Shown here: one piece after another, positions 1 to 64,000 of the stretch
Numbering within the stretch: the first letter of the stretch is position 1
How the letters are laid out: every line of letters starts with the position of its first letter
DNA from: a virus
DNA length: 64,000 bases
IMG/VR virus record: IMGVR_UViG_3300035698_017111
Coordinates: 1-64,000 of that record
Direction: 5' to 3' (one strand)
The notes under the pieces: model-generated
What the model was told of the DNA's origin: nothing
The model's database searches: none
The model's input: only the letters and a program-made list of their open reading frames with translations
Made by a program: the position numbers and the translations under genes

Positions 1-321
1 TGAATGTGTTTTACTCACAATAGAGTGCATACGATCACGACATCTTTGAAGAGCGTCAATGACCTCATTGTAAAGCTCAATATCTGAATCTTCTTCAAGT
101 TCTACCGCAATACTTATATTCATTGCCTCAATTTCTTTTCGAAGAACGGAAATGTTGGCGAAATTCTGATTCTTAATTATCAACAATTTATCTTTAAACC
201 TATCCTTAAAAGCAGCAGAACTTGGCATATCCAAAAGTTCTGGAACAGTCATGTCTAAATAAAACTGATCTTTCTCTTTTGCAGTTGGTTTTACAGGTTT
301 TTTTTCATTTTCTTCTGTCAT
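1..321 (-). CDS. Hypothetical protein, truncated by window edge
   Basis: The frame starts with ATG at 321-319 and is open for 107 codons to the window edge, so only the N-terminal part is visible. The protein is hydrophilic, with a Lys/Glu-rich start followed by helical, charged sequence; I see no known motif. Its ATG shares one base with the stop codon of the upstream gene (TAATG), which points to translational coupling. Function unknown. Confidence 0.7.
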   Translation of the reverse strand, partial: MTEENEKKPVKPTAKEKDQFYLDMTVPELLDMPSSAAFKDRFKDKLLIIKNQNFANISVLRKEIEAMNISIAVELEEDSDIELYNEVIDALQRCRDRMHSIVSKTHS

Positions 322-707
322 TAGAATGCCACTTCTCCCTCGATACTATCTGGTATTGACATGTTACCCTCATGCTCTGCAACCATATCGTCAAACCCAT
401 CGATTTGAGATTCCAAATCTGGATTCGCTTCAATATCATCACCCAAGCCAAGAAGAGCTGAGTTCTTTTTGTCCTTAGCCAACTCCATTAAATTTCGAAT
501 ACCACGATCAATATCTTTTTCTGTCTCCAGTCGAACCTTTTCGCTAAGAACATTACATTTTTTATTAAACTCCTCCTCATCACCAACCTCAATTGGGAAC
601 GACATAAATGTTCCACATTCAATATTGTCATAACGAGAACTTACAGCTTTGAGATTAACCTTACGAGAATAACTCTTTGTAATCCTAATAGACTTTTTAT
701 GTCCCAT
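321..707 (-). CDS. Hypothetical small acidic protein (128 aa)
   Basis: A complete frame with a good GGAGG ribosome binding site about 7 bases before the ATG. The first 40 residues are basic and beta-rich; the rest is acidic and probably helical. I recognise no family. It lies directly downstream of the last dnaE fragment and overlaps the next gene by one base, so it is probably co-transcribed with the replication block. Confidence 0.75.
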   Translation of the reverse strand: MGHKKSIRITKSYSRKVNLKAVSSRYDNIECGTFMSFPIEVGDEEEFNKKCNVLSEKVRLETEKDIDRGIRNLMELAKDKKNSALLGLGDDIEANPDLESQIDGFDDMVAEHEGNMSIPDSIEGEVAF

Positions 708-748
708 TTTACAGCCTCCAATACAGCAATTATAGATACGTTATACGA

Positions 749-1393
749 TTAAAACAATGAAGTCTTCTCAACTAATTTACCAGCAAAGGACACGGGCACG
801 TTCGTAGATTTGGTCGCCATTTTCTTAATTTGATCTATTCTGCGTATCTCCTCAAGAATCTTCTTGTCTGTACCAAACTCACGAAACACAGAGTTTTCCA
901 AAAGAATTTTTGTCGTCTTAGAATCAACAATAGACTTATTGACATTTATTAGAAAATCAACGATAGAAGATGTGGATTGAATCTTCATTAAATGATCAGA
1001 AGCTCTTTGCCCAACACCCTTAAGGCTTACAAATGGAGCCAAAACTTCCATATCACCATTTGGACAATACCACGTTTTACTTCTATTTATTTCAGGTGGT
1101 AGAATCTTCAACTCTGGATATTCTTCTTGGAAGTGATCAATACACTCCTGAAGCTTTTCTTCATTCTTCTGTGCAGCAGAAGTCAGTATCGCACAAATAA
1201 ATTCAGTAGTATAATACGTCTTCAGATATGCCGTTTGATATGTAATGTAACCATATGCAGTCGAGTTTTTCGATATTACATTCCTTCCAGAACCGTCATA
1301 GATTAGATAATTGTGTTGCTTAGATTTCATAGACACATTATATACTGTTTCTTTTCCCATCTTTCTACAAGATACAATTTTTGATTTTTTCAT
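749..1393 (-). CDS. dnaE: DNA polymerase III alpha, C-terminal fragment, preceded by split-intein C half
   Basis: Residues 1-43 are the C-terminal half of a split intein, ending in the splice motif SKN before Ser+1. Residues 44-214 continue polymerase III alpha: STAYGYITYQTAYLK matches the DnaE stretch that follows FNKSH, and LKGVGQRA near the C-terminus is the helix-hairpin-helix region. The C-extein stops soon after that and lacks the OB-fold and tau-binding tail of bacterial DnaE. It should be ligated in trans to the fragment at 2542-4425, whose extein ends in FNKSH. A GGAGAG site precedes the ATG, and the start overlaps the end of the LAGLIDADG gene by 29 bases. Intein and polymerase identity are clear; activity is inferred. 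Confidence 0.9.
   Translation of the reverse strand: MKKSKIVSCRKMGKETVYNVSMKSKQHNYLIYDGSGRNVISKNSTAYGYITYQTAYLKTYYTTEFICAILTSAAQKNEEKLQECIDHFQEEYPELKILPPEINRSKTWYCPNGDMEVLAPFVSLKGVGQRASDHLMKIQSTSSIVDFLINVNKSIVDSKTTKILLENSVFREFGTDKKILEEIRRIDQIKKMATKSTNVPVSFAGKLVEKTSLF
1265..1393 (-). other. Split intein B, C-terminal half (IntC, 43 aa)
   Basis: This codes for residues 1-43 of the dnaE C-terminal fragment. It has the block F/G pattern of an IntC: a beta-rich start (ETVYNVSMKSKQHNYLIYDG) and a terminal Asn preceded by VISK. The expected penultimate His is replaced by Lys, a variation known in some inteins. Ser+1 follows. Its partner half lies at 2542-2829, beyond the endonuclease gene. Confidence 0.88.
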
Positions 1394-2510
1394 ATTTTCT
1401 CTCCAAATAAAAATTACCTTTGTTGAAATATATCCACCTATAGAATCTAATCATCTCTGCTCTACCACCCATTAACCTCAAATCATATATACCTGAGTGA
1501 TTGTTTTTTCTAAAATACCTCTTAAAATTAAAACAAGTATTTTTGTCTTCTTCTATTGACTTTGAAAATAACGGAGAGGCAGTCGCAATAGAAACCCAAG
1601 GATAACCAGATTTCTTTATCAAACCTATAGAACCATCTCCATCTATTATTCCCCTATAATATGAACTTAAATATTTCTTAGGCATATTCCAATCATATTC
1701 AAGGGTAAACGTTTTTCTTTTTGTTATACCATATTTTTTTAAATCTTGAGATATTTCTGGGCAATGACATGTGAATCTAGCCATTTTACATTTTCCACCA
1801 TTTCCAATTACCTCAATAACACTACAGGACTCTCCAATTTCTTTAGCTATTCTTTCCAAAATATATCTATCGCAAACTTGTAATTGAATAGCAACTCCTT
1901 CGTAATTTTTTAAAACATACCCATCCGTGGCAAACAACCCTACCATATAAGCTTTTTTATGAGAGTTTATGGTATTAAAATAATCAACATTATAATAGGT
2001 ATATTTTTTACAAGGTCTAACATTAACGCCTCTCCTGTGAAGAACATCCAATACCGTTTTCCGTGTTAAAAAACCATATTTATGAGAAATAAATTCTGCA
2101 GTATTATTATTATTATTATAATCAACAATCATCTTCTCTTCTATATCTTTTGTTATTTTTTTGTTATATGGATTCCCCCTAACGGTTTTTATTTTGTTTT
2201 CTCTTTTGAACTTCAACAAAGAGCTTAATCTTACTTTCCGTCTTAAAGAAATGTCTTTCAAACTTACCCTGTGTTTATGTGCCCAATGGCACAAAAACCT
2301 ATAATATCTATCTCTTTTATTGGCAAAATTGAACTCATCCCTAATTCTCTGCAAAATCCTCAAAGTCAATAATTCACGGTCTTCATCTTTAATCTTTAAC
2401 AAAATACTAGAAAGAGAACAATGCCTAAAATAAAGGTTTCTTATATATGTGTAATCTAATTTACTTATTTCTTTCTTGTTCCATGGAACACACTTTTCTT
2501 TTTTATTCAT
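1365..2510 (-). CDS. Free-standing LAGLIDADG homing endonuclease between split-intein halves
   Basis: The 381-residue protein has two LAGLIDADG-type helices, AYMVGLFATDGYV near residue 190 and YYRGIIDGDGSI near residue 285, the acidic residues of which normally bind metal in the active site. The N-terminal 150 residues are basic and include a helix-turn-helix-like segment (FISHKYGFLTRKTVLDVL) that could add DNA specificity. A run of five Asn codons comes from an AAT microsatellite near 2103-2120. A strong GGAGGTG precedes the ATG. It sits exactly between IntN B and IntC B of the fractured dnaE, so it probably cuts intein-less dnaE alleles at the FNKSH site. Confidence 0.88.
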   Translation of the reverse strand: MNKKEKCVPWNKKEISKLDYTYIRNLYFRHCSLSSILLKIKDEDRELLTLRILQRIRDEFNFANKRDRYYRFLCHWAHKHRVSLKDISLRRKVRLSSLLKFKRENKIKTVRGNPYNKKITKDIEEKMIVDYNNNNNTAEFISHKYGFLTRKTVLDVLHRRGVNVRPCKKYTYYNVDYFNTINSHKKAYMVGLFATDGYVLKNYEGVAIQLQVCDRYILERIAKEIGESCSVIEVIGNGGKCKMARFTCHCPEISQDLKKYGITKRKTFTLEYDWNMPKKYLSSYYRGIIDGDGSIGLIKKSGYPWVSIATASPLFSKSIEEDKNTCFNFKRYFRKNNHSGIYDLRLMGGRAEMIRFYRWIYFNKGNFYLERKYEKIKNCIL

Positions 2511-2541
2511 TTCACACCTCCGAATACAGATATATTACAAT

Positions 2542-2829
2542 CTATACTTCGGACATTATTTCAAAATCCCCTTCTATAATCTCAGAAACCTTTCTAAAGG
2601 TATTGTCAGAACACAAAAATCTATGCTCCATCGTACATTTAAATGACATGGCATTGTTTAATGTTATTTCAAAAACTTCCTGTTCCCCAGAATCTATCAA
2701 CTCCATAACCTCATCCTCCAAAGTCTCCCCATCCGAATAAGAATCTAGAATATCACCTGGTTTCAAATCTATTATTTCCATATATTCTTTAGTTTTTTTA
2801 TTAAAAACAAAAGTATCTCCAGACAAACA
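2542..2829 (-). other. Split intein B, N-terminal half (IntN, 95 aa)
   Basis: It starts at Cys1 (codon 2829-2827), immediately after extein FNKSH. Block A is CLSGDTFVFNKK, and a block-B-like segment (FKCTMEHRFL) has the T..H arrangement used in the first splicing step. The frame stops without an endonuclease domain, which is supplied by the separate gene at 1365-2510. Its IntC is at 1265-1393. Confidence 0.9.
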
Positions 2830-4425
2830 ATGAGATTTGTTGAAAGCATATTCGCCAAACTCCACACAAATCTGCCACATGTCATTAATCAAATTAATCT
2901 GTAATTGGCTCTTGGCACAACCCTCACGAAACAATGGCTCTATCTCGTCAAGAAGAGATCTCTTCTTTTTAGCACAAGCTTTCCTTAGTTTATCTGCCTG
3001 AGCAAATGTAAAGCCAGCCAAAAGCATTGCCATGGAAATCAACTGTTCCTGATAAATCAACTGTCCATATGATTCCTTTAAAACTGGCTCCAATTTTGGA
3101 TGATCATATTCAATATCGTCTGGAAACTTTTTACCCTCTGCGTATTTATTATGCATATCACACGACAAAGGACCAGGTCTACCAAGAGCATTTGCTGCAA
3201 CAATATCATTAAAATCAGCACAACCAATAATTTCCATAACACCAGGATAATGTCGTGTCCTGACCTTGCCAGTTTTTTTACTAAGAAGAGGTTGTCCCGT
3301 CTTTCTATCCTTCATTGGGAAATCACTACCCCTAAAAGATCTACCAGATATTTGGAACAAACCTTCCAATTTATTATCGTCTATTGTTTTAAAGACCTTC
3401 TCATCGTCAGTCTCCAAATTATCAAGATCAAAATCTATCTCTTTACCAGCATCTCGAATAAGTTGTTCGGTAAGGGTCATTTGCCTAAGGTTATTCAACT
3501 GTAAGAAGTCGAACTTAAGAAGACCAATGTCCTCAATGTCATCCATGTCGAATTGTGTCGTAAGCCAATTGCCAGAAACAACCTCATCCTCAAACGACAA
3601 ACCAGCATCTGCTTTATTTTCATTCTGAACTTTAGCGATATGTAATCCAATGTCTTCTGTAATGCTTCTAGACGAAACAACAACACCGGCCGCATGTGTA
3701 CCAAACGACTTAATAAGACCTTCCAACTTACACGCCGCTTCAAAGACCTTTGGATTATCTTCCACCTCTTGCTCTAATCTATCAATTGCTTCGCCTATCC
3801 TCTTATTTGGAGGTTTAAAACTTTCATCTTCACCCATCCATTGCTTCATCTTCATTGTTGGATGGTTAGGCATAATCTTAGATATTCTCTTGGCTTCCTG
3901 GTCATTCTCTGTAGAAAATCTCTTATCACCAGGGACATTGCTTCGAGTAATATCCAATGCCTTTGCCGCAAATTGAACAGCTGCTTTTGGTTTAAAACAA
4001 ATATCTGTTCCAATTAGAGCAATCTTCTCTTCACCATACAGATCACACATGTGTTGTAGAATTGATTCTCTATGCTCAAAATCGATATCAATATCAGGTG
4101 GACTAATTCGAGATGCTTCTTTATTTAACTCAAAACGAAAAGAGAATCCTTTGGAAATATCTGGTTTCTTTTTCGTGATACACAACAAATATAGCAAAAG
4201 AGAATTTGGCTTGTTGTCTTCACCACCAATCTTTTTCTTCTGGAGAAATTCTAAAACACACTCCATAAGAGTTTCTCTTTCGGACATAAAGTCAAATTCT
4301 TCTTTTAATCTATCCTTTTCATCCTGACCAAACCCAAGTTTCTCTCCACGTCCATCAAGGAACTTCTTAATAAGAGAAAGTAGTTTTGTTTTTAATTCTA
4401 GTTTTTTACTTGACACTTCAACCAC
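2542..4425 (-). CDS. dnaE: DNA polymerase III alpha, catalytic middle fragment with C-terminal split-intein N half
   Basis: The 627-residue frame begins with GTG at 4425. Residues 1-105 are a helical, Lys-rich segment absent from typical DnaE. From residue 110 the polymerase core is plain: PPDIDIDF (catalytic Asp pair), FGTHAAGVVVS, LLKFDFLQL (third catalytic Asp), NALGRPGPL, YQEQLISMA and EYAFNKSH. At Cys533 the protein switches to an intein N half (CLSGDTFVF) that runs to the stop. The start overlaps the stop of the preceding dnaE fragment by 8 bases in another frame, and no intein is present at that junction. A TAG lies directly before the GTG in this frame, so continuity upstream would need a frameshift. 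Confidence 0.92.
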   Translation of the reverse strand: MVEVSSKKLELKTKLLSLIKKFLDGRGEKLGFGQDEKDRLKEEFDFMSERETLMECVLEFLQKKKIGGEDNKPNSLLLYLLCITKKKPDISKGFSFRFELNKEASRISPPDIDIDFEHRESILQHMCDLYGEEKIALIGTDICFKPKAAVQFAAKALDITRSNVPGDKRFSTENDQEAKRISKIMPNHPTMKMKQWMGEDESFKPPNKRIGEAIDRLEQEVEDNPKVFEAACKLEGLIKSFGTHAAGVVVSSRSITEDIGLHIAKVQNENKADAGLSFEDEVVSGNWLTTQFDMDDIEDIGLLKFDFLQLNNLRQMTLTEQLIRDAGKEIDFDLDNLETDDEKVFKTIDDNKLEGLFQISGRSFRGSDFPMKDRKTGQPLLSKKTGKVRTRHYPGVMEIIGCADFNDIVAANALGRPGPLSCDMHNKYAEGKKFPDDIEYDHPKLEPVLKESYGQLIYQEQLISMAMLLAGFTFAQADKLRKACAKKKRSLLDEIEPLFREGCAKSQLQINLINDMWQICVEFGEYAFNKSHCLSGDTFVFNKKTKEYMEIIDLKPGDILDSYSDGETLEDEVMELIDSGEQEVFEITLNNAMSFKCTMEHRFLCSDNTFRKVSEIIEGDFEIMSEV

Positions 4426-4675
4426 CTACCTTTGCTTTGAAAACATCGTCGTCATAAAGCTTATAATCTGCATCTGCAAAGAGAAAACGATCCATGCTCA
4501 GATCATATTTAATGGGATCTATGTTCGTAATCCCAAGACAATAACACACGAGGCTTCCAACGGCTGAATTGTGAACAGACAAACCTTCTATATTGTATGT
4601 GTGGGTGTTTTCTACGGAAAGATCATAAACCTTCCCTGTATATTTTGTTTTTTTTATTTTTTTTATTTTAGCCAT
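4418..4675 (-). CDS. dnaE: DNA polymerase III alpha, short middle fragment preceded by split-intein C half
   Basis: The ATG at 4675 follows the endonuclease stop by one base and has a GGTGGAAG site upstream. Residues 1-36 are an IntC ending in the canonical HN; the C-extein then reads SAVGSLVCYCLGITNIDP, the DnaE loop that follows GRG. The frame ends about 20 residues after LSMDRF with KAKVGG and TGA. In ordinary DnaE this point lies only a few residues before PDIDIDF; here a long insert starts and is continued in the next frame (2542-4425). I infer that splicing joins this 50-residue C-extein to the N-terminal fragment at 5723-7114. Confidence 0.9.
   Translation of the reverse strand: MAKIKKIKKTKYTGKVYDLSVENTHTYNIEGLSVHNSAVGSLVCYCLGITNIDPIKYDLSMDRFLFADADYKLYDDDVFKAKVGG
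4568..4675 (-). other. Split intein A, C-terminal half (IntC, 36 aa)
   Basis: Lys-rich start, then GKVYDLSVENTHTYNIEG and SVHN, the classical block F/G signature with the penultimate His and terminal Asn. Ser+1 begins the extein SAVGS. Its length is typical of a split IntC. The partner is IntN A at 5723-6013. Confidence 0.93.
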
Positions 4676-4676
4676 T

Positions 4677-5645
4677 TTAAATTCTTCCACCAGACCATTT
4701 CTTTAATTTATGATACCAATTTCTAAAACAAGAATTATCATTAAAAGATATATCATAATTATTAAAAATTTTCGTATACTTCTCTTTTAAAAAACTATCT
4801 CTCCTAACAAAAAGACCTAAATTGTGCAAATCTTTTTGATACAACAAATCATAACCCAATCCTGTTTTCTCTATTGTTGCTTGTTTTTTTGCTTCTGCAT
4901 TCAAGGAATTCCTCCCCTTCACCTCAACTATCTTCACAATATCGTCAATATTCGTCACAATAAAATCTGGGTAATGTCGCCTATTTCGACCACCGTTATC
5001 TCTATATGTGATTGGAGAACCGTCATATCTTCTTATTTGACGTATATTTTCACTTTCAAAACAATACACCACATAAAACAACTCCCAACTGCTATCAAAA
5101 AAAATTCCATTTACCTTGCCTGACAGAAAACTTTTACTTCTCCTTTTTTCGCAATAAAACGGATCATTATACATCAGTCTTATCTGTGCCAATCTTTGTT
5201 TTTCCAATGTTTCTTCCCTGTTTTGAGATATTAATTGAGATTCAGAATTATGTTTTCTCCATTCACTAGAATTGGTTGCGAACTTAAGTGAACATTTCCT
5301 ACAAATTGGCTTAGTTCCAACTATTTTTCTTCTCTTCATAGAATTAAATTGCATTTTTTCCAAATTACCACATTCAGAACATTTGAATTCAATTTCTCTT
5401 TTTGTACTCAAAATGTCTATAAACGGAATAATTCTTTCATATGGCCAAATTGTTTTATCCAGTAAATCCCAAAGAGGTTGTGGGTAGTTTTCTTTCTTCA
5501 TGTGAACTGGATTTGGTATCATTTTTTTATAACATTTTTGACAAATAGACTGTTCGTTATAGTGTTTTCTTTTTTTAAACATTCCTTTGTCTATTCTGAA
5601 AAAACAACCACATTCCTGACAAAAAAAATCCAAACGAATAGGCAT
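4677..5645 (-). CDS. Free-standing PD-(D/E)XK-type homing endonuclease between split-intein halves
   Basis: I use the ATG at 5645 because a strong AAGGAGAT lies just upstream; this gives 322 residues. Two treble-clef-like zinc motifs (CQEC..CQKC and CSEC..CRKC) fill the first third. The C-terminal half has FDSSWELFYVVY, HYPDFIV and KIVEVKG, which fits the E..PD..ExK core of a PD-(D/E)XK (Vsr-like) nuclease. The gene lies between IntN A and IntC A, the arrangement published for 'fractured genes' in marine metagenomes. It probably spreads the GRG/SAVGS intein site. The family assignment rests on motifs only. Confidence 0.82.
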   Translation of the reverse strand: MPIRLDFFCQECGCFFRIDKGMFKKRKHYNEQSICQKCYKKMIPNPVHMKKENYPQPLWDLLDKTIWPYERIIPFIDILSTKREIEFKCSECGNLEKMQFNSMKRRKIVGTKPICRKCSLKFATNSSEWRKHNSESQLISQNREETLEKQRLAQIRLMYNDPFYCEKRRSKSFLSGKVNGIFFDSSWELFYVVYCFESENIRQIRRYDGSPITYRDNGGRNRRHYPDFIVTNIDDIVKIVEVKGRNSLNAEAKKQATIEKTGLGYDLLYQKDLHNLGLFVRRDSFLKEKYTKIFNNYDISFNDNSCFRNWYHKLKKWSGGRI

Positions 5646-5722
5646 AATGATCTCCTTTATTGTTGCATTATATCTATTCTTCAAACTGCCAAACAATACC
5701 TCTTCCTATACCGATTGTTATT

Positions 5723-6013
5723 CTATCGTCCAATCAAATCAACAATATCATCATTTTCCTTAAGGTCTTTTGCATGAACCCAGACTTCTTGATCATCTCT
5801 GTTGATTAATATTAAATGATCTTCCGTACAGGTAATTTTCCTTCCATCCTCGACTTCTATTGTAATTACAGTTTCATCCACATCATACTCATATGTATCT
5901 ATAACTCCATTAACCGACCCATCATGAGAAACAACAATTTCTCCAACTTTTACTTCTTCAATGTTCTTTAAACATCCACTATCTAGTAAAACTTTATTTC
6001 CTGGAAGAAAACA
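5723..6013 (-). other. Split intein A, N-terminal half (IntN, 96 aa)
   Basis: Cys1 is encoded at 6013-6011. The half shows block A (CFLPGNKVLLDSG), a central VGEIVVSHDG and block B (ITCTEDHLILIN, with T..H). It stops at 5723 without an endonuclease domain. It pairs with IntC A at 4568-4675. Confidence 0.92.
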
Positions 6014-7114
6014 ACCACGACCAGCACCAATCCTGATGTTGTTATCTCTGGCCCACTTAACGTATTCCCACGTAATTAGAAAGTATCTAACAAATCCAGT
6101 AAATCCAATCGTCTCAAGTTCATCGTAGAATCTTGCACGATACACTGGCTTATCCCACAAATCCTTTTCCCTCATACCTTGTTCGGACAGAAACAAAAGA
6201 AGAGCATCTTCGTCAGTCTTGCCCCATAAATTCTTTTTATATTCAAGAAAATTACTATCAGAAGGAATGTCAAAGTTAGGAAGATCACCAGTACCTAAAA
6301 CCAAATCATAATCACACTTCTCTTCTACCTCCATCGTATTGTGTAAGAACTTTTCGTTCTCACCCTTAAAGATGGCACTCATCTTATCATATGGTTTTAG
6401 GTAATATTCAGATGAAGGCACCTGATCCTCTGGCAACGGTGAGTTTCGAGATATTGAAATCTTTAACGGATGAAATCTTGCATCATCCTTAGTTGAATAA
6501 TGAACATCATTTGTCGCAACTACCTTGATGCCAGATTTCTTTGAGAAACAAATAGTCTCTTTCGCAACTTCTATTTGTGGCTTGTATCCAGTATACATTG
6601 TTTCAAGATAATAATCATCTCCCCAAACATCTCTATACTTTCTTGCAAGATCAAAAGCCTGTTCGGGATTCCCATCTATAATATAACGAGAAAATTGACT
6701 CGACGTACAACCAGAACAAACAACCAAACCCTCATGGTGATCTTTAAGAACATCAAAAGTCAACCGTGGGAAACCATAAGTCATGTTCTTATGGGACTCT
6801 GTTGTCAGCCTCAGTATGTTTCTATAACCCTCTTCGTTTTTACAAAGAAGAGTGAGATGATATCTCTTAGATTTCTTGTCTGCAAAATCCTCCACAACAT
6901 ATGCTTCAAGACCGTAAATTGGCTTTAAACCAACCTCTTTACACTTCTTGTGAAACTTTACAAAACCACCTACTTTACCGTGGTCTGTTAATGCAACTGC
7001 TTTAAAATTCAACTCCTTGGCACGATTAACTAAATCAGAAATTTTCTGAAACCCGTCATATAACGAGTAGTCTGTGTGACAATGAAGATGAACAAATGGT
7101 ACGTGTTCACTCAT
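5723..7114 (-). CDS. dnaE: DNA polymerase III alpha, N-terminal (PHP) fragment with split-intein N half
   Basis: Residues 1-367 are the start of a bacterial-type alpha subunit: the PHP domain (HLHCHTDYSLYDG, ALTDHGKVGG, GLEAYVV) and the palm/thumb entry (YFLITWEYVKWARDNNI) up to GAGRG. Cys368 starts an intein N half that fills the rest of the frame. After trans-splicing, GRG would join SAVGS, recreating the conserved GRG-SA-GS loop. The extein parts of all four frames add up to about 1120 residues, near the usual DnaE length. A GAGGAGGG site precedes the ATG, which overlaps the clpP stop by four bases (ATGA). Confidence 0.93.
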   Translation of the reverse strand: MSEHVPFVHLHCHTDYSLYDGFQKISDLVNRAKELNFKAVALTDHGKVGGFVKFHKKCKEVGLKPIYGLEAYVVEDFADKKSKRYHLTLLCKNEEGYRNILRLTTESHKNMTYGFPRLTFDVLKDHHEGLVVCSGCTSSQFSRYIIDGNPEQAFDLARKYRDVWGDDYYLETMYTGYKPQIEVAKETICFSKKSGIKVVATNDVHYSTKDDARFHPLKISISRNSPLPEDQVPSSEYYLKPYDKMSAIFKGENEKFLHNTMEVEEKCDYDLVLGTGDLPNFDIPSDSNFLEYKKNLWGKTDEDALLLFLSEQGMREKDLWDKPVYRARFYDELETIGFTGFVRYFLITWEYVKWARDNNIRIGAGRGCFLPGNKVLLDSGCLKNIEEVKVGEIVVSHDGSVNGVIDTYEYDVDETVITIEVEDGRKITCTEDHLILINRDDQEVWVHAKDLKENDDIVDLIGR

Positions 7115-7791
7115 TTTGCCCTCCTCTTCATTGGCTTGGGTCTTCTCTTTTGATGAAGTACCCTATCGATAATACCAAACGCTCTTGATTCTTTTACCGA
7201 CATCCATTTGTCTAGTTCCTCCGAAAGGAAAACCTCTTCTATTTCTTTCAAAGTCCTTCCGGTGTTTCTGGAGAATATTCCGTTGAACTTTTTAGCCAAC
7301 CGATCATACTCCCTTTTATAGTAAAGAATGTGTGATGGCTTTACCTCATCAACACTTCCAGAAATTTCATGATACATGAATTCTGCATTCTTACCACCAT
7401 ATCTTTTACCAGGAGCTCCATTAGACGCAATGAGACATGCTGCACTTGCTGCCCTGCCAAGAACAATTGTTCTTATGTCACATGAGCAAGAATCCATTGC
7501 GTCGATTAACGCAAGACAATCAGGAACATATCCACCATCACTGTTGATTACAAGATGAATATCCTCTCCTGGTTCACGATCCTCAAGAATATGTATCTGG
7601 CACACCACATTCAAAATACTCTCAGTACTCACATCACCAAACAAATAAATCTTTCTCTGCTCAAGTCTCTCCATAAAATCAAACATACCCATCATACTAA
7701 GGATATGATCTGGAGCTCCCTTGTTTTCGTTTTCGTTTTCTTCTTCCTCTCCATATCCCCTGATTAATCGTTCGATGATATTCTTACTCAT
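7111..7791 (-). CDS. clpP: ClpP-like serine protease
   Basis: The 226-residue protein has the ClpP/crotonase fold signature: INSDGG near residue 82, the nucleophile Ser116 in GRAASAACLIAS and His141 in FMYHE. The third triad residue is not obvious: the helix that carries the Asp in E. coli ClpP reads KEIEEVFLSEELDKW here. The N-terminus carries an acidic Glu/Asn linker and the C-terminus a basic tail. A strong AGGAGAG site precedes the ATG. A ClpC-like unfoldase is encoded at 33673, so a phage Clp protease is plausible; alternatively it serves as a head-maturation protease, a role ClpP-like proteins have in some phages. Confidence 0.87.
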   Translation of the reverse strand: MSKNIIERLIRGYGEEEENENENKGAPDHILSMMGMFDFMERLEQRKIYLFGDVSTESILNVVCQIHILEDREPGEDIHLVINSDGGYVPDCLALIDAMDSCSCDIRTIVLGRAASAACLIASNGAPGKRYGGKNAEFMYHEISGSVDEVKPSHILYYKREYDRLAKKFNGIFSRNTGRTLKEIEEVFLSEELDKWMSVKESRAFGIIDRVLHQKRRPKPMKRRAK

Positions 7792-7799
7792 ATTCTCTC

Positions 7800-8312
7800 C
7801 TAGTATAGGAAATGGTGGTTGTCTATTTCCTTCTTAGTCATACCCTTTTCTTCTATAATTTTTTTTCTCATGAAGATGGGAAGCTCTATACTATGCATCA
7901 TACATACGACATCAGAGAAGTATATGTTGGTGCAAAAGAACTTGTTATCAAGTTCAGTAACCAGATAGGTAAAAAACGTTCCACCCTCTTCCTTGTCAAC
8001 AAAAGACAATATTATATTAACGCCATAAAAACTAGATAACACCGAAAACAAACCTTGGCTCGTTGGAATTGTCTTCGTATGGCCATCCATATAAACCTTA
8101 ACGTTAAGGAAGGATCTGGTGGAGAGTGGCACGTCAACAAAATACTCTGGATCCAAACATTCTACCAATGCCCCAAACCTAGTGCATGGTGTTCTTGGGT
8201 CATAACAATAAGCTCTAACACGTTTAACTCTAGTGAATTCACTAAAGAAATCATGAGATTTGGTATAGAAATTTAACAAACCACCAATTTTTTCAATTGC
8301 TATAGTGTTCAT
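7800..8312 (-). CDS. Hypothetical protein (170 aa)
   Basis: A complete frame whose ATG overlaps the upstream stop as ATGA. The protein looks globular, with alternating beta segments (VDVPLSTRSFLNVKVYMDG, FFTYLVTELDNKFFCTNIYF), and has no transmembrane segment or recognisable motif. It sits between the 406-residue hypothetical gene and clpP in one tightly packed transcript. Function unknown. Confidence 0.75.
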   Translation of the reverse strand: MNTIAIEKIGGLLNFYTKSHDFFSEFTRVKRVRAYCYDPRTPCTRFGALVECLDPEYFVDVPLSTRSFLNVKVYMDGHTKTIPTSQGLFSVLSSFYGVNIILSFVDKEEGGTFFTYLVTELDNKFFCTNIYFSDVVCMMHSIELPIFMRKKIIEEKGMTKKEIDNHHFLY

Positions 8313-9529
8313 AGTTCTATTAGATTAATCCGTCCATGTAGGAAATGGTTTTCTTCAAATGGAGACTTCATCATTTCTTTTCTTATTTCTTTTGTGAAAT
8401 ATGGCTTAACAATATCAGCGTGTCTAAATGTCAACTTCCCATCAGATATGTTGCAAATGTCCACAGGACACTTAAACTTAGTTATTTTTATGTCATTATA
8501 AAGATTGCCAGAATAACGATACAATGATGCTTCTACACACAATTTCTCCAAAGCTAAAAAATCAGTCCTCAGAGTCATACACGAGCCAGAGAGACTCTTG
8601 TATTTTGTTGGGACTGCTTTTATTTTATAGAGATCATCTCTAGAAGATGAAGATGCTTCTCTCTCAATTATGAGATCATTACAATATAGCCATTCTTCTA
8701 TTGTACCAAAAGAAGAACCCTCTTTCTCGTATAATTCTTTTATTTTAGAAAGACAACTAATTCCAGACATCAAAACACAAGGAGCGTTTGTGTCTAAATT
8801 AATAGCAGTTAATAAAAATGTATTTGATGTTGGTTTGTCTAAAAGACACCCTAAACAAATAGCATCGCTACTTGATGAAGTAATTTTAGAAGAAACATCA
8901 TCCCATCCAGCATCTGTCATGGCCGCCATTTCCATAGAAAAGCTTCTGGTGTTTGCTTCAATACTCAATGCGATAGCTGGATCTATATTCTTAAAAACAG
9001 ACATTGGACAAAGAAAAGATCGATAAGCACCAGATGGTAAGGTATGACCACCCAACCTACCCGCATTATTACTCAGTGTTCCTGGTACAATCCGTCTTCC
9101 ATCCGACTTTCTAAAAGAACGCTTTAACATAAAATCATTAATATCATCTATCTTCAGCCAATGCATGTGGTACCTTTTTATATCACCAAAAAAATGCATT
9201 CTATACGAACCAGTTGGCGGGCCAAGTATCATATATGACAAAAGAGAGTTATTGGAACTCGACATCGATAGATTTATAAAATCATCCCTATAACCATCTT
9301 CTATGACAGTGGATTCTGGGACAACGGACAAAACAGAATCAGAATCAGAATCATCAGAACTATCGTAATCTTCATTTGGAACTTTTATAATATTATTTGA
9401 TTTGGTTAAAATAGCAGAGCCAGACCCCGTGTCACTAATAAAACAAATATTCTCATTGTCCTGATATATTGAAGAAAGAATCTTCTCTTCAGAATAAATG
9501 CCCTTCTTTCTCTGTAGATAATACCTCAT
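8309..9529 (-). CDS. Hypothetical protein (406 aa) with acidic linker
   Basis: An AGGAGG site precedes the ATG. Residues 50-66 form a Ser/Asp-rich acidic linker (DYDSSDDSDSDS) that separates a short N-terminal unit from a large globular part. Serine runs also occur near residues 220 and 300. No catalytic motif is visible. The gene is tightly coupled to its neighbours on both sides, between a methyltransferase and the small gene before clpP. Function unknown. Confidence 0.75.
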   Translation of the reverse strand: MRYYLQRKKGIYSEEKILSSIYQDNENICFISDTGSGSAILTKSNNIIKVPNEDYDSSDDSDSDSVLSVVPESTVIEDGYRDDFINLSMSSSNNSLLSYMILGPPTGSYRMHFFGDIKRYHMHWLKIDDINDFMLKRSFRKSDGRRIVPGTLSNNAGRLGGHTLPSGAYRSFLCPMSVFKNIDPAIALSIEANTRSFSMEMAAMTDAGWDDVSSKITSSSSDAICLGCLLDKPTSNTFLLTAINLDTNAPCVLMSGISCLSKIKELYEKEGSSFGTIEEWLYCNDLIIEREASSSSRDDLYKIKAVPTKYKSLSGSCMTLRTDFLALEKLCVEASLYRYSGNLYNDIKITKFKCPVDICNISDGKLTFRHADIVKPYFTKEIRKEMMKSPFEENHFLHGRINLIEL

Positions 9530-9538
9530 GAGAGCCTC

Positions 9539-10381
9539 CTACCAAAGCCAATTAACGTCCTTCGATTCGTTCGACAACCTATCAATAGATGTGTTGCAAT
9601 TAACTTCCAATCTATCTATTCCAACATAATTTCTTCGTAATTTAGATGCAGCAACAAGAGTTGTCCCAGAACCAACAAATGGGTCAAGGACAACATCTCC
9701 TTCTTTAGAGAAAAGCTTTATAAAAAACTCAGGCAACTCTATTGGAAAAACAGCACTATGTGTCTTGTTGTGTGTCTCGGACGAAAGATGTAAAACATTC
9801 GATGGATACACCATGTCCCTGTCTACAAATTTTGACCTATCAACACCAAAACCACTTTTTGTTCTAGACTCATGACGAGAAAAATCATTCCCTTTCAAAC
9901 GGCCAAACCTTTCTTTGGTTGCTTCACCAACGGGGACCATCACCTCGTCTTGATACATATTGAAAAAATCACCCTTATTGAACTGCAAGACACGTTCCCA
10001 AGCATCTCTGAATCTATTTGGCCACTTCCCTGGGAAACAACTTTTCTTATGCCAACACCACTCTTCAGTCCACCACCAACCCATCTCGGTCAATGCTAAG
10101 ATTAATTTAAGAACATATGTGTGTCTCTGTTTTTTGACAACCTTCTCTTTAATGTTCAGTATAAAAGTACCATCATCAGACAGAACTCTTTTAAACTGTT
10201 CTGCCTTGGGGATAAACCAATCAACAAATTCATCGGGATGAATACCACCATAGGTTTTCTTCCGACTATCAGCATACGGTGGAGATGTTACAATAAGATC
10301 TATACAAGAATCTGGAAAAGACGAAAGAACGTCTTCGCAATCCCCAAGCAAAACCTTGTTTATTGGTCTATTTTCTTCCAT
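9539..10381 (-). CDS. DNA methyltransferase, beta-class (SPPY)
   Basis: The order of motifs is catalytic motif IV first (VTSPPYADSRKKTYGG, near residue 31) and the AdoMet-binding motif I late (LDPFVGSGTTL, near residue 240), the beta arrangement of N4-cytosine and N6-adenine methyltransferases. SPPY is commonest in N4-cytosine enzymes, but the base cannot be settled from sequence. A central PFAM N6_N4-type region (WCWHKKSCFPGKW) aligns with the intein-bearing methyltransferase at 40343. No restriction enzyme is adjacent, so self-protection or epigenetic marking is likelier than a restriction system. Its ATG overlaps the upstream stop by one base. Confidence 0.9.
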   Translation of the reverse strand: MEENRPINKVLLGDCEDVLSSFPDSCIDLIVTSPPYADSRKKTYGGIHPDEFVDWFIPKAEQFKRVLSDDGTFILNIKEKVVKKQRHTYVLKLILALTEMGWWWTEEWCWHKKSCFPGKWPNRFRDAWERVLQFNKGDFFNMYQDEVMVPVGEATKERFGRLKGNDFSRHESRTKSGFGVDRSKFVDRDMVYPSNVLHLSSETHNKTHSAVFPIELPEFFIKLFSKEGDVVLDPFVGSGTTLVAASKLRRNYVGIDRLEVNCNTSIDRLSNESKDVNWLW

Positions 10382-11478
10382 TATAGCTCCAAAAGATTAT
10401 ATCTGCCAAAAACCAAGTTCTTAATGTTTGAACTTGCTACTCTTTCAAGCTCCTCTAAACTCTGCCCTATCTCATTTTCAGATCGACATTCTCGATCCTT
10501 TTCCAAATCTACTTGCAGTTGATCTAAAACTTCCTCAATCTCCTGATCGTTATAGAAATTCAACGATCTCACCTTATCAATCATTGAAAGGAGTTTCTTG
10601 CCAGTTTTTTTAGAACACGCACTCTCTTCGTTGACCTCAATGCCCTTCTTTACTTCACCAACAATACGAAGGATCATTCCACGGATCTCACCAACCGTTG
10701 AAGAAATAAATCTATCAACATATTCCGTCTTGTTCTTTGCAATTTCTTCAATAACCCTCTTTTGAGTTTCGGCCTCAAAATCAACAACATCTCTTTTCTT
10801 AGATGCCTCATCTTTCAACAACAAGTCGTTCTCAACAACAGAAGGCAATGGAATAAAATAGAAAAAAGTATTATAATCAAAACTTCTACGAAACTCATCC
10901 GCAGATAAAATTCTTTGCCTCATCTGTTGAACCAAGTGTGCTTCGAACAACTCGTAGCTTTCATGCAATCCACCACCAGCGTCTTTGTCCCAAAGCATTT
11001 TAGCCAATCTCTTATACTCATCACATACCTCTTCAATTAATTGAGGATACTCCAACAAGACATTATCAGCCGTCTTAAAATATGTTGCTTTGATTTCTTC
11101 GTCTTTCTCTTTCCAGTCAGAAAAAACGGTACATGGTACGAATGTACCCCAGACAGTCTCCAATCCATATCTTTTGAGATTGCTTCTCGCAGAAGCTTCA
11201 ATCCTATTGAATAAATTTACTATTCTTTTTGGTAGAAGGTATTTGTTGCCAAGAACAAAATACTGACTCAAAAAATCTCTATAATCAGCCTGCTCACTTT
11301 CAAGTCCTATCTCTTCCTTCTGTATAGAACGAAGTCCACGCCAGCGTTTTACCTCTAACTTAACGATAACACCTCGTTTCATTAGAGGAATGGCCCAGTC
11401 TTCTATGTTGGTCCGTATTTCCTCAGAAGACATAGAAAGATCTTCTGCCAATTCCTTTACACTATCCTCAACAAGCAT
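10381..11478 (-). CDS. Phage protein of unknown function, DUF3150-like
   Basis: The 365-residue protein has a helical N-terminus, then KRWRGLRSIQKEEIGL and a region around LKRYGLETVWGTFVP, which resembles DUF3150 proteins of large phages; the match is from memory and only moderate. The C-terminal 100 residues are strongly charged and probably coiled coil. A GGAGGAG site precedes the ATG. It sits between the primase zinc-finger gene and a methyltransferase, so a role in DNA metabolism is possible but unproven. Confidence 0.75.
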   Translation of the reverse strand: MLVEDSVKELAEDLSMSSEEIRTNIEDWAIPLMKRGVIVKLEVKRWRGLRSIQKEEIGLESEQADYRDFLSQYFVLGNKYLLPKRIVNLFNRIEASARSNLKRYGLETVWGTFVPCTVFSDWKEKDEEIKATYFKTADNVLLEYPQLIEEVCDEYKRLAKMLWDKDAGGGLHESYELFEAHLVQQMRQRILSADEFRRSFDYNTFFYFIPLPSVVENDLLLKDEASKKRDVVDFEAETQKRVIEEIAKNKTEYVDRFISSTVGEIRGMILRIVGEVKKGIEVNEESACSKKTGKKLLSMIDKVRSLNFYNDQEIEEVLDQLQVDLEKDRECRSENEIGQSLEELERVASSNIKNLVFGRYNLLEL

Positions 11479-11489
11479 TGCTCTCCTCC

Positions 11490-12044
11490 TTATGTCTGAC
11501 TTTCTATAAACTCTCTCAAAATATCTGTATAGAAATTAAGAGAAGAAACGTCTTTGTCGAACACAGATTTATCAACACCCTGTAGGTATGGTCTAATGCG
11601 AGACAATGAAAATTCCTTATCTTCTGATTTTTGAAGAAATTCTCGGACCATGAATGAAACCAAAAACAACTTCCACACCATAGATGGTGCTTTTTTTCGT
11701 TTAGAAACTGCGAAAAGATTCTTTTCTAAATCTTCTATGTTAAGTGTTTCAATGATATAAGCTTTGTCAAAATACTGCAAGGTTTTGTGCTTAGACCATT
11801 TTTCTATCTTCTGTACAAAGTCTACAACATCACCGGCCGCACCACAACCAAAACAATGAAATTTTTCAACTCCCTCAAACTCGCCAACAACCATAGACGG
11901 ATCAGCGTCATCATGAAAGGGACAAACACATCGCATTCTTGAATGCCCCAACCTTTTAAGAGATATGCCATGCTTCTCTATCTCATCTCGAAGAGAAGCT
12001 TTTGATCTAATCTCATCAAAGACTATTGTGCTGTTCTGTCTCAT
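11490..12044 (-). CDS. Stand-alone CHC2 primase zinc-binding protein
   Basis: The N-terminal 80 residues match the DnaG zinc-binding domain: RCVCPFHDDADPSM then KFHCFGCGAAGDVVDFV gives the CHC2 ligand set. DnaG would continue into a TOPRIM RNA-polymerase domain, but this protein ends at 184 residues after a helical tail and has no TOPRIM motifs. It probably recognises the primer-start site and works with a catalytic primase subunit encoded elsewhere. Its ATG overlaps the DnaB-like gene's stop (ATGA), linking it to helicase and loader in one operon. Confidence 0.88.
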   Translation of the reverse strand: MRQNSTIVFDEIRSKASLRDEIEKHGISLKRLGHSRMRCVCPFHDDADPSMVVGEFEGVEKFHCFGCGAAGDVVDFVQKIEKWSKHKTLQYFDKAYIIETLNIEDLEKNLFAVSKRKKAPSMVWKLFLVSFMVREFLQKSEDKEFSLSRIRPYLQGVDKSVFDKDVSSLNFYTDILREFIESQT

Positions 12045-13762
12045 AAAAGTCCATCTATCTCATCATCTTTATCTATACCCAATACAGATCTCAAAGATGA
12101 ATCATCATCCTTGTTGTCCACAATAGAAATATCTTCTACCAAATCTTCAACCTCACTACCACTCAGCAATTCATCAACAAGATCACTGTGACTCTCCAAC
12201 GTCTCTTCAGTATCAACCTCATCAACAATAGACTCTACATCAACTCCAGTTTCTACTTTATCTGGTTCAAGCATGTCCATCTGACTTTCAAGTGACGAAC
12301 CCTCTGTTGATGGTGGTCCCTCATCGTCATCTAAAAGATCCTCATCGCTATACGTGGATTTAAATGCCTCGTAATCGTTTTCATCATAAATCCAACCAGT
12401 CTCTTTATTTACCTTAACAGCAATTGTACCAACAGCACCTTCTCTTTGTTTTGCAAACTTAATATAAAGAGTATTGTTTAATCCCTTGGTCGATGGTGGA
12501 CACATGACTGCAATAAAACCATCACAGTCCTGACCGACCTTGTTTGAATCTTCAATATTTTCAATATTAATATCTACCTTTCTTTCACCTGTTTTAGGAT
12601 CTCTTGAAATAGACTGTCTGTTTGCTTGAGCCACAAGAACAACTGGAAATGAATTTCGTCTTGCATGTGATCTAATGCTCTTACTCAAATCACCAAGGGC
12701 AACATCACGTCTTTTTGTACTCTTATCGTCCAATGCAATAAGACCAAGATAATCAATAAACACTATGTCGAAGTTGATTGTAGGAAACTGCTCATCTATT
12801 GCCTTTGTAATTTCTTCCCATGTAAACTTTCCGGCAGAGACTTCAAGCACACGATACGTTCCAGACTTGCCCTCCTCTATTCTACCACGTATTTTCTTTT
12901 CCATCTCACCAATCTCTTCATCAGAGAGTTGATCTTTGTCTCCCTTAACAATAGGGATATATGGTGTTTTTGTGTCAATACAATTAAACTTACGATACCA
13001 CTGAATACTCGGCATTTCCAAACTAACAATCAAAACATTTTTCTCTTGTTCCTGATAAATGTTTCTAGAAATATTCAATGCCAAAGTGGATTTATATGAG
13101 CCAGAGATACCACCAAGAATAGTCAACGTACCCTTTTCAAAACCAACATGCATTTTATCCAAACAAGGAATACCTATTTTTAATCCAGCATATTTTTCTT
13201 TGTTATTTCGTCTGTTGTGGATATCATCTATCTGTTCTTGAATAGTGCCAAGAAGACTCGTTGCTTTTATTTCAGCCTCTTCATCCTCTACGGTTCTGTG
13301 TAGTTCTTTAAACTTTGTAATAACAGAATCAATATAATCAAGACCACGATTATCATCAAGAAAAGCTTTATTTGGTCCAGTTAAAATATCTTTGATTTTT
13401 GGTGTAAGTTCAAAATCTATCCATGTTTTAAAAACACGAGAAAACTGTTCATCCTCAAAACCCCAACGAGATGCCTCATAATATGCAATACGTTGATTGG
13501 CTGCTTCTTCTTCCGTAACTACTTTGTTATCCAACCTCGCATCCAGAAGCAATTCAAACTCAGTCTCAACCAAAAGGTTTCCATACTCGTTGAAATATTC
13601 ATGAATAAGTTTTACTATTTGTTTGTGTGTATCAATTGAGAAAAACTCTTCAACATCAACTTTGTATTTAGAGAAAACTTCTTTAATAAACTTCGTGTTC
13701 TTTAAAAGAAAGTATATTACCTGGCTCTCTATTGACCGAAACTGCTCGTCATTAACTGCCAT
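12041..13762 (-). CDS. dnaB: DnaB-like replicative helicase
   Basis: The 573-residue protein has a helical N-terminal domain and a RecA-type core: a Walker A variant GGISGSYKST near residue 220, the Walker B VFIDYLGLI, and VVLVAQANRQS with an arginine further on, as in DnaB/gp41. The P-loop has Tyr before the Lys (GSYKS), unlike GSGKT in most helicases, but keeps the essential Lys. The last 100 residues are acidic, rich in Asp, Ser and Val, and look disordered; they could bind partners. The gene is flanked by the primase zinc-finger gene and a DnaC-like loader with one- to four-base overlaps, a typical priming-helicase operon. Confidence 0.9.
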   Translation of the reverse strand: MAVNDEQFRSIESQVIYFLLKNTKFIKEVFSKYKVDVEEFFSIDTHKQIVKLIHEYFNEYGNLLVETEFELLLDARLDNKVVTEEEAANQRIAYYEASRWGFEDEQFSRVFKTWIDFELTPKIKDILTGPNKAFLDDNRGLDYIDSVITKFKELHRTVEDEEAEIKATSLLGTIQEQIDDIHNRRNNKEKYAGLKIGIPCLDKMHVGFEKGTLTILGGISGSYKSTLALNISRNIYQEQEKNVLIVSLEMPSIQWYRKFNCIDTKTPYIPIVKGDKDQLSDEEIGEMEKKIRGRIEEGKSGTYRVLEVSAGKFTWEEITKAIDEQFPTINFDIVFIDYLGLIALDDKSTKRRDVALGDLSKSIRSHARRNSFPVVLVAQANRQSISRDPKTGERKVDINIENIEDSNKVGQDCDGFIAVMCPPSTKGLNNTLYIKFAKQREGAVGTIAVKVNKETGWIYDENDYEAFKSTYSDEDLLDDDEGPPSTEGSSLESQMDMLEPDKVETGVDVESIVDEVDTEETLESHSDLVDELLSGSEVEDLVEDISIVDNKDDDSSLRSVLGIDKDDEIDGLL

Positions 13763-14589
13763 TAGCGTCCTCCTTGAATTTGATATTTTTCTAGGATTCT
13801 AGCGACAGTGTTACCAGATACGCCCTTTGAATCATCCAATGCTTCTAAATCATTTATCATACCGCTAATATTATAATATCGATGTGAATCTAACAAGTGG
13901 ACAGATTTTGCACCTTTCTCTGATTCAATGTTTATTGGATTATAATACACCAACCTATTCCCAATCAAATCACTAGCACCAACACCACATGTAGACCGAA
14001 AGGACAAACTACCAAACGGAATTCTAGATGTGATAATTGTTGGTTTTTGAGCCAACTTACGCTTATTGAGAATGGCTTCGAGATAGTTGTAAAACTTGTT
14101 TTCTCTCTGTCTCTCGTTTACCTCATCAATGCACAGCATAAATGGATCGATAAGACGATACATCAAACTATCAGACTCTTCACTAAGATACCTTGTAGTA
14201 CCCTGTATAAAAAGATCTGAGAACGGAACAAACAAAACGGACTTGCGTAGCTTTTCTATTACAGCAACGAGAAGGAGAGCGGCAAGAACACTCTTACCAC
14301 TCCCCGTGTCACCGTAAATGAGAAGAGAACGACCAGCTTCTGTTAAAGCTGATAAATTGTCTCTATACTTCGTCACCTTATTGAAAGCATCGGCACGACT
14401 ACGAACAATCTGCTTATCTACAGGATTGCCCTTTTGTTTTTGTTGCTTGGGCCAGTTTTCGTAGTCGGACCATTTTGCTTCAATAAGATGCTTCGGTATC
14501 TCACTCTCTTCTCTGAAAAGATTTATCTCTTTTCTAATATCCGATTCGATTAACCGCCGCATTGCTTTGGTATAATCTTGACTTCCCAT
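13762..14589 (-). CDS. DnaC/DnaI-like helicase loader ATPase
   Basis: The AAA+ core has Walker A GDTGSGKS at residues 93-100, Walker B MLCIDEVNERQ and sensor-1 PTIITSRIPF. Its size (275 residues) and position directly upstream of the DnaB-like gene, with a TAATG overlap, suggest that it loads that helicase on phage DNA. The N-terminus lacks a zinc site. A related IstB-type role is less likely because the nearby transposon is of another family. Confidence 0.85.
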   Translation of the reverse strand: MGSQDYTKAMRRLIESDIRKEINLFREESEIPKHLIEAKWSDYENWPKQQKQKGNPVDKQIVRSRADAFNKVTKYRDNLSALTEAGRSLLIYGDTGSGKSVLAALLLVAVIEKLRKSVLFVPFSDLFIQGTTRYLSEESDSLMYRLIDPFMLCIDEVNERQRENKFYNYLEAILNKRKLAQKPTIITSRIPFGSLSFRSTCGVGASDLIGNRLVYYNPINIESEKGAKSVHLLDSHRYYNISGMINDLEALDDSKGVSGNTVARILEKYQIQGGR

Positions 14590-14599
14590 GTATCATTCC

Positions 14600-16360
14600 T
14601 TAAAGTTCCAAATCTTTTCCAGGGGCACTGGCATCAGTGATATAGGTGTCGATGTCTCTGATTTCTTCTGGCTGAAAATCTGATGCCAAAACAGCTCGTC
14701 CCTTTTGCCATTCTCTCATAGTTCCTATCTGTTCACGCATCGTGCAGGACATTGGGATTGTCTCTTTAATGGCTTTCAAAATGTCTTCAGTTGTCAAATC
14801 CCGTTTCCCGTCATTGAAACAAGATACGATACCTGTATTGACAGCAGCTTCGATTTCAGCACCAGAAAAGTTGTTAGAACACTCAGCCATAGCTGCATAA
14901 TCAAGAGTCTTAACCAACTCTACATTGCCTTGCTTCTGCAATCTCTTACGTGCGTGGATCTCGAAAATATCCTGTCTTTCCTCACCAACAGGGAGGTCAA
15001 CGATAAAAATCTCATCCAAACGACCCTTCCTGAAAAGCTTTGGAGGACGACCAGAAATTTCGTTGGCTGTGAAAATACAGAACACCATACCTTCATGCTC
15101 AGACATCCACGAAGAGATGATACCGATCACCCTACTTGAAGTTCCACCATCAGAAGAGGCAGAATCTCCACCAGCCAAAAGGTTTTCAACCTCATCAAAC
15201 CAAAGGACACATGGGGCAATGGCATCGGCCAACTTCAAAGTAGCCCTTGTTCTTTGCTCACTATCACCAACATACATATTGTAGAGTTTCGACGCATCTA
15301 CACGAATCCCTGGGAGTCCCCATTCGTTGATAATAGCTTTTGCTGCACTGGACTTACCAGATCCCCATGGACCGAGTAGAAGAACTCCGTTTGGCAAATC
15401 ACAACCGAAATTCAAAGCCTCTTCTGACATGACTTGCTCACGTGCTTGAAGCCATCTTTTAAGATTCTGCACACCACCGATATCGTCAAGCTTCTCGCTT
15501 GGCTCAACATAATCACACAAACCACTCTTTTGGATAATTTGTCTCTTCTCCAAAGAAATGGTCTTTGGGACCAATGTTTTGTGTTGGATTGCAGACTTGG
15601 TGGTGGCATTCTCGATCTGATAAACAGTCATCCCTTTACAGGCATTAACCAACTGTTGTATTTCAGAATCTGAAAAATCCATTTGTGGAATAGGGGGATT
15701 AGCAGCTGCGAACTTCTCATTCAAACTCGTAATGATATGTTCCCGTAACGTGAACTCAATATGAGTTGAATCAACATATGTCCATTCTGTAACATGAACA
15801 AGGTTTTCCAACTCCGGTGGAATAATCTTACCAGAATTAGGCATTCCATCGTTTTTAGTAGAAAGAAGAATCAAAAGCTTTCGATCAGTTGCCGTTGTGA
15901 TTTCAGAGAAAATACGAAGTCTTCTCTGAACACCAGGCTCCGAAAGATAGTGGTGAAACTCTGTCAACACATAGATTGCGTCTTCGTTTTTACCCTCATT
16001 GATGATATAATCGAGAGCAGAAATGGGATCTTTCGATTCTTGGCTGATAGTTTTGAATTCAACCTGATGTCCATTTACAACCTGACGAACGATACCTCTG
16101 GAGATATCCCAAATAAACAGGTCTTTCTTATACTTCTGTGCAGTCGTACCGTGTTTACAGATATCATAAAGGATCTGAACAATGTTTCTCTCCTTCTCGT
16201 CAGACATGATGTAAACAACGGGATACCTAGCACGGATAAGAATCTTCAACTCTTCCGTTGCCTTCTCAAAAAGACTCATCTTTTTCTCTTTTTTCTCTGG
16301 AGTCTTTTTTTGAACCTTCTTCGATTTAACTGCTTTGTCTTTTGTGGCCGTTTCGGGCAT
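14600..16360 (-). CDS. Ycf46-like AAA+ ATPase
   Basis: I place the start at 16360, where AAGGAGGA precedes the ATG, giving 586 residues. After a Lys-rich leader, the segment LKILIRARYPVVYIMSDEKE and FIWDISRGI match the N-terminal domain of Ycf46/AAA proteins. The C-terminal AAA+ module has Walker A GPWGSGKSS, Walker B CVLWFDEVE, an arginine finger in FRKGRLDEIF and FSGAEIE. Ycf46-type ATPases occur in cyanobacteria, plastids and large phages, often with DUF1257 and DUF2997 proteins; both occur here at 60.3-60.9 kb. The substrate is unknown. Confidence 0.87.
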   Translation of the reverse strand: MPETATKDKAVKSKKVQKKTPEKKEKKMSLFEKATEELKILIRARYPVVYIMSDEKERNIVQILYDICKHGTTAQKYKKDLFIWDISRGIVRQVVNGHQVEFKTISQESKDPISALDYIINEGKNEDAIYVLTEFHHYLSEPGVQRRLRIFSEITTATDRKLLILLSTKNDGMPNSGKIIPPELENLVHVTEWTYVDSTHIEFTLREHIITSLNEKFAAANPPIPQMDFSDSEIQQLVNACKGMTVYQIENATTKSAIQHKTLVPKTISLEKRQIIQKSGLCDYVEPSEKLDDIGGVQNLKRWLQAREQVMSEEALNFGCDLPNGVLLLGPWGSGKSSAAKAIINEWGLPGIRVDASKLYNMYVGDSEQRTRATLKLADAIAPCVLWFDEVENLLAGGDSASSDGGTSSRVIGIISSWMSEHEGMVFCIFTANEISGRPPKLFRKGRLDEIFIVDLPVGEERQDIFEIHARKRLQKQGNVELVKTLDYAAMAECSNNFSGAEIEAAVNTGIVSCFNDGKRDLTTEDILKAIKETIPMSCTMREQIGTMREWQKGRAVLASDFQPEEIRDIDTYITDASAPGKDLEL

Positions 16361-16393
16361 ATCTCTTTCCTCCTTGGGTATCGTACTGGCCAG

Positions 16394-16422
16394 AGGATAA
16401 CAAAAAAAAAGTCTCAAGTCAA
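16394..16422 (-). promoter_or_regulatory. Candidate sigma70-type promoter for the Ycf46-like gene
   Basis: On the minus strand TTGACT (16422-16417) is followed after 17 bases by TATCCT (16399-16394). The -35 matches five of six consensus bases, the -10 four of six. A second TTGACT overlaps just upstream, in a small direct repeat. Transcription would start about 25 bases before the AAGGAGGA site. Confidence 0.4.
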
Positions 16423-16423
16423 G

Positions 16424-17452
16424 TCAAGCCAGATTCTTGGCTCGCTTTTCTTTACTTTTGGCTAAGTTTCTTTTTTGTTGTGCTTCTTTTTGAAGGAATT
16501 TCTTTACGATAGGTAGGCATAGAAGGACTTGGTTTTGCTCTTTTGTTTGCCACCATTCCTCATGAACAAGGCCAAGCTTATTCCAAATCTTGTGAAAAAT
16601 AGATCTCCAATCCAAAACGAGGTCTGATTCTTTAAAAAGACCTTGTCTTGTCTCGTAATCCGTATACGGTCCCCACATCAAACTCGATTTAGCAATTTCA
16701 ACAAGAACTTTCTCGACAACTTGTCTGTTCCCATGGTGTTTGCGTATGAGCTTTTCTACTATAACGTCCCTAACCTTCTCCCCAGCATCATCAAAAGATA
16801 GTCTTTTCTTCTTTTGAATATACTTGTGGCAGATTGGAATTCCATAACAACTCAAAAGAGCTATTTCTTGATTTTGGAACTCATTAAAAATCTTAATAAA
16901 ATCATTAGGATCTTCTTTGTTTATGGGAATATGTTGAAGATGTATTAATTGTTCAAAATCATCACTTTCCCGAAGTGGTCGAACAACACTCTCGTCAAAC
17001 ATCCTCATTTTTTCTTGACAATAGTCTGATTTTAAAAAGTTCAACTCAAATCTTTTTTTACTTTTTGGATTGTTTAATTCAGAAAGTAGAAATTTCTTAA
17101 AGTCTCTCGCACTCCAAAAAAGTTCTCTAAAGGCAGTTTTGTATGCATATCTTGCAATAGTCTGAGTTTCTGCCTTATATGCTGGAAAACCTGGATAGTT
17201 ATCGAAATAAAATTGTTTATACTCGTATGCGTAGAAAAGATACCAATTGAATGCAAAATAACCAGATAGTGGAACCTGGTAATATTGTCTCTTTACCTTC
17301 TTGCCACGACCCTCTTCTTTCCACTTTGAGAAACTTAAATACCCATTGCCACTTTGGCTGTCAGGATGTTTCTGCAATGCTTCTTCGAGAATATCTGATC
17401 CACTCACCTGGAGTTTGTGTCGTGACATAGTATTGTCCTGTTTCTCCGTCAT
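16424..17452 (-). CDS. Hypothetical protein (342 aa), first gene beyond the transposon
   Basis: The protein is rich in aromatic and basic residues (RQYYQVPLSGYFAFNWYLFY) with a Lys/Arg-rich C-terminus, and has no recognised motif. The ATG at 17452 is supported by reconstruction of the locus before the insertion: the HAD-like gene would have ended with TGA overlapping this ATG as ATGA. The transposon now separates the two genes, so this one has probably lost translational coupling and may depend on transposon-borne or internal transcription. Confidence 0.7.
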   Translation of the reverse strand: MTEKQDNTMSRHKLQVSGSDILEEALQKHPDSQSGNGYLSFSKWKEEGRGKKVKRQYYQVPLSGYFAFNWYLFYAYEYKQFYFDNYPGFPAYKAETQTIARYAYKTAFRELFWSARDFKKFLLSELNNPKSKKRFELNFLKSDYCQEKMRMFDESVVRPLRESDDFEQLIHLQHIPINKEDPNDFIKIFNEFQNQEIALLSCYGIPICHKYIQKKKRLSFDDAGEKVRDVIVEKLIRKHHGNRQVVEKVLVEIAKSSLMWGPYTDYETRQGLFKESDLVLDWRSIFHKIWNKLGLVHEEWWQTKEQNQVLLCLPIVKKFLQKEAQQKRNLAKSKEKRAKNLA

Positions 17453-17460
17453 GCTCTACA

Positions 17461-17600
17461 TTGAACTACCCCACCCACAAGAGGTGGGGATTCCTACTTC
17501 AACGAAGATAGCACTCCAGGAACAGTTACCTGTTCCAGAGAATGTCTAACATCTTCTCCATAGGCGTTACTTCGGGCAGTCCCTGCCCTAGCTAAAATAT
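17461..17600 (-). ncRNA. Predicted omega/reRNA scaffold of TnpB (3' end of tnpB and right end)
   Basis: In characterised IS200/IS605 elements the right end and the tnpB 3' end encode the guide RNA, with the guide taken from the flank beyond the right end. Here the scaffold would end at TTCAA and the guide would read TGTAGAGCATGACGGAGAAA on the minus strand (17460-17441). The hairpin at 17469-17489 lies just before it. The 5' limit is a guess. Confidence 0.4.
17469..17489. repeat. Right-end subterminal hairpin of the transposon
   Basis: CCCCACC and GGTGGGG form a seven-base-pair stem around a seven-base loop, four bases inside the TTGAA end. It resembles the inner hairpin of the left end, which also has the CCCCACC...GGTGGGG-like arms. 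TnpA of this family binds such hairpins. Confidence 0.8.
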
Positions 17601-18654
17601 TAATAGATGCATTTAAATCTCTGTCCATCTCCAAACCACATTCAGGACAAACATGCATTCTATCACCTAATGTTTTTGGAACCTTAATACCACACTGAGA
17701 GCAATTCTGAGATGTGTTTCTAGGATCAACCAATATGACTTTAGCACCAGCTTCTTCCGCTTTGTACTGAGTCATGAGTATTAGTCTATTCCAAGAAGCA
17801 TCTTGGATATGTTTCGCCAACTTGTGATTTCTAACCATTCCTTTTATATTAAGGTTTTCAAAAACTATTGTTCCATACTTATTGACTAAACTTGTTGATG
17901 TTTTGTGCAGAAAATCATTTCTCTTATTCTTAATTGTTCTATGTGCTTTTGCGACCAGAATCCTTTGTTTGTTTCTGTTCAGAGAACCCTTGGTCTTTTT
18001 ACACAATTTCCTCTGCTCTTTTGCCAACTTATCCTGACCGTTCAATAACGTTCTTGGATTATCTACAACAGAACCATCTGACATTGACATGAAGTTTGAT
18101 ATCCCAACATCAATACCAACGGGTGGTTTTTGTGATATTTCTTTACTGACTTTAGTCTCAGCCGTCATAACAACATACCAATGATCCACATCTCTTAGTA
18201 CAATACATGTTTTTGGATTAGATGGTAAATCTCTAGACCAAATTATTTTAACACACCCTATCTTTGATAACCTAATTCTCTTTTTATCTTTTGATACAGC
18301 AAATCCTGATTGTGGATAGCAGAAAGAATTGAATCTTGATTCTGGCTTGAATCTTGGAAAACCAGCCTTTTTTCCGTTCTTTACTCTTCTGAAGAAATTA
18401 CGATAAGACTTATCTAGTCTCCTTAGAGTATCTTGAAGAACCTGTGAATGTACTTTGGTTTGATACTCGTTCTTTGATTTCGCCATAGAATTTGCTTGTT
18501 GAACATATTTCAGAGTTTCTTTAGATTCTTTATATTTCTCGATACGTTCTGCAAGAGAATTATTATACAAGAACCTACATGTAGTAAGAGTTCCAACAAG
18601 GATCTTCTCTTGCTCTTTTGTTGGATAGATTCTATATTTGAACGATTTAATCAT
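17494..18654 (-). CDS. tnpB: TnpB RNA-guided nuclease of the IS200/IS605 element
   Basis: The 386-residue protein begins with the typical MIKSFKYRIYPTKEQ. The RuvC residues are present: Asp182 in GIDVGISNF, Glu266 in VFENLNIKG and the DRDLNAS motif near 346. A zinc ribbon (C318, C321, C336, C339) lies between the last two. All catalytic positions are intact, so the protein should be an active RNA-guided nuclease that favours retention of the element. It overlaps the tnpA stop by four bases. Confidence 0.95.
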   Translation of the reverse strand: MIKSFKYRIYPTKEQEKILVGTLTTCRFLYNNSLAERIEKYKESKETLKYVQQANSMAKSKNEYQTKVHSQVLQDTLRRLDKSYRNFFRRVKNGKKAGFPRFKPESRFNSFCYPQSGFAVSKDKKRIRLSKIGCVKIIWSRDLPSNPKTCIVLRDVDHWYVVMTAETKVSKEISQKPPVGIDVGISNFMSMSDGSVVDNPRTLLNGQDKLAKEQRKLCKKTKGSLNRNKQRILVAKAHRTIKNKRNDFLHKTSTSLVNKYGTIVFENLNIKGMVRNHKLAKHIQDASWNRLILMTQYKAEEAGAKVILVDPRNTSQNCSQCGIKVPKTLGDRMHVCPECGLEMDRDLNASINILARAGTARSNAYGEDVRHSLEQVTVPGVLSSLK

Positions 18655-19052
18655 TTACTCTTCTGCTCTTTAATATATCTTTTAATTATCTCTTCCGAAA
18701 CAGCACCTGCTGAACCATAATATGTTCCATCAGAAAACAAACCAGATCCCCAGAAATACCTTCTTTTCAAATCACCAAATTGTTTGAAAATCTCAACAGT
18801 TAATATGCTTTTGATAGTTGAACCAATTGTCAATGGTGCCGTTTCGGGTTTTGCCGATACAAAGAAGTGAACGTGATCGGACATAACTTCTATGCTTATT
18901 AAATCCCAATCGTATCTTTTGCAGATACAAGATATTTGTTCTTTTACAAAACATTCAATGCTACCTTCCAAAACCTCGTGCCTGTACTTTACAACAAAAA
19001 CGATGTGATAATTAAGATTATATATACTATGAGATGTTTTTTTGATGGACAT
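18651..19052 (-). CDS. tnpA: TnpA, Y1 HUH transposase
   Basis: The 133-residue protein has the HUH pair His60 and His62 (SDHVHFFV) and, in the C-terminal helix, Tyr126 followed by Gln130 (RYIKEQ), matching the nucleophile and metal-ligand pattern of IS608 TnpA. Length is normal for the family. It overlaps the RHH gene by 26 bases and tnpB by 4. Confidence 0.95.
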   Translation of the reverse strand: MSIKKTSHSIYNLNYHIVFVVKYRHEVLEGSIECFVKEQISCICKRYDWDLISIEVMSDHVHFFVSAKPETAPLTIGSTIKSILTVEIFKQFGDLKRRYFWGSGLFSDGTYYGSAGAVSEEIIKRYIKEQKSK

Positions 19053-19215
19053 CGTTTTCGCTCTTTGGAATAGGAAAGCAACTATAGATTGCTTCTCTAA
19101 CTAGATCTTGCCAAGAAATATCTTTATCCTGTTCTACTGCACGATATCTAGCCATTCGTTTGACATTTTGAACGATATCTTCATCTACCTTAAGTTGAAT
19201 GGGCACTGTAGCCAT
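19027..19215 (-). CDS. Ribbon-helix-helix protein carried inside the transposon
   Basis: The 62-residue protein has the Arc/CopG pattern: a beta strand VPIQLKVDEDI, then two helices separated by SWQDLV. An AAAGGAGA site precedes the ATG. It lies within the reconstructed element boundaries, upstream of and overlapping tnpA, so it is probably a transposon gene that represses transposase expression. Such an accessory gene is not part of the standard tnpA-tnpB layout. Confidence 0.8.
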   Translation of the reverse strand: MATVPIQLKVDEDIVQNVKRMARYRAVEQDKDISWQDLVREAIYSCFPIPKSENDVHQKNIS

Positions 19216-19304
19216 TTTATTTCTCCTTTACTTATACTATACTACTACTATACGACAATACTTTCTACAATTCCTTTGTTTTGGTAGATGTTTTTGTAGT
19301 ATTT

Positions 19305-19715
19305 TTACTCCTTGTGCGGGGGTCGATTCATCCCACACCCACAAGGGGTGGGGTTTTCTCGACCCGTTCTATAAAAGTCAGCAATAATCTTTCCAGACTC
19401 TTCACCAACATCGCCTTCACTTAAGACTTTTTTCACCTCTGGCAAATCTTTATTTATCTCATCAAAAGACAAACCATGAGAATAACACCATTCAATAGCC
19501 TCTGTTAAAAAGTTTCTATTGTCTTTATTCCCACGACATGTCCATAAGATTATCTTGTGTCCTTCTTTTTTTCGATCCTTAACCCAATTGATATTCTCTT
19601 GTATTGGATCACCAATCTCTGGGAATGTAGAATAACAAAGAAACCCATCGAAGTCAACGGCAAAAATCAAAATGTCTTTCGTACCTTCAATTCCACAAAT
19701 ATCTAAAAGACCCAT
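19305..19715 (-). CDS. HAD-like phosphatase, 3' end replaced by transposon sequence
   Basis: The ATG at 19715 has AGAGGA upstream. The protein has AVDFDGFLCYSTFPEIG (HAD motif I), then IILWTCRG and FDEINKD, the pattern of small phage-encoded HAD nucleotidase-like proteins. The last native codon visible is Tyr at 19373-19371; from 19370 the frame runs into the transposon left end and adds RTGRENPTPC... to a stop at 19305. Before insertion the protein would have ended after three more residues (CRA). The insertion thus left almost the whole protein intact, and it may still work. Confidence 0.8.
   Translation of the reverse strand: MGLLDICGIEGTKDILIFAVDFDGFLCYSTFPEIGDPIQENINWVKDRKKEGHKIILWTCRGNKDNRNFLTEAIEWCYSHGLSFDEINKDLPEVKKVLSEGDVGEESGKIIADFYRTGRENPTPCGCGMNRPPHKE
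19320..19365. repeat. Left-end subterminal hairpin of the transposon
   Basis: An outer stem GGGTCGA/TCGACCC (19320-19326 with 19359-19365) surrounds an inner imperfect stem CCCACACCC/GGGGTGGGG with an ACAA loop. The inner part resembles the right-end hairpin. The element starts five bases further out, at 19370. Confidence 0.8.
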
Positions 19716-19768
19716 TTCCCATCCTCTTTTCAACAATTGTTTTAAATAATTGTTTTTTCAGAATATAT

Positions 19769-19798
19769 ACTAGAGTCTAGTAATTACTAGACGCTAGT
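19769..19798. repeat. 30-bp near-perfect palindrome
   Basis: The central 18 bases (19775-19792, GTCTAGTAATTACTAGAC) are a perfect palindrome, and the flanks extend it to 30 bases with a single mismatched pair. It lies about 55 bases upstream of the leftward HAD-like gene start. A dimeric DNA-binding protein could use it as an operator. Confidence 0.85.
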
Positions 19799-19818
19799 TA
19801 AACTAGGATATCAAAAAC

Positions 19819-19843
19819 ACTTAAACTCCGTTTAAGTCTTTTT
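19819..19843. terminator. Hairpin with flanking A and T runs, possibly a bidirectional terminator
   Basis: ACTTAAAC and GTTTAAGT form a perfect eight-base-pair stem around TCC. On the plus strand CTTTTT follows; on the minus strand a T run (from AAAAAC at 19813-19818) follows. The stem is A/T-rich, so it would be weak as a terminator. Given its place between divergent genes, it could instead be a protein-binding or origin element. Confidence 0.4.
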
Positions 19844-20011
19844 AATATTTGTGCATACTCACTTCGTTCGTATACACAAGCTACCTACCCCCCTAGTCCC
19901 CCCAAAATTGGCCATAAACAAAATGACTTCTCAGAGGAACTCTTAAAAATACGACAAAAAGAACATAAATCCCTATTTATTTTTCAAAGGAACTTTAATT
20001 CAAACAAAGAA

Positions 20012-20035
20012 GTCGTATATGAAATCCAATACGAC
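20012..20035 (+). repeat. Inverted repeat upstream of the first rightward gene
   Basis: GTCGTAT and ATACGAC are perfect seven-base arms around a ten-base loop, ending 22 bases before the ATG of the first rightward gene. Another ATACGAC copy lies at 19949-19955. It may be an operator or a leader hairpin. Confidence 0.5.
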
Positions 20036-20057
20036 AGAACTCGATACGGAGAACTGA

Positions 20058-20381
20058 ATGTCAAAAAACAAACAAGATAAAAATAACATAGATAAAGTTT
20101 ATCCAGTGTGGATGCTTAGCAAAAAATGTGCGGGATGTGGTTCTGATGTCGCATCAATTAATTATTTCGAAATTGGCTTCCATACATCTGGAGACAAAAA
20201 AGGAATTCTATTCGTTCGGTATTTATGCCCAAACTGTAATGAAAGAGGTGTTTTAGAGTATGGCGACGAATATTATAGTCTAGAGCGTTTATGCACTCTA
20301 GTGATCGAACAATCAAATTTTCTAGAGAATTCACAAAAAATTATCTGGAAAAGGGAACACGACATACATAAGGGGTTGTAA
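20058..20381 (+). CDS. Zinc-ribbon protein (107 aa)
   Basis: Two CxxC pairs (CAGC near residue 24 and CPNC near residue 55) enclose a beta-rich segment, the layout of a zinc ribbon. The C-terminal third is helical. ACGGAGA precedes the ATG. It is the first gene of the rightward transcript, where phages often encode early regulators; DNA or RNA binding is only an inference. Confidence 0.75.
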   Translation: MSKNKQDKNNIDKVYPVWMLSKKCAGCGSDVASINYFEIGFHTSGDKKGILFVRYLCPNCNERGVLEYGDEYYSLERLCTLVIEQSNFLENSQKIIWKREHDIHKGL

Positions 20382-20382
20382 A

Positions 20383-20571
20383 ATGTCAATAATCAAAAGA
20401 GCCACAACAATACAAACACCACAAGTCGTATTAGAGAAGAAAGGCAGCTTAGTCTGTCATGTTTGCGGTAAAGAAATCAACGATATAGAAAATTTTCAAT
20501 GCGATAAAGCAAATTGCCCAATGAGAAAGACTGGAAAACATGACCAGACCGACGATCACAATAGGGAATAG
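20383..20571 (+). CDS. Small Cys-rich protein (62 aa)
   Basis: VCHVCGKEIN and FQCDKANCPM give four cysteines spaced like a small zinc finger. It follows the previous gene with one base between, and its 3' end overlaps the helicase start by 32 bases in another frame. Function unknown. Confidence 0.65.
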   Translation: MSIIKRATTIQTPQVVLEKKGSLVCHVCGKEINDIENFQCDKANCPMRKTGKHDQTDDHNRE

Positions 20572-23182
20572 ATGGTGTAGTGTAGAAAACCTACCTTTAG
20601 GTGCGAATATAGCCTTATACGAAAACATATCTTTTGAAGTTGCGGGTGCTCAGTGGATCCGAATGGATCGCAAAGGCTGGGACGGCAGGAAGCACTTATT
20701 CCATAAAACGAAGAAAAACCCAAAACAAGGTGATTTTCTTACGGGATTGCTTTCTACGGTAATCGAAATACTTTACAAAGAATATGACGTTATCCCAATT
20801 ATAAAAGACACTAGAAGGAAGCCAAAAAAAACATTGGATCTTAATTGGGATGAAAAAGATTACAAGCTTAGGGATTATCAAAAAGAAGTTGTGGCCAATA
20901 GTATTGATAAAGGCAGAGGTGTGTTGGAATGTGCTACAGGTTCTGGCAAGACGATTATTGTGGCTAAGATTATTCAAGAACTTGGGGTTAAGCCGTTTAT
21001 ATTCTACGTCCTCACTAAAGATTTAATGTATCAGGCTCAAGAAAGATTAGAAGCAACAATGCCAGGATTAGAAGTTGGTATTGTTGGTGATGGTGTTTGT
21101 AAAACAAAAGACATCACAATAATGACGGTTCAAACAGCAGTTAGAGCATTTGATTCAAAGTTGAATTTTAAAAAAGATATGAAGAAGATGCAAGATGTTG
21201 ATGATGCCGATGTCTCTTCTATTTCGGAAGAAGACATGTCTCATATTGAAACGAAAAAAGAAGAAATTCAATATATTATAGAAGAGTCTAAAGGAATATA
21301 TTTTGACGAATGTCTTGTTGGTGACACACAAATCATAGACTATAATGGAATGTTGATTCCCATAGAAAATATACAAAATGGAGACCAATTAAATGGTGGT
21401 TTTGTAAGTAATAAGTTTAAAAAAAATGTTAATAGTACCTTGAAAATAACACATCAATGTGGGTTTTTAGAAACAACAAAAACACACCCAAACATATCTA
21501 TAAGAAAAACCTCATTAAAAAAAAGTAAAAAGAGATTAACCTGGGGTGTTTATGAAGATTTATCTCAAGAAGATGTTGAAGTTATTCCATCTCAAGATAT
21601 TGAAATTGGAGATTTTCTTCTTATCCCAGAAAAAATACCACATAACCCACCCAAAAAAAATAAAATGTCGCCAAATCTGCTTAGATTAATTTCTACTATA
21701 TTGTGTGACGGACATGTAGAAAAAAAAGGTTATAGGATTAAAATAAATGTCACCAAAGATCAAGAATGGTTTTCTTCTGTTTTTGAAGAAGGACTTATAG
21801 ATTTTGGACATCAAGTTGGATATGTTATTGATTTTGTAAAACAAACAGATAATAGGGGAAACCTTCTATTATATACAAAAGATAGAAATTTTTACTCATT
21901 TATTGTTAATTATATAGGAATACCAGCCGGAAAAAAATCTAACGATATACGAATTTATAATGAATTGTGGAACAATAACCTTGAAGACTTATCGCATTTT
22001 ATTGATGGTTGTGTGTCGTGTGAGGGAGATGTGTCAACAAGGAGACTAACCATTTCTTCTTGTTCATATTCCTTTATTCAAGACATACAAACTTTACTTC
22101 TTAAATTTGGTATTATTTCTACAATTAGAGAAAAAAAAAGAAAGAACATTAAACATAATACACTTTTTTTACTCTCAATAACAGGTAAATATTTATCAAA
22201 ATTTAATTCTCGTTTTAATATTTCAATGCAAAGAAAAGCAGAATCAATTCAAAGAGAATCGTGTGGTGTTTTTAACAGAACAGTCGATCTTGATGGAGTA
22301 AGATATTTTCTTAGTAAAATCAAAAAAATTGAAATCAAAAACAAAATGTCTGTTGTATATGATTTCACCACAACCACACATAAATTCATAGCGAACAACA
22401 CACTTACACATAACTGCCATCATATTCCGGCCAAAACATGTCAAGAAGTTATTTTGAGATCTCCAAATGGCTACTATACGTTTGGTGGTTCAGCAACTCC
22501 AGTAAGAGAAGATAAATCAGAGATGTTGATCGAAGCATTGTTCGGAAGAAAAAGAGCACAAATTACTGCATCTTATTTAATTGAAAGAGGTTTCCTTGTT
22601 AGTCCAGAAATATATTTTATTAAATTAAAGTCTGAAGATAAAAGAGTATCTACTTACGCTGAAGATTATAAAAAACACATTGTTGAGTGTGATGAAAGAA
22701 ACGGACATGTTATTACAATTGCAAAGTCTTTAATAACCAAAGGTTTGCCAACAATGGTCTTGGTCCAGAGAATAGAACACGGCCAATTTATTGCTGATCA
22801 AATACCTGGAGCTGTTTTCGTTTCAGGTGAATCTAAGAAAAAAGAAAGACAACAGTTTATTAAAGACTTTAGTGCTGGAAAGATCTCTGTTCTTGTTGCA
22901 ACAACAATAGCAGATGAGGGATTGGATATTCCAATTCTATCTGCGTTAATTCTTGCTGGTGGTGGTAAATCAAAAACAAGATGCAAACAAAGAGTCGGAA
23001 GGGTTATTAGAAAAAACAAAGACAAAAAATGTGCTCTCGTATTTGACTTCATGGATATTGGTAGATGGACTAAAAAACATTCTAAGAGACGCAAAAAGAT
23101 ACTAAAAGAAGAGCCAGAATTTCAAATTAAAAACTTTAGTTCATTCGAGAAAAAATTCAAATTAACGACTGACTTATTCTAA
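20540..23182 (+). CDS. SF2 DNA helicase (UvsW/XPB-like) interrupted by an intein
   Basis: The 880-residue precursor carries a 368-residue intein (residues 258-625); the host protein is about 512 residues. Host motifs: [12 protein letters not shown] (Q-like), [10 protein letters not shown] (motif I), YFDE/CHH (motif II, split by the intein), [10 protein letters not shown] (motif III), [11 protein letters not shown] (motif V) and [10 protein letters not shown] (motif VI). This is the RecG/UvsW/XPB-type group used by phages to remodel replication and recombination intermediates. The start overlaps the previous gene; the upstream binding site is weak (TGGA). Its stop overlaps the dnaJ start by one base. 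Confidence 0.92.
21311..22414 (+). other. Cis-splicing LAGLIDADG intein in the helicase DExH box
   Basis: The intein runs from Cys258 ([13 protein letters not shown], block A) to Asn625 (TLTHN, block G with penultimate His), with Cys+1 following. Two LAGLIDADG-like helices are seen, [13 protein letters not shown] and [15 protein letters not shown], so it includes a homing endonuclease. Removal restores FDECHH, the DECH-type Walker B. The insertion falls between the catalytic Glu and the next residue, so the helicase is inactive until spliced. Confidence 0.93.
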
Positions 23183-24255
23183 TGGACACAGACCCATATA
23201 AAATTCTTGGTGTGAACAAAGACGCCAGTGATGATGATATTAAGAAAGCTTTTAGAAAGCTTGCTGTACAACATCATCCAGACAAGCCAACTGGCAATGA
23301 AGATAAGTTCAAAGAGGTTTCTCTTGCTTATGAAACACTGTCTGATCCGAACAAAAGAAGACAGTATGATGCGTTTCAAAATGGAGGTTATCATCAAGGT
23401 CAATTTAGAAACTCCTCCTCTGCTGGTAATTTTTCAGCAATATTTGAAACTCTTTTTGGTCAAGGCGGAGGCCCACAATTTACACAACAACGAAAACCAA
23501 ACTTAGATATATCTGCACAAATACCATTAACACTTGAAGAAATATTTTCTGGTGTAGAGAAAACGATAAAATATAAGAGACGTGCTATTTGTAATAAATG
23601 TAATGGAAGTGGTGCTAAAGACGCTAGTGATATTAAAACATGTTCAAGCTGTAATGGAACTGGTAAGACTTCACAAAGACCAACACCAGTATTTAATATT
23701 ATTACAGACTGTATGGAATGTTCTGGTACGGGCAAGATTACAGGTAATCCATGTGATTTATGTTCTGGTTCTGGATACATGCCACAGTCTGTTGAGTTGC
23801 CAATCAGAATACCTCGTGGGGTTCCACTAAACATTAGAGTTGTACAGTCGAAAATGGGACACCAAGATCCGGTTTATGGTTTTGGTGATATGTATATTTC
23901 ATTTTCAATGATTAGACATGAAATATATGAGAAACACAACGAGCATGTTTTGTGTAAAGTCCCAATTCCTATTCATCTTTGTATGATTGGTGGAGAGATT
24001 GAAGTTCCAACATTACACGGCACAAAAAAAATAACAATACCAATTGGAGCTAAGGACGGAACAAGAATAAGAGTAGCCGGATCCGGTTTACCAAGACCAA
24101 ATAATCCTGCAATTTTTGGAGATCATATTGTGGAATGTCGGGTAGAAAATATAAATAGGCTGCCAGATGGCTTGATGGAAGAACTTAGAAAGATTGAGAC
24201 TAACGAGGAATTATACCCAGAGTGTTCGAAATTCTTTACAAGAAGCCATAAGTAA
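23182..24255 (+). CDS. dnaJ: DnaJ co-chaperone
   Basis: A full-length type I DnaJ of 357 residues. The J domain (1-70) has HPD at 32-34, a short Gly/Phe-rich linker follows, then four CxxCxGxG repeats ([32 protein letters not shown]) bind two zinc ions, and the C-terminal peptide-binding domains end the protein. It would recruit host DnaK to phage substrates, such as replication complexes, since no DnaK or GrpE gene is seen here. The start overlaps the helicase stop by one base. Confidence 0.96.
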
Positions 24256-24294
24256 TCGTATCTCTAATAATCTGAACAAAAGAGAGGTTTGTAT

Positions 24295-25710
24295 ATGTCG
24301 AAATCAAGATCGCCAAAAAGTAGACAGAAGAAAGGCAACAAGAAATGGTCAGTCGATGAAATGGTTGATCTCTTTCGAGCGGTGAGTGCAAATGGTAATA
24401 AATGGGTTGAGTATGCCGCCACATATGGTGTTACGCCAAATGCAGTCCACAATAAATATCGATACACAGATTGGGAGACATATTTCGAGAAAAACAATCT
24501 AGATATTGAAGACGTTCTTTGTTCAACGGCAAGCACAATGTTAGAAAGTGTTGAAGAAACAAAAGGTGTGGATTCTTCGGTCATATCAGAAGCGGAAGAG
24601 TTAATTGCAAAAAGAAAAGACAGGGTTCTTCATCTTCATGAATTGAAAAAACAAAACGAATACTTAAATAAAGTAGCCACAGAAGATGTTATTATGGACA
24701 AGATTACCAGTTCAATTGCATCTCTCACACCAATAGATCCTACAAAAATAAAATACCCAAAGGGCATGAAAGCAACTACCTCAAAACAAGAGGCTGTTTT
24801 GGTCTTATCGGATATTCACGTTGGACTCGCAGTAAAACCAGAAGAGGTCGGTGGTTTTTCAAGCTACACCATGTCTACTTTCGAGAAACGTCTTAGTGGT
24901 CTTGTTGATAAGGTTACCAAGATCACAGGGCATCATCGTAAATCTTACCCAATCAACAAACTAAATATTTTCAGCCTTGGTGATATTGTCCATGGTGGTA
25001 ATGATGCTGGACAATGGGGATTTTTACACACAGAATTAAATGTTATGGATCAGGTGTTTTTGGCTGTTAATAAAATTCTCGAATCTTTAATTAAACTCTC
25101 TAAAGTTTTTGAAACAATTGAATTCTATGGTGTTTATGGAAACCATGGTAGAGTCGCTAAGAGAGAGAAGGAAAAGAGATTTGTGAACTGGGATTATCTC
25201 GTTTACAAATTCCTCGAACAATCTTTGTCTGGTTATCCGAATATCACTATGCGTATTCCAAGATCTCCATTTCAGATTGCAGAGATCTTCGATAACAAGT
25301 TTTTACTTATTCATGGAGATCAAGTTCGTGGATGGAACGGAATCCCATTTTACGGTATGGTTCGTGCTGAGTCGAAATACAGAAGTTTGTTTGATGGCTC
25401 TAAGAAATTGGATAAAATGTGGGATGAAATTGAAAGACTTGGTATTAACCAAGACGATCCAAAAGAACTTTCGCAATTTGTCTTCAATTATGTTAGGTCG
25501 TTTGACTACCTGATAATGGGACACTTCCATCAAATGGGAGAGTTGGAATCTGCGTCTGGTGGTAGAATGATTATTAACTCATCTTTTATTGGTGGTGATG
25601 ACTATTCTATCAATAATCTATTGTCGGCCGGTACTGCCGCACAGAAGTTTTTTGGCGTTCATAAAGAAGGGAAATCGTGGTCGTATGATCTTGAATTGGA
25701 CAGAGAGTAA
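24295..25710 (+). CDS. Metallophosphoesterase with N-terminal Myb/HTH-like domain
   Basis: I choose the ATG at 24295, seven bases after AGAGAGG, giving 471 residues. Residues 15-65 (KWSVDEMVDLFRAV, GVTPNAVHNKYR) look like a Myb/SANT helix-turn-helix. The phosphoesterase part has VLSDIHVGL, SLGDIVHGG, GVYGNHGRV, LLIHGD and MGHFHQ, the full set of calcineurin-like metal ligands. It may be a DNA-binding nuclease or phosphatase; related phage proteins sit near recombination genes. The substrate is unknown. Confidence 0.85.
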   Translation: MSKSRSPKSRQKKGNKKWSVDEMVDLFRAVSANGNKWVEYAATYGVTPNAVHNKYRYTDWETYFEKNNLDIEDVLCSTASTMLESVEETKGVDSSVISEAEELIAKRKDRVLHLHELKKQNEYLNKVATEDVIMDKITSSIASLTPIDPTKIKYPKGMKATTSKQEAVLVLSDIHVGLAVKPEEVGGFSSYTMSTFEKRLSGLVDKVTKITGHHRKSYPINKLNIFSLGDIVHGGNDAGQWGFLHTELNVMDQVFLAVNKILESLIKLSKVFETIEFYGVYGNHGRVAKREKEKRFVNWDYLVYKFLEQSLSGYPNITMRIPRSPFQIAEIFDNKFLLIHGDQVRGWNGIPFYGMVRAESKYRSLFDGSKKLDKMWDEIERLGINQDDPKELSQFVFNYVRSFDYLIMGHFHQMGELESASGGRMIINSSFIGGDDYSINNLLSAGTAAQKFFGVHKEGKSWSYDLELDRE

Positions 25711-25747
25711 TAATATGTCAAATTGGACAGGGGGTAATAGTATGTCA
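25694..25747 (+). repeat. 27-bp tandem duplication spanning a gene junction
   Basis: Two adjacent 27-base copies (25694-25720 and 25721-25747) differ at three positions. Each contains a purine-rich stretch, TAATA and ATGTCA, so the stop/binding-site/start junction is doubled. The copies are in frame with each other, giving the downstream nuclease gene two possible starts nine codons apart. Confidence 0.85.
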
Positions 25748-26422
25748 AAGCGTAATCTTAGACAAAACTACAGATCAAAGAAAGAAACAAAAACAAACAT
25801 AAAGTCTGGTACGTTTCGAGAATTAGAATGGATCAAAATTTTTGTTGAAGATAAAAAAGAACGTATTGGACAAGAGGATCAATCTGGAGATTTTATTGAT
25901 GTTTCTTTTGAGAGAATAGGAAAGGTTAAAGAAGGCAAATTTGAAGAAGATGATGACAGAATTGCTTGTGAGCCAGATTATAGTGTTTCGGTAAATTGGA
26001 AAAATAAAGATACAGAAAAAACGATTTTTGAAGTGAAGTGTATGAAAGATAATAATAGGAAATTCACACTTAAATCACATCAAGTCAAACACTACATTGA
26101 AGAAAAGGCTAGTATTTTAATATCTTTATTTGATAGATACTACATACTGAAACCAGATGGTGTAAAGTGGATTGTAGATCACGTAGCAGAACAATCATGT
26201 CCTTGGATTGGTGATCGAGATGGGTATCCAGTTGATTTTCCAGGATACATACATTTGTTAGAGCATAAGGGTGAGGAATATGTCGAAGGCCCAATGTATT
26301 GGATGCCGATAGCAAAAGAAATAATTTCTGATAAAACAAAAAAACTAAAACGCCTTGAAAGAGAATGTAGCACTCCAGGTATTTCCAAAAGAGTTCGAGA
26401 GGCGAACAAACGGAGTAATTAA
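25742..26422 (+). CDS. Putative PD-(D/E)XK nuclease
   Basis: The start is ATG 25742 (after AGGGGG) or 25715 (after AGAGAG); the two arose from a tandem duplication. The core has CEPDYSVSVNW, then TIFEVKCM, and a helix with KSHQVKHYIEEKASILIS, which together resemble a PD-(D/E)XK active site (PD, ExK, and a downstream Lys/Gln helix). It could be a resolvase, repair nuclease or restriction enzyme; a Dam-like methylase is encoded 1.1 kb downstream. Motif-based and moderate. Confidence 0.65.
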   Translation: MSKRNLRQNYRSKKETKTNIKSGTFRELEWIKIFVEDKKERIGQEDQSGDFIDVSFERIGKVKEGKFEEDDDRIACEPDYSVSVNWKNKDTEKTIFEVKCMKDNNRKFTLKSHQVKHYIEEKASILISLFDRYYILKPDGVKWIVDHVAEQSCPWIGDRDGYPVDFPGYIHLLEHKGEEYVEGPMYWMPIAKEIISDKTKKLKRLERECSTPGISKRVREANKRSN

Positions 26423-26423
26423 A

Positions 26424-26825
26424 ATGTCTAGATATGACTACGAGTGTAAAACGTGTAAAACAGAGTATGAGCTTTTTCAACTTATGGATGACGATAAGTT
26501 TACAAAACACGAATGTCCAAGCTGTAAAAGTATTCAGCCATGCATAAGATTAATCTCTGGTGGAACTGGAACTCATTTTGTTGGGTTAGACTTTCAAACA
26601 AACCATAAAGATAGAGGGTATCGTGGCAAGTATAAAGACAAACTCAGACCAGTTGGTTCACCCGTAGATGCTCCTGCCCAAAAGGGAGAAGCTGATATGC
26701 AGTTTCAAAGATGGGTAGACACTGGTGGTCTTGAGGGTATTGAGCCAACCGTAAATCTTGGTAAAGCGACACCACAAACGCCAGAACAGATGATTGATAA
26801 GGATTGGACACCAAGAGAGGAATAG
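26424..26825 (+). CDS. FmdB-like zinc-ribbon protein (133 aa)
   Basis: The N-terminus YDYECKTCKTEYELFQLM...HECPSC matches the FmdB/CxxC regulatory zinc-ribbon family. The remainder is charged and Gly/Pro-rich and looks disordered. ATG 26424 follows the upstream stop by one base, with CGGAG 11 bases before it. Role unknown; family members bind nucleic acid or regulators. Confidence 0.75.
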   Translation: MSRYDYECKTCKTEYELFQLMDDDKFTKHECPSCKSIQPCIRLISGGTGTHFVGLDFQTNHKDRGYRGKYKDKLRPVGSPVDAPAQKGEADMQFQRWVDTGGLEGIEPTVNLGKATPQTPEQMIDKDWTPREE

Positions 26826-26836
26826 GTATTTGTTAT

Positions 26837-27535
26837 ATGAGAAAAATTAGTTTTACAAAAAATGGCCAGGAGTGTTGTGTTGTCATAAGAGAAAACGGAA
26901 TTTTAAAGATATGTGAAGATAGAGCAAAAAGGTTTTCTAAGAAATTAGAGTGGAAAGAAAGTAGATATAGAGAGGGTCTTTTGAACGAAGGTAGCAAACC
27001 ACATTTGGCAGAAATGATTGGTTCTGAGGGAGAAGAGTGTTTTGGTTATCTTTCCAGTCTACCAATAGATGAAGAGGTAAGTGACAAGGGCAATGCATAT
27101 GATTTTCAGATAGTATGTACCAACCCACAATCTAGATTTTACAAATGTAAAAGACAATACGTCAATATAGATGTCAAGAACTCAACAAAAGATCATAGGT
27201 TTTACCAAGAACTAATACCGGATTCTGATTTTTTCGAAGATGATGAACTTATCCACTTTATAAAGTATATAGATTCGTATAGAAATGGAAAGAGCGTAAA
27301 GAGCAAACTTATTCCAGATATATATGTCTTTTCCGAGACCATTAAAGATCAAGGAAATTTGTTGATTGTTAATTTCTATGGATATATAAAAAAGATGGAT
27401 TTGGTAAAAAACATTCACCAAAGAATAGGGAATGCCATTAGGGGAAATCACAAAAACATATATATAAAAAGATCAGAACTGCAACCAATGCAACGTCTTG
27501 TGGATAACATTAACGAAATGACTGGAAAAGTATAA
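26837..27535 (+). CDS. Hypothetical protein, possible nuclease, coupled to a Dam-like methylase
   Basis: The 232-residue protein starts at ATG 26837. A segment AYDFQIV followed by VNIDVKNS has an Asp and a DxK spaced as in PD-(D/E)XK nucleases, but the match is weak. The stop overlaps the D12-class methylase start by one base. That coupling, and the lack of any other known fold, makes a restriction-like partner possible. Confidence 0.6.
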   Translation: MRKISFTKNGQECCVVIRENGILKICEDRAKRFSKKLEWKESRYREGLLNEGSKPHLAEMIGSEGEECFGYLSSLPIDEEVSDKGNAYDFQIVCTNPQSRFYKCKRQYVNIDVKNSTKDHRFYQELIPDSDFFEDDELIHFIKYIDSYRNGKSVKSKLIPDIYVFSETIKDQGNLLIVNFYGYIKKMDLVKNIHQRIGNAIRGNHKNIYIKRSELQPMQRLVDNINEMTGKV

Positions 27536-28443
27536 TGTTTTTTAGATATCCTGGTGGAAAAAGAAAAGTCAAACAAGAAATTCTCCATGCTATTATGGAG
27601 AACTATCGAAATACGCAAAACAAAAAACACGAATATAGAGAACCGTTTTTTGGCGGTGGATCTATAGGTGTTAATTTATTGTCAAAACAAAATATAGATT
27701 CTTTTTGGTTTAACGATTATGATGTGTCTCTATCTTGTCTTTGGACATCTGTAATGCAATATCCCAAAGATCTTTGCGATAGGGTTAGGGCATTCGTGCC
27801 ATCAACGGATGAGTTTTATAAAATCAAGAAAAACCTTCTTAATCTTAGTAGAAAAGAAGCTTTGGATAAGATGTCAAAAGATCCAGTTGATCTTGGCTTT
27901 CAGAAACTAGCCATTCATCAAATATCATATTCTGGCCTTGGCACTAAATCTGGTGGACCTCTTGGTGGCGAAAAACAAAAATCAAAATATAATATTTCAT
28001 GTAGATGGAATCCAAAAAACATCACAAAAAAAATAATAGAATGTTCAGATCTCTTTGGTTTAAATACCATTAGAAACAATGGCTGTACTTCTGTAGATTT
28101 TTTAGATATGTTTGATGACGAAAGTCCTTGTTTTTTCTACTTGGATCCGCCATACTACGACAAGGGTACGGAGCTCTATCAGTTCTCTTTCACGACAAAT
28201 GATCATGAAAGGTTGAGAAATGCCCTTAAAGAGTGCCCAAACCCATGGTTATTGTCTTATGATGACTGTGATGAAATAAGAAAATTGTATGATTGGGCTG
28301 TTTGCCAAGAGATTGATATGACTTACACGATCAACACTTCCAGATCAAAGAAAGAACTCCTCATTGTCCCGAAAGAACACTCTTATCTCCTACAAACACA
28401 AACAAATATTAATACACCGCCAGAACTAAACAAACTGTTCTAA
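27535..28443 (+). CDS. dam: D12-class DNA adenine methyltransferase (Dam-like)
   Basis: The 302-residue protein has FRYPGGKRKV (AdoMet-binding start of Dam enzymes), EPFFGGGSIG, FNDYD and the catalytic YLDPPYYDKG near residue 205. The motif order is that of alpha-class N6-adenine methyltransferases such as Dam and DpnM. The target site cannot be read from the sequence. It is coupled to the upstream hypothetical gene by TAATG. Confidence 0.92.
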   Translation: MFFRYPGGKRKVKQEILHAIMENYRNTQNKKHEYREPFFGGGSIGVNLLSKQNIDSFWFNDYDVSLSCLWTSVMQYPKDLCDRVRAFVPSTDEFYKIKKNLLNLSRKEALDKMSKDPVDLGFQKLAIHQISYSGLGTKSGGPLGGEKQKSKYNISCRWNPKNITKKIIECSDLFGLNTIRNNGCTSVDFLDMFDDESPCFFYLDPPYYDKGTELYQFSFTTNDHERLRNALKECPNPWLLSYDDCDEIRKLYDWAVCQEIDMTYTINTSRSKKELLIVPKEHSYLLQTQTNINTPPELNKLF

Positions 28444-28461
28444 GTTCCATTGGTCTTCTCG

Positions 28462-28467
28462 TATAAT
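28462..28467 (+). promoter_or_regulatory. Candidate -10 element
   Basis: A perfect TATAAT lies about 25 bases before the ATG of the next gene, in the short gap after the Dam-like gene. I see no matching -35 at 16-18 bases, so it would need an activator or a phage sigma factor. Confidence 0.3.
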
Positions 28468-28491
28468 GGATAAGAATTGAGGATATTGACT

Positions 28492-29316
28492 ATGAAACTC
28501 GTACATCCGCTTTACGGTATAGAGATCGACACAGAATCTGAAGAAATTAAAAAGAACATTAAGAAACTCAATGTTATTTATAACAAAATACAGAACACTG
28601 AGTGTATTCATTGTCCTGGCAAAGAAGAGGTAGAGGCAGATTGTTGTAAACACTACTCTCCCCCTATTCTTCTTATTGAGTTGATTAAAATGCTAAAAAT
28701 AATCGAAGAATGGCCTGTTAATAAAATTAATGATTTACTTTACGATTGTTTCGTTTCGTACCTAGAGCCTTCATATGTAAAGGGATGCACTCTTTTGCGA
28801 GATGACCTTTGTAGTATTTACGATGCCAGACCATTTCCTTGCCGACTTTATGGTCTATATCCAGACGAGGAGTGGGACGAACGTCTTAAGAACACTAGTG
28901 TAGAGTTAGGTATCGAAGCCAAAGATATGGAGATGGCTGAACAATGTCGTAATTTAAAAATTAAAGGAAAAAACAAATGTATTATCGTGTCGAGAGTTGT
29001 TTCTGATGATCTTTTTAGGAAGATTCACCATCTCGATATAAATCTTTTCCCAGAAAAAGAAATAGGAAGAGAAATTGTTCTATCCTCAAGAACATATATG
29101 CCATTCGATACTCACTTTTTGTTGATAAAAATGGGGCCAGATGCACTAGAGTCCCTCACCGATATGAAGATTCGTCGCAGAGGCTTCTTCAATCAATATA
29201 ATCGTGGTGAAATAACAAAGGACGTATTCGATAGAGAAGACGCCAAGGTTAGGGAATTTCTTTTACACATTAGGTCTCAAGTAAATAGTATGGGGACTGG
29301 AACACTTATAACGTAA
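28492..29316 (+). CDS. YkgJ-like cysteine-cluster protein
   Basis: ATG 28492 follows TGAGGA. The Cys pattern CIHC, DCCKH and further on CTLL, LCSIYDARPFPCRLYG is that of the YkgJ/UPF0153 zinc- or iron-chelating family, whose RPxxCR motif is well conserved. The C-terminal 100 residues are helical and charged. The biochemical role of the family is poorly known; members have been linked to metal clusters and protein modification. Confidence 0.75.
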   Translation: MKLVHPLYGIEIDTESEEIKKNIKKLNVIYNKIQNTECIHCPGKEEVEADCCKHYSPPILLIELIKMLKIIEEWPVNKINDLLYDCFVSYLEPSYVKGCTLLRDDLCSIYDARPFPCRLYGLYPDEEWDERLKNTSVELGIEAKDMEMAEQCRNLKIKGKNKCIIVSRVVSDDLFRKIHHLDINLFPEKEIGREIVLSSRTYMPFDTHFLLIKMGPDALESLTDMKIRRRGFFNQYNRGEITKDVFDREDAKVREFLLHIRSQVNSMGTGTLIT

Positions 29317-29573
29317 TGAAATGTGAAATAATACTTGCTACAGTTGCAGATGATGCTAGTGGTATTCATTTGCGGGTTAGGACAGAAGAAGACAAGTTCT
29401 TTGTCTGCTTCACACCAACAGAAGTCTGGGGAAGAATCCCGACAGGGAAGAACCGTAAAGACGAACTTGAAAAGGTGGCTAGTTTATTGAATGGATATGA
29501 AAGGGACAGCCAAGGAAATGTTGTTCAGGTTCCTGGTTTTATTCCAAGAACAATTACCTTAACTAATGAATAA
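29316..29573 (+). CDS. Hypothetical small protein (85 aa)
   Basis: The ATG overlaps the previous stop (TAATG). The protein looks like a small beta-rich fold (CEIILATVADDASGIHLRV, FFVCFTPTEVW) with no known motif. It lies just upstream of the ribonucleotide reductase gene. Confidence 0.65.
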   Translation: MKCEIILATVADDASGIHLRVRTEEDKFFVCFTPTEVWGRIPTGKNRKDELEKVASLLNGYERDSQGNVVQVPGFIPRTITLTNE

Positions 29574-29585
29574 TGGAGAGATTAA

Positions 29586-32237
29586 ATGCCAGTAAAGATG
29601 CAAGAAAGAATTAGTAGGTTTTTTACAGACGGGAATTCACATCCATATGAAAATGTTACTTGGAAAAAGTTTCACTCAATAATTAAAAACAATAAAACTG
29701 GCAACATTAATTTTGAACAAAAGGATGTTGAGTTTCCATCCACATTTTCACAAAACGCCATTAATATCATTGCATCTAAATATTTCAAGGGTGTTATTGG
29801 TACTCCAAATAGAGAAACCAGCTATAAGCAATTGATCGACAGGGTCGTCAATACAAATGTGCTTTGGGGGGTTGATCAGGGATATTTCGAAACAGAAGAA
29901 GAGCAACAAATATTTGAGGAAGAATTGACGCATATCCTTCTTCACCAAATAGCCTATTTCAACTCACCAGTATGGTTCAACATGGGCTTTGATGGTCGTC
30001 CACAAACTGCATCAGCTTGCTTTATAAATTCTGTTGAAGATGATATGGAATCTATTCTCGATCTATTTAGGACAGAAGGTATTATTTTTAAAGCCGGTTC
30101 TGGTTCTGGTGTAAATATGTCGTCTCTTCGTAGTAAACATGAGGGTTTATCTACTGGTGGGTCGAGTTCTGGCGTACTATCGTTCATGAGGGTTGCAGAC
30201 GCTAACGCAGGTTCGATTAAATCTGGTGGAGCAACAAGACGAGCAGCTAAAATGGTGATCTTAAATGTTGATCATCCAGAGATTGTTGATTTCACATACT
30301 GCAAGGTTAGGGAAGAAGAGAAGGCTTTTGCTTTGATTAGAGAGGGTTATGACGACTCCTATAATGGAGAGGCATACTCTACTGTAAGTTTTCAAAATGC
30401 AAACAATTCAGTTCGAGTTACAGATGATTTTATGAACTCGGCAGAAGAGGATGGTGAGTATTGGACCAAAGCTGTCTCAACTGGCAAAAGATTTCAGAAA
30501 CATAAATCTCAAGTTATCCTCAAGGGTATCGCAGATGCAACGTGGAGATGTGGAGATCCTGGACTACAGTATCATGACACGATTAATAAGTGGAATACCT
30601 GTAAGTCAGATCCGTGTGTTGCTTCAAACCCATGTTCCGAATACGTTGCACAAAACGACACATCGTGCAATTTGGCTAGTTTAAATCTCATGTCATTCCT
30701 TGACTCAGAAAACAACTCGTTTGAGGTAGAAAAGTTTGTTCATGTGTGTCAGGTTGTTGGTGTGGCACAGGATATTTGGATTGAAAACGCTCAATATCCA
30801 ATTGATAAGATTTCTGAAGAAACCAAAAAGTACAGAACAATTGGTCTTGGTTATGCAAACTTAGGTGCTCTTCTTATGTGTCTAGGACATCCTTACGATA
30901 GTGATGACGCAAGAGGGATTGCCGCATCACTTACAAGTCTAATGACTGCCGTAGCATATGAGACTTCTGCAACAAACTCTGCTTCTCTTGGTTCGTTTCC
31001 AAAATGGGAGGAGAATAAAAAGTCTATGTTGGATGTTCTCTCCATGCACAAAAAATCTCATGGTGAGATTAGAAAAATATCATATGTTAAAGAAATCCTC
31101 AAAGAAGGAACGAAAAGATGGGACAATGCAATAAGTGTTGGTTCTGAACATGGTTTTCGAAACTCTTATGTTTCTAATTTGGCTCCAACTGGCACTATTG
31201 GTATCGCTATGGACTGTGATACAACTGGCTGTGAACCAGAAGTTGCACTCGTCACATACAAATTATTGGCTGGTAGTGATGTTACGATGGAAATTGTAAA
31301 CAATACAGTTGGTAGAGCATTGGGCAATCTTGGCTACAGTAAAAATGATATTATTACCATTAACGAACATATCTTGGCAAACAACTCTGTTGTCGGGTGT
31401 GACAAGATTCAAGAGAAACATATTCCAATTTTCGATACTGCATTGGGCAAAGAGAGAAGCATCAGGCCAGAGGGACATTTGAAAATGTTGTCGGCAATTC
31501 AACCATTTTTAAGTGGTGGGATAAGTAAGACAATCAATGTCCCAGAAGAGACAACTGCTGACGAAATATGTCAAATGTATATTGATGCATGGAAGATGGG
31601 AATCAAATGTGTTGCCATCTATAGGGACAACTCTAAGGGAAGTCAACCCCTTAGTGTGGTTAAGCAAGAAAGAGCTCGTGCCACAAGGATTAGGTTACCA
31701 GATGATGTGGAAACGAAACGTCACAAAGCTGTTATTGATGATCACGATATCATGTTCCATTTCGGCAGATATCCAGACGGAAGCCTTGGTGAAGTGTTTA
31801 TCACAATGTCTAAACAAGGTAGTACTATGAGGGGATTGATGGATACGTTTGCAATTTCCATGTCTCTTGGGCTCCAGTATGGCATTCCGGTTAAGATTTT
31901 CGTACAGAAAATGCTTCATTCAAAATTCGACCCACAAGGGTGGACTGGGAACAAGCAAATACCGTTTGCACAGAGTATTATTGATTACATGATGAAGTAC
32001 ATCGCTTTCAACTTTATGGATGATGCTGAAAGAAAATCGATGGGTATTTCAAGTCCGATACCATATGTAAAGGAATCTAAGGTTAAAAAACAGAAGAAAT
32101 TAACAGATACTAAGGTAGGTAGGGGAAGAAAGAAGTCTAGTGCATCACTTGCGTGTCCAAGTTGTGGCTCTTTAATGGAGACCAATGGTAGTTGCAAACA
32201 CTGCAAAAACTGTGGACACACCACAGGTTGCTCGTAA
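29586..32237 (+). CDS. nrdJ: Adenosylcobalamin-dependent (class II) ribonucleotide reductase
   Basis: The 883-residue enzyme has FNSPVWFNMG, SGSGVNMSSLRSK, the active-site NPCSEY, SNLAPTGTIG and a C-terminal TSCPSCG-type zinc ribbon ending in GHTTGCS. These are marks of the long NrdJ group, which uses vitamin B12 and reduces ribonucleotides with or without oxygen. No small beta subunit gene is seen, as expected. GGAGAG precedes the ATG. A glutaredoxin-like gene downstream could be its reductant. No intein is present, although NrdJ is a frequent intein host. Confidence 0.95.
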   Translation: MPVKMQERISRFFTDGNSHPYENVTWKKFHSIIKNNKTGNINFEQKDVEFPSTFSQNAINIIASKYFKGVIGTPNRETSYKQLIDRVVNTNVLWGVDQGYFETEEEQQIFEEELTHILLHQIAYFNSPVWFNMGFDGRPQTASACFINSVEDDMESILDLFRTEGIIFKAGSGSGVNMSSLRSKHEGLSTGGSSSGVLSFMRVADANAGSIKSGGATRRAAKMVILNVDHPEIVDFTYCKVREEEKAFALIREGYDDSYNGEAYSTVSFQNANNSVRVTDDFMNSAEEDGEYWTKAVSTGKRFQKHKSQVILKGIADATWRCGDPGLQYHDTINKWNTCKSDPCVASNPCSEYVAQNDTSCNLASLNLMSFLDSENNSFEVEKFVHVCQVVGVAQDIWIENAQYPIDKISEETKKYRTIGLGYANLGALLMCLGHPYDSDDARGIAASLTSLMTAVAYETSATNSASLGSFPKWEENKKSMLDVLSMHKKSHGEIRKISYVKEILKEGTKRWDNAISVGSEHGFRNSYVSNLAPTGTIGIAMDCDTTGCEPEVALVTYKLLAGSDVTMEIVNNTVGRALGNLGYSKNDIITINEHILANNSVVGCDKIQEKHIPIFDTALGKERSIRPEGHLKMLSAIQPFLSGGISKTINVPEETTADEICQMYIDAWKMGIKCVAIYRDNSKGSQPLSVVKQERARATRIRLPDDVETKRHKAVIDDHDIMFHFGRYPDGSLGEVFITMSKQGSTMRGLMDTFAISMSLGLQYGIPVKIFVQKMLHSKFDPQGWTGNKQIPFAQSIIDYMMKYIAFNFMDDAERKSMGISSPIPYVKESKVKKQKKLTDTKVGRGRKKSSASLACPSCGSLMETNGSCKHCKNCGHTTGCS

Positions 32238-32271
32238 AGCAACAATACTTGACACTTAAGGAAACAAATAT

Positions 32272-33129
32272 ATGGGATGCATATATAGGATAATAAATAA
32301 CATAAACGGCAAATCATATATTGGGCAAACTGTTCAAGATATAAATAAAAGGAATTCGGGTAACAACTTTTGTCGATACAAAGAATGTACAGCCCTATAT
32401 CGAGCTGTACAAAAATATGGTTCAGAAAACTTTACAACAAATATTATTTGTGAATCTGATTCTACAGAAGAATTGAATACGCTTGAAAAAAAATATATAG
32501 TTCAATTCAAAACAAACACAAAACAGCACGGTTACAACATAAGACTAGGTGGTGATGGTGGTGGAAACCTTTCAAAAGAAATGAAAGAAAAGATAGGTAA
32601 GAAATCAAAAAAATATTGGTCAAAAGACATAAACAGAGAGTCTCAAAGAGAACGATCAATACAGCAATTTTCAGATCCAAAACAAAGACAAATTCAAAGA
32701 GATCTAAAGATTGAATACTTCAAAGACGAACAGAACAAAATAAAAATTAGCAGATCCAAGGGCATGAAGCCGTTTTATGCCTTTAAAGACACGGAACAAA
32801 AACCTATTATTTTCGAATCTTTAGGGCAAGCATCAGTAAGGTTGGGTTTGTCAAGATCTCATATATCGTCAGTGTTACATGATAAAAGAAAAACATGTGG
32901 AGGATGGTATTTCTCTTTTGATAAACCAAAAGACCATAAAAATAAATGGACATTTTATGCACATAAGGATGGAGATCTTTTGCAATTTGACAGCCAATCA
33001 GAAGCAGCCAGACAATTGCACTGTAACTCTTCTATGATATCTTCAATTCTTTTGAAAAAACCACATAGGATATCGTGTAATGGATGGAAATTCTCTTACG
33101 ATAAATTAGATTTGATTGGATTACAATAA
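32272..33129 (+). CDS. GIY-YIG homing endonuclease with NUMOD repeats
   Basis: CIYRIINNINGKSYIGQT at the N-terminus is the GIY-YIG nuclease core. The C-terminal half has two related DNA-binding repeats (SLGQASVRLGLSRSHISSVL and SQSEAARQLHCNSSMISSIL), each a NUMOD1-like helix-turn-helix followed by GGWYFS or GWKFS. AAGGAAA precedes the ATG. It is a free-standing element between nrdJ and a glutaredoxin-like gene and presumably targets an allele of this region. Confidence 0.92.
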   Translation: MGCIYRIINNINGKSYIGQTVQDINKRNSGNNFCRYKECTALYRAVQKYGSENFTTNIICESDSTEELNTLEKKYIVQFKTNTKQHGYNIRLGGDGGGNLSKEMKEKIGKKSKKYWSKDINRESQRERSIQQFSDPKQRQIQRDLKIEYFKDEQNKIKISRSKGMKPFYAFKDTEQKPIIFESLGQASVRLGLSRSHISSVLHDKRKTCGGWYFSFDKPKDHKNKWTFYAHKDGDLLQFDSQSEAARQLHCNSSMISSILLKKPHRISCNGWKFSYDKLDLIGLQ

Positions 33130-33130
33130 T

Positions 33131-33670
33131 ATGCGTATCGTCGTTTTTGGTGCAGAAAACTGTAAATTCTGCAAGTATCAATTAAAATATCTATCCAATA
33201 CCTTTTCGAAGGGTGATTGGCTGTATCTTGACGTTTTGAACAATAAAGAAGCGTTAGACATAGCTGTCGATGTCAACGTTGATGATTTACCCGCTGTTCT
33301 TATCCTTAACAATCGAATGCAGAAGATACATCAGAAAGCTGGTACAATGCCTTCTGATCAGATTTTTTGTAAGTTGGTTGGTTCTGACTCGCTTATTCCA
33401 TTTTCTTCCCAAGAAAAAAAAGAAATTGAAAGTGGTGAGAGAGATTCCATCCTTTTAAGCTTTAAGCCATCAACCAGTTCTAACAAGAAGACGTTAGCGT
33501 ACACATACTCTCGTAAGAGTATTTGTTCAATCCAAATCACATCTATGAAAAAGATGAAACTTGAAACTGCTCACAAGAAATTTGGCAAGAAAGAAGTAGA
33601 TCAATATACTTCTAAAAATGGTGAAACCTCTTTTGTTTATCACATCAAATTCCAAAGGGAAGAGAAGTAA
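33131..33670 (+). CDS. Glutaredoxin/thioredoxin-like protein
   Basis: The start at 33131 gives 179 residues beginning MRIVVFGAENCKFCK, with a CxxC redox pair (C11, C14) after the first strand and DDLPAVLIL, the cis-Pro loop of the thioredoxin fold, near residue 55. The C-terminal 80 residues are an added Lys-rich extension. Being next to nrdJ, separated only by the endonuclease gene, it is probably the electron donor of the reductase. Confidence 0.8.
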   Translation: MRIVVFGAENCKFCKYQLKYLSNTFSKGDWLYLDVLNNKEALDIAVDVNVDDLPAVLILNNRMQKIHQKAGTMPSDQIFCKLVGSDSLIPFSSQEKKEIESGERDSILLSFKPSTSSNKKTLAYTYSRKSICSIQITSMKKMKLETAHKKFGKKEVDQYTSKNGETSFVYHIKFQREEK

Positions 33671-33672
33671 AC

Positions 33673-36054
33673 ATGAATTTCGAAGACATCCTTAGCCCAA
33701 AACTGAAAATGATCTTGCGTGACAAAGCTTTTGTTTCGGCAATTAAACTTGGTCACAATGGGGTTTGGCCACAAGATCTTATCCTTTGTATTCTTGGAGA
33801 GGCAGAAAGTCTTTCTGATAATATTTTAGGACTATTGAATGTTGATGTACCCGAATTGTACAACGGCATATCAAATGTATCTGTGCTAAAAGACGAAGAC
33901 AAAATAGACGAAACAAAAATTCACGATAGCACAAAAGAGATTCTCCGTCTTTCTAAAGAAGAATCTATTAATTTGGGGCATCCATACATTGGTACCGAAC
34001 ACGTTATTCTATCGTTCCTTTCCTATGGTGGCAATGTCGCACACATTAGAGAGATTAAATCTCTTTTAGAAAAATATGGAATCACTAAGAGAGATTTCAA
34101 AATGGGGATTATTGCTGCAATGAGTAGTAGCAATGTCGGCCGGAAGAAAAAAACCTCTGAAGAAAAGGAGAAAGCTATCGCTGAAGACGGATCAAGTGGT
34201 AGTGGTAGAAGGACAAGAAAAGAAAAACAAACAACACTTGAACAGACATTGAAGAAGGAATCATACATAGAGAATGTAAATGAAAAGGTTGCCAAAAGAA
34301 AAGAATCTTTCATTGGTCGAACCAAAGAAATAGAAAGATGCATTCAGGTTCTTTGTCGTAAAAAGAAAAGAAATCCAATCGTTGTTGGTGAATCTGGTGT
34401 TGGTAAAACCGCACTGATCGAGGGTCTGGCACAAAGAATTAACTCTGGCGATGTTCCAGGTAAAATAAAGGGAGCTCAGATTTACTCTGTTAATCTTGGG
34501 AATGTTGTTGCTGGTACAAAATATAGAGGACAGTTTGAAGAAAGAATGAAGTCTATTATCTCGTTCTTTGAAATTAAGAAAAAGAATCCTCAAATCATTT
34601 TTATTGACGAGATACACACCCTTATCAACGCTGGAAATGCAGAAGGTGCATTGGATGCTAGTTCTATACTCAAACCAAAATTATCTTCTGATGTATTTCA
34701 ATGTATCGGTACGACGACATACGAAGACTATAGAAAGTATATTCAAAGAGATGAAACTCTTTCTCGTAGATTTACTTCTGTGTTTTTGGAAGAACCGTCC
34801 ACCGAAGACACTGTCAAGATTCTTCGTGGCATTAAATCAGAATATGAAAACTACCACGGGATTAATATCGATGATAACTCCATTAAGACAATAACCGATC
34901 TTTGTGATAAATATATTAAAAACAGATTCTTCCCAGACAAAGCCATTGATATTCTTGATGAGTCTTGTGTTAAATCAGTTTTGGAGACACACAATAAGAG
35001 TAAGACTGGGGTAAAGAATCTTCTGTTGGAAGAGACAATCCTTGAGGTTATTTCAGATTCTACTGGTATTCCTGTTGCGACAATGTCTCAGGACGAAAAA
35101 AAGACACTTGGGAACATTAAAAAAGAGATGTCTAAGGTTGTCATTGGCCAGACAAAAGCAATAGATGTTGTTTGTGATGCACTTCAGAGATCACGCATTG
35201 GGTTTAAGGATGCCAATAGGACAATGGGGGTGTTTTTGTTCTTGGGTCCAACAGGTACTGGTAAGACTCTTTTGGCTCAAAGTATTTCTCAAAAATTATT
35301 TGGATCGAATAAGATAGTTCGACTCGATATGTCGGAATATATGGAAAAACATTCTATATCTAAGATTATTGGAAGCCCACCCGGATATATTGGTCATGAT
35401 GATGGTGGACAGCTTACCGAACAGATACGGAAAAAACCATACTCTGTAATTCTCCTTGATGAAATAGAAAAGGCTCATCGAGATGTTCTAAACATCTTCC
35501 TTCAGATATTTGATGAGGGTAGGCTTACAGATTCGCAAGGTAGACTGGCTGACTTTAGCAACTCTATTATCATAGCCACGTCTAATATTGCAGCAGCACA
35601 GATTGGCAAGAAAGCAAAGGGTATTTGCTTTCGTGTTCCAGACCATGTGCGACAACAGGATGACGTTGAGAAGTTTCTATTAGACGAAGTCCAGAATCAC
35701 TTTTCTCCTGAGTTTATTAACAGAATAGACGAAACACTTGTGTTTAACACATTCACCAAAAAAAATGTCAGGAAAATTATGGAGATAGAACTTGGCAAGG
35801 TGAAAGATAGGATTAAAAAAGCTGGCTACAATATTAGGGTGTCTCCGTCAGCCAAAACCTTTCTTTGTGAAAATGGATACTCAGAAGAATATGGTGCTAG
35901 ACCTATGGTTCGTGTTTTGAAGAAACACATTGAGAATCCGTTGGCTAATCAAATATTTGCAGACAAAATAGATAGCAATGCTATCGTATATATTAACTAC
36001 AGTAAGCCGAATACAGAGCTTACGTTAAGCCAAAAACAAGACGGAGGAAAATAA
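33673..36054 (+). CDS. clpC: ClpC/ClpA-like AAA+ unfoldase
   Basis: A 793-residue class I Clp ATPase: N domain (1-150, GTEHVILSFL), first AAA+ (Walker A GESGVGKT 239-246, IIFIDEIHTL, TTTYEDYRKYI) and second AAA+ (GPTGTGKT, VILLDEIEKAH, FINRIDE). It lacks the long middle domain of ClpB. At residues 651-653 ICF sits where ClpA and ClpC carry the ClpP-docking IGL/VGF tripeptide, so pairing with the phage ClpP at 7111 or the host ClpP is likely. Pore-loop GTKYRGQF is present. Confidence 0.93.
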   Translation: MNFEDILSPKLKMILRDKAFVSAIKLGHNGVWPQDLILCILGEAESLSDNILGLLNVDVPELYNGISNVSVLKDEDKIDETKIHDSTKEILRLSKEESINLGHPYIGTEHVILSFLSYGGNVAHIREIKSLLEKYGITKRDFKMGIIAAMSSSNVGRKKKTSEEKEKAIAEDGSSGSGRRTRKEKQTTLEQTLKKESYIENVNEKVAKRKESFIGRTKEIERCIQVLCRKKKRNPIVVGESGVGKTALIEGLAQRINSGDVPGKIKGAQIYSVNLGNVVAGTKYRGQFEERMKSIISFFEIKKKNPQIIFIDEIHTLINAGNAEGALDASSILKPKLSSDVFQCIGTTTYEDYRKYIQRDETLSRRFTSVFLEEPSTEDTVKILRGIKSEYENYHGINIDDNSIKTITDLCDKYIKNRFFPDKAIDILDESCVKSVLETHNKSKTGVKNLLLEETILEVISDSTGIPVATMSQDEKKTLGNIKKEMSKVVIGQTKAIDVVCDALQRSRIGFKDANRTMGVFLFLGPTGTGKTLLAQSISQKLFGSNKIVRLDMSEYMEKHSISKIIGSPPGYIGHDDGGQLTEQIRKKPYSVILLDEIEKAHRDVLNIFLQIFDEGRLTDSQGRLADFSNSIIIATSNIAAAQIGKKAKGICFRVPDHVRQQDDVEKFLLDEVQNHFSPEFINRIDETLVFNTFTKKNVRKIMEIELGKVKDRIKKAGYNIRVSPSAKTFLCENGYSEEYGARPMVRVLKKHIENPLANQIFADKIDSNAIVYINYSKPNTELTLSQKQDGGK

Positions 36055-36057
36055 CAA

Positions 36058-36528
36058 ATGGCACCGATTTACGAACCAGCAGAGGATATTCAGAAGATGG
36101 TTCATCTTCTGATTGAAAAGAGACCAGATCTTTTTGGAGGAATTGATCCAGATATGATTACCTGTGGTCTGAGGGTTGACAAACCAGCACCAGCAAGTCA
36201 GAAGTGTGTTTTGAAGATTGAAGGTATTCGTGGTTCTAAAACGCTTCTTACTGCCAAGAAATATCTCATCCACGGATACGCCTCTATGTGGGGTCGTTTG
36301 TGTGGAGAGAAGAAGGTTGCCCATGTTGCAAATATGTTGAAGAGAATTGAGATTCCGACAGAAGAAGAGTTGATGAAACTCAACGACAAGGGTCAAGATT
36401 ATGAGTGGGGCAAACTTCAAAAACCAGATGTTTCAGATTGGCGAAGCTTTATTGAAGAACTTGGTGTTGGTTGGGCAGACGAAGATAGTACTATCCCCAA
36501 CATTGCCGACACTAAAGTGCAAGTTTAA
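36058..36528 (+). CDS. Hypothetical protein, possibly related to phage metallopeptidases
   Basis: The 156-residue protein begins YEPAEDIQKMVHLLIEKRPDLFGGI and ends KPDVSDWRSFIEELGVGWAD, an outline reminiscent of phage metallopeptidase-like proteins. The HExxH motif is absent; KKVAHVANMLKRI is at the corresponding place. It may be a non-catalytic relative; the resemblance is weak. GGAGGAAA precedes the ATG. Confidence 0.65.
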   Translation: MAPIYEPAEDIQKMVHLLIEKRPDLFGGIDPDMITCGLRVDKPAPASQKCVLKIEGIRGSKTLLTAKKYLIHGYASMWGRLCGEKKVAHVANMLKRIEIPTEEELMKLNDKGQDYEWGKLQKPDVSDWRSFIEELGVGWADEDSTIPNIADTKVQV

Positions 36529-36548
36529 CGCCAGGACGGAATATTAAA

Positions 36549-37229
36549 ATGCCTAAGAAAAAGAGTGGTCTGTTTGTGACTGTAGAGGGTCCAGATGGAT
36601 CTGGAAAAACAACGTTAATAAAAGAAATCGCAAAGTGGCTGGATAATGTAGTCAAAAAGACATATGTTCTTACTAAAGAACCTGGCAGTCCACATTGTGC
36701 TGTTTGTACAGATCTTAGGGAATTTATTCTTTCTCCAAAGAATGACATTGACCCTGAAGCAGAGGTCTTCCTGTATATTGCGGACAGATGTCAACATGTC
36801 CAGAAAATCATCAAGCCAGCTCTTGATGAGGGAAAATTGGTTCTTTGTGACAGATACATAGACTCTACATATGCCTACCAAGGATGGGGGCGAAGATACG
36901 GTAAAGAAGAAGCACTTGAGCATATCGAATACTTAAATAAAAAGTCTACAGGAGGACTTGTTCCAGATCTAACAATTCTTCTCATGGTCGATCCAGAAGT
37001 TGGTATGATGCGAATCTCCAAAGACAAAGATCGAGATGGGGAAGATAGGATCGAGAGAGAAAAGATGGCTTTCAAGACTAGAGTGTGGGAAGGGTATAAA
37101 TCTCTCTTTGAAAAAGAAAAAAAGAACAGGAATTTCCTTCTAATCAATACAGACGATAAAAGCCCAGAGCAATGCGTGACCGAGGTGATTGAACAGCTTG
37201 GTCTATTTATAGATTCAAAACTGGCTTAA
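36549..37229 (+). CDS. tmk: Thymidylate kinase
   Basis: VTVEGPDGSGKTTLIKE is the P-loop, CDRYIDSTYAYQG the dTMP-binding DR(Y/F) motif, and DKDRDGEDRIE the LID region. The 226-residue length is normal. It phosphorylates dTMP to dTDP, and together with the next gene and NrdJ it supplies dNTPs to the phage replisome. Confidence 0.94.
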   Translation: MPKKKSGLFVTVEGPDGSGKTTLIKEIAKWLDNVVKKTYVLTKEPGSPHCAVCTDLREFILSPKNDIDPEAEVFLYIADRCQHVQKIIKPALDEGKLVLCDRYIDSTYAYQGWGRRYGKEEALEHIEYLNKKSTGGLVPDLTILLMVDPEVGMMRISKDKDRDGEDRIEREKMAFKTRVWEGYKSLFEKEKKNRNFLLINTDDKSPEQCVTEVIEQLGLFIDSKLA

Positions 37230-37241
37230 TTGGAGAAAAAA

Positions 37242-37898
37242 ATGCTCATTGGTCTATGTAGCCTGGTTCCCCAGGTAGGTAAATCTACTATCTCGAAACA
37301 CCTGAAGAGAGAACATAACTTTCTAACTGGAGAGCTCAGTGAACCAATTATGGTTTTAGCCGAGAAGTACTTTGGCTACAATGGAGAAAAGTCTGATCCT
37401 AAACAAAGACGAATTCTTCAAGAACTTGGGTTGATGTCAAAAAATCTATATCCAACAATGTGGGTTTATCATTGCTTGGGTCTAATGAGAAGGAAACTGT
37501 GGGGTTTGCCATTGGGCATTAACCCCACGTTTCTTTTCTATTATCAATATGAAGAGGTGATGGGTCAAGTTAAAGAAAAAGGTGTGTTTGATTTCTTAGA
37601 AGGACACGATGCTGTTCTTTCTGGTATTAGAAGTCCAGAAGAAGCTGACGAGATCAAGGCACTTGGTGGAAAAGTTGTTTTAATCAGAAACGATAGATTA
37701 CAAGCAGCAGAGAATGTTCATGCCGTTGAAAATGCACTGTCAGACTACGAGTTCGACTATGTTATAAAAAACAATTTCGACCTTATCGTATCAAACAATA
37801 AGTCTTTTGAAGATCTTTATGAAATAGTTGATAAATTGATGCAAGAAATTAATGGAGAGCAAAATGGAAGAGAAAAAGGTTCTGTATCGAAAGTATAG
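37242..37898 (+). CDS. Deoxynucleoside monophosphate kinase-like protein
   Basis: ATG 37242 follows GGAG. SLVPQVGKSTISKHL is a P-loop like that of T4 gp1-type dNMP kinases; LSGIRSPEEADEIKALGG in the C-terminal half fits the same family. It shares 35 bases with the dnaX start. The exact nucleotide specificity is unknown. Confidence 0.8.
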   Translation: MLIGLCSLVPQVGKSTISKHLKREHNFLTGELSEPIMVLAEKYFGYNGEKSDPKQRRILQELGLMSKNLYPTMWVYHCLGLMRRKLWGLPLGINPTFLFYYQYEEVMGQVKEKGVFDFLEGHDAVLSGIRSPEEADEIKALGGKVVLIRNDRLQAAENVHAVENALSDYEFDYVIKNNFDLIVSNNKSFEDLYEIVDKLMQEINGEQNGREKGSVSKV

Positions 37899-38967
37899 AC
37901 CACAGAAACTATCCGAAGTAGTTAGCCAAGACCATGTTAAACAAACACTGACAAAAGCAGTAAAGCAAAACAGACTATCCCACGCATATCTATTTACTGG
38001 TATTCGTGGCACTGGTAAAACCACAATTGCTAGAATCCTATCACAAATAGTCAATTGTGATAATGGTCCTAGTGTTGAGTATGATGTTAATAGTAAGATT
38101 TGCAAATCCATCATTGCTGGATCGTGTCCTGATGTACATGAATTAGATGCCGCAACACATTCGTCTAAAGACGACATTCGTGATATAAAGAAAATGGCTT
38201 ACAATAACCCAATTATGGCTAGAAAGAGATTCTTTATTGTGGATGAGGTACATTGTCTGAGGGGTCCTGCTGCATCTGCTTTACTTAAAATTCTTGAAGA
38301 ACCACCACCCACAGCAATGTTTGCTCTTTGTACAACAGAATCACATAAAATTCTTCCTACAATTCAATCTAGATGTCAGAGATTTGATTTGATTAAAATC
38401 TCTATCAGTCAAATAACAGAACATCTTCAAGGGATTTGTGAAAAAGAAAAAAGAAAAATAACAAAAAGTGCCTTGACTCTTATTGCCAAAGCAGCACAGG
38501 GTAGCGTTAGGGATGCTTTGAGTATGCTTGATTCTGTGTTTGGTAGGTTTGAAGAAGGTGAAGATGTAAAAGATAGTGATGTCTCCAGCATTATAGGCAA
38601 ATCGAACTTCACGTTTTGCATGAATCTTTTCAAGTATATAAGAACAAATGATTATAGAGGGTCTATTAGTCTTGTTAAGGGAGCAACAAATTCTGGCGTT
38701 GATCCTCAAAAGATATTTTTAGATCTATTGGAATACGTTCACGATCTTCTTATTGGAAAGTTCATGGACACTGACAGTCACATCCATGAAGAGGATAGTG
38801 TCAAGAACAAGTGGATTGAAGAAAGAGATCAGGTTTCCGAAAAAACACTTTTGTATTGTACTAACGTTTTGAATAAGTATATTACAGATATCAACACAAT
38901 GCCCAAGATAGATTTGATGTTGGACGTGTGTATTATTCACATGATGCAGGGACCAAAAAATAAGTAA
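37864..38967 (+). CDS. dnaX: DNA polymerase III gamma/tau-like clamp-loader ATPase
   Basis: I choose ATG 37864, which follows GGAGAG. The 367-residue protein opens with VLYRKYRPQKLSEVVSQ, then GIRGTGKTT (Walker A, 46-53), FIVDEVHCL (Walker B) and QSRCQRF (the SRC arginine finger). The ATPase and collar domains are present but the long tau extension of bacterial DnaX is missing, so it is gamma-like. Partners encoded here are the clamp (44947) and a delta-like subunit (46238). Confidence 0.94.
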   Translation: MEEKKVLYRKYRPQKLSEVVSQDHVKQTLTKAVKQNRLSHAYLFTGIRGTGKTTIARILSQIVNCDNGPSVEYDVNSKICKSIIAGSCPDVHELDAATHSSKDDIRDIKKMAYNNPIMARKRFFIVDEVHCLRGPAASALLKILEEPPPTAMFALCTTESHKILPTIQSRCQRFDLIKISISQITEHLQGICEKEKRKITKSALTLIAKAAQGSVRDALSMLDSVFGRFEEGEDVKDSDVSSIIGKSNFTFCMNLFKYIRTNDYRGSISLVKGATNSGVDPQKIFLDLLEYVHDLLIGKFMDTDSHIHEEDSVKNKWIEERDQVSEKTLLYCTNVLNKYITDINTMPKIDLMLDVCIIHMMQGPKNK

Positions 38968-38980
38968 AACACAGCCAAAG

Positions 38981-39009
38981 TTGACAAATTAGCCATTTTG
39001 TATCATATA
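38981..39009 (+). promoter_or_regulatory. Candidate sigma70-type promoter before the sigma-factor gene
   Basis: A perfect TTGACA (38981-38986) is followed after 17 bases by CATATA (39004-39009). Transcription would begin near 39015-39017, within the left arm of the hairpin at 39010-39036. Confidence 0.5.
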
Positions 39010-39036
39010 CCCTTGTAGACAGTAGTCCTACAGGGG
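39010..39036 (+). promoter_or_regulatory. Hairpin masking the ribosome binding site of the sigma factor
   Basis: CCCTTGTAG (39010-39018) pairs with CTACAGGGG (39028-39036), nine base pairs with one G-U. The right arm contains most of the AGGGGG binding site for the ATG at 39043. RNA reading through from dnaX would have this site paired; RNA from the promoter just upstream would lack most of the left arm. Confidence 0.6.
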
Positions 39037-39042
39037 GTTTGT

Positions 39043-39810
39043 ATGTACGGGGAAAAGAAATATAATAAAGATGTAGTGTACTTTGTAGACTTGTATCCTG
39101 GCATCAAATATAAGAAATTAGAGAAAGAAGAACTTCATGATAAAATAGAAAAAGCAAAAAATGGCGACAATTATGCATTTGAAGATATTCTTCGACATAT
39201 GCACAACTACCTTTGTTATCTAACTAAGTTTTTCTTCATACAGGGTGCTGAGGCACAAGACGTATATCAAGAAGGAATGATTAAACTTCTTAATGTTATT
39301 CAGAAATATGACAAAAATAAAGGAAGTTTTATTTCATTCGCACAATCCTCTATTCGAAAACACATCATTACATCTATCAATAAAGAACAGGCAAAAAAAA
39401 GAAAGGTTTTGAATCAATCTTTGAGTTTGAATTGCGAAACCAAAAATCAAGATGGTGAAATTGTTACATTTGCAGACACGATAACAGATGAGGGGCAGGA
39501 AACAAAAACCCCAACACCACTAGACCTCGTTCAAAAAGATCACGAAGAATATATTATTGAGAAAATTTCAGAAGTTCTTTCTGAAATGGAACAAAAAATA
39601 TTTGTTCTGAGATTCATAGAAAGTATGAGTTACAGGGATATAGCCAAAGAGCTCGGTCTAAAAAAGAGAAATAAAAAGACTGGCCGGATTATGTGGGATC
39701 AAAAATCTGTCGATAATGCAATTTGGCGTTCTAGGCCAAAGATTAAAAAAGCAATGGAACGTCTCAGGATTGATCCAAAAGCCTTAAACATTAAGCCAAA
39801 AAAGAAATAG
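39043..39810 (+). CDS. Sigma70-family RNA polymerase sigma factor
   Basis: The 255-residue protein has region 2 (AQDVYQEGMIKLLNVIQKYDKNKGSFISFA, then SIRKHI) and region 4 (LSEMEQKIFVLRFIESMSYRDIAKELGL with a recognition helix near KSVDNAIWRSRPKIKKAM). Regions 1 and most of 3 are missing, so it is a small alternative sigma factor. It could direct host RNA polymerase to middle or late phage promoters. A promoter and a hairpin over its binding site lie just upstream. Confidence 0.88.
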   Translation: MYGEKKYNKDVVYFVDLYPGIKYKKLEKEELHDKIEKAKNGDNYAFEDILRHMHNYLCYLTKFFFIQGAEAQDVYQEGMIKLLNVIQKYDKNKGSFISFAQSSIRKHIITSINKEQAKKRKVLNQSLSLNCETKNQDGEIVTFADTITDEGQETKTPTPLDLVQKDHEEYIIEKISEVLSEMEQKIFVLRFIESMSYRDIAKELGLKKRNKKTGRIMWDQKSVDNAIWRSRPKIKKAMERLRIDPKALNIKPKKK

Positions 39811-39824
39811 ACAAACGTTAATCT

Positions 39825-39884
39825 AAACCCTCTTTCCAATAACAGTATCGTATTACACAGAAGATACTATGGAATGGAGGGTTT
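39825..39884 (+). promoter_or_regulatory. Compound hairpin masking a ribosome binding site
   Basis: AAACCCTCTTTCC (39825-39837) pairs imperfectly with GGAATGGAGGGTTT (39871-39884), and inside the loop AGTATC (39844-39849) pairs with GATACT (39864-39869). The right arm includes the GGAGGG binding site used by the ATG at 39889. This would reduce translation unless the stem opens. Confidence 0.5.
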
Positions 39885-39888
39885 CCTT

Positions 39889-40341
39889 ATGATTATAAAA
39901 AAGTATAAGATAACATCTGAACGGCCAGAAGAAACTGAATTCGAAGTGGTTGTTGTTAGGAACACAACAAGCACAATGAAAAAGACTTCTGTCGTTGATG
40001 AGAATGGTATTGTGATTTCCGCAAGACGAGCACCAGATGTAACAACAGATACAGACGTTAAAGAAGGTATCTCTGCAGTTTCTATTCCAAGCAGAACACC
40101 AGCCATCGTGGAGATACTTGAGAAGGGTGACCAGTTTGGCCCCACAGTAACAGTACAGTCTGAGCCAGAGCCGGATCGAGTTCGGGCAGAACCTAAAAAC
40201 TTAACAAAAGTTATGAATAACGAGCTTGGCCCAGACGGCAGACCAGCTTCTATTGATCTAAATGCTCTCATGCATGAGGATGGAGCAAAACCACAACAAT
40301 TGCCCAATCCTGGGGATATTGTCTGGGCAGACGAGGACTAA
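39889..40341 (+). CDS. Hypothetical protein (150 aa)
   Basis: ATG 39889 lies seven bases after GGAGGG. The N-terminal half is beta-rich (KYKITSERPEETEFEVVVVRN); the C-terminal half is rich in Pro, Glu and Asp and looks disordered. No known domain. One base separates its stop from the next ATG. Confidence 0.65.
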   Translation: MIIKKYKITSERPEETEFEVVVVRNTTSTMKKTSVVDENGIVISARRAPDVTTDTDVKEGISAVSIPSRTPAIVEILEKGDQFGPTVTVQSEPEPDRVRAEPKNLTKVMNNELGPDGRPASIDLNALMHEDGAKPQQLPNPGDIVWADED

Positions 40342-40342
40342 T

Positions 40343-42355
40343 ATGATCCATCAACTTACAGCTCCAATTGAAGAAATAAAAGAATCTATGATTATTCATG
40401 GTGATTCTTTAGATATGATGAAGATGCTTCCGAGCAATTCTGTGCATTTGGTGTTCACATCACCACCATATGCTGGTTTGCTTAGGAAATATATCGAAGA
40501 TCCAAGAGATTTGGGTCAACTCCCTGTAGATAAGTTTGTAGATACGTTTATGGACTATGTTCATGAAATTACCAGAGTTTTAAGACACGAAGAGGGATGT
40601 GTTTTTATCCTAAACCTTGGTGAGAAATATGAAAATGGATTTGCCAGTTGTTATCCAGAAAAGATAATGCTTCGAACAGAGGCAGAAACCCCTCTTAGAG
40701 TGATTGATAAAGTACCGTGGTGCCTGTCTAATGATACAATGCTGTATGTCCGTTCTAAAAAGGGAGACATGCCAATGTCAATGCGTGATCTCTCTAGGCT
40801 AAAACCAGAAACAATTAAATTGTGGAATGGTGAAAATTGGACAAAGATAAAATCAATTTGGAAAAATAAAAATCCAGAAAAAATACTAAAAATAAAATTT
40901 AGAAATGGAGAAATGGTTTACTGCACAGATAACCATGGATGGCCAATACTAAATTCAACCAAATGTTCTTATAGTATTGTGAAGGCATCCGATTTATCTG
41001 TTGGTAATATTGTGTCCTCATGCAAATTACCAGAACCAAAAAATCCAAACACACCAGAGTTGATACCAGATGACTTGGGTTGGCTGGTTGGTTTGTATTT
41101 AGCGGAAGGCAGCAAAATGAAGGGTAAGAAAGCTATTCGGATTTCTGGACATTGTGACGAAAAAGATAGGCATGAAAAAACCATGCGTCTTGCCAAAAGA
41201 TATGGTGCGACTTGTAATATCTATTATCCAGAAGGAACTAAATCTGCAGAAATTCACATATATTCAAGATTTGTAGAATCATTAATAGATGAATATGTGT
41301 CTGGGAATAGTGCTTTAAACAAAAGACTCACTAATAAGTGTTGGAGTAGGAGCGATGTGTTTTTAAAAAACATCATTAAAGGCTATCTTGTCGGTGATGG
41401 ACATTGGGATTGTCCAAATGAAAGATGGAAACTCGGATTTTGCAGAAACAAGAATATTGCAGACAACATTAGAACAATTTGTTCTAGAATAGGTGCTTCA
41501 TGTAGAATAAGACCAGGTATCGTTTCTTTAAATGGTAAAAAATTCAAAAAATATTCTGGAGAAATACGATTTTCAACAAGAGATAACGACAAAAGTGATT
41601 ATGAAATTGTAGAGATCAAAGAGACGAAAAAAGCAACATCTTTTTGGGACCTTGAAGTTGAAGATGATCCGCATTTGTTCTCTCTTAATTCAGGGGTATT
41701 GACACATAACTGCAAACCGGATCCGATGCCTGGTAAAAAATCAAGACATGGAACTATTGCATGGGAACATGTTATTATCTTTGGAAGTCAATCTGATAAA
41801 ATAAATCAAAACAGAGATTTTATGTTAAGACCATATAAATCATCGACTAAAACAATCTCCACCAAAAAGAATAAAAAAGAAATCAGGAAACAAACTGGAC
41901 ATCCAATGAATGCGGCAAAGTGTTTTAAAAACATTGGTGCCGAGCCTTTTAACTACCTTGATACAGACACATTTCCAGAAGGTCCGATAGAAGATGTTTT
42001 TAATCGTATTGAATGCACTACACAGACCGTTAAGGGAAGTAATCATAAAGCACAAATGCCAGAAAAACTTGCCAGATACTTTGTTGGTGGATATTCACAA
42101 AGACAGCAATTCGTACTTGATCCATTTGGTGGTGGTGGGACAACCGCAGCTGTTGCATGGGGTCTTGACAGACAATTCGTCCACATTGATTTAGTGGCAG
42201 AAAACTGTGTAATTTCAGAAGAAAGAATTAAGAAAATACCACAAAAAAGAGATGTCTTTAATTTTCATGGCTTGTCGAAAGAATTGCCAAAGGAAAGAAT
42301 GGAAGACGTTAGTAGGCGTGTCTTGCAAGACGGAGAGAAACAAGACATCTTCTAG
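40343..42355 (+). CDS. Beta-class DNA methyltransferase interrupted by an intein
   Basis: The precursor starts at ATG 40343 (670 residues), one base after the previous stop. Residues 127-456 are an intein; the host enzyme is about 340 residues. Motif IV is VFTSPPYAGL near residue 33, and motif I is LDPFGGGGTTAAV near the C-terminus. Removal of the intein joins DKVPW to CKPDPMPGKKSRHGTIAWEH, matching the W-C-(H/K)K segment in the methyltransferase at 9539. Target base unknown; SPPY favours N4-cytosine. Confidence 0.92.
   Translation: MIHQLTAPIEEIKESMIIHGDSLDMMKMLPSNSVHLVFTSPPYAGLLRKYIEDPRDLGQLPVDKFVDTFMDYVHEITRVLRHEEGCVFILNLGEKYENGFASCYPEKIMLRTEAETPLRVIDKVPWCLSNDTMLYVRSKKGDMPMSMRDLSRLKPETIKLWNGENWTKIKSIWKNKNPEKILKIKFRNGEMVYCTDNHGWPILNSTKCSYSIVKASDLSVGNIVSSCKLPEPKNPNTPELIPDDLGWLVGLYLAEGSKMKGKKAIRISGHCDEKDRHEKTMRLAKRYGATCNIYYPEGTKSAEIHIYSRFVESLIDEYVSGNSALNKRLTNKCWSRSDVFLKNIIKGYLVGDGHWDCPNERWKLGFCRNKNIADNIRTICSRIGASCRIRPGIVSLNGKKFKKYSGEIRFSTRDNDKSDYEIVEIKETKKATSFWDLEVEDDPHLFSLNSGVLTHNCKPDPMPGKKSRHGTIAWEHVIIFGSQSDKINQNRDFMLRPYKSSTKTISTKKNKKEIRKQTGHPMNAAKCFKNIGAEPFNYLDTDTFPEGPIEDVFNRIECTTQTVKGSNHKAQMPEKLARYFVGGYSQRQQFVLDPFGGGGTTAAVAWGLDRQFVHIDLVAENCVISEERIKKIPQKRDVFNFHGLSKELPKERMEDVSRRVLQDGEKQDIF
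40721..41710 (+). other. Cis-splicing LAGLIDADG intein in a DNA methyltransferase
   Basis: Starts at Cys127 (CLSNDTMLYV) and ends at Asn456 (SGVLTHN), with Cys+1. Block B is YCTDNHGWPIL. LGWLVGLYLAEGSK and IIKGYLVGDGHWD are the two LAGLIDADG helices, so the endonuclease is probably active. The insertion site lies in the target-recognition side of the enzyme rather than in the catalytic SPPY motif. Confidence 0.93.
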
Positions 42356-42408
42356 AGAGTATGGTCGCACTCTATGTGTGTGCGTGAATTGAAATTAGGG
42401 GATAAATA

Positions 42409-43071
42409 ATGAAAACTCCAACAAGAATCCTCGTGGACTGGAGTGGCACAATCATCAGAGACTCTTCTATATTTCAGCAAATGGCAGAAGCGTCTGGATC
42501 ACCACATGCCATGTATTGTGGGCCACAATCATGGGATAACGTTAAATCAATAGGCCATTTTAATGCGTTTGATGAAATGACTAGTGGCAATCCATCACAG
42601 TTCTTTCTTTTGGGTGAAGAGTATTCAGACGCAGTAAAAACAATAAACTCTTACTGTGGATCCATGGGTATGGCATCCAAAACAGAAGTTCATGTCGTGT
42701 ATGACAACAAACCATCAATAGGAACCAAGACAGATGTTCTTACTGGTATGTTGGCAAAAGACTTTCAGGAAAGAGGTGGTAAGGCTAATGGTTTTTATGT
42801 AGACCCCAACAAACAGGGATTGGCAAAACGTCTACAAATAAAAATAGCAGTAGAAGATGATCCAAGAATTGCTCTATCTTTGGCTAGTCTTGGAATAAGG
42901 GTAGTTCTTATTTTGCGAAAATGGAATAGACTTTTTAATAAGGAAACTCTCCGGCTTATTGTACCGGAGCAAAAAACGATTCCTCTCATCGAAAACATCG
43001 TCTTGGTTGAAGATTGGATTGAGGCACGAGAGGTAATCGACAAACTCATAGAGGAGGTAGGATCAGAATGA
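42409..43071 (+). CDS. Putative HAD-like hydrolase
   Basis: ILVDWSGTII at the N-terminus resembles HAD motif I (DxxGT), with Trp-Ser in place of the usual residues, and KIAVEDDPRIALSLASLGIRVVLI near residue 145 resembles motif IV. AGGGGAT precedes the ATG. The middle region is unusual, so the substrate and even catalysis are uncertain. Confidence 0.65.
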   Translation: MKTPTRILVDWSGTIIRDSSIFQQMAEASGSPHAMYCGPQSWDNVKSIGHFNAFDEMTSGNPSQFFLLGEEYSDAVKTINSYCGSMGMASKTEVHVVYDNKPSIGTKTDVLTGMLAKDFQERGGKANGFYVDPNKQGLAKRLQIKIAVEDDPRIALSLASLGIRVVLILRKWNRLFNKETLRLIVPEQKTIPLIENIVLVEDWIEAREVIDKLIEEVGSE

Positions 43072-43286
43072 AGAAGGGTACTTTTTGGACAGAGGCAAGA
43101 GTTAAGAGATTGACGAATTACATGGAACAGTATAGTAGTCACTCGAACAAGTACAATAGGATTTCTAAACGATTTCGCTCAGCAGTTTCGCCAAACGCCG
43201 TCTACAAGAAGCTTGGTCGAATGGGTCTTCTTAAGGCCAATTGGTGTAAGTCGATTAAAAATACTAGAAAACGTTCACTTCGATAA
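43068..43286 (+). CDS. Small helix-turn-helix DNA-binding protein (72 aa)
   Basis: FWTEARVKRLTNYMEQY and SPNAVYKKLGRMGL resemble a GcrA/Myb-like helix-turn-helix in which VSPNAVYKKL is the recognition helix; a similar pattern (VTPNAVHNKYR) is found in the phosphoesterase at 24295. The protein is very basic. Its ATG overlaps the previous stop by four bases. Confidence 0.7.
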   Translation: MKKGTFWTEARVKRLTNYMEQYSSHSNKYNRISKRFRSAVSPNAVYKKLGRMGLLKANWCKSIKNTRKRSLR

Positions 43287-43304
43287 GGATCGTTTGGGAG
43301 AACT

Positions 43305-43339
43305 ACAAGCTAGTTCGACTAATCATTGGACTAGCTTGT
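43305..43339 (+). promoter_or_regulatory. Perfect 10-bp hairpin between a binding site and a start codon
   Basis: ACAAGCTAGT (43305-43314) and ACTAGCTTGT (43330-43339) pair perfectly around a 15-base loop. No binding site lies between the hairpin and the ATG at 43349, but GGGAGA (43296-43301) lies just before it. Folding would bring the two within about 12 bases. No T run follows, so it is not a usual terminator. Confidence 0.55.
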
Positions 43340-43348
43340 TCCTTTACC

Positions 43349-44212
43349 ATGTATAATCATAAACTAATCATCGGTGACTCTCGTAGAATGGACAATCTAG
43401 AAGATCAGTCTGTTCATTTGGTAGTTACGTCTCCACCATATTGGAAAATTAAAGATTATGGCGGGGATAATCAAATTGGCTATGGGTCTAATTACGAGAA
43501 GTATGTAGAAGACCTTAATTGTGTTTGGGATGGTTGTTATAGAGTATTGCACGATGGTTGTAAATTGTGCGTTAACATAGGTGATCAATTCTGCAGAGCC
43601 GTAAATTACGGCCGATACAAAGTAATACCTATTCGCAGTGAGATAATTCGATATTGTGAATATCGTGGTTTTGATTACATGGGTGCTATTATTTGGCAAA
43701 AGGTTACCAACTGCAACACGACAGGTGGTGCTCGTATTATGGGAAGTTATCCATACCCAAGGAATGGTATCGTGAAGATAGATTATGAATTTATTCTTAT
43801 CTTTAAGAAACCTGGAATATGCCAGCCAGCTAGTAAGGAAATAAAGGAAAAATCTAAATTAACAAAAGACGAATGGAATTCTTACTTCTCTGGACACTGG
43901 AATTTCAGTGGCAAGAGAAGAACTGAAGAACACATAGCTCCATTCCCAGTAGAACTACCACGAAGACTAATAAAGATGTTTAGTTTTGTTGGAGAAACCG
44001 TTTTAGACCCATTTTCAGGGAGTGGAACAACAGCAGCTGCAGCTTTGCGGCTTGATAGAGAATCTATTTCGTATGACACTCAAGATAAATATGTTTATGG
44101 ATCTGCAAATCGGTTGTTAAAAGATGTCGGTATCTTTGCTGACAAATACAATGTATCTTTGGAGAAACAATGCCAGGAACAAAGCCCACTAGTGTCATCG
44201 TACCTGTCTTGA
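43349..44212 (+). CDS. DNA methyltransferase, beta-class (SPPY)
   Basis: LVVTSPPYWKIKDYGG (motif IV) comes first, then LDPFSGSGTTAAAAL (motif I) near residue 220. The protein has 287 residues. Like the enzymes at 9539 and 40343 it has no adjacent restriction gene. The 3' end overlaps the glycosyltransferase gene by 43 bases. Confidence 0.9.
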   Translation: MYNHKLIIGDSRRMDNLEDQSVHLVVTSPPYWKIKDYGGDNQIGYGSNYEKYVEDLNCVWDGCYRVLHDGCKLCVNIGDQFCRAVNYGRYKVIPIRSEIIRYCEYRGFDYMGAIIWQKVTNCNTTGGARIMGSYPYPRNGIVKIDYEFILIFKKPGICQPASKEIKEKSKLTKDEWNSYFSGHWNFSGKRRTEEHIAPFPVELPRRLIKMFSFVGETVLDPFSGSGTTAAAALRLDRESISYDTQDKYVYGSANRLLKDVGIFADKYNVSLEKQCQEQSPLVSSYLS

Positions 44213-44925
44213 ATGAAATTGAGACAACAAAATTATTTGTCGAAAGTTTCATGAGACATGTGCCATTGCCATATGAACTGATTTTCATAGACAACAACTC
44301 AACAGATGGTACTCCAGAGTATCTGGACTCACTGCAAAGCGGAAACCCGTTTATTCGTGTGGTGACAAACGAAAAAAACATTGGAGTTGCTGCATCTTGG
44401 AATCAGGGAATTGGATTGGCCGAGCATGAGTATATTTGCATATCCAATAATGATGTGGAATTTATGTGGACTAACCCATTTGCTGAGATGCAAAAGGTGT
44501 TGGATAGAAACGAAAAAATTTCATGGACAAGCCCACGGACATGCTACAATAAAAACTTAAAGAAGATGTCTTACAAGCCATATCATTACGAGCAATTAAG
44601 ATACAATGCAAGCAACACAACATATGTTGTGGCTTGTTGTTTTATGTGTCCAAGAACTACGTTTGATGAAATTGGATTGTTTGATGAGGGTTTTGATGTT
44701 AAGTATTATGAAGACTTGGATTACTTGAATAGGATTTTAGAAAGTGGCAAAACGATATCTATGTGTGAATCTGCACTAGTGTATCATGCTGTTGGTAAAA
44801 CAAGTAGAATAACACCTGGTGGCGGTAACAATGAATCGTATTATAATGAGAAATGGCTTGGTACTAACTTTGACATATTGGCTAAACAAGGGCCAAGAAT
44901 TAAAGCTGCAAAACACTTTGAATGA
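44170..44925 (+). CDS. Family 2 glycosyltransferase
   Basis: SVIVPVLNEIETTKLFVESF, IFIDNNSTDGTPEYL, NIGVAASWNQGIGLA and SNNDVEF (the DxD-like metal site) are the GT2 signature; FDVKYYEDLDYLNRI is the acceptor-side ED motif. It uses a nucleotide sugar, but the acceptor is unknown. Coupling to a DNA methyltransferase leaves open modification of phage DNA, or of virion proteins or host surface sugars. Confidence 0.88.
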   Translation: MPGTKPTSVIVPVLNEIETTKLFVESFMRHVPLPYELIFIDNNSTDGTPEYLDSLQSGNPFIRVVTNEKNIGVAASWNQGIGLAEHEYICISNNDVEFMWTNPFAEMQKVLDRNEKISWTSPRTCYNKNLKKMSYKPYHYEQLRYNASNTTYVVACCFMCPRTTFDEIGLFDEGFDVKYYEDLDYLNRILESGKTISMCESALVYHAVGKTSRITPGGGNNESYYNEKWLGTNFDILAKQGPRIKAAKHFE

Positions 44926-44946
44926 AATTAAAGGGAGAGTAGATAA

Positions 44947-46257
44947 ATGAGATTTACCGTCAGAAAACACGAATTAGACAAGGCAGTTTCTGTTATTAGG
45001 GGCTCTAATGCTCTTGGTAGGAAAGAAGATGAGATGCTTTGTCTCCTCTCAATTGAAGCAACCAATACGGATGGGAAAAACAAAGTAGAATTGTTAGCTA
45101 CAAACATTGGCGTTTGGGCTAGTGCCTGTGTTACCGATGAGGATTTTTCTGATCTTGGCGAAGAGGCGTCCAAGAACTTTTCTGTTGAAAAGCCTGGTAG
45201 AGTTCTTGTTGATGGACATTCGTTCCTCAATAGAATTGTCACCTATCCGCAAAACTCAATCATTCATTTCACACTCGAAAGCAAGAGCTCTAAAGGTAGT
45301 GAAAAATCTGAGTTCCTTCAAGCCAAATACGAAGTTAAAAACGCACAAAAAACAAAATGGAAGACATGTGGGTTCCTTCTAAAGAATTCCGATATATTTG
45401 AAACAATGCCTCCAGACGAGGAGAGGAAAGAAGCTTCTGTCCCAGCTAGCCATCTTTACGAAGCTGTAAATTCTGTATCGTTTGCTGCTGGCTCTGATGA
45501 AACAGATCATTATCTTTGGGGTTGTCAGGTTCAGGTTTACGGTAATGAGGTTTCTGCATTCTCTTCAGACAGATCTAGATTGTGTTGGTTTGATGAGAAG
45601 GGTAGAGATAGAGAGGGTGAACCAGAACTCGTCTTTGTTCCAGTAAAGGAAAGTTTTTTGTCTGCATTGAAAAATATGGAGATGACAGAACAAATTGACA
45701 TTGAAGCTGGAGAGAGATACACCATCATTAAGCAGAGAAATCAATGGCATGCTGTTCCTAATGTTATGAATCCAGAAGAACTCCCAGACTGGAGAGAAAT
45801 TGCACAGAAGTTAAAGAAGACTGCTGTGTCTACTGTTCGAGTCCCAAAGAAAAGTATTCTTGATTTTATCAAGTCGGCACTCACTGAATCAACAGCTCAA
45901 TTTGGTATTGGCTTGTCGTTTGATTCTGAAAACAAAACAGTATCCTTCTCTATAGATAGGATTGAAGTCGGCAATGTTCTTTATTCGTATATTGATGAAG
46001 GTGAGTCTCTGGACGATGCAGATTTTACTGGAGATATTGATTCAAAAGTTATTCTTACAATTGAAAATGTTAGAGATATTATATCGAGATACTCTGACGA
46101 GATGGTTATATTTAGGGTAACCAATGGAACGTCTCCTGTTGAGATAATGAGTAATGGAGATACTATAGAATACATTAGCAGTACTGTACGTTCGTTGTCT
46201 GAAGAACACCCAAGTGAAGAATCGAAAGAAGAACCGAATGAAGAAACAGAAGAGTAG
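44947..46257 (+). CDS. dnaN: DNA polymerase III beta-type sliding clamp
   Basis: The 436-residue protein shows the DnaN-type pattern of repeated clamp folds; the clearest part is VNSVSFAAGSDETDHYLWGC...VSAFSSDRSRLCW, corresponding to the second-domain stretch of bacterial beta. The last 25 residues are a Glu/Ser-rich acidic tail. GGGAGAG precedes the ATG. The next gene is a delta-like subunit, and dnaX is 6 kb upstream, so the phage encodes clamp and loader. Confidence 0.85.
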   Translation: MRFTVRKHELDKAVSVIRGSNALGRKEDEMLCLLSIEATNTDGKNKVELLATNIGVWASACVTDEDFSDLGEEASKNFSVEKPGRVLVDGHSFLNRIVTYPQNSIIHFTLESKSSKGSEKSEFLQAKYEVKNAQKTKWKTCGFLLKNSDIFETMPPDEERKEASVPASHLYEAVNSVSFAAGSDETDHYLWGCQVQVYGNEVSAFSSDRSRLCWFDEKGRDREGEPELVFVPVKESFLSALKNMEMTEQIDIEAGERYTIIKQRNQWHAVPNVMNPEELPDWREIAQKLKKTAVSTVRVPKKSILDFIKSALTESTAQFGIGLSFDSENKTVSFSIDRIEVGNVLYSYIDEGESLDDADFTGDIDSKVILTIENVRDIISRYSDEMVIFRVTNGTSPVEIMSNGDTIEYISSTVRSLSEEHPSEESKEEPNEETEE

Positions 46258-47248
46258 TATAAGCTTCTATTGGTTGATCGGGGATCGTTTTCTTTGTATT
46301 GAGAGAAAAAAAGACATAATAGAAAGTATCTCAGGTAAAAAGAAACATACTGTTAAATATATCAAATCAACCGATTCTGCAGATGATTTCTGCAGTAAAA
46401 TGAGCGTTAGAGATCTTTTTGGGTCTTCGAAAACCATCTATGTGTACGATGGTCAGATACCAGAACCAGCTAAGACAATTGGATTCATACAATGTCTTGA
46501 AAGCGATTCTGTGCTTGTCGTTGTTACGGACAAGGTTGATAAGAGAAGCAAGATATACAAAGACCTCAAGAACCATGTTGAAGAATTTCCAACGGTTATG
46601 AGTGGTCCGTATCCAGATAGGTCTAAGATTAAGGTTGTTGAAAGGATTATAAAAAAAATGGTAAGGTGGGATGGTGATGATGGGGTTTTTGATTTCATCT
46701 TCCAAACATGTGGATATGACGCTGGTAAGACTGTAAATGAAATTAAGAAGATATGTATCTATAATGACGGTTCATGTCCACAAGAGTTCGCAGATATCAT
46801 TGGAATAATGTCAGATAGAGATGATCCAGATATAACTAAATTTGTTATGTCTTTGTCTGATGGTGACTCAGAATCTGCTATTAGTTTGTGTGATAAGATT
46901 ACAAGTTCTGGTAATTTTGAACAGATAAAGATGCCTGTATTTGGTGCAATTCTAGAACAGGCATTCTTCACATTGTATTGTGTTATGGCAGAGAAATCTG
47001 GTGCTGAAAATGCTGATCAAGTTGGAAAGTTTATTTCTGAAACATGGCAAAAAAAGGGTAAAAATGTCAGTGCAGTTTCAATGTCAAGGAGATACTCATA
47101 TTCCAGAGATCAATTAGATGGATTGAGTGTTAAAAGAGCAAGCCAAAGAGTAGAACATATTTACAAGGCTATGAAGAAATGTTTGTTGAATGTGGGAACG
47201 CCTAAACACGTCTTTCACGAACTTGTCCTTTCGTATAAATACATATAA
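46238..47248 (+). CDS. holA: DNA polymerase III delta-like clamp-loader subunit
   Basis: ATG 46238 lies inside the 3' end of the clamp gene; an upstream GTG (46214) is also possible. The 336-residue protein has the HolA outline: an early FYWLIGDRFLCIERKKDII, then MSVRDLFGSSKTIYVYDG, VVVTDKVDKRSKIYKDL, and a helical collar domain. There is no P-loop, as expected for delta. Assignment rests on this outline and on the gene order clamp-delta. Confidence 0.75.
   Translation: MKKQKSSISFYWLIGDRFLCIERKKDIIESISGKKKHTVKYIKSTDSADDFCSKMSVRDLFGSSKTIYVYDGQIPEPAKTIGFIQCLESDSVLVVVTDKVDKRSKIYKDLKNHVEEFPTVMSGPYPDRSKIKVVERIIKKMVRWDGDDGVFDFIFQTCGYDAGKTVNEIKKICIYNDGSCPQEFADIIGIMSDRDDPDITKFVMSLSDGDSESAISLCDKITSSGNFEQIKMPVFGAILEQAFFTLYCVMAEKSGAENADQVGKFISETWQKKGKNVSAVSMSRRYSYSRDQLDGLSVKRASQRVEHIYKAMKKCLLNVGTPKHVFHELVLSYKYI
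47234..47241 (+). promoter_or_regulatory. T4-late-like promoter element TATAAATA
   Basis: The eight bases match the T4 late promoter consensus exactly and I noticed no other exact copy in the window. It lies at the very end of the delta-like gene, 66 bases before the ruvC ATG. A phage sigma factor, perhaps that at 51267, would be needed. Confidence 0.35.
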
Positions 47249-47254
47249 AATGGA

Positions 47255-47304
47255 GGGATTTCCACGGTAAAATTGGAATAATAAGCCAAAACCAAGGAGA
47301 TCCC
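47255..47304 (+). promoter_or_regulatory. Hairpin masking the ruvC ribosome binding site
   Basis: GGGATTTCC (47255-47263) pairs with GGAGATCCC (47296-47304), nine base pairs with one G-U. The right arm contains the GGAGA binding site of the ATG at 47307. A smaller TTGG/CCAA stem lies in the loop. This leader starts the ruvC-histidine kinase operon. Confidence 0.55.
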
Positions 47305-47306
47305 AC

Positions 47307-47810
47307 ATGTCTATTATTCTGTCCCTAGATCCTGCAAGTTTAAAGAATCTGGGGCTTTGTGTTGCTAAATTTATGAAAAAGGAAATGAGGATAATTGATA
47401 GTTTTACAAACGTTTTTGATGTTGATCTTGAAAACAAAGACAAAAGACTTGTTGAGACGAAGATTCTAATAGAGGCTCTTATTGACAAGCACAAAGTAGA
47501 TACGGTTGTTTTTGAAAGATCAATGGGGTTTGGTAAGGCTTTTGTTCGTAATCAACTCAGCGAACAAACAGGTATTGTTAAACTTGTTGCTTACGAAAAA
47601 GGCGTTCCGGTAGTCGAAATATCTCCCAAGACAGCGAAGAAGAGGATTACTGGTAGCGGAAATGCTACCAAGAGAGAGGTGATTAACGCTGTTTTAGAGA
47701 CATTTAGCATGAATAAAAAAGACCTATCCTCTGAGCATGAGGCAGATGCCATTGCGATGGCCTATACCCACTTTAAGATGGTAAGAGAAGATGAGTGTAA
47801 TAAAAAATGA
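47307..47810 (+). CDS. ruvC: RuvC-like Holliday junction resolvase
   Basis: The 167-residue protein has the four acidic positions of RuvC: Asp8 (LSLDPA), Glu70 (VFERSMGFG), Glu143/His144 and Asp147 (SSEHEADAIAMAY). SPKTAKKRITGSGNATKREV is the conserved DNA-binding loop. It probably resolves branched phage DNA before packaging. The 3' end overlaps the histidine kinase start. Confidence 0.9.
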   Translation: MSIILSLDPASLKNLGLCVAKFMKKEMRIIDSFTNVFDVDLENKDKRLVETKILIEALIDKHKVDTVVFERSMGFGKAFVRNQLSEQTGIVKLVAYEKGVPVVEISPKTAKKRITGSGNATKREVINAVLETFSMNKKDLSSEHEADAIAMAYTHFKMVREDECNKK

Positions 47811-49308
47811 AAAGGCTGTAAGTATAATGGCGATTAAAGCATTAGAAGAATTTTTGCTATTGGCAGAAGTTATATTTATTTGTTTAGACAAGGATGCAAC
47901 TATTACTGCAATCAATGGTCATGGTGTTGACATCTTGGAATGTGATGACGAGTCTGACGTTATTGGTCTTAATTGGATAGAAGATTTTATTCCAGAGTAT
48001 TTCAAAGACAATATAAGAAAACTTTTTTTATCAAATATTAAAAACCCAGATACGGTGTCTGTCTACCATCAGAATCCAATATTGACTAAAAAAGGAAATG
48101 TAAAATGGATTTCCTGGACCAATGCAATTAGAGAAAGTGGTGATGGAGAATATGTTTCTGTAAGTTGTGGTGTTGATATCACCCAATGGAAACATCTTGA
48201 GGTAAGGATAGGTGAGGGTCTTGATAAACAAAGAAAAAGTGAAGAGACATTAAAATCCATTACTGAATCAACACAAGATTTCATTATTCTTAAAGACACA
48301 AGTTCTAGGTATTTGTATGTTAACAAATCTACTACAGATGCTTTTAACATACCTTATGAAGAATGGGTTGGAAGAACTAGGGAAGAAATATTTAGACCTA
48401 ATACAAAAGATAAAGATAAGTCAACACAAAGAACAGTTGAAAGTCTTGAAAAAAAAATAATTGAAACTGGTGAAACTGTTACGCATGAACTCGAAATGCT
48501 TGGAAAACAATTTCATGTTGTTTACTCTCCTGTAAAAAACGAAAATGGTAAAGTTGAGATGATTTCTGTTATATTTAGGGATATTTCTAAATTAAAAGAA
48601 GCAGAAGAAGAGTTAAAGAAACGAAATCAAAACTTAGAAGATTTTACCGATGTTGTTTCGCACGATCTTCAAGAACCATTGAGAAAAATAACCTCATATG
48701 TTGAAAGAATAAAAAAAGAAACTCCAATGAAGGATCGCAGGAAGTCTTCACAGCATATGGGTAAGATAATTGATGCATCTCAAAGAATGCAAAAATTGAT
48801 TGATGATCTTTTAGAATTCTCAAGAATAAACCTTGAAGAAGATTGTAACTTTTTCCAAAAGGTTAACGTAGAGGATGTGATAAACGAAGTGATGTCAGAT
48901 CTTGAAATAAGGATAGAGTCGTCTAAAGCTAAAATATCTGTTGAAAACATGCCAACAATAGAAGCAGATCGAACTCAAATGAGACAGCTTTTCCAAAATC
49001 TAATTAGTAATTCTATTAAGTTTAAAAAGGAAAATGTCGCTCCAATTATTAATATATCTTGTGAGATGGTCAATGACATGGCCATCATTTTTGTAACTGA
49101 CAATGGAATAGGATTTGATGAAAAGTACAAAAATAAAATCTTCTTGCCCTTTAGAAGACTTTATAGACATACGAAGTACCCCGGATCTGGCATCGGATTA
49201 GCCATTTGTAAGAAGATAGTCAATGCACACTGTGGATGTATTGGTGTCAAAAGCAAAATCGGAGAGGGATGTTCTTTTGTCATTAGTCTACCTATGAAGC
49301 AGGATTAA
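47791..49308 (+). CDS. Soluble PAS-PAS sensor histidine kinase
   Basis: The 505-residue protein has two PAS domains (about 20-135 and 155-270), a coiled linker, a HisKA domain with phospho-acceptor His291 in VVSHDLQEPLRKI, and a HATPase domain with N box NLISNSIKF (403-411), G1 DNGIGF (437-442) and G2 GSGIGL (465-470). All catalytic boxes are intact. No transmembrane segment is present, so it senses something in the cytoplasm. Start 47791 overlaps ruvC; ATG 47827 is an alternative. The closest design I know is the phytochrome-type kinase that signals to small Rcp1-like receivers, and two receiver genes follow. Confidence 0.93.
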   Translation: MSVIKNEKAVSIMAIKALEEFLLLAEVIFICLDKDATITAINGHGVDILECDDESDVIGLNWIEDFIPEYFKDNIRKLFLSNIKNPDTVSVYHQNPILTKKGNVKWISWTNAIRESGDGEYVSVSCGVDITQWKHLEVRIGEGLDKQRKSEETLKSITESTQDFIILKDTSSRYLYVNKSTTDAFNIPYEEWVGRTREEIFRPNTKDKDKSTQRTVESLEKKIIETGETVTHELEMLGKQFHVVYSPVKNENGKVEMISVIFRDISKLKEAEEELKKRNQNLEDFTDVVSHDLQEPLRKITSYVERIKKETPMKDRRKSSQHMGKIIDASQRMQKLIDDLLEFSRINLEEDCNFFQKVNVEDVINEVMSDLEIRIESSKAKISVENMPTIEADRTQMRQLFQNLISNSIKFKKENVAPIINISCEMVNDMAIIFVTDNGIGFDEKYKNKIFLPFRRLYRHTKYPGSGIGLAICKKIVNAHCGCIGVKSKIGEGCSFVISLPMKQD

Positions 49309-49323
49309 TAAAGGATATGACGC

Positions 49324-49791
49324 ATGGTGAATGAGAATAAATTATCTAGTAAACACTTAATAGTATTACTTGTTGACGATGACGAAGAAGACCGTGGTAT
49401 TGTCCATGATGCTATTTCTGAATTGTTTGATGGTGTTCGAATCATTCAGATGGATGATGGTGAGGATTTAAGTAATTATCTAAATAGCGAAGAAGATTTC
49501 GCAGAGAGACCACCAGTTAATGGATCTCTACTGATAATTCTTGATTTACGGATGCACAGGAAGTCTGGATTTGAGGTTTTGAAGGAAATTAAAGAAAATA
49601 AAAAAACACAATCCATTCCTGTTATTATATATAGTGGCTCTAGCTCACAGAAAGACATAAATACAAGTTATAAACTCGGAGCAAACAGCTACATTACGAA
49701 ATCATACAGTTTAGATGAAGTAAATCAGACATTGGGTAATGCTCTCAATTTTTGGTTATCAACATCTGGGTTGCCAAACGTTTCCATCTGA
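49324..49791 (+). CDS. Stand-alone receiver (Rcp1-like response regulator)
   Basis: The 155-residue protein is a single receiver domain: acidic triad Asp18-Asp20, phospho-acceptor Asp74 in IILDLRM, Ser in IIYSGSS and Lys126 in SYITKS. There is no output domain. The YL/FW pattern and length resemble the small receivers paired with soluble PAS/phytochrome kinases. It follows the kinase gene by 15 bases, so it is its likely target. Confidence 0.92.
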   Translation: MVNENKLSSKHLIVLLVDDDEEDRGIVHDAISELFDGVRIIQMDDGEDLSNYLNSEEDFAERPPVNGSLLIILDLRMHRKSGFEVLKEIKENKKTQSIPVIIYSGSSSQKDINTSYKLGANSYITKSYSLDEVNQTLGNALNFWLSTSGLPNVSI

Positions 49792-49808
49792 GCTAAAGGA
49801 GAGGGTCC

Positions 49809-50750
49809 ATGGGCAATAACGATATCCTCAGAGTATTATTAATAGAGGATGACGAAGAAGATTATGAACTCACGAAAGATCTTGTAAATGAAATTAAAAG
49901 AACAAAAATAGAATTAGATTTTTGTGAGACGTATGATGAGGGTCTTGAAAAAATAAAAAGTGGTGAATACGATGCATATCTTGTTGATTGCAAATTGGGT
50001 TTAGATGACGGACTTGACTTGATTGACGAAGCTAAACTCCACGAATGTAGATCTCCAATAATAATACTCACCGGACAAAGAAATGGCAATATTGATATAA
50101 AGGCACTTAACAGAGGGGCAGATGATTATCTGTCTAAAAGGAATACCGATGCTTCTCTTTTGGAAAAAAGCATTCTGTATTCTATTGAGAAAAAGAAACT
50201 TGAAAGAAAACTAAAAGATAGTCAAACTCTTCTATCGTCCATATTAGACACGACAAAAGTTGGTATGTGTCTTATTGATAAAAATAACAATATTGTAAAA
50301 ACAAATCCAGCATTGTTGTCAATGTTTAATTTAGAAGATGTTTCTATTAATGTCTTTGAAAGTACATTTTTGTTATCAGAACACAACTCTTCACCATTTC
50401 GTAACAAATCTTTGCAAAAAGAACTTCCAGTTGGAAACCCTATAGACCTATCACTATTACATAACGATGGAGAATATGTTGTAAAATGTCTCCTAAATAG
50501 TATTGTAAAAGACTGCACCATTACAATAAGTGATCTTTCTTATGTTAACGGTAGTGTTCAAGAATTTATTCTAATTAATTTTATAGACATTACCAAACAG
50601 AAAAAAACAGAAAAAAGTCTAGTTGATACACAAATAAAACTACAAAGATCTATTGAAAAACATGGCATTAAAACAGAAGATCCAAATGTTATGATGGATT
50701 TGATTGACTTGGAAATCTGTAGGATGCGAGGAGAGTCAAGCTGTGTTTGA
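49809..50750 (+). CDS. Response regulator with C-terminal PAS domain
   Basis: Residues 1-120 are a receiver with Asp14/Asp15, phospho-acceptor Asp60 (YLVDCKLG), Thr88 (ILTGQ) and Lys110 (DDYLSK). A coiled linker leads to a PAS domain (about 135-255). There is no DNA-binding or enzymatic output domain, so signalling must go through protein contact. GGAGAG precedes the ATG. The stop overlaps the GTG of the next gene. Confidence 0.9.
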   Translation: MGNNDILRVLLIEDDEEDYELTKDLVNEIKRTKIELDFCETYDEGLEKIKSGEYDAYLVDCKLGLDDGLDLIDEAKLHECRSPIIILTGQRNGNIDIKALNRGADDYLSKRNTDASLLEKSILYSIEKKKLERKLKDSQTLLSSILDTTKVGMCLIDKNNNIVKTNPALLSMFNLEDVSINVFESTFLLSEHNSSPFRNKSLQKELPVGNPIDLSLLHNDGEYVVKCLLNSIVKDCTITISDLSYVNGSVQEFILINFIDITKQKKTEKSLVDTQIKLQRSIEKHGIKTEDPNVMMDLIDLEICRMRGESSCV

Positions 50751-51267
50751 AGAGATCATTACAGTTCTGATTGCTAGTCCACAGGGTGGCGTTGTTATCG
50801 TCTGCCTCATACTAGTCATATCTCTTATAGTGTGGCTTTTCCTTAATTTTATTTTCAAAATCTTTAAATGGGTCTATGAAAAGGACCAGGAAAAAAAACA
50901 GTTTGCGAAGATACAAAAAGATCTAGAAAAACAATTCGGCGACAAATTCAAAGACCTAAAAGAAGACGTAAATAATGATTTTAAAGATCAAGAAGAGAGG
51001 CAAAAGAATAGAATCTCTGATGGAACTGTGTCTAAGGGAGAACTTTTTAATAAATTAGATACATTTAATAAAGAATTGGGGAATATCCGACAAGAATATA
51101 GTGCCAATATGGTTCCTAGAAAAGAATGTCGAGAAGAACAAAAAACAATTAGAGAAGACATTAGAGATGTTGAGAAAACACACAAAACAGACATTGAGAG
51201 ACTCCGAGAAGAAATGGGAGACGTGAAAGCCAGAGTTGGGTCTATGGAAGGTAAAATAGACAACTAA
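50743..51267 (+). CDS. Membrane-anchored coiled-coil protein
   Basis: GTG 50743 follows GAGGAGAG and overlaps the upstream stop, giving 174 residues. A single long hydrophobic helix (about residues 17-40, GGVVIVCLILVISLIVWLFL) is followed by a charged coiled coil to the C-terminus. It has no signal cleavage site. It could be an i-spanin- or XhlA-like lysis protein, or a membrane anchor for the signalling proteins next to it; the sequence cannot decide. Confidence 0.75.
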   Translation: MFEEIITVLIASPQGGVVIVCLILVISLIVWLFLNFIFKIFKWVYEKDQEKKQFAKIQKDLEKQFGDKFKDLKEDVNNDFKDQEERQKNRISDGTVSKGELFNKLDTFNKELGNIRQEYSANMVPRKECREEQKTIREDIRDVEKTHKTDIERLREEMGDVKARVGSMEGKIDN

Positions 51268-51926
51268 TGAGAACATATACCATACAAGAAGCTGTGCCAC
51301 CCAAGTGGGCTGCTATTAATGATTTGGTCCTCCAGGCAAAAATTGGAGGGAAGGAAGAAGTAAATAACCTATGGAAAATCTATAAATTCGTTTTTGACGA
51401 AATATTTGCTGGTTTTCTTGTAGTATATGAGTTTTTTGGCACTGAGAGAATAGAAATCTATTATCATTTTCGAATGTGGTTTTTAGATTTCGTTACAAGA
51501 TATGATTTTGAAGGGAAGTATGGTTTTGGATACTATCTCAAAAAAGAGATAATTAAAGAAACAAAAGAACATCTTCGTGAACGATATATGCTTTCTGACG
51601 AAATGTTGATCAGAGATGAGATTATAACAGAAACAATTCGTTCTGATACGCCGAACAAAGAGAGGACAGAAGAAAAAAGAGAAATACAAAATGCCCTTAG
51701 GATAATGACTCCAAAGACTAGACAAGCAACTTATTGGCACATTTACAAGGGTTTTAGGTTAAAAGACTGTGCAGAAATAGCAGGAACCAGAGAAGATACT
51801 TTGTCAAGAAAAATTATGGCGGCACGAAAGAAAGTCTTACAGAGTCTGTACGGGATAGAAACAAAAGCAAAGAAACAGAAGAGACGGGAAAAAATATATA
51901 GAATTCCATATACCGCACCCTCCTAA
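51267..51926 (+). CDS. Sigma-factor-like protein
   Basis: The C-terminal part (RIMTPKTRQATYWHIYKGFRLKDCAEIAGTREDTLSRKIMAARKKV) is a region-4-like helix-turn-helix, as in ECF sigma factors. The N-terminal half (FRMWFLDFVTRYDFEGKYGFGYYLKKEI) resembles a divergent region 2, including an F-x-YL-K segment like that before the sigma -10 helix. Its stop overlaps the next gene's possible start. Given its place after the phosphorelay and before packaging genes, it may drive late transcription. Confidence 0.75.
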   Translation: MRTYTIQEAVPPKWAAINDLVLQAKIGGKEEVNNLWKIYKFVFDEIFAGFLVVYEFFGTERIEIYYHFRMWFLDFVTRYDFEGKYGFGYYLKKEIIKETKEHLRERYMLSDEMLIRDEIITETIRSDTPNKERTEEKREIQNALRIMTPKTRQATYWHIYKGFRLKDCAEIAGTREDTLSRKIMAARKKVLQSLYGIETKAKKQKRREKIYRIPYTAPS

Positions 51927-51937
51927 TGGAGATAAAG

Positions 51938-52162
51938 ATGAGAACAGAAAAGAAAGAGATGCACCCACCCAAACATTTCACACTAGATCCAGATCATCCA
52001 CAAGTTGGTGATAAGGATTGGTTGGGTAAATTCGCTGAATCTATGCTGAAAAAAGCTGCTACTGCCCCATATGGTGTTTACCCACTGGGGGGATTGGACC
52101 CAAACGAAGAGAAAGACTTAAGATGCAGAGATATAAGACAGAAACGTATAATGATCAATTAG
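51938..52162 (+). CDS. Hypothetical small protein (74 aa)
   Basis: ATG 51938 follows GGAG; an earlier ATG (51926) overlaps the previous stop. The protein is charged, with TLDPDHPQVGDKDWLGKFAESML in the middle, and has no known motif. The 3' end overlaps the next gene by 40 bases. Confidence 0.6.
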   Translation: MRTEKKEMHPPKHFTLDPDHPQVGDKDWLGKFAESMLKKAATAPYGVYPLGGLDPNEEKDLRCRDIRQKRIMIN

Positions 52163-53193
52163 TCTATTACAAAGAAGGCTATAGATTAGATGCTATGGCA
52201 GAAGCTGGTGATACTGCTGCTATGGGAGAAATAGAAAGACGTAATCAACAAGTTCAACCACAACCAACCGTTAAAACTGCTCCTGTAGAAGAACCAGTTG
52301 CAGAACCAGTTCAAGAACCAGTTCAAGAACCAGTTCAAGAACCAGTTCAAGAAGTAGCACCTACTCCCGAACCAAAAGTCGAAAGTCTGTTTCAGGTCTT
52401 CCAAGGTATTTTGCAAGGAGATCTTCCAAATCTACAGACCGCTATTAATGATTTTTCTAGAGACTACGGTAAAGAGAACAAACAAGTCGTTGATGTATTA
52501 AATGTAGTAATAAGACAACTTACAACAGATCTAAAAGATGTGATTGGCTTTACTGGATTTCGACCTAAAGCAGAAATGACAACCATCAAAGTAGAAGCTG
52601 CTGGTTGGATGGATAATGTTGGAAGATATTTCCGTGGGAAGGGAATTGATAAAAGCCTTGAAGAGCAACAACAAGAGGCCGTGAGTGAACAACAAGAAGC
52701 TGCAGACTACAATGAAATAAATAAACAGCTTTTAAATTTGAGACAGAAAATTGGAGAATATACTGGTCAAGGAAACCCAAGACAGAAGGTAGTTATCCAA
52801 AATTCTATCGATATGCTTGATAGTATTATTCAACAACCAGCACAACCACAACCTCAACAGGGAGTTGCACCAGGGCAACCTATGCAGGGACAACCTGCTC
52901 CGACTCAACCTGCTGAACAAACAGTGGCTCCAGTGGCACAACCAGGTCAAATTGCGGTTCCAGATGCTATTCAAACACTTAGACAATACATGGAACAGAT
53001 AGGTCCTGAGAAAGCAAAACAATATGAAGGTGTTTTTAGTAGAATACAAAAAGATTTCGAAGACATGCAACAAGGCAGGAAACCAGCCGGACCTCCAGTG
53101 TCTGGAAAAGATACATTACAAGAAAACACTCAGTTAGAACCAGTTTTACAAACAGACATAGATACGAAACCGGAATTTTTTTCCGTTAAATAA
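52123..53193 (+). CDS. Gln/Pro-rich protein with PVQE repeats, probably virion-associated
   Basis: The 356-residue protein has a PVQE tandem repeat (residues 57-76), a helical central domain, and a second Gln/Pro-rich linker (about 240-275). A segment TTIKVEAAGWMDN near residue 152 shares the IKVEA motif with the products of 53205 and 58552. It lies directly upstream of the terminase genes. Low complexity and position suggest a head or scaffold-associated protein; this is inference. ATG 52195 is a possible alternative start. Confidence 0.7.
   Translation: MQRYKTETYNDQLVYYKEGYRLDAMAEAGDTAAMGEIERRNQQVQPQPTVKTAPVEEPVAEPVQEPVQEPVQEPVQEVAPTPEPKVESLFQVFQGILQGDLPNLQTAINDFSRDYGKENKQVVDVLNVVIRQLTTDLKDVIGFTGFRPKAEMTTIKVEAAGWMDNVGRYFRGKGIDKSLEEQQQEAVSEQQEAADYNEINKQLLNLRQKIGEYTGQGNPRQKVVIQNSIDMLDSIIQQPAQPQPQQGVAPGQPMQGQPAPTQPAEQTVAPVAQPGQIAVPDAIQTLRQYMEQIGPEKAKQYEGVFSRIQKDFEDMQQGRKPAGPPVSGKDTLQENTQLEPVLQTDIDTKPEFFSVK
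52291..52350 (+). repeat. Five 12-bp tandem repeats
   Basis: Five copies of a 12-base unit, the last four identical (GAACCAGTTCAA) and the first differing at two positions, encode EPVA/EPVQ repeats. They lie in frame, so copy number can change without a frameshift. Confidence 0.95.
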
Positions 53194-53204
53194 AGGAGAT
53201 AGAA

Positions 53205-53816
53205 ATGGACATCTACGAAAGCCTTCAAGGTACTGAAAAGATCAAGGTTGAAGCAGAAATAAAACAATTTAAAGCAGCAGCTGCCGATTATGCCGAACAG
53301 GGTTTTGACGCAGATCTAGTAGCCGAACTTCTTGGCATAGACGGATGTTCCAAAGAAGCCGCTGTGGCTCTATCTACTGAATCTGAACAAGATCTTCCGG
53401 CCGGGTATTCTGATGGGTATCCCCCAAAGTCATACAATGACATTAAAGATAAAGTAGAAGTAACCATTAAGGAAGCAAGTATCGATAAATTAAGAGATTA
53501 TTTCGAAAAACTTGCAGATAAAAAGAATCCAAATATTGTAAATCGTATATTAATAGCAAGGGATAATCCTACAAGCTTAATCTTTGGAGAGATTCATAAA
53601 GAAATAGAACCAATCCTTGATGATGTCATCGTTAACAATAGAGCTTGTGTCGCAGCCTTAGAAGTAGAAACCGGAGAGAAAGAAAAGGCTGAAAAGGATC
53701 TTTTTGGTATTTGGCCACCACATCTTCTTGGAGCATATGCTCAAAAAGAGAAAGCTGAGAAGGATTTGTTGGAAAGGTCTAAACCCAAGGAGAAACATGT
53801 CCCATTCTTTCAGTAA
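53205..53816 (+). CDS. Hypothetical helical protein with IKVEA motif and UBA-like domain
   Basis: AAGGAGATAG precedes the ATG. After KIKVEAEIK (residues 12-20) comes a helical segment with GFDADLVAELLGIDG and SKEAAVAL, the shape of a small three-helix UBA-like domain. A near repeat, KEKAEKDLFG and KEKAEKDLLE, occurs at the C-terminus. No enzyme motif. It lies just upstream of the terminase genes and shares its motif with two other nearby proteins. Confidence 0.7.
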   Translation: MDIYESLQGTEKIKVEAEIKQFKAAAADYAEQGFDADLVAELLGIDGCSKEAAVALSTESEQDLPAGYSDGYPPKSYNDIKDKVEVTIKEASIDKLRDYFEKLADKKNPNIVNRILIARDNPTSLIFGEIHKEIEPILDDVIVNNRACVAALEVETGEKEKAEKDLFGIWPPHLLGAYAQKEKAEKDLLERSKPKEKHVPFFQ

Positions 53817-53827
53817 AGGACTAAGTT

Positions 53828-54526
53828 ATGACTGATAATGAAGGGACGACAAAGAAAGAAATAAAAGAGGTTCAAAACGCACTAGAAAAAAGAGATGATG
53901 ATAACAATCAACCGTCAATAGCAATTGATGGAGCTTGTGCCACATGTCCTGTCTGTAAACATCCAGCCTCAAAAAAAGCAAACGAAATCTACTTTGATAA
54001 CAATAAGAACTGGGAATCTGTTTCTTTGTGGTTCAACAATAAGTATAAGAAGACATTTGCTTCTGGAACAATGCAAAAGCATTTCAAGGAGCATGTGGAT
54101 CCTTTTGTTGGACAGTTTATGGTGATGAAAGAAAAGACACTTAAGGAACTTGAGAAAAGAATTGCCAATACAAGTAAGAGTTCCAATAAGATTGCCATGG
54201 TCAAAGAGATGCTCTTTGATATGATTACAGACGTTTACGCATTTAAAACAAAACAACTTTCCACAAAGGAAGATCGGGTAAATTATCAAAGGGATGCTAA
54301 GATGATTACTGATCTTGCTAAGTCGTTTAGAGAATACAATCAAATGGAGTTTGATCTATTGGGATTGGGTAAGACAGAAGAAGAGCAAAAGAATATGATG
54401 AAGAATTATGTTGCTGGTATGTTGAAACAAATTGTTTCTGCATTTGATGATATGCCAGATGCACAAAAGAGATTGTCTGATTTAATGAAGCTCACAAGTA
54501 GAGAGACGGCACCTGGAGAGGAGTAG
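53828..54526 (+). CDS. Putative terminase small subunit
   Basis: The 232-residue protein lies directly upstream of the large terminase, with one base between the genes. A CATCPVCKHP zinc-like pair is followed by a helix-turn-helix-like region (NWESVSLWFNNKYKKTFASGTMQKHFKEH) and long helices, the order DNA-binding then oligomerisation seen in small terminases. Assigned by position and outline, not by a firm family match. Confidence 0.65.
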   Translation: MTDNEGTTKKEIKEVQNALEKRDDDNNQPSIAIDGACATCPVCKHPASKKANEIYFDNNKNWESVSLWFNNKYKKTFASGTMQKHFKEHVDPFVGQFMVMKEKTLKELEKRIANTSKSSNKIAMVKEMLFDMITDVYAFKTKQLSTKEDRVNYQRDAKMITDLAKSFREYNQMEFDLLGLGKTEEEQKNMMKNYVAGMLKQIVSAFDDMPDAQKRLSDLMKLTSRETAPGEE

Positions 54527-54527
54527 G

Positions 54528-56273
54528 ATGGCACGTAAAACAAAAGAGCCTGTGTTTGATCTTGACGACATCTTTCAAGATGCTGTCAAGACAGTAAAGG
54601 GAGACATTGCCCTCAAGACAGGCAAACCGATGGATATTATCACGTTTGCCACCGATATGTTAAAGCAAACGTTGTATCCCACACAGAAAGTAATGCTTAA
54701 GTGTTTTTACGCCGGTACCAGATTTCATGAAGATGTTTATATTACAGAAGAGGAATGGGATTTAATTAAATCTTGGGAAATTCCACAAAGCTGGATATTT
54801 AATGGAGAGAACAGTAAACAAAAAGTACTCGATAGACATAGGGATAGTGAAAATCCCGAAGATTACTTTAGGGATCTTGTTCTTATTCTTGGACGACGTA
54901 GTGGTAAATCTTACCTAAGTGCCTTGATTGCTGTCTATGAGGCATATAAACTTCTTACATTCCCACATCCACAAGATTTCTATAAAATTGACTCTGACAT
55001 ATACATAGTCAACACTGCTATTACTGGCGATCAGGCAGAAACTATTATTTTCCAGACAATTCGTGGATTCATATACAAAGCTCCATGTTTCGAAGGTAGA
55101 ATCAAAGAAGCTAAAGAATATGGTGTCCCAACAATTAGACTAAGTTCCGACTATGACCTAGAACTTAAACAAAAAGTAAAAGAAGAATCTGGTAAAGATC
55201 TTGCGGGATCTATTGTTCTTCGTAGTGGTAACTCCAACTCCCCCGCACTTCGTGGTAAAGCAGCAGTTATGGTCATTTATGATGAGATGGCTCACTATGT
55301 CGATACTGCTGGTAAATCATCTGCTGATGAAGTATATGCAGCCCTTTCTCCATCAACCCTAACGTTTAGAGACAAGGGTGACGGTAGGAATGTTGTTATT
55401 TCATCTCCATTTATGCCACATGGATTTTTCTATAGACACTATATGAGTGCAAAAACAGTTAATAGTATGTTGATTTTTCAGGTACCAACATGGGATGCCA
55501 ATCCAAAACACCCTAAAAGAATGATTGAAGATGATTTAAAGAAAGATTTTGAAAAGGCAAATGCTGAGTATGGTGCCAGGTTTCGTCGTACTGCTTCTAA
55601 TGTATATTTTCCACCAGCCAAAGTAGAAGAAGCTATGATAAGAAGGGAAAATTGGTTTAGAAAAGACACAGGATGGCCTGGATATGAGTATTACATGCAT
55701 ATCGACCCAGCTAAAAACTCAGATAATTGGGCCATAATGATAGGACATCCCGAATACAGGTTTGACCAGACTTCTGGCCAGAAACTACTATACATAGTTG
55801 AAGATTATTCTTATTTCTTTGTTCCTCCACCTGGTGATTTCCTTGATCCAGACGAGATAATGGATGATTTTATTCTTCCTCTTTTTGATAAGTTTAATAT
55901 TGTCTCGTGTACATCTGATCAGATGTTTAGTCTTGAGCAAAGAAAGAAACTAAAGAAAAAAAGTATATATTTTAGAGAGATACCATATAACGGAAGCAAA
56001 AAAAACGAAATATATGATACCACAAGGGATTTCTTTATCAACGGTAGAATAGAATTGTGTAACGATGATGCAGAGCTAGCGGGAGAATTAAAGAATATTA
56101 CGGTGGATTATACAAGAACTCCACCGAGAATAAAGAAGAATTCAGAGAGTGACGAATTCTCCAACGATGACATGGTGGATTGTTTAGGTGGTATTATAAT
56201 TTCCATCATGTCGGGAGCTACTGGAAGAACAAGATTGCCAAGGATAGTAACTGTCCATACTGGAAGACGCTAA
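54528..56273 (+). CDS. terL: Terminase large subunit
   Basis: The 581-residue protein has the packaging ATPase motifs GRRSGKS (122-128, Walker A) and VMVIYDEMAH (Walker B), coupling motif VVISSP, and the RNase H-like nuclease with HIDPAKNSDN near 389, CTSDQM and a final DDMVDCLGG. All key acidic residues are present. GGAGAGGAG precedes the ATG. It powers DNA translocation into proheads and cuts concatemers. Confidence 0.95.
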   Translation: MARKTKEPVFDLDDIFQDAVKTVKGDIALKTGKPMDIITFATDMLKQTLYPTQKVMLKCFYAGTRFHEDVYITEEEWDLIKSWEIPQSWIFNGENSKQKVLDRHRDSENPEDYFRDLVLILGRRSGKSYLSALIAVYEAYKLLTFPHPQDFYKIDSDIYIVNTAITGDQAETIIFQTIRGFIYKAPCFEGRIKEAKEYGVPTIRLSSDYDLELKQKVKEESGKDLAGSIVLRSGNSNSPALRGKAAVMVIYDEMAHYVDTAGKSSADEVYAALSPSTLTFRDKGDGRNVVISSPFMPHGFFYRHYMSAKTVNSMLIFQVPTWDANPKHPKRMIEDDLKKDFEKANAEYGARFRRTASNVYFPPAKVEEAMIRRENWFRKDTGWPGYEYYMHIDPAKNSDNWAIMIGHPEYRFDQTSGQKLLYIVEDYSYFFVPPPGDFLDPDEIMDDFILPLFDKFNIVSCTSDQMFSLEQRKKLKKKSIYFREIPYNGSKKNEIYDTTRDFFINGRIELCNDDAELAGELKNITVDYTRTPPRIKKNSESDEFSNDDMVDCLGGIIISIMSGATGRTRLPRIVTVHTGRR

Positions 56274-56289
56274 CCCTCAGGAGAACAAA

Positions 56290-56712
56290 ATGAAATTTAA
56301 TGACAACACAATCAATATTAAGATATCATCAACCGAAGAGTCTGTCTCTAAGACGATAGAAGAGCTTCTTGAATTGAACACTAAAATCCCGCAGAGACAG
56401 GATGAGGTTCAGCGTATTACAGAAAGCCAATTTGAAAAGGAGGACTATGAAAATAAGGACTCCAGAGGTGAAGTTGAAGAGGTTACCGAAAAACAATTTG
56501 GCGATAGAAAAGAGTCGTCTAGCGATATCTTGGAGATCAAATTGGAAAATACAGATGCTACTAAAGGTGGACATAATCCAGAGGCATGGGATAAGGATGA
56601 TCAGGAAGTTAGAGGGCATAAAAACGTAGCCCCAATTTGGCATGAAGTATACAAGAAAGAAGATGATAGGAAAAAATTAGACAAAGGTCAATTAGATAGG
56701 AAAAAACAATAA
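56290..56712 (+). CDS. Hypothetical charged protein (140 aa)
   Basis: The protein is very rich in Glu, Lys and Asp, probably helical or disordered, with QRITESQFEKEDYE and EVTEKQFGDRKE as a near repeat. No domain is recognised. CAGGAGA precedes the ATG. Confidence 0.65.
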   Translation: MKFNDNTINIKISSTEESVSKTIEELLELNTKIPQRQDEVQRITESQFEKEDYENKDSRGEVEEVTEKQFGDRKESSSDILEIKLENTDATKGGHNPEAWDKDDQEVRGHKNVAPIWHEVYKKEDDRKKLDKGQLDRKKQ

Positions 56713-56716
56713 CAAT

Positions 56717-56929
56717 ATGATCACAATAAAAGAACCATTTCTTAGCGATTGGGATAACTTCAAACTAGCTGAGGTTCAGAATGGCGAGAGATGTGTTACC
56801 TGTGATGAGGGCATGTACGATTTGCCAGTATTTGGTCGCCCAACAGAATGCTACAATTGTAGAATCGACAATCTCGAAAAAAAGGTTAAGAAAGACATAG
56901 ATAGGAAAAAATGGTTAAAAAAGAGATAG
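56717..56929 (+). CDS. Small zinc-finger-like protein (70 aa)
   Basis: RCVTCDEGMYDLPVFGRPTECYNC has two CxxC pairs 19 residues apart, a zinc-binding pattern, then a Lys-rich coiled tail. The upstream sequence has no strong binding site, so it may depend on translation of the preceding gene. Confidence 0.6.
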   Translation: MITIKEPFLSDWDNFKLAEVQNGERCVTCDEGMYDLPVFGRPTECYNCRIDNLEKKVKKDIDRKKWLKKR

Positions 56930-56942
56930 AGAGGAAAAAATA

Positions 56943-57446
56943 ATGATTAAAAAAACAATTTTACTATCAGTATTACTTGTAACCATGCTTTTTGCTGGAT
57001 CATGCAGTATGATCGGAGATACTTTAACGAATTTCGAACTTGTCGTTCCAAGTGAGGACTATCAGACAAAAGTTAGACCACTTGTTGACATTCTTGTTGT
57101 TGTGTATGGTGAAGAGTTGACGGCAGAGCAAAAGGGAGTGTTGGGTAAGTTTATTGCAGAACTCGACAAACAGGCATTGGAAAACGACGAAGTTGACGTT
57201 CTATACGCTCTTTTAGCCCTCGCATCGCCAATTCTACTCGATAAAGAATTTGATGAGATCATAGATCCGTCAGAGGCTCGAATCGGTTTGATTGGATTAG
57301 ACCTCTTGGATAGCTCGTTTAGTTCGAATGATAATCCATATGTCGCATTGATTCTATCCAACGTTCGACTATTACTGGAAAAAGCTGGTCAGATTGAAGC
57401 TCCGGCCGAACCTGCAGGAACGTTCCAGATTCTCTTGTACGAATAG
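56943..57446 (+). CDS. Putative lipoprotein
   Basis: The N-terminus (MIKKTILLSVLLVTMLFAGSC) is a lipoprotein signal peptide with a lipobox-like FAGSC and Cys21 as the lipidated residue. The mature part is acidic and helical. Phage lipoproteins often act in superinfection exclusion or lysis; a virion role is less likely. AGAGAGG precedes the ATG. Confidence 0.7.
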   Translation: MIKKTILLSVLLVTMLFAGSCSMIGDTLTNFELVVPSEDYQTKVRPLVDILVVVYGEELTAEQKGVLGKFIAELDKQALENDEVDVLYALLALASPILLDKEFDEIIDPSEARIGLIGLDLLDSSFSSNDNPYVALILSNVRLLLEKAGQIEAPAEPAGTFQILLYE

Positions 57447-57463
57447 TTGAATAGGAGTAGAGG

Positions 57464-58543
57464 ATGTCTTGGAAATACCGCAAAGCCTCACCATTTGGAA
57501 GAGATCCATTTGGAGAAGGAGAACTCTCGGACAAGGTTCGAGTAGACCCATTCGGCAATTCAGGTGGTGAAGTTCATCATGGTCTTTTTGAACCAAGTTC
57601 TGGTGCACATCATCCAAACGATCCATTTAGTGAAGACGATAAGGTACCGACTGTTGAAGAACGTCTTAAGAATAAGAAGAATAAGAAAAAAAGGAGACAT
57701 GTGTCTCCACGTATAAAACGAGACAAATTTCGTGTTAGTTCGTTTGGTAAAAAGTATGCACAGTGGGGAGAAGTTGGTCCTAAGATGCCCATATGGGAAC
57801 GAAGTAATTGGGTCTCAGACACATACAAAGATATTGTTAATCAAGAAAAATCATCTGCACCTGCTGCACCCGCTGCACCAACAGAACAAGAACAACCCGC
57901 TCCCAATGAACAACCAGAAGCAAACCCGGTAAACACCGTTCTGGATGCCACTGTGACCATCCAATCAGTATTGGGAGAAGTCTCTGAAATTGGGAGCGGT
58001 TTTTTCATTGCTGAAAATATTGTTTTAACATGTGCCCATGTGGCTCTTCCTGGTGGACAGGAAGGACAGACACCGCAGATCAGTGTTAAGCACGGAGAAA
58101 AAGACTATACGGGATCTTTGTGGGCTTATGATATGTCCATAGATGCTGCAATTTTAGTAGTAGATGATCCTAGTTTCCAATCCAGTAATTTCCTGTCTCT
58201 TGGTAACTCCAGTGAAACTCAAATAGGTGAAGAGATCATTGTTATTGGAACTCCACTTGGGTTTGAGAATGTTGTTGGTAAGGGTATTGTATCAAGTGCT
58301 CCTATAAATTACACAGAAGGACAGGACGATAAGTCTTATATTTTTATATCATCCAGTATTTCACCAGGGAATAGTGGTGGTCCAGTAGCAAGAACAGCAG
58401 ATTCAGCAATTATCGGAATTGCAGCAGCAGTAATCAGTGATGCGGACTCTGGCGGAGCTGGTGGTTTAAATGCTGCAGTCCCAATCGATAAGGTTAAGCC
58501 ATTTTTAGAACAAAATGGTGTAAAATTCGGATTTAAACAGTAG
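57464..58543 (+). CDS. Trypsin-like (DegP/HtrA-type) serine protease
   Basis: The C-terminal half is a complete trypsin-like domain: His192 (VLTCAHVA), Asp227 (SIDAAIL) and Ser304 (SPGNSGGPV), with GTPLGF between. No PDZ domain and no signal peptide are seen. The first 155 residues are Pro-, Gly- and Lys-rich and disordered, with repeats such as DPFG/DPFS and an APAAPAAP linker. A trypsin fold near terminase is unusual, since most phage prohead proteases are herpes-type or ClpP-like. It may process structural proteins. Confidence 0.88.
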   Translation: MSWKYRKASPFGRDPFGEGELSDKVRVDPFGNSGGEVHHGLFEPSSGAHHPNDPFSEDDKVPTVEERLKNKKNKKKRRHVSPRIKRDKFRVSSFGKKYAQWGEVGPKMPIWERSNWVSDTYKDIVNQEKSSAPAAPAAPTEQEQPAPNEQPEANPVNTVLDATVTIQSVLGEVSEIGSGFFIAENIVLTCAHVALPGGQEGQTPQISVKHGEKDYTGSLWAYDMSIDAAILVVDDPSFQSSNFLSLGNSSETQIGEEIIVIGTPLGFENVVGKGIVSSAPINYTEGQDDKSYIFISSSISPGNSGGPVARTADSAIIGIAAAVISDADSGGAGGLNAAVPIDKVKPFLEQNGVKFGFKQ

Positions 58544-58551
58544 GCAACAAT

Positions 58552-59358
58552 ATGTTGTACGATCTTCTTAAAAAAGCTTTCTTTCTGTCCAGAGAACAAA
58601 AGAACTATCTCTCAGATAATTGGGATGGTATCGTTGCTATTTTGAAAGAAGACAATGAGGTTCAGGCAAGAAGAATACGTAGAACTCGTCCTCGCAAAAA
58701 GATAAAAGAAAATCCTGAAGAAAAAAACATGGAAGCAGATACGAAATGTGACCCAGATTCTGATTGGTACGAACCATACAAAGACAGAGCATACCAAACA
58801 GATCCATTCAATCACACATCGTTTGGCGGATCAGAAGATAGAGTTGTGTTGGCTGGTAAGCTGTACGATCCAGAAACACCAGAACAGATGTTAGAGGTTC
58901 TTGGCCTTATGGAGAAGTTTCTTGGAGAAGAGGGTGAGCTTTGTTATGATAGTCTTTCTTTGTTTCTCCATCCACTTCAGAGAGGATCTAAAAAACTTGT
59001 TCTTCGGCCACATAAATTAGTTGGACTTACCAGAAGATTAGAAAATCTATGCCGAAAATACTCTAGGAACAAATCAATGTTAGAACCATTGTGCGATCCA
59101 GATGAAATTAAACAAAGTTTCAGAGATAACGTGTCCACCATTAAAGAACGTCTAGTTGGGCAAAAGGTAGAAGGAAGTTCGGCCAAAATAAAAGTTGAGG
59201 CTCAAATAGACAATCCAGACGTAATTCAAAATGTTTCTCGTTTACTTGGCCAGGGTTGGTCTGAGGAAAGTGTCAGGGGGACTCTGTTGAGTGCTGGTTT
59301 TGGATATTCTGAAGAAGAAATTGATCATTTACTGAAAATGGCTGCAGCTTTAGCTTGA
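58552..59358 (+). CDS. Hypothetical protein with IKVEA motif and C-terminal UBA-like domain
   Basis: The 268-residue protein has a basic N-terminal segment (RRIRRTRPRKKIK), a central helical domain, then KIKVEAQID (about 210-218) followed by a compact helical tail, NVSRLLGQGWSEESVRGTLLSAGF, that resembles the UBA-like segment of 53205. Function unknown; the position suggests a virion-related role. Confidence 0.7.
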   Translation: MLYDLLKKAFFLSREQKNYLSDNWDGIVAILKEDNEVQARRIRRTRPRKKIKENPEEKNMEADTKCDPDSDWYEPYKDRAYQTDPFNHTSFGGSEDRVVLAGKLYDPETPEQMLEVLGLMEKFLGEEGELCYDSLSLFLHPLQRGSKKLVLRPHKLVGLTRRLENLCRKYSRNKSMLEPLCDPDEIKQSFRDNVSTIKERLVGQKVEGSSAKIKVEAQIDNPDVIQNVSRLLGQGWSEESVRGTLLSAGFGYSEEEIDHLLKMAAALA

Positions 59359-59362
59359 GAGC

Positions 59363-59390
59363 TTGACAAACTGTTTTGAATATAGATAAT
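59363..59390 (+). promoter_or_regulatory. Strong sigma70-type promoter
   Basis: TTGACA (59363-59368), 16 bases, then GATAAT (59385-59390). This is the best sigma70-like promoter I see in the window. Transcription would start near 59397, inside the left arm of the following hairpin. Confidence 0.65.
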
Positions 59391-59391
59391 G

Positions 59392-59421
59392 GAGAGGTAA
59401 CCCTTGGGTCGCCTCTTTTTA
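59392..59421 (+). terminator. Rho-independent terminator overlapping a promoter start site
   Basis: GAGAGG (59392-59397) pairs with CCTCTT (59412-59417), with an inner ACCC/GGGT stem, and TTTTTATTTT follows. RNA arriving from upstream would form it; RNA started at the promoter just upstream would lack the left arm. Confidence 0.65.
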
Positions 59422-59452
59422 TTTTGGTGATCTAAGAATGAGAGGAAGTCAT

Positions 59453-60301
59453 ATGAGTCGAACGTATTGGACAATGAGAAACGAAAAGGCATCTGCAGGA
59501 CAACGGTTGGCTACAGAACTACACACTAGGCAGATTGAATATCTAAAGAAACATCCAGATACAAAAGATGTTACAAAAGAAAATCAAGATGTGATAGATT
59601 ACGTTGGTAATGATACGGATTGTGATACCGTGAGGGCTTCCTCGATCCTAAGTACCACAAATAGGGCAATGGACAGTGCCGTGAAGCATGTTCGAAAAGA
59701 GATAATGAATAGCTTCAAAACAGATACGGCATCAGAAGACCAGTCAGATACCCTTCTTGGACTTGATCAACAAGCTTCAGAAATAAAGTGTGCAGCTGCT
59801 TTCTTTTCTATCCCCACTAAAGAGATTTTCCTAATCCGCAACATTCATCTTAGGAAAGATCCAAGAGATAAGGGTAAAAAGAAATCAAAGAAAAAAACAA
59901 GGCCAGATAGATTTAAACTTGCAGAATGGCTGAATATAAAACACAAATCTGCTATAGCCCACGAGCTGTATCACATGCAAATGGACATGAAGTGTCATGC
60001 AGAAAATCCAATGTTGCACGAAGAGTATGCGTATGGTAACATGGTTGGATGGTGTCAGGCCAATGGTTTGACTGATGATGAAATAGCTGAGTTTATCATT
60101 TTATCATTTGGACGTATGGTTGCCATGTCGAAATATCCTTCACTTCTCGTATTAAAAGACTGGAAGACGTTGGAGAAGAGGTCCATAGAAGAGGCACATA
60201 ATGTAATAGAACAATTTGTAAATCAGAACCAAAGCATACGGGATAATGAAGATGTAAAAGAGGTACAAATCGCAGATAGGCGTTTTGATCTTGAACTATA
60301 G
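59453..60301 (+). CDS. HExxH metallopeptidase-like protein
   Basis: ATG 59453 follows AGAGGA. In 282 residues the motif AHELYHMQMDMKCH (His170, Glu171, His174) is that of a zinc metallopeptidase, and EEYAYG about 15 residues later could give the third ligand. The N-terminal half is helical and charged. The substrate is unknown; phage members of such families are thought to act on host or virion proteins. Confidence 0.75.
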   Translation: MSRTYWTMRNEKASAGQRLATELHTRQIEYLKKHPDTKDVTKENQDVIDYVGNDTDCDTVRASSILSTTNRAMDSAVKHVRKEIMNSFKTDTASEDQSDTLLGLDQQASEIKCAAAFFSIPTKEIFLIRNIHLRKDPRDKGKKKSKKKTRPDRFKLAEWLNIKHKSAIAHELYHMQMDMKCHAENPMLHEEYAYGNMVGWCQANGLTDDEIAEFIILSFGRMVAMSKYPSLLVLKDWKTLEKRSIEEAHNVIEQFVNQNQSIRDNEDVKEVQIADRRFDLEL

Positions 60302-60312
60302 GAGAGAAAACA

Positions 60313-60666
60313 ATGAGTGAGATTCGAAGAGTTAAAGTAACAATTAAGGAGAAGGAAGTCGCTTTATCAGCTTGCAAGCAGGCTGGTCTTACGGTTGAGC
60401 AGAAGACCAAGGGTCGTATCCTTGTGAAAAATCACGGTATTAGAACGTGGGGAAGTACTCAGATCTATCTTGTTCAGAAGGCAAATGGAACTTTTGAGCT
60501 CGAAGGTGATTGTTCCAAGTCTGAGTTAGACAAGCTGGCTGGCAAGCTCAAATCTTTTGCTAGTGTTGAAATCATTACAAGAGAAGCTACAAAACTTGGC
60601 TACACTGTCGGTGCACAGGTTAGGGAAAAAGGCAAAATCAAACTTAAGCTCAGAGCTTATGCATAG
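60313..60666 (+). CDS. DUF1257 (Ycf35)-like protein
   Basis: The 117-residue protein (IKEKEVALSACKQAGLTV, ILVKNHGIRTWGSTQIYLV, VEIITREATKLGYTV) follows the outline of Ycf35/DUF1257 proteins. It is followed by a DUF2997-like gene, and a Ycf46-like ATPase is encoded at 14600. In cyanobacteria these three families occur together. Biochemical role unknown. GGAGAG precedes the ATG. Confidence 0.75.
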   Translation: MSEIRRVKVTIKEKEVALSACKQAGLTVEQKTKGRILVKNHGIRTWGSTQIYLVQKANGTFELEGDCSKSELDKLAGKLKSFASVEIITREATKLGYTVGAQVREKGKIKLKLRAYA

Positions 60667-60676
60667 GAGATGAATC

Positions 60677-60889
60677 ATGCGGGAAATCGAAATCGAAATT
60701 GACGAGCTAACTGGCGAAATCGACATGGAAACACTGGGCTTCAAGGGAAAAGAATGCGAAGACGTTCTTGACAAGCTACAAGCAGCTCTTCGTGCCGAAA
60801 AGTTGAAGCAAACCAGTAAACCAGAAAGACAAATGCAGGTTCTCAATGTCCAAGCAAACAAACATAAACAACAAATCAAAAACAGATAA
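60677..60889 (+). CDS. DUF2997-like small protein
   Basis: EIEIDELTGEIDMETLGFKGKECEDVLDKL is typical of DUF2997: a beta hairpin, GF-GK-C and a helix. The tail is Gln/Lys-rich. It follows the DUF1257-like gene by ten bases with GGAGATG upstream. Confidence 0.78.
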   Translation: MREIEIEIDELTGEIDMETLGFKGKECEDVLDKLQAALRAEKLKQTSKPERQMQVLNVQANKHKQQIKNR

Positions 60890-60896
60890 GGTTGAG

Positions 60897-61079
60897 ATGG
60901 AGCTAGATATCGTGATTTGTGAAGAGACTGGAGAAGTCCAGCTCAACAGAGATCATGCTGTGCTTATTGATATAGTAAAAGCTCTTAACTCGCCAGACTC
61001 AGAAGATTACGAAGATTTTTTCAAACAAAAAAATCCAGATGTTTGTGGTAAAAGAAACTATCGAACATTCTGTGGATAA
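60897..61079 (+). CDS. Hypothetical small protein (60 aa)
   Basis: ATG 60897 is chosen because it avoids the overlap and follows AAGG; an upstream ATG (60846) would add 17 residues. LDIVICEETGEVQL resembles the beta hairpin of the DUF2997-like neighbour, so the two may be distant relatives. Two Cys near the C-terminus. Confidence 0.55.
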   Translation: MELDIVICEETGEVQLNRDHAVLIDIVKALNSPDSEDYEDFFKQKNPDVCGKRNYRTFCG

Positions 61080-61091
61080 ATGGAGAGTCGA

Positions 61092-63209
61092 GTGCCTAAA
61101 GTATACCCAACGGAAGTGGTACAACCTCTAGGTGGGCATAACCCAGAGACAGCATGTGTGCAGACAATGCATCTGGAGAAGTATCTAGAGTCAGAATACA
61201 AATACCTAAATCCTCTTCAAAGCGAATTTGTTACACACCTAGAAGATGACGATTGTAACATTGTTATAGCTGCTGAGACATCGAGTGGTAAGACTCTTTG
61301 TGCTGAATACTTTGCTGCTCGTGCAATCTCTCTTGGCAAAACAGTCCTGTACATTGCACCAATGAAAGCTCTTGCTGACGAGAAGTACAATGAATGGTCT
61401 GATCTTTCTCATACTCTTTCGAAACACACAATACAGATTCAGACTGGTGATTTTGAACTAACAGAAAGCAAGAAGAGGAATCTAAATGCTGCAGACATTA
61501 TCATTCTAACTCCAGAGATGTTTAACTCCAAATGCCGACTCTATGACAGCCATGAATGGTTGAAAAATACAGTCTTTATTGGAGATGAGATTCATATTGT
61601 TGGCATGGAAGGTAGAGGAGATTCTCTTGAGGTTGGATTGATTCAGTATTACGAAAATGATCCCACATCCAGAGCATTGTTTCTTAGTGCCACAATTCCT
61701 AATGTTATGGATTTTGGAAATTGGCTAGAGCATCTTACAGATAGAAAAACAATCAATATAACTAGTGGTTATCGCCCATGTAAATTAAATAAAAGAATTG
61801 TTGGTTTTCAAGACAGTGCAATGGGCAGAAAAATGAGTTATTATCAGATTGAATCAGAAAGACTTGATAAGGCTGTTCAACTCATACAGGAACACATGAA
61901 AGATCCAATCCTTCTGTTTGTTGGATCTAAAGATTTTGGCAATAAGCTTTCAAGAAAACTTTCTACTTTAAAAATTGACCATAATTTTCATAATGCAGAT
62001 CTTGAAAGATCTAAAAGAACAGCAATTGAACAGGGATTCAGGAATCTTGACTTCAAGGTTTTGATATCAACAACGACAACTGCATGGGGATGTAACACAC
62101 CAGCCAGATATGTGATCCTGTGTCACACTGCATTTGGATACACTCCAATGCATCCAGCAAATATCCTTCAGGCAATCGGTCGAGCTGGAAGAGCTGGTTA
62201 TGCTGATGAGGGTGATGCTCTGATTCTTGTACCGCAACATAAGGTCGAAGAAGAGAGAAGGAGAATATTTAGTGATTATAGAGTCAATTCAATTTTGAAT
62301 GACATTAACACTCTTATGTTCCACATTCTTTCATATATTGCTCATGGTAAAATAACAAATGCCGATGAGCTATACGATTGGTACAACAAGTCTCTTGCTT
62401 CTGTTCAAAAAAACAGTCTCACTAAAGCTTCATCACAAAGAATCCTAGACAATCTAGCCGCAAGAGGAATGATCAAGGGTGTTGGAGATGGTAAGTATGA
62501 AGCAACTAAGGTTGGAGAGATTACTGCAAGATTCTATATGAGTCCATTAGATGTCTCGGATTGGTTTAAGAACTTCTCTAAGTTGGGGAACATTAACCCA
62601 CAGCCACATGGCTCTGAATATGATAAAAAAGAAGTGAACCTATCGGTAGCTCGTGCTCTTTCAGAATGTTATTCTTGGGGGAAAACGTGGGCTGGTGAAG
62701 AACAAAGATCGAATCCAAAATGTTACGTGTCCAACAGAGAGAAGGCATGCAATAGTGTCAAGACAGTGTCTAAGATGCTCTATCAGGATCCAAAATACGA
62801 TCCACAGGTGAAGTTTACGGCAATCTTCTACAGTCTTCTTTCTGGATGGGATGTTGAATTACCGTTACGTTCTCATTACATGGGGGTCTATAGGGATATT
62901 GAAAGAATCATTCAAACACTTAAGCAAACAGATCAATTATTTGGTAAGTTTCTTAAATCACAGAAAAAATGTGTTGGATATGGTTGGGAAAATGAATGGG
63001 ATAGTTTGGCTCTGAGGTTGAAGTACGGTGTTGAGATAGATCTTCTCGAACTTGTAAAGATTCCAGGGATTGGTAAAACATTTGCAGTAAACCTTCACCA
63101 AGAAGGTATTTCATCACGAAAAGCACTAATGAACCCTTCAAATGAGGTAATTGTGAAGAAAGTCCTTGGTCCAAAAAGATACGAAAAGATACTAGAAGAA
63201 ACAGAATAA
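61092..63209 (+). CDS. Ski2/Hel308-like SF2 helicase
   Basis: I prefer GTG 61092 after GGAGAG; ATG 61080 is the alternative. The protein (about 705 residues) has AETSSGKTLCAEYF (motif I), YIAPMKALADEKY (Ia), VFIGDEIHIV (II, DEIH), FLSATIPN (III), STTTTAWGCNTPA (V) and QAIGRAGRAG (VI), then a winged-helix/ratchet region and a C-terminal helix-hairpin-helix (IPGIGKTFAVNL). This is the Ski2-like family with Hel308. It may unwind forked DNA during replication restart; an RNA role cannot be ruled out. Confidence 0.92.
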   Translation: MPKVYPTEVVQPLGGHNPETACVQTMHLEKYLESEYKYLNPLQSEFVTHLEDDDCNIVIAAETSSGKTLCAEYFAARAISLGKTVLYIAPMKALADEKYNEWSDLSHTLSKHTIQIQTGDFELTESKKRNLNAADIIILTPEMFNSKCRLYDSHEWLKNTVFIGDEIHIVGMEGRGDSLEVGLIQYYENDPTSRALFLSATIPNVMDFGNWLEHLTDRKTINITSGYRPCKLNKRIVGFQDSAMGRKMSYYQIESERLDKAVQLIQEHMKDPILLFVGSKDFGNKLSRKLSTLKIDHNFHNADLERSKRTAIEQGFRNLDFKVLISTTTTAWGCNTPARYVILCHTAFGYTPMHPANILQAIGRAGRAGYADEGDALILVPQHKVEEERRRIFSDYRVNSILNDINTLMFHILSYIAHGKITNADELYDWYNKSLASVQKNSLTKASSQRILDNLAARGMIKGVGDGKYEATKVGEITARFYMSPLDVSDWFKNFSKLGNINPQPHGSEYDKKEVNLSVARALSECYSWGKTWAGEEQRSNPKCYVSNREKACNSVKTVSKMLYQDPKYDPQVKFTAIFYSLLSGWDVELPLRSHYMGVYRDIERIIQTLKQTDQLFGKFLKSQKKCVGYGWENEWDSLALRLKYGVEIDLLELVKIPGIGKTFAVNLHQEGISSRKALMNPSNEVIVKKVLGPKRYEKILEETE

Positions 63210-63236
63210 AACCATATACATCTGAAATTATTAAAG

Positions 63237-63263
63237 TTAGCCATCCTTTGGGTGGCTAATTTT
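63237..63263 (+). terminator. Rho-independent terminator after the Ski2-like helicase
   Basis: TTAGCCATCC (63237-63246) pairs with GGGTGGCTAA (63250-63259) through one T-G, and TTTT follows. It ends the transcript 28 bases after the helicase stop. Confidence 0.75.
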
Positions 63264-63344
63264 GTTGCTGGTATCTTCTCTATATTAGAGGGATTCGGAA
63301 TGCCCCTGCGGAATATAAAAGAGTAAGTTGAAAAAGGTCTTATT

Positions 63345-64000
63345 ATGGATATGGACGGTAAAGAATACGTGGAATTGGATAAGAACCTGTGTGGTTCTCC
63401 CAGTGGCTCTATGGCTGCTTTTTTTGATATAAAAAAGAGAGATGGTAAGTTGTGGCTACCAAAAAATAAAGAAAAAGACTACAAGGATACCTGTGATGGA
63501 ATAGAAAAAGATCTTAAAGAAAGCACATCGTGTAATTGGTATCGTACTGCTAGTGAATTTGTTGGTTCAGATGCCAATTTTCCCAACAGTGGACACGTTT
63601 ACGATGCGAAAGGTCTTAATCAAGGACAACCATTAAGTCCCACAATGACAAGTCTTAGTTTGCCAGATATGGCTGAAGTCCCAAATAAAGAGAACAAATA
63701 TAGTGATGTTCCTAACTTTTGTCCATCTTGCAAATCGCCAATTGAAGATTTTGAAGTTCAAAAAGGCAGAAGAGATGATGATGGTAATCTTGTCTATAGG
63801 TGCAATAACTGTGGACATACTAATGATCAATATCATAGAACTGTAGAGAGAAGTAAATCAAGATCTCCAAAATCTAGAGTTAGAAAAAGAAGAAAAATAG
63901 CCTCTGTTAAAAGTGTTATTCATGAAGCTGCCACTCCAGCAACTCCTCAGCCTGGTGGTGGTTATGGTAACAATCCAGCAAACACTCCATATGGCCGTGT
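63345..64000 (+). CDS. Zinc-ribbon protein, truncated by window edge, probably virion-related
   Basis: ATG 63345 follows AAAAAGG and the frame stays open to the window end (218 codons). It has SCNWYRTASEFVG near residue 62, a zinc ribbon (NFCPSCKSPI...RCNNCGH) near 125-150, a basic segment (RVRKRRK), and a Pro/Gly/Asn-rich stretch at the edge. SVIHEAATPA near residue 190 resembles a proteolytic processing site. Function unknown. Confidence 0.7.
   Translation, partial: MDMDGKEYVELDKNLCGSPSGSMAAFFDIKKRDGKLWLPKNKEKDYKDTCDGIEKDLKESTSCNWYRTASEFVGSDANFPNSGHVYDAKGLNQGQPLSPTMTSLSLPDMAEVPNKENKYSDVPNFCPSCKSPIEDFEVQKGRRDDDGNLVYRCNNCGHTNDQYHRTVERSKSRSPKSRVRKRRKIASVKSVIHEAATPATPQPGGGYGNNPANTPYGR

What the first reader, a model, noticed from the sequence alone, without database searches (positions are those of the whole stretch)
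47307..51926. Phage-encoded soluble phosphorelay operon ending in a sigma-like gene
Five overlapping or closely spaced genes follow ruvC: a PAS-PAS histidine kinase with all catalytic boxes, a single-domain receiver, a receiver-PAS protein, a membrane-anchored coiled-coil protein and a sigma-like protein. Receivers keep the phospho-acceptor Asp, Thr/Ser and Lys. Neither receiver has a DNA-binding output, so the signal may pass by protein contact to the membrane protein or the sigma-like protein, as in partner-switching control of sigma factors. I know of no described phage system with this set just before terminase; it could time late transcription or packaging to a cytoplasmic cue.
Basis: partly seen in the sequence, partly recalled or inferred. 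Interest (0 to 1): 0.92.

Follow-up and report, generated by a model that had tools for sequence, protein, structure and literature searches.

The report
Phage phosphorelay with a membrane-coil output
This large virus of bacteria carries a complete bacterial-style signalling relay (one sensor kinase, two receivers) next to a small membrane-anchored coiled protein, and the same kit recurs in many unrelated large phages, which suggests that viruses have repeatedly acquired and rewired bacterial sensing, with the output now at the cell membrane.

Summary
At 47307-51926 ruvC is followed by a PAS-PAS histidine kinase with all boxes, an Rcp1-type single receiver (RR1), a receiver-PAS protein (RR2), a membrane-anchored coiled-coil protein and an ECF-like sigma factor, in tightly coupled frames. 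It is not a one-off: phage L012 keeps the same order up to terminase, and HK plus two receivers recurs in about 20 IMG/VR virus records and in Microcoleus phage My-WqHQDG. Records of up to 619 kb hold exactly one HisKA kinase and usually two receivers. The kinases entered viruses at least four times. In bacteria the commonest operon is HK > RR1 > receiver-(PAS)-kinase hybrid; phage RR2 groups with those hybrid receivers but has lost the kinase. In its place most viral modules carry a one-TM, usually coiled-coil protein beside RR2, or fused to it (L029/L032, L036, L127, L128, L037). I infer that phospho-RR2 acts through this membrane coil, possibly on lysis or the envelope. The sigma gene belongs only to the window's phage group, so sigma control is possible here but not the general output. 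The papers searched describe no such system. Phosphotransfer, expression and function are untested.

The parts
47307..47810 (+). ruvC-like resolvase, upstream neighbour (not part of the relay; replaced by a PD-(D/E)XK nuclease in L012)
   Evidence: Pfam RuvC 9.5e-14; L012:4889-5461 PDDEXK_15 1.6e-22
47791..49308 (+). Cytoplasmic PAS-PAS-HisKA-HATPase histidine kinase, 505 aa, phospho-acceptor His291, N, G1 and G2 boxes intact
   Evidence: catalytic residues invariant among 13 aligned viral kinases
49324..49791 (+). RR1: single-domain receiver of the Rcp1 type (Asp74, FWL...LP C-terminus)
   Evidence: groups with bacterial RR1 in a receiver tree
49809..50750 (+). RR2: receiver-PAS protein (Asp60), receiver of the hybrid receiver-(PAS)-kinase type without the kinase
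   Evidence: tree placement with hybrid receivers, 99*; model receiver pLDDT about 90, PAS part low
50743..51267 (+). Membrane-anchored coiled-coil protein: one N-terminal TM (residues 16-34), coiled coil predicted cytoplasmic; GTG start overlapping the RR2 stop
   Evidence: the position is held by a one-TM protein in other lineages
51267..51926 (+). ECF-like sigma factor with region-2-like and region-4 parts; translationally coupled to the coil gene; seen elsewhere only in L012
   Evidence: Pfam 2.5e-4, PHROG sigma 3e-7, PDB profile hits mostly sigma factors, SigW over 17-195, fold matches led by ECF sigmas though the model is poor
51926..52162 (+). 78-aa ORF coupled to the sigma gene; it and the next ORF correspond in position to one 452-aa gene in L012
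54528..56273 (+). Terminase large subunit, end of the syntenic block (53% identical in L012)

Best explanation
A bacterial HK > Rcp1-like RR > receiver-(PAS)-HK operon has been captured by large phages and rewired. Shown here from sequence: an intact HisKA kinase, two receivers of two distinct lineages, absence of the second kinase from RR2, and a one-TM, usually coiled-coil protein that recurs beside or fused to RR2. Inferred: the PAS domains sense a cytoplasmic cue; the kinase phosphorylates RR1 (an Rcp1-like partner or phosphate sink) and RR2; phospho-RR2 changes dimer and coil state, as receiver phosphorylation zips the signalling helix of a receiver-controlled kinase (LvrB, PMC13269768), and drives the membrane-anchored coil. 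My working guess for the purpose is the timing of an envelope event such as lysis or lysis delay. In this phage group the adjacent ECF-like sigma may be a further output.
For: Intact catalytic sites. Whole block syntenic in L012 despite 27-53% protein identity. HK-RR-RR-membrane protein order in Microcoleus phage My-WqHQDG, L033/34, L024, L028, L031, L035, L140; HK-RR-TM-RR in L018/19. Receiver-coil-TM fusions in L029/L032, L036, L127, L128 and receiver-TM-helix in L037. One HisKA in all 22 records; exactly two receivers in 15 of 22. At least four viral origins of the kinase. Bacteria: RR1 > receiver-kinase hybrid in 21 of 80 loci; one-TM neighbour in viral 13/19 versus bacterial 8/55 loci (p 2e-5), TM plus coil 7/19 versus 1/55. 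Viral RR2 sits with hybrid receivers. Purifying selection: dN 0.07, dS 1.4 for the kinase and 0.14, 1.1 for the receiver-coil-TM fusion. Coil predicted cytoplasmic in most cases. Weak XhlA 'hemolysin' PHROG matches in L140 (4e-4) and L024 (0.009).
Against: No biochemistry or expression data. The membrane proteins are not alignable across groups, and the TM is N-terminal in the window group but C-terminal in most others. The Fisher tests treat related viral loci as independent. The giant-phage group L015/L017/L020/L025 and L026/27 have HK and two receivers but no membrane-coil gene seen nearby. The XhlA matches are near noise and could reflect coil composition.
Confidence: 0.52

Rival explanations
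1. Sigma control: a phosphorylated receiver, with or without the membrane protein, binds or releases the adjacent ECF-like sigma and so times late (packaging or structural) transcription.
For: Sigma gene translationally coupled to the coil gene and kept in L012; ECF-like by several weak but concordant tests; response-regulator/ECF-sigma contact is known for PorX-SigP (PMC4800418) and a receiver-anti-sigma protein for LvrC (PMC13269768).
Against: No sigma gene was seen beside the module outside the window/L012 group; the sigma is far less conserved (27%) than terminase (53%); no anti-sigma or STAS component in the operon. A late sigma sitting just before late genes needs no link to the relay.
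Confidence: 0.2
2. Host rewiring: the phage kinase and receivers tap host phosphorelays (phosphorylating host receivers or draining phosphate from host kinases), and the membrane protein is incidental.
For: All parts derive from common bacterial operons; RR1 has no output domain; sensor parts vary between phages (PAS, CHASE3, Cache).
Against: The phages keep their own pair of receivers and a membrane partner, fused to RR2 in several lineages; one kinase per genome fits a self-contained relay.
Confidence: 0.18
3. Passing cargo: recently acquired host genes without selected function.
For: Several independent acquisitions.
Against: Low dN/dS within viral pairs, intact sites over long viral branches, conserved order across phages at about 35% identity.
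Confidence: 0.03

Closest known systems
Bacterial HK > Rcp1-like RR > receiver-(PAS)-HK operons (e.g. loci L056, L113 here)
   Same: Kinase family with SHDLQEPLR box, RR1, RR2 receiver lineage, gene order
   Different: Phage RR2 lacks the kinase; a one-TM, usually coiled-coil protein (separate or fused) takes the terminal place
LvrA-LvrB-LvrC (Leptospira), receiver-controlled kinase (PMC13269768)
   Same: Receiver followed by helical signalling segment; relay without DNA-binding output; LvrC links a receiver to sigma control
   Different: LvrB keeps its kinase core; no membrane coil; bacterial
PorY-PorX-SigP (PMC4800418)
   Same: Relay reaching an ECF sigma by direct protein contact
   Different: PorX carries a PglZ domain; genes scattered; sigma contact here untested and restricted to one phage group
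Phage-borne signalling genes: phiCDHM1 agrC without a response regulator (PMC3901668), pelagiphage kinases beside curli genes (PMC9599517), Alteromonas phage V22 CheY-like gene (PMC7289586)
   Same: Two-component parts in phages
   Different: Partial sets; none described with kinase, two receivers and a membrane coil
XhlA/holin-type phage membrane proteins (PHROG 1193)
   Same: Small coil plus single TM, as in the L024/L031/L140 proteins
   Different: Only weak profile matches; no lysis role shown; the window protein has no match

Membership tests
Two-component system (HisKA kinase plus receivers) | Kinase H, N, G1 and G2 boxes | tested here: met
   Pfam; invariant residues
Two-component system (HisKA kinase plus receivers) | Receiver acidic pair, phospho-Asp, T/S and Lys | tested here: met
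   RR1 and RR2 of the window
Two-component system (HisKA kinase plus receivers) | Phosphotransfer from kinase to receivers | not testable with these tools
   needs purified proteins
Rcp1-type single-domain response regulator (RR1) | Groups with RR1 of bacterial HK-RR operons; FWL...LP C-terminus | tested here: met
   (97*); likeness to Rcp1 itself is from knowledge of that family, not tested
Receiver-(PAS)-kinase hybrid (RR2) | Receiver of the hybrid lineage | tested here: met
   (99*), 51% identity to L056 hybrid; L113 has receiver-PAS-HisKA
Receiver-(PAS)-kinase hybrid (RR2) | C-terminal HisKA-HATPase core | tested here: not met
   RR2 ends after PAS; one HisKA in the whole record
ECF sigma factor | Sigma region 2 and region 4 | tested here: inconclusive
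   Region 4 E 2.5e-4 below cut-off; full-length SigW match E 0.07; fold hits led by ECF sigmas on a low-confidence model
Partner switching (RsbW/SpoIIAB type) | Anti-sigma serine kinase and STAS antagonist | tested here: not met
   no such domains among the operon proteins; rest of the record not scanned for them
PhyR-NepR-EcfG | Receiver fused to a sigma-like domain | tested here: not met
   sigma and receivers are separate proteins
XhlA/holin-type lysis protein (membrane coil) | Family profile match | tested here: inconclusive
   window protein none; L140 4e-4, L024 0.009 to PHROG hemolysin

The most novel reading that the evidence does not exclude
A virus-specific class of phosphorelay, assembled several times from bacterial operons, in which receiver phosphorylation directly switches a membrane-anchored coiled coil, letting large phages time lysis or another envelope event by a sensed cytoplasmic cue.
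Probability: 0.35. Interest if true: 0.92.

Novelty: new variant of a known kind. Interest (0 to 1): 0.8.

Why it matters
The phage-borne two-component genes that I found described are single genes or partial sets. A self-contained one-kinase, two-receiver relay retained in virus records of up to about 600 kb, acquired at least four times and repeatedly paired with a membrane protein, would mean that phages sense the state of the cell and act on it by protein phosphorylation. It gives a clear set of proteins with which to test sensing-controlled infection timing.

Tried and rejected
Direct searches of IMG/VR with the window kinase or sigma found no relatives; a full-length two-kinase alignment gave useless patterns. 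Terminase scans found only L012's contig and one short fragment, so the window's own phage group is thinly sampled. Most hits in the deposited-phage collection are unannotated or bacterial-looking contigs under phage names; the only convincing deposited case was Microcoleus phage My-WqHQDG. AlphaFold of the sigma was poor (pLDDT 51), and its fold hits are supportive only. L022, L126, L130 and L137 show the unaltered bacterial hybrid architecture and were not taken as the viral form (L022 was still counted among the viral loci in the test, which is conservative). UGA recoding was considered because of a UCA-anticodon tRNA and rejected: TGA ends 20 of 86 long ORFs. Partner switching was rejected for lack of an anti-sigma kinase or STAS protein in the operon. 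A Terminase_6N search of eight records gave nothing.

Full report
What is there. The window is bases 1-64000 of a 146,772-base virus record. The kinase has PAS, PAS_4, HisKA and HATPase_c; RR1 is one receiver; RR2 is receiver plus PAS; the fourth gene encodes one strongly hydrophobic segment followed by a charged coiled coil; the fifth looks like an ECF sigma factor. The frames are packed: RR2/coil and coil/sigma stops and starts overlap, which suggests translational coupling. No terminator-like site falls between the genes, though the scan is no better than shuffled sequence.

It is conserved. Kinase-core searches of IMG/VR gave 26 loci. L012 keeps the window's whole block: HolA-like gene, a PD-(D/E)XK nuclease in the place of ruvC, HK, RR1, RR2-PAS, one-TM protein, sigma-like gene, three further genes, terminase. 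Identities are 42% (HK core), about 36% (RR1, RR2), 27% (sigma) and 53% (terminase). Among deposited phages the only convincing case is Microcoleus phage My-WqHQDG, again HK-RR-RR-membrane protein.

It recurs as a module. HK-RR-RR order is found in L005, L012, L021, L024, L028, L029, L031, L032, L033/34, L035 and L140; HK-RR-TM-RR in L018/19; RR-HK-RR in L026/27, L036, L037, L127 and L128. Counting over whole records, each of the 22 records searched (the window's, 20 from IMG/VR and the Microcoleus phage) held exactly one HisKA kinase. Of 22 IMG/VR records 15 held exactly two receivers, six held three (the third is weak in four of them) and one held one. Bacterial chromosome stretches of this size would be expected to hold more, and 11 of 22 records gave a terminase match, so most are viral, although identity as virus rests on IMG/VR for some (notably L036). 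The records were chosen for having a kinase of this family, so the sample says nothing about how common the module is among all phages.

Where it came from. Eighty bacterial and archaeal loci of the same kinase family served as control. The commonest neighbourhood is RR1 followed by a hybrid with receiver and kinase (21 of 80); examples are receiver-PAS-HisKA (L113) and receiver-PAS-HisKA-HATPase-receiver (L056). In a receiver tree, viral RR1 groups with bacterial RR1 (97*), and the window and L012 RR2 lie in a starred set (99*) with hybrid receivers; the window's RR2 is 51% identical to that of L056 (few columns, some long branches). So RR2 is best read as a hybrid that lost its kinase. In the kinase tree starred branches force at least four changes between virus and cell: the module was acquired more than once.

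What stands in the place of the kinase. Beside RR2 most viral modules have a small protein with a single TM segment, and often a coiled coil (window, L012, L005, L024, L028, L031, L033/34, L035, L140). In L029/L032, L036, L127 and L128 receiver, coil and TM are one protein, and in L037 receiver and TM are one; L013 has a coil protein with a degenerate receiver. Fusion of a part that elsewhere is a separate neighbour is classical evidence of a functional link. A one-TM neighbour occurs in 13 of 19 viral loci with a receiver against 8 of 55 bacterial (p 2e-5); with a coil score 7 of 19 against 1 of 55. The viral loci are not all independent, so the p-values are optimistic. Charge bias puts the coil on the cytoplasmic side in most cases and never clearly on the other. 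Substitution rates show purifying selection on kinase, receivers and membrane part.

How it may work. Receiver phosphorylation in LvrB closes a coiled coil directly C-terminal to the receiver (PMC13269768). A receiver joined to, or contacting, a membrane-anchored coil could use the same movement to act at the membrane. This is inference. Weak matches of the L140 and L024 coil proteins to PHROG 'hemolysin' (XhlA) hint at lysis, but the window protein has none. The sensor regions differ between phages (PAS, CHASE3, Cache, or none recognised), so the cue is probably phage-specific.

The sigma gene. Profile and fold searches agree on an ECF-like sigma, each weakly. It is seen only in the window and L012. 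Control of this sigma by the relay is plausible, given PorX-SigP (PMC4800418), but it cannot be the shared role of the module.

Novelty. The literature searches found partial phage-borne sets (PMC3901668, PMC9599517, PMC7289586) but no phage system of kinase, two receivers and membrane coil. The library is open-access only, so a description elsewhere is possible.

Noticed in passing
window 2542-7114, minus strand: DNA polymerase III alpha is encoded in pieces that end or begin in intein (Hint) segments, suggesting split inteins.
   Followed up: no
window 20540-23182 and 40262-42355: Inteins in a helicase (with LAGLIDADG endonuclease) and in a DNA methylase.
   Followed up: no
record 85917-85988 (L008:2017-2088): One of only two tRNA-like genes in the record has anticodon UCA; TGA is nevertheless used as an ordinary stop.
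   Followed up: partly
window 33673-36054 and 29586-32237: A ClpA/ClpB-like AAA protein and a class II (B12-dependent) ribonucleotide reductase.
   Followed up: no
L015, L017, L020, L025 (records of 219-548 kb): A giant-phage group carries the kinase on one strand and an RR1/RR2 pair on the other a few kb away, without a membrane-coil gene seen nearby.
   Followed up: partly
L152:4612-6346 and L144:4680-5432: Coil-TM genes directly before a single receiver in records with one receiver; perhaps a reduced form of the same association.
   Followed up: partly
L012:4889-5461: The ruvC position is taken by a phage PD-(D/E)XK nuclease in the related phage: non-homologous replacement in a conserved block.
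   Followed up: no
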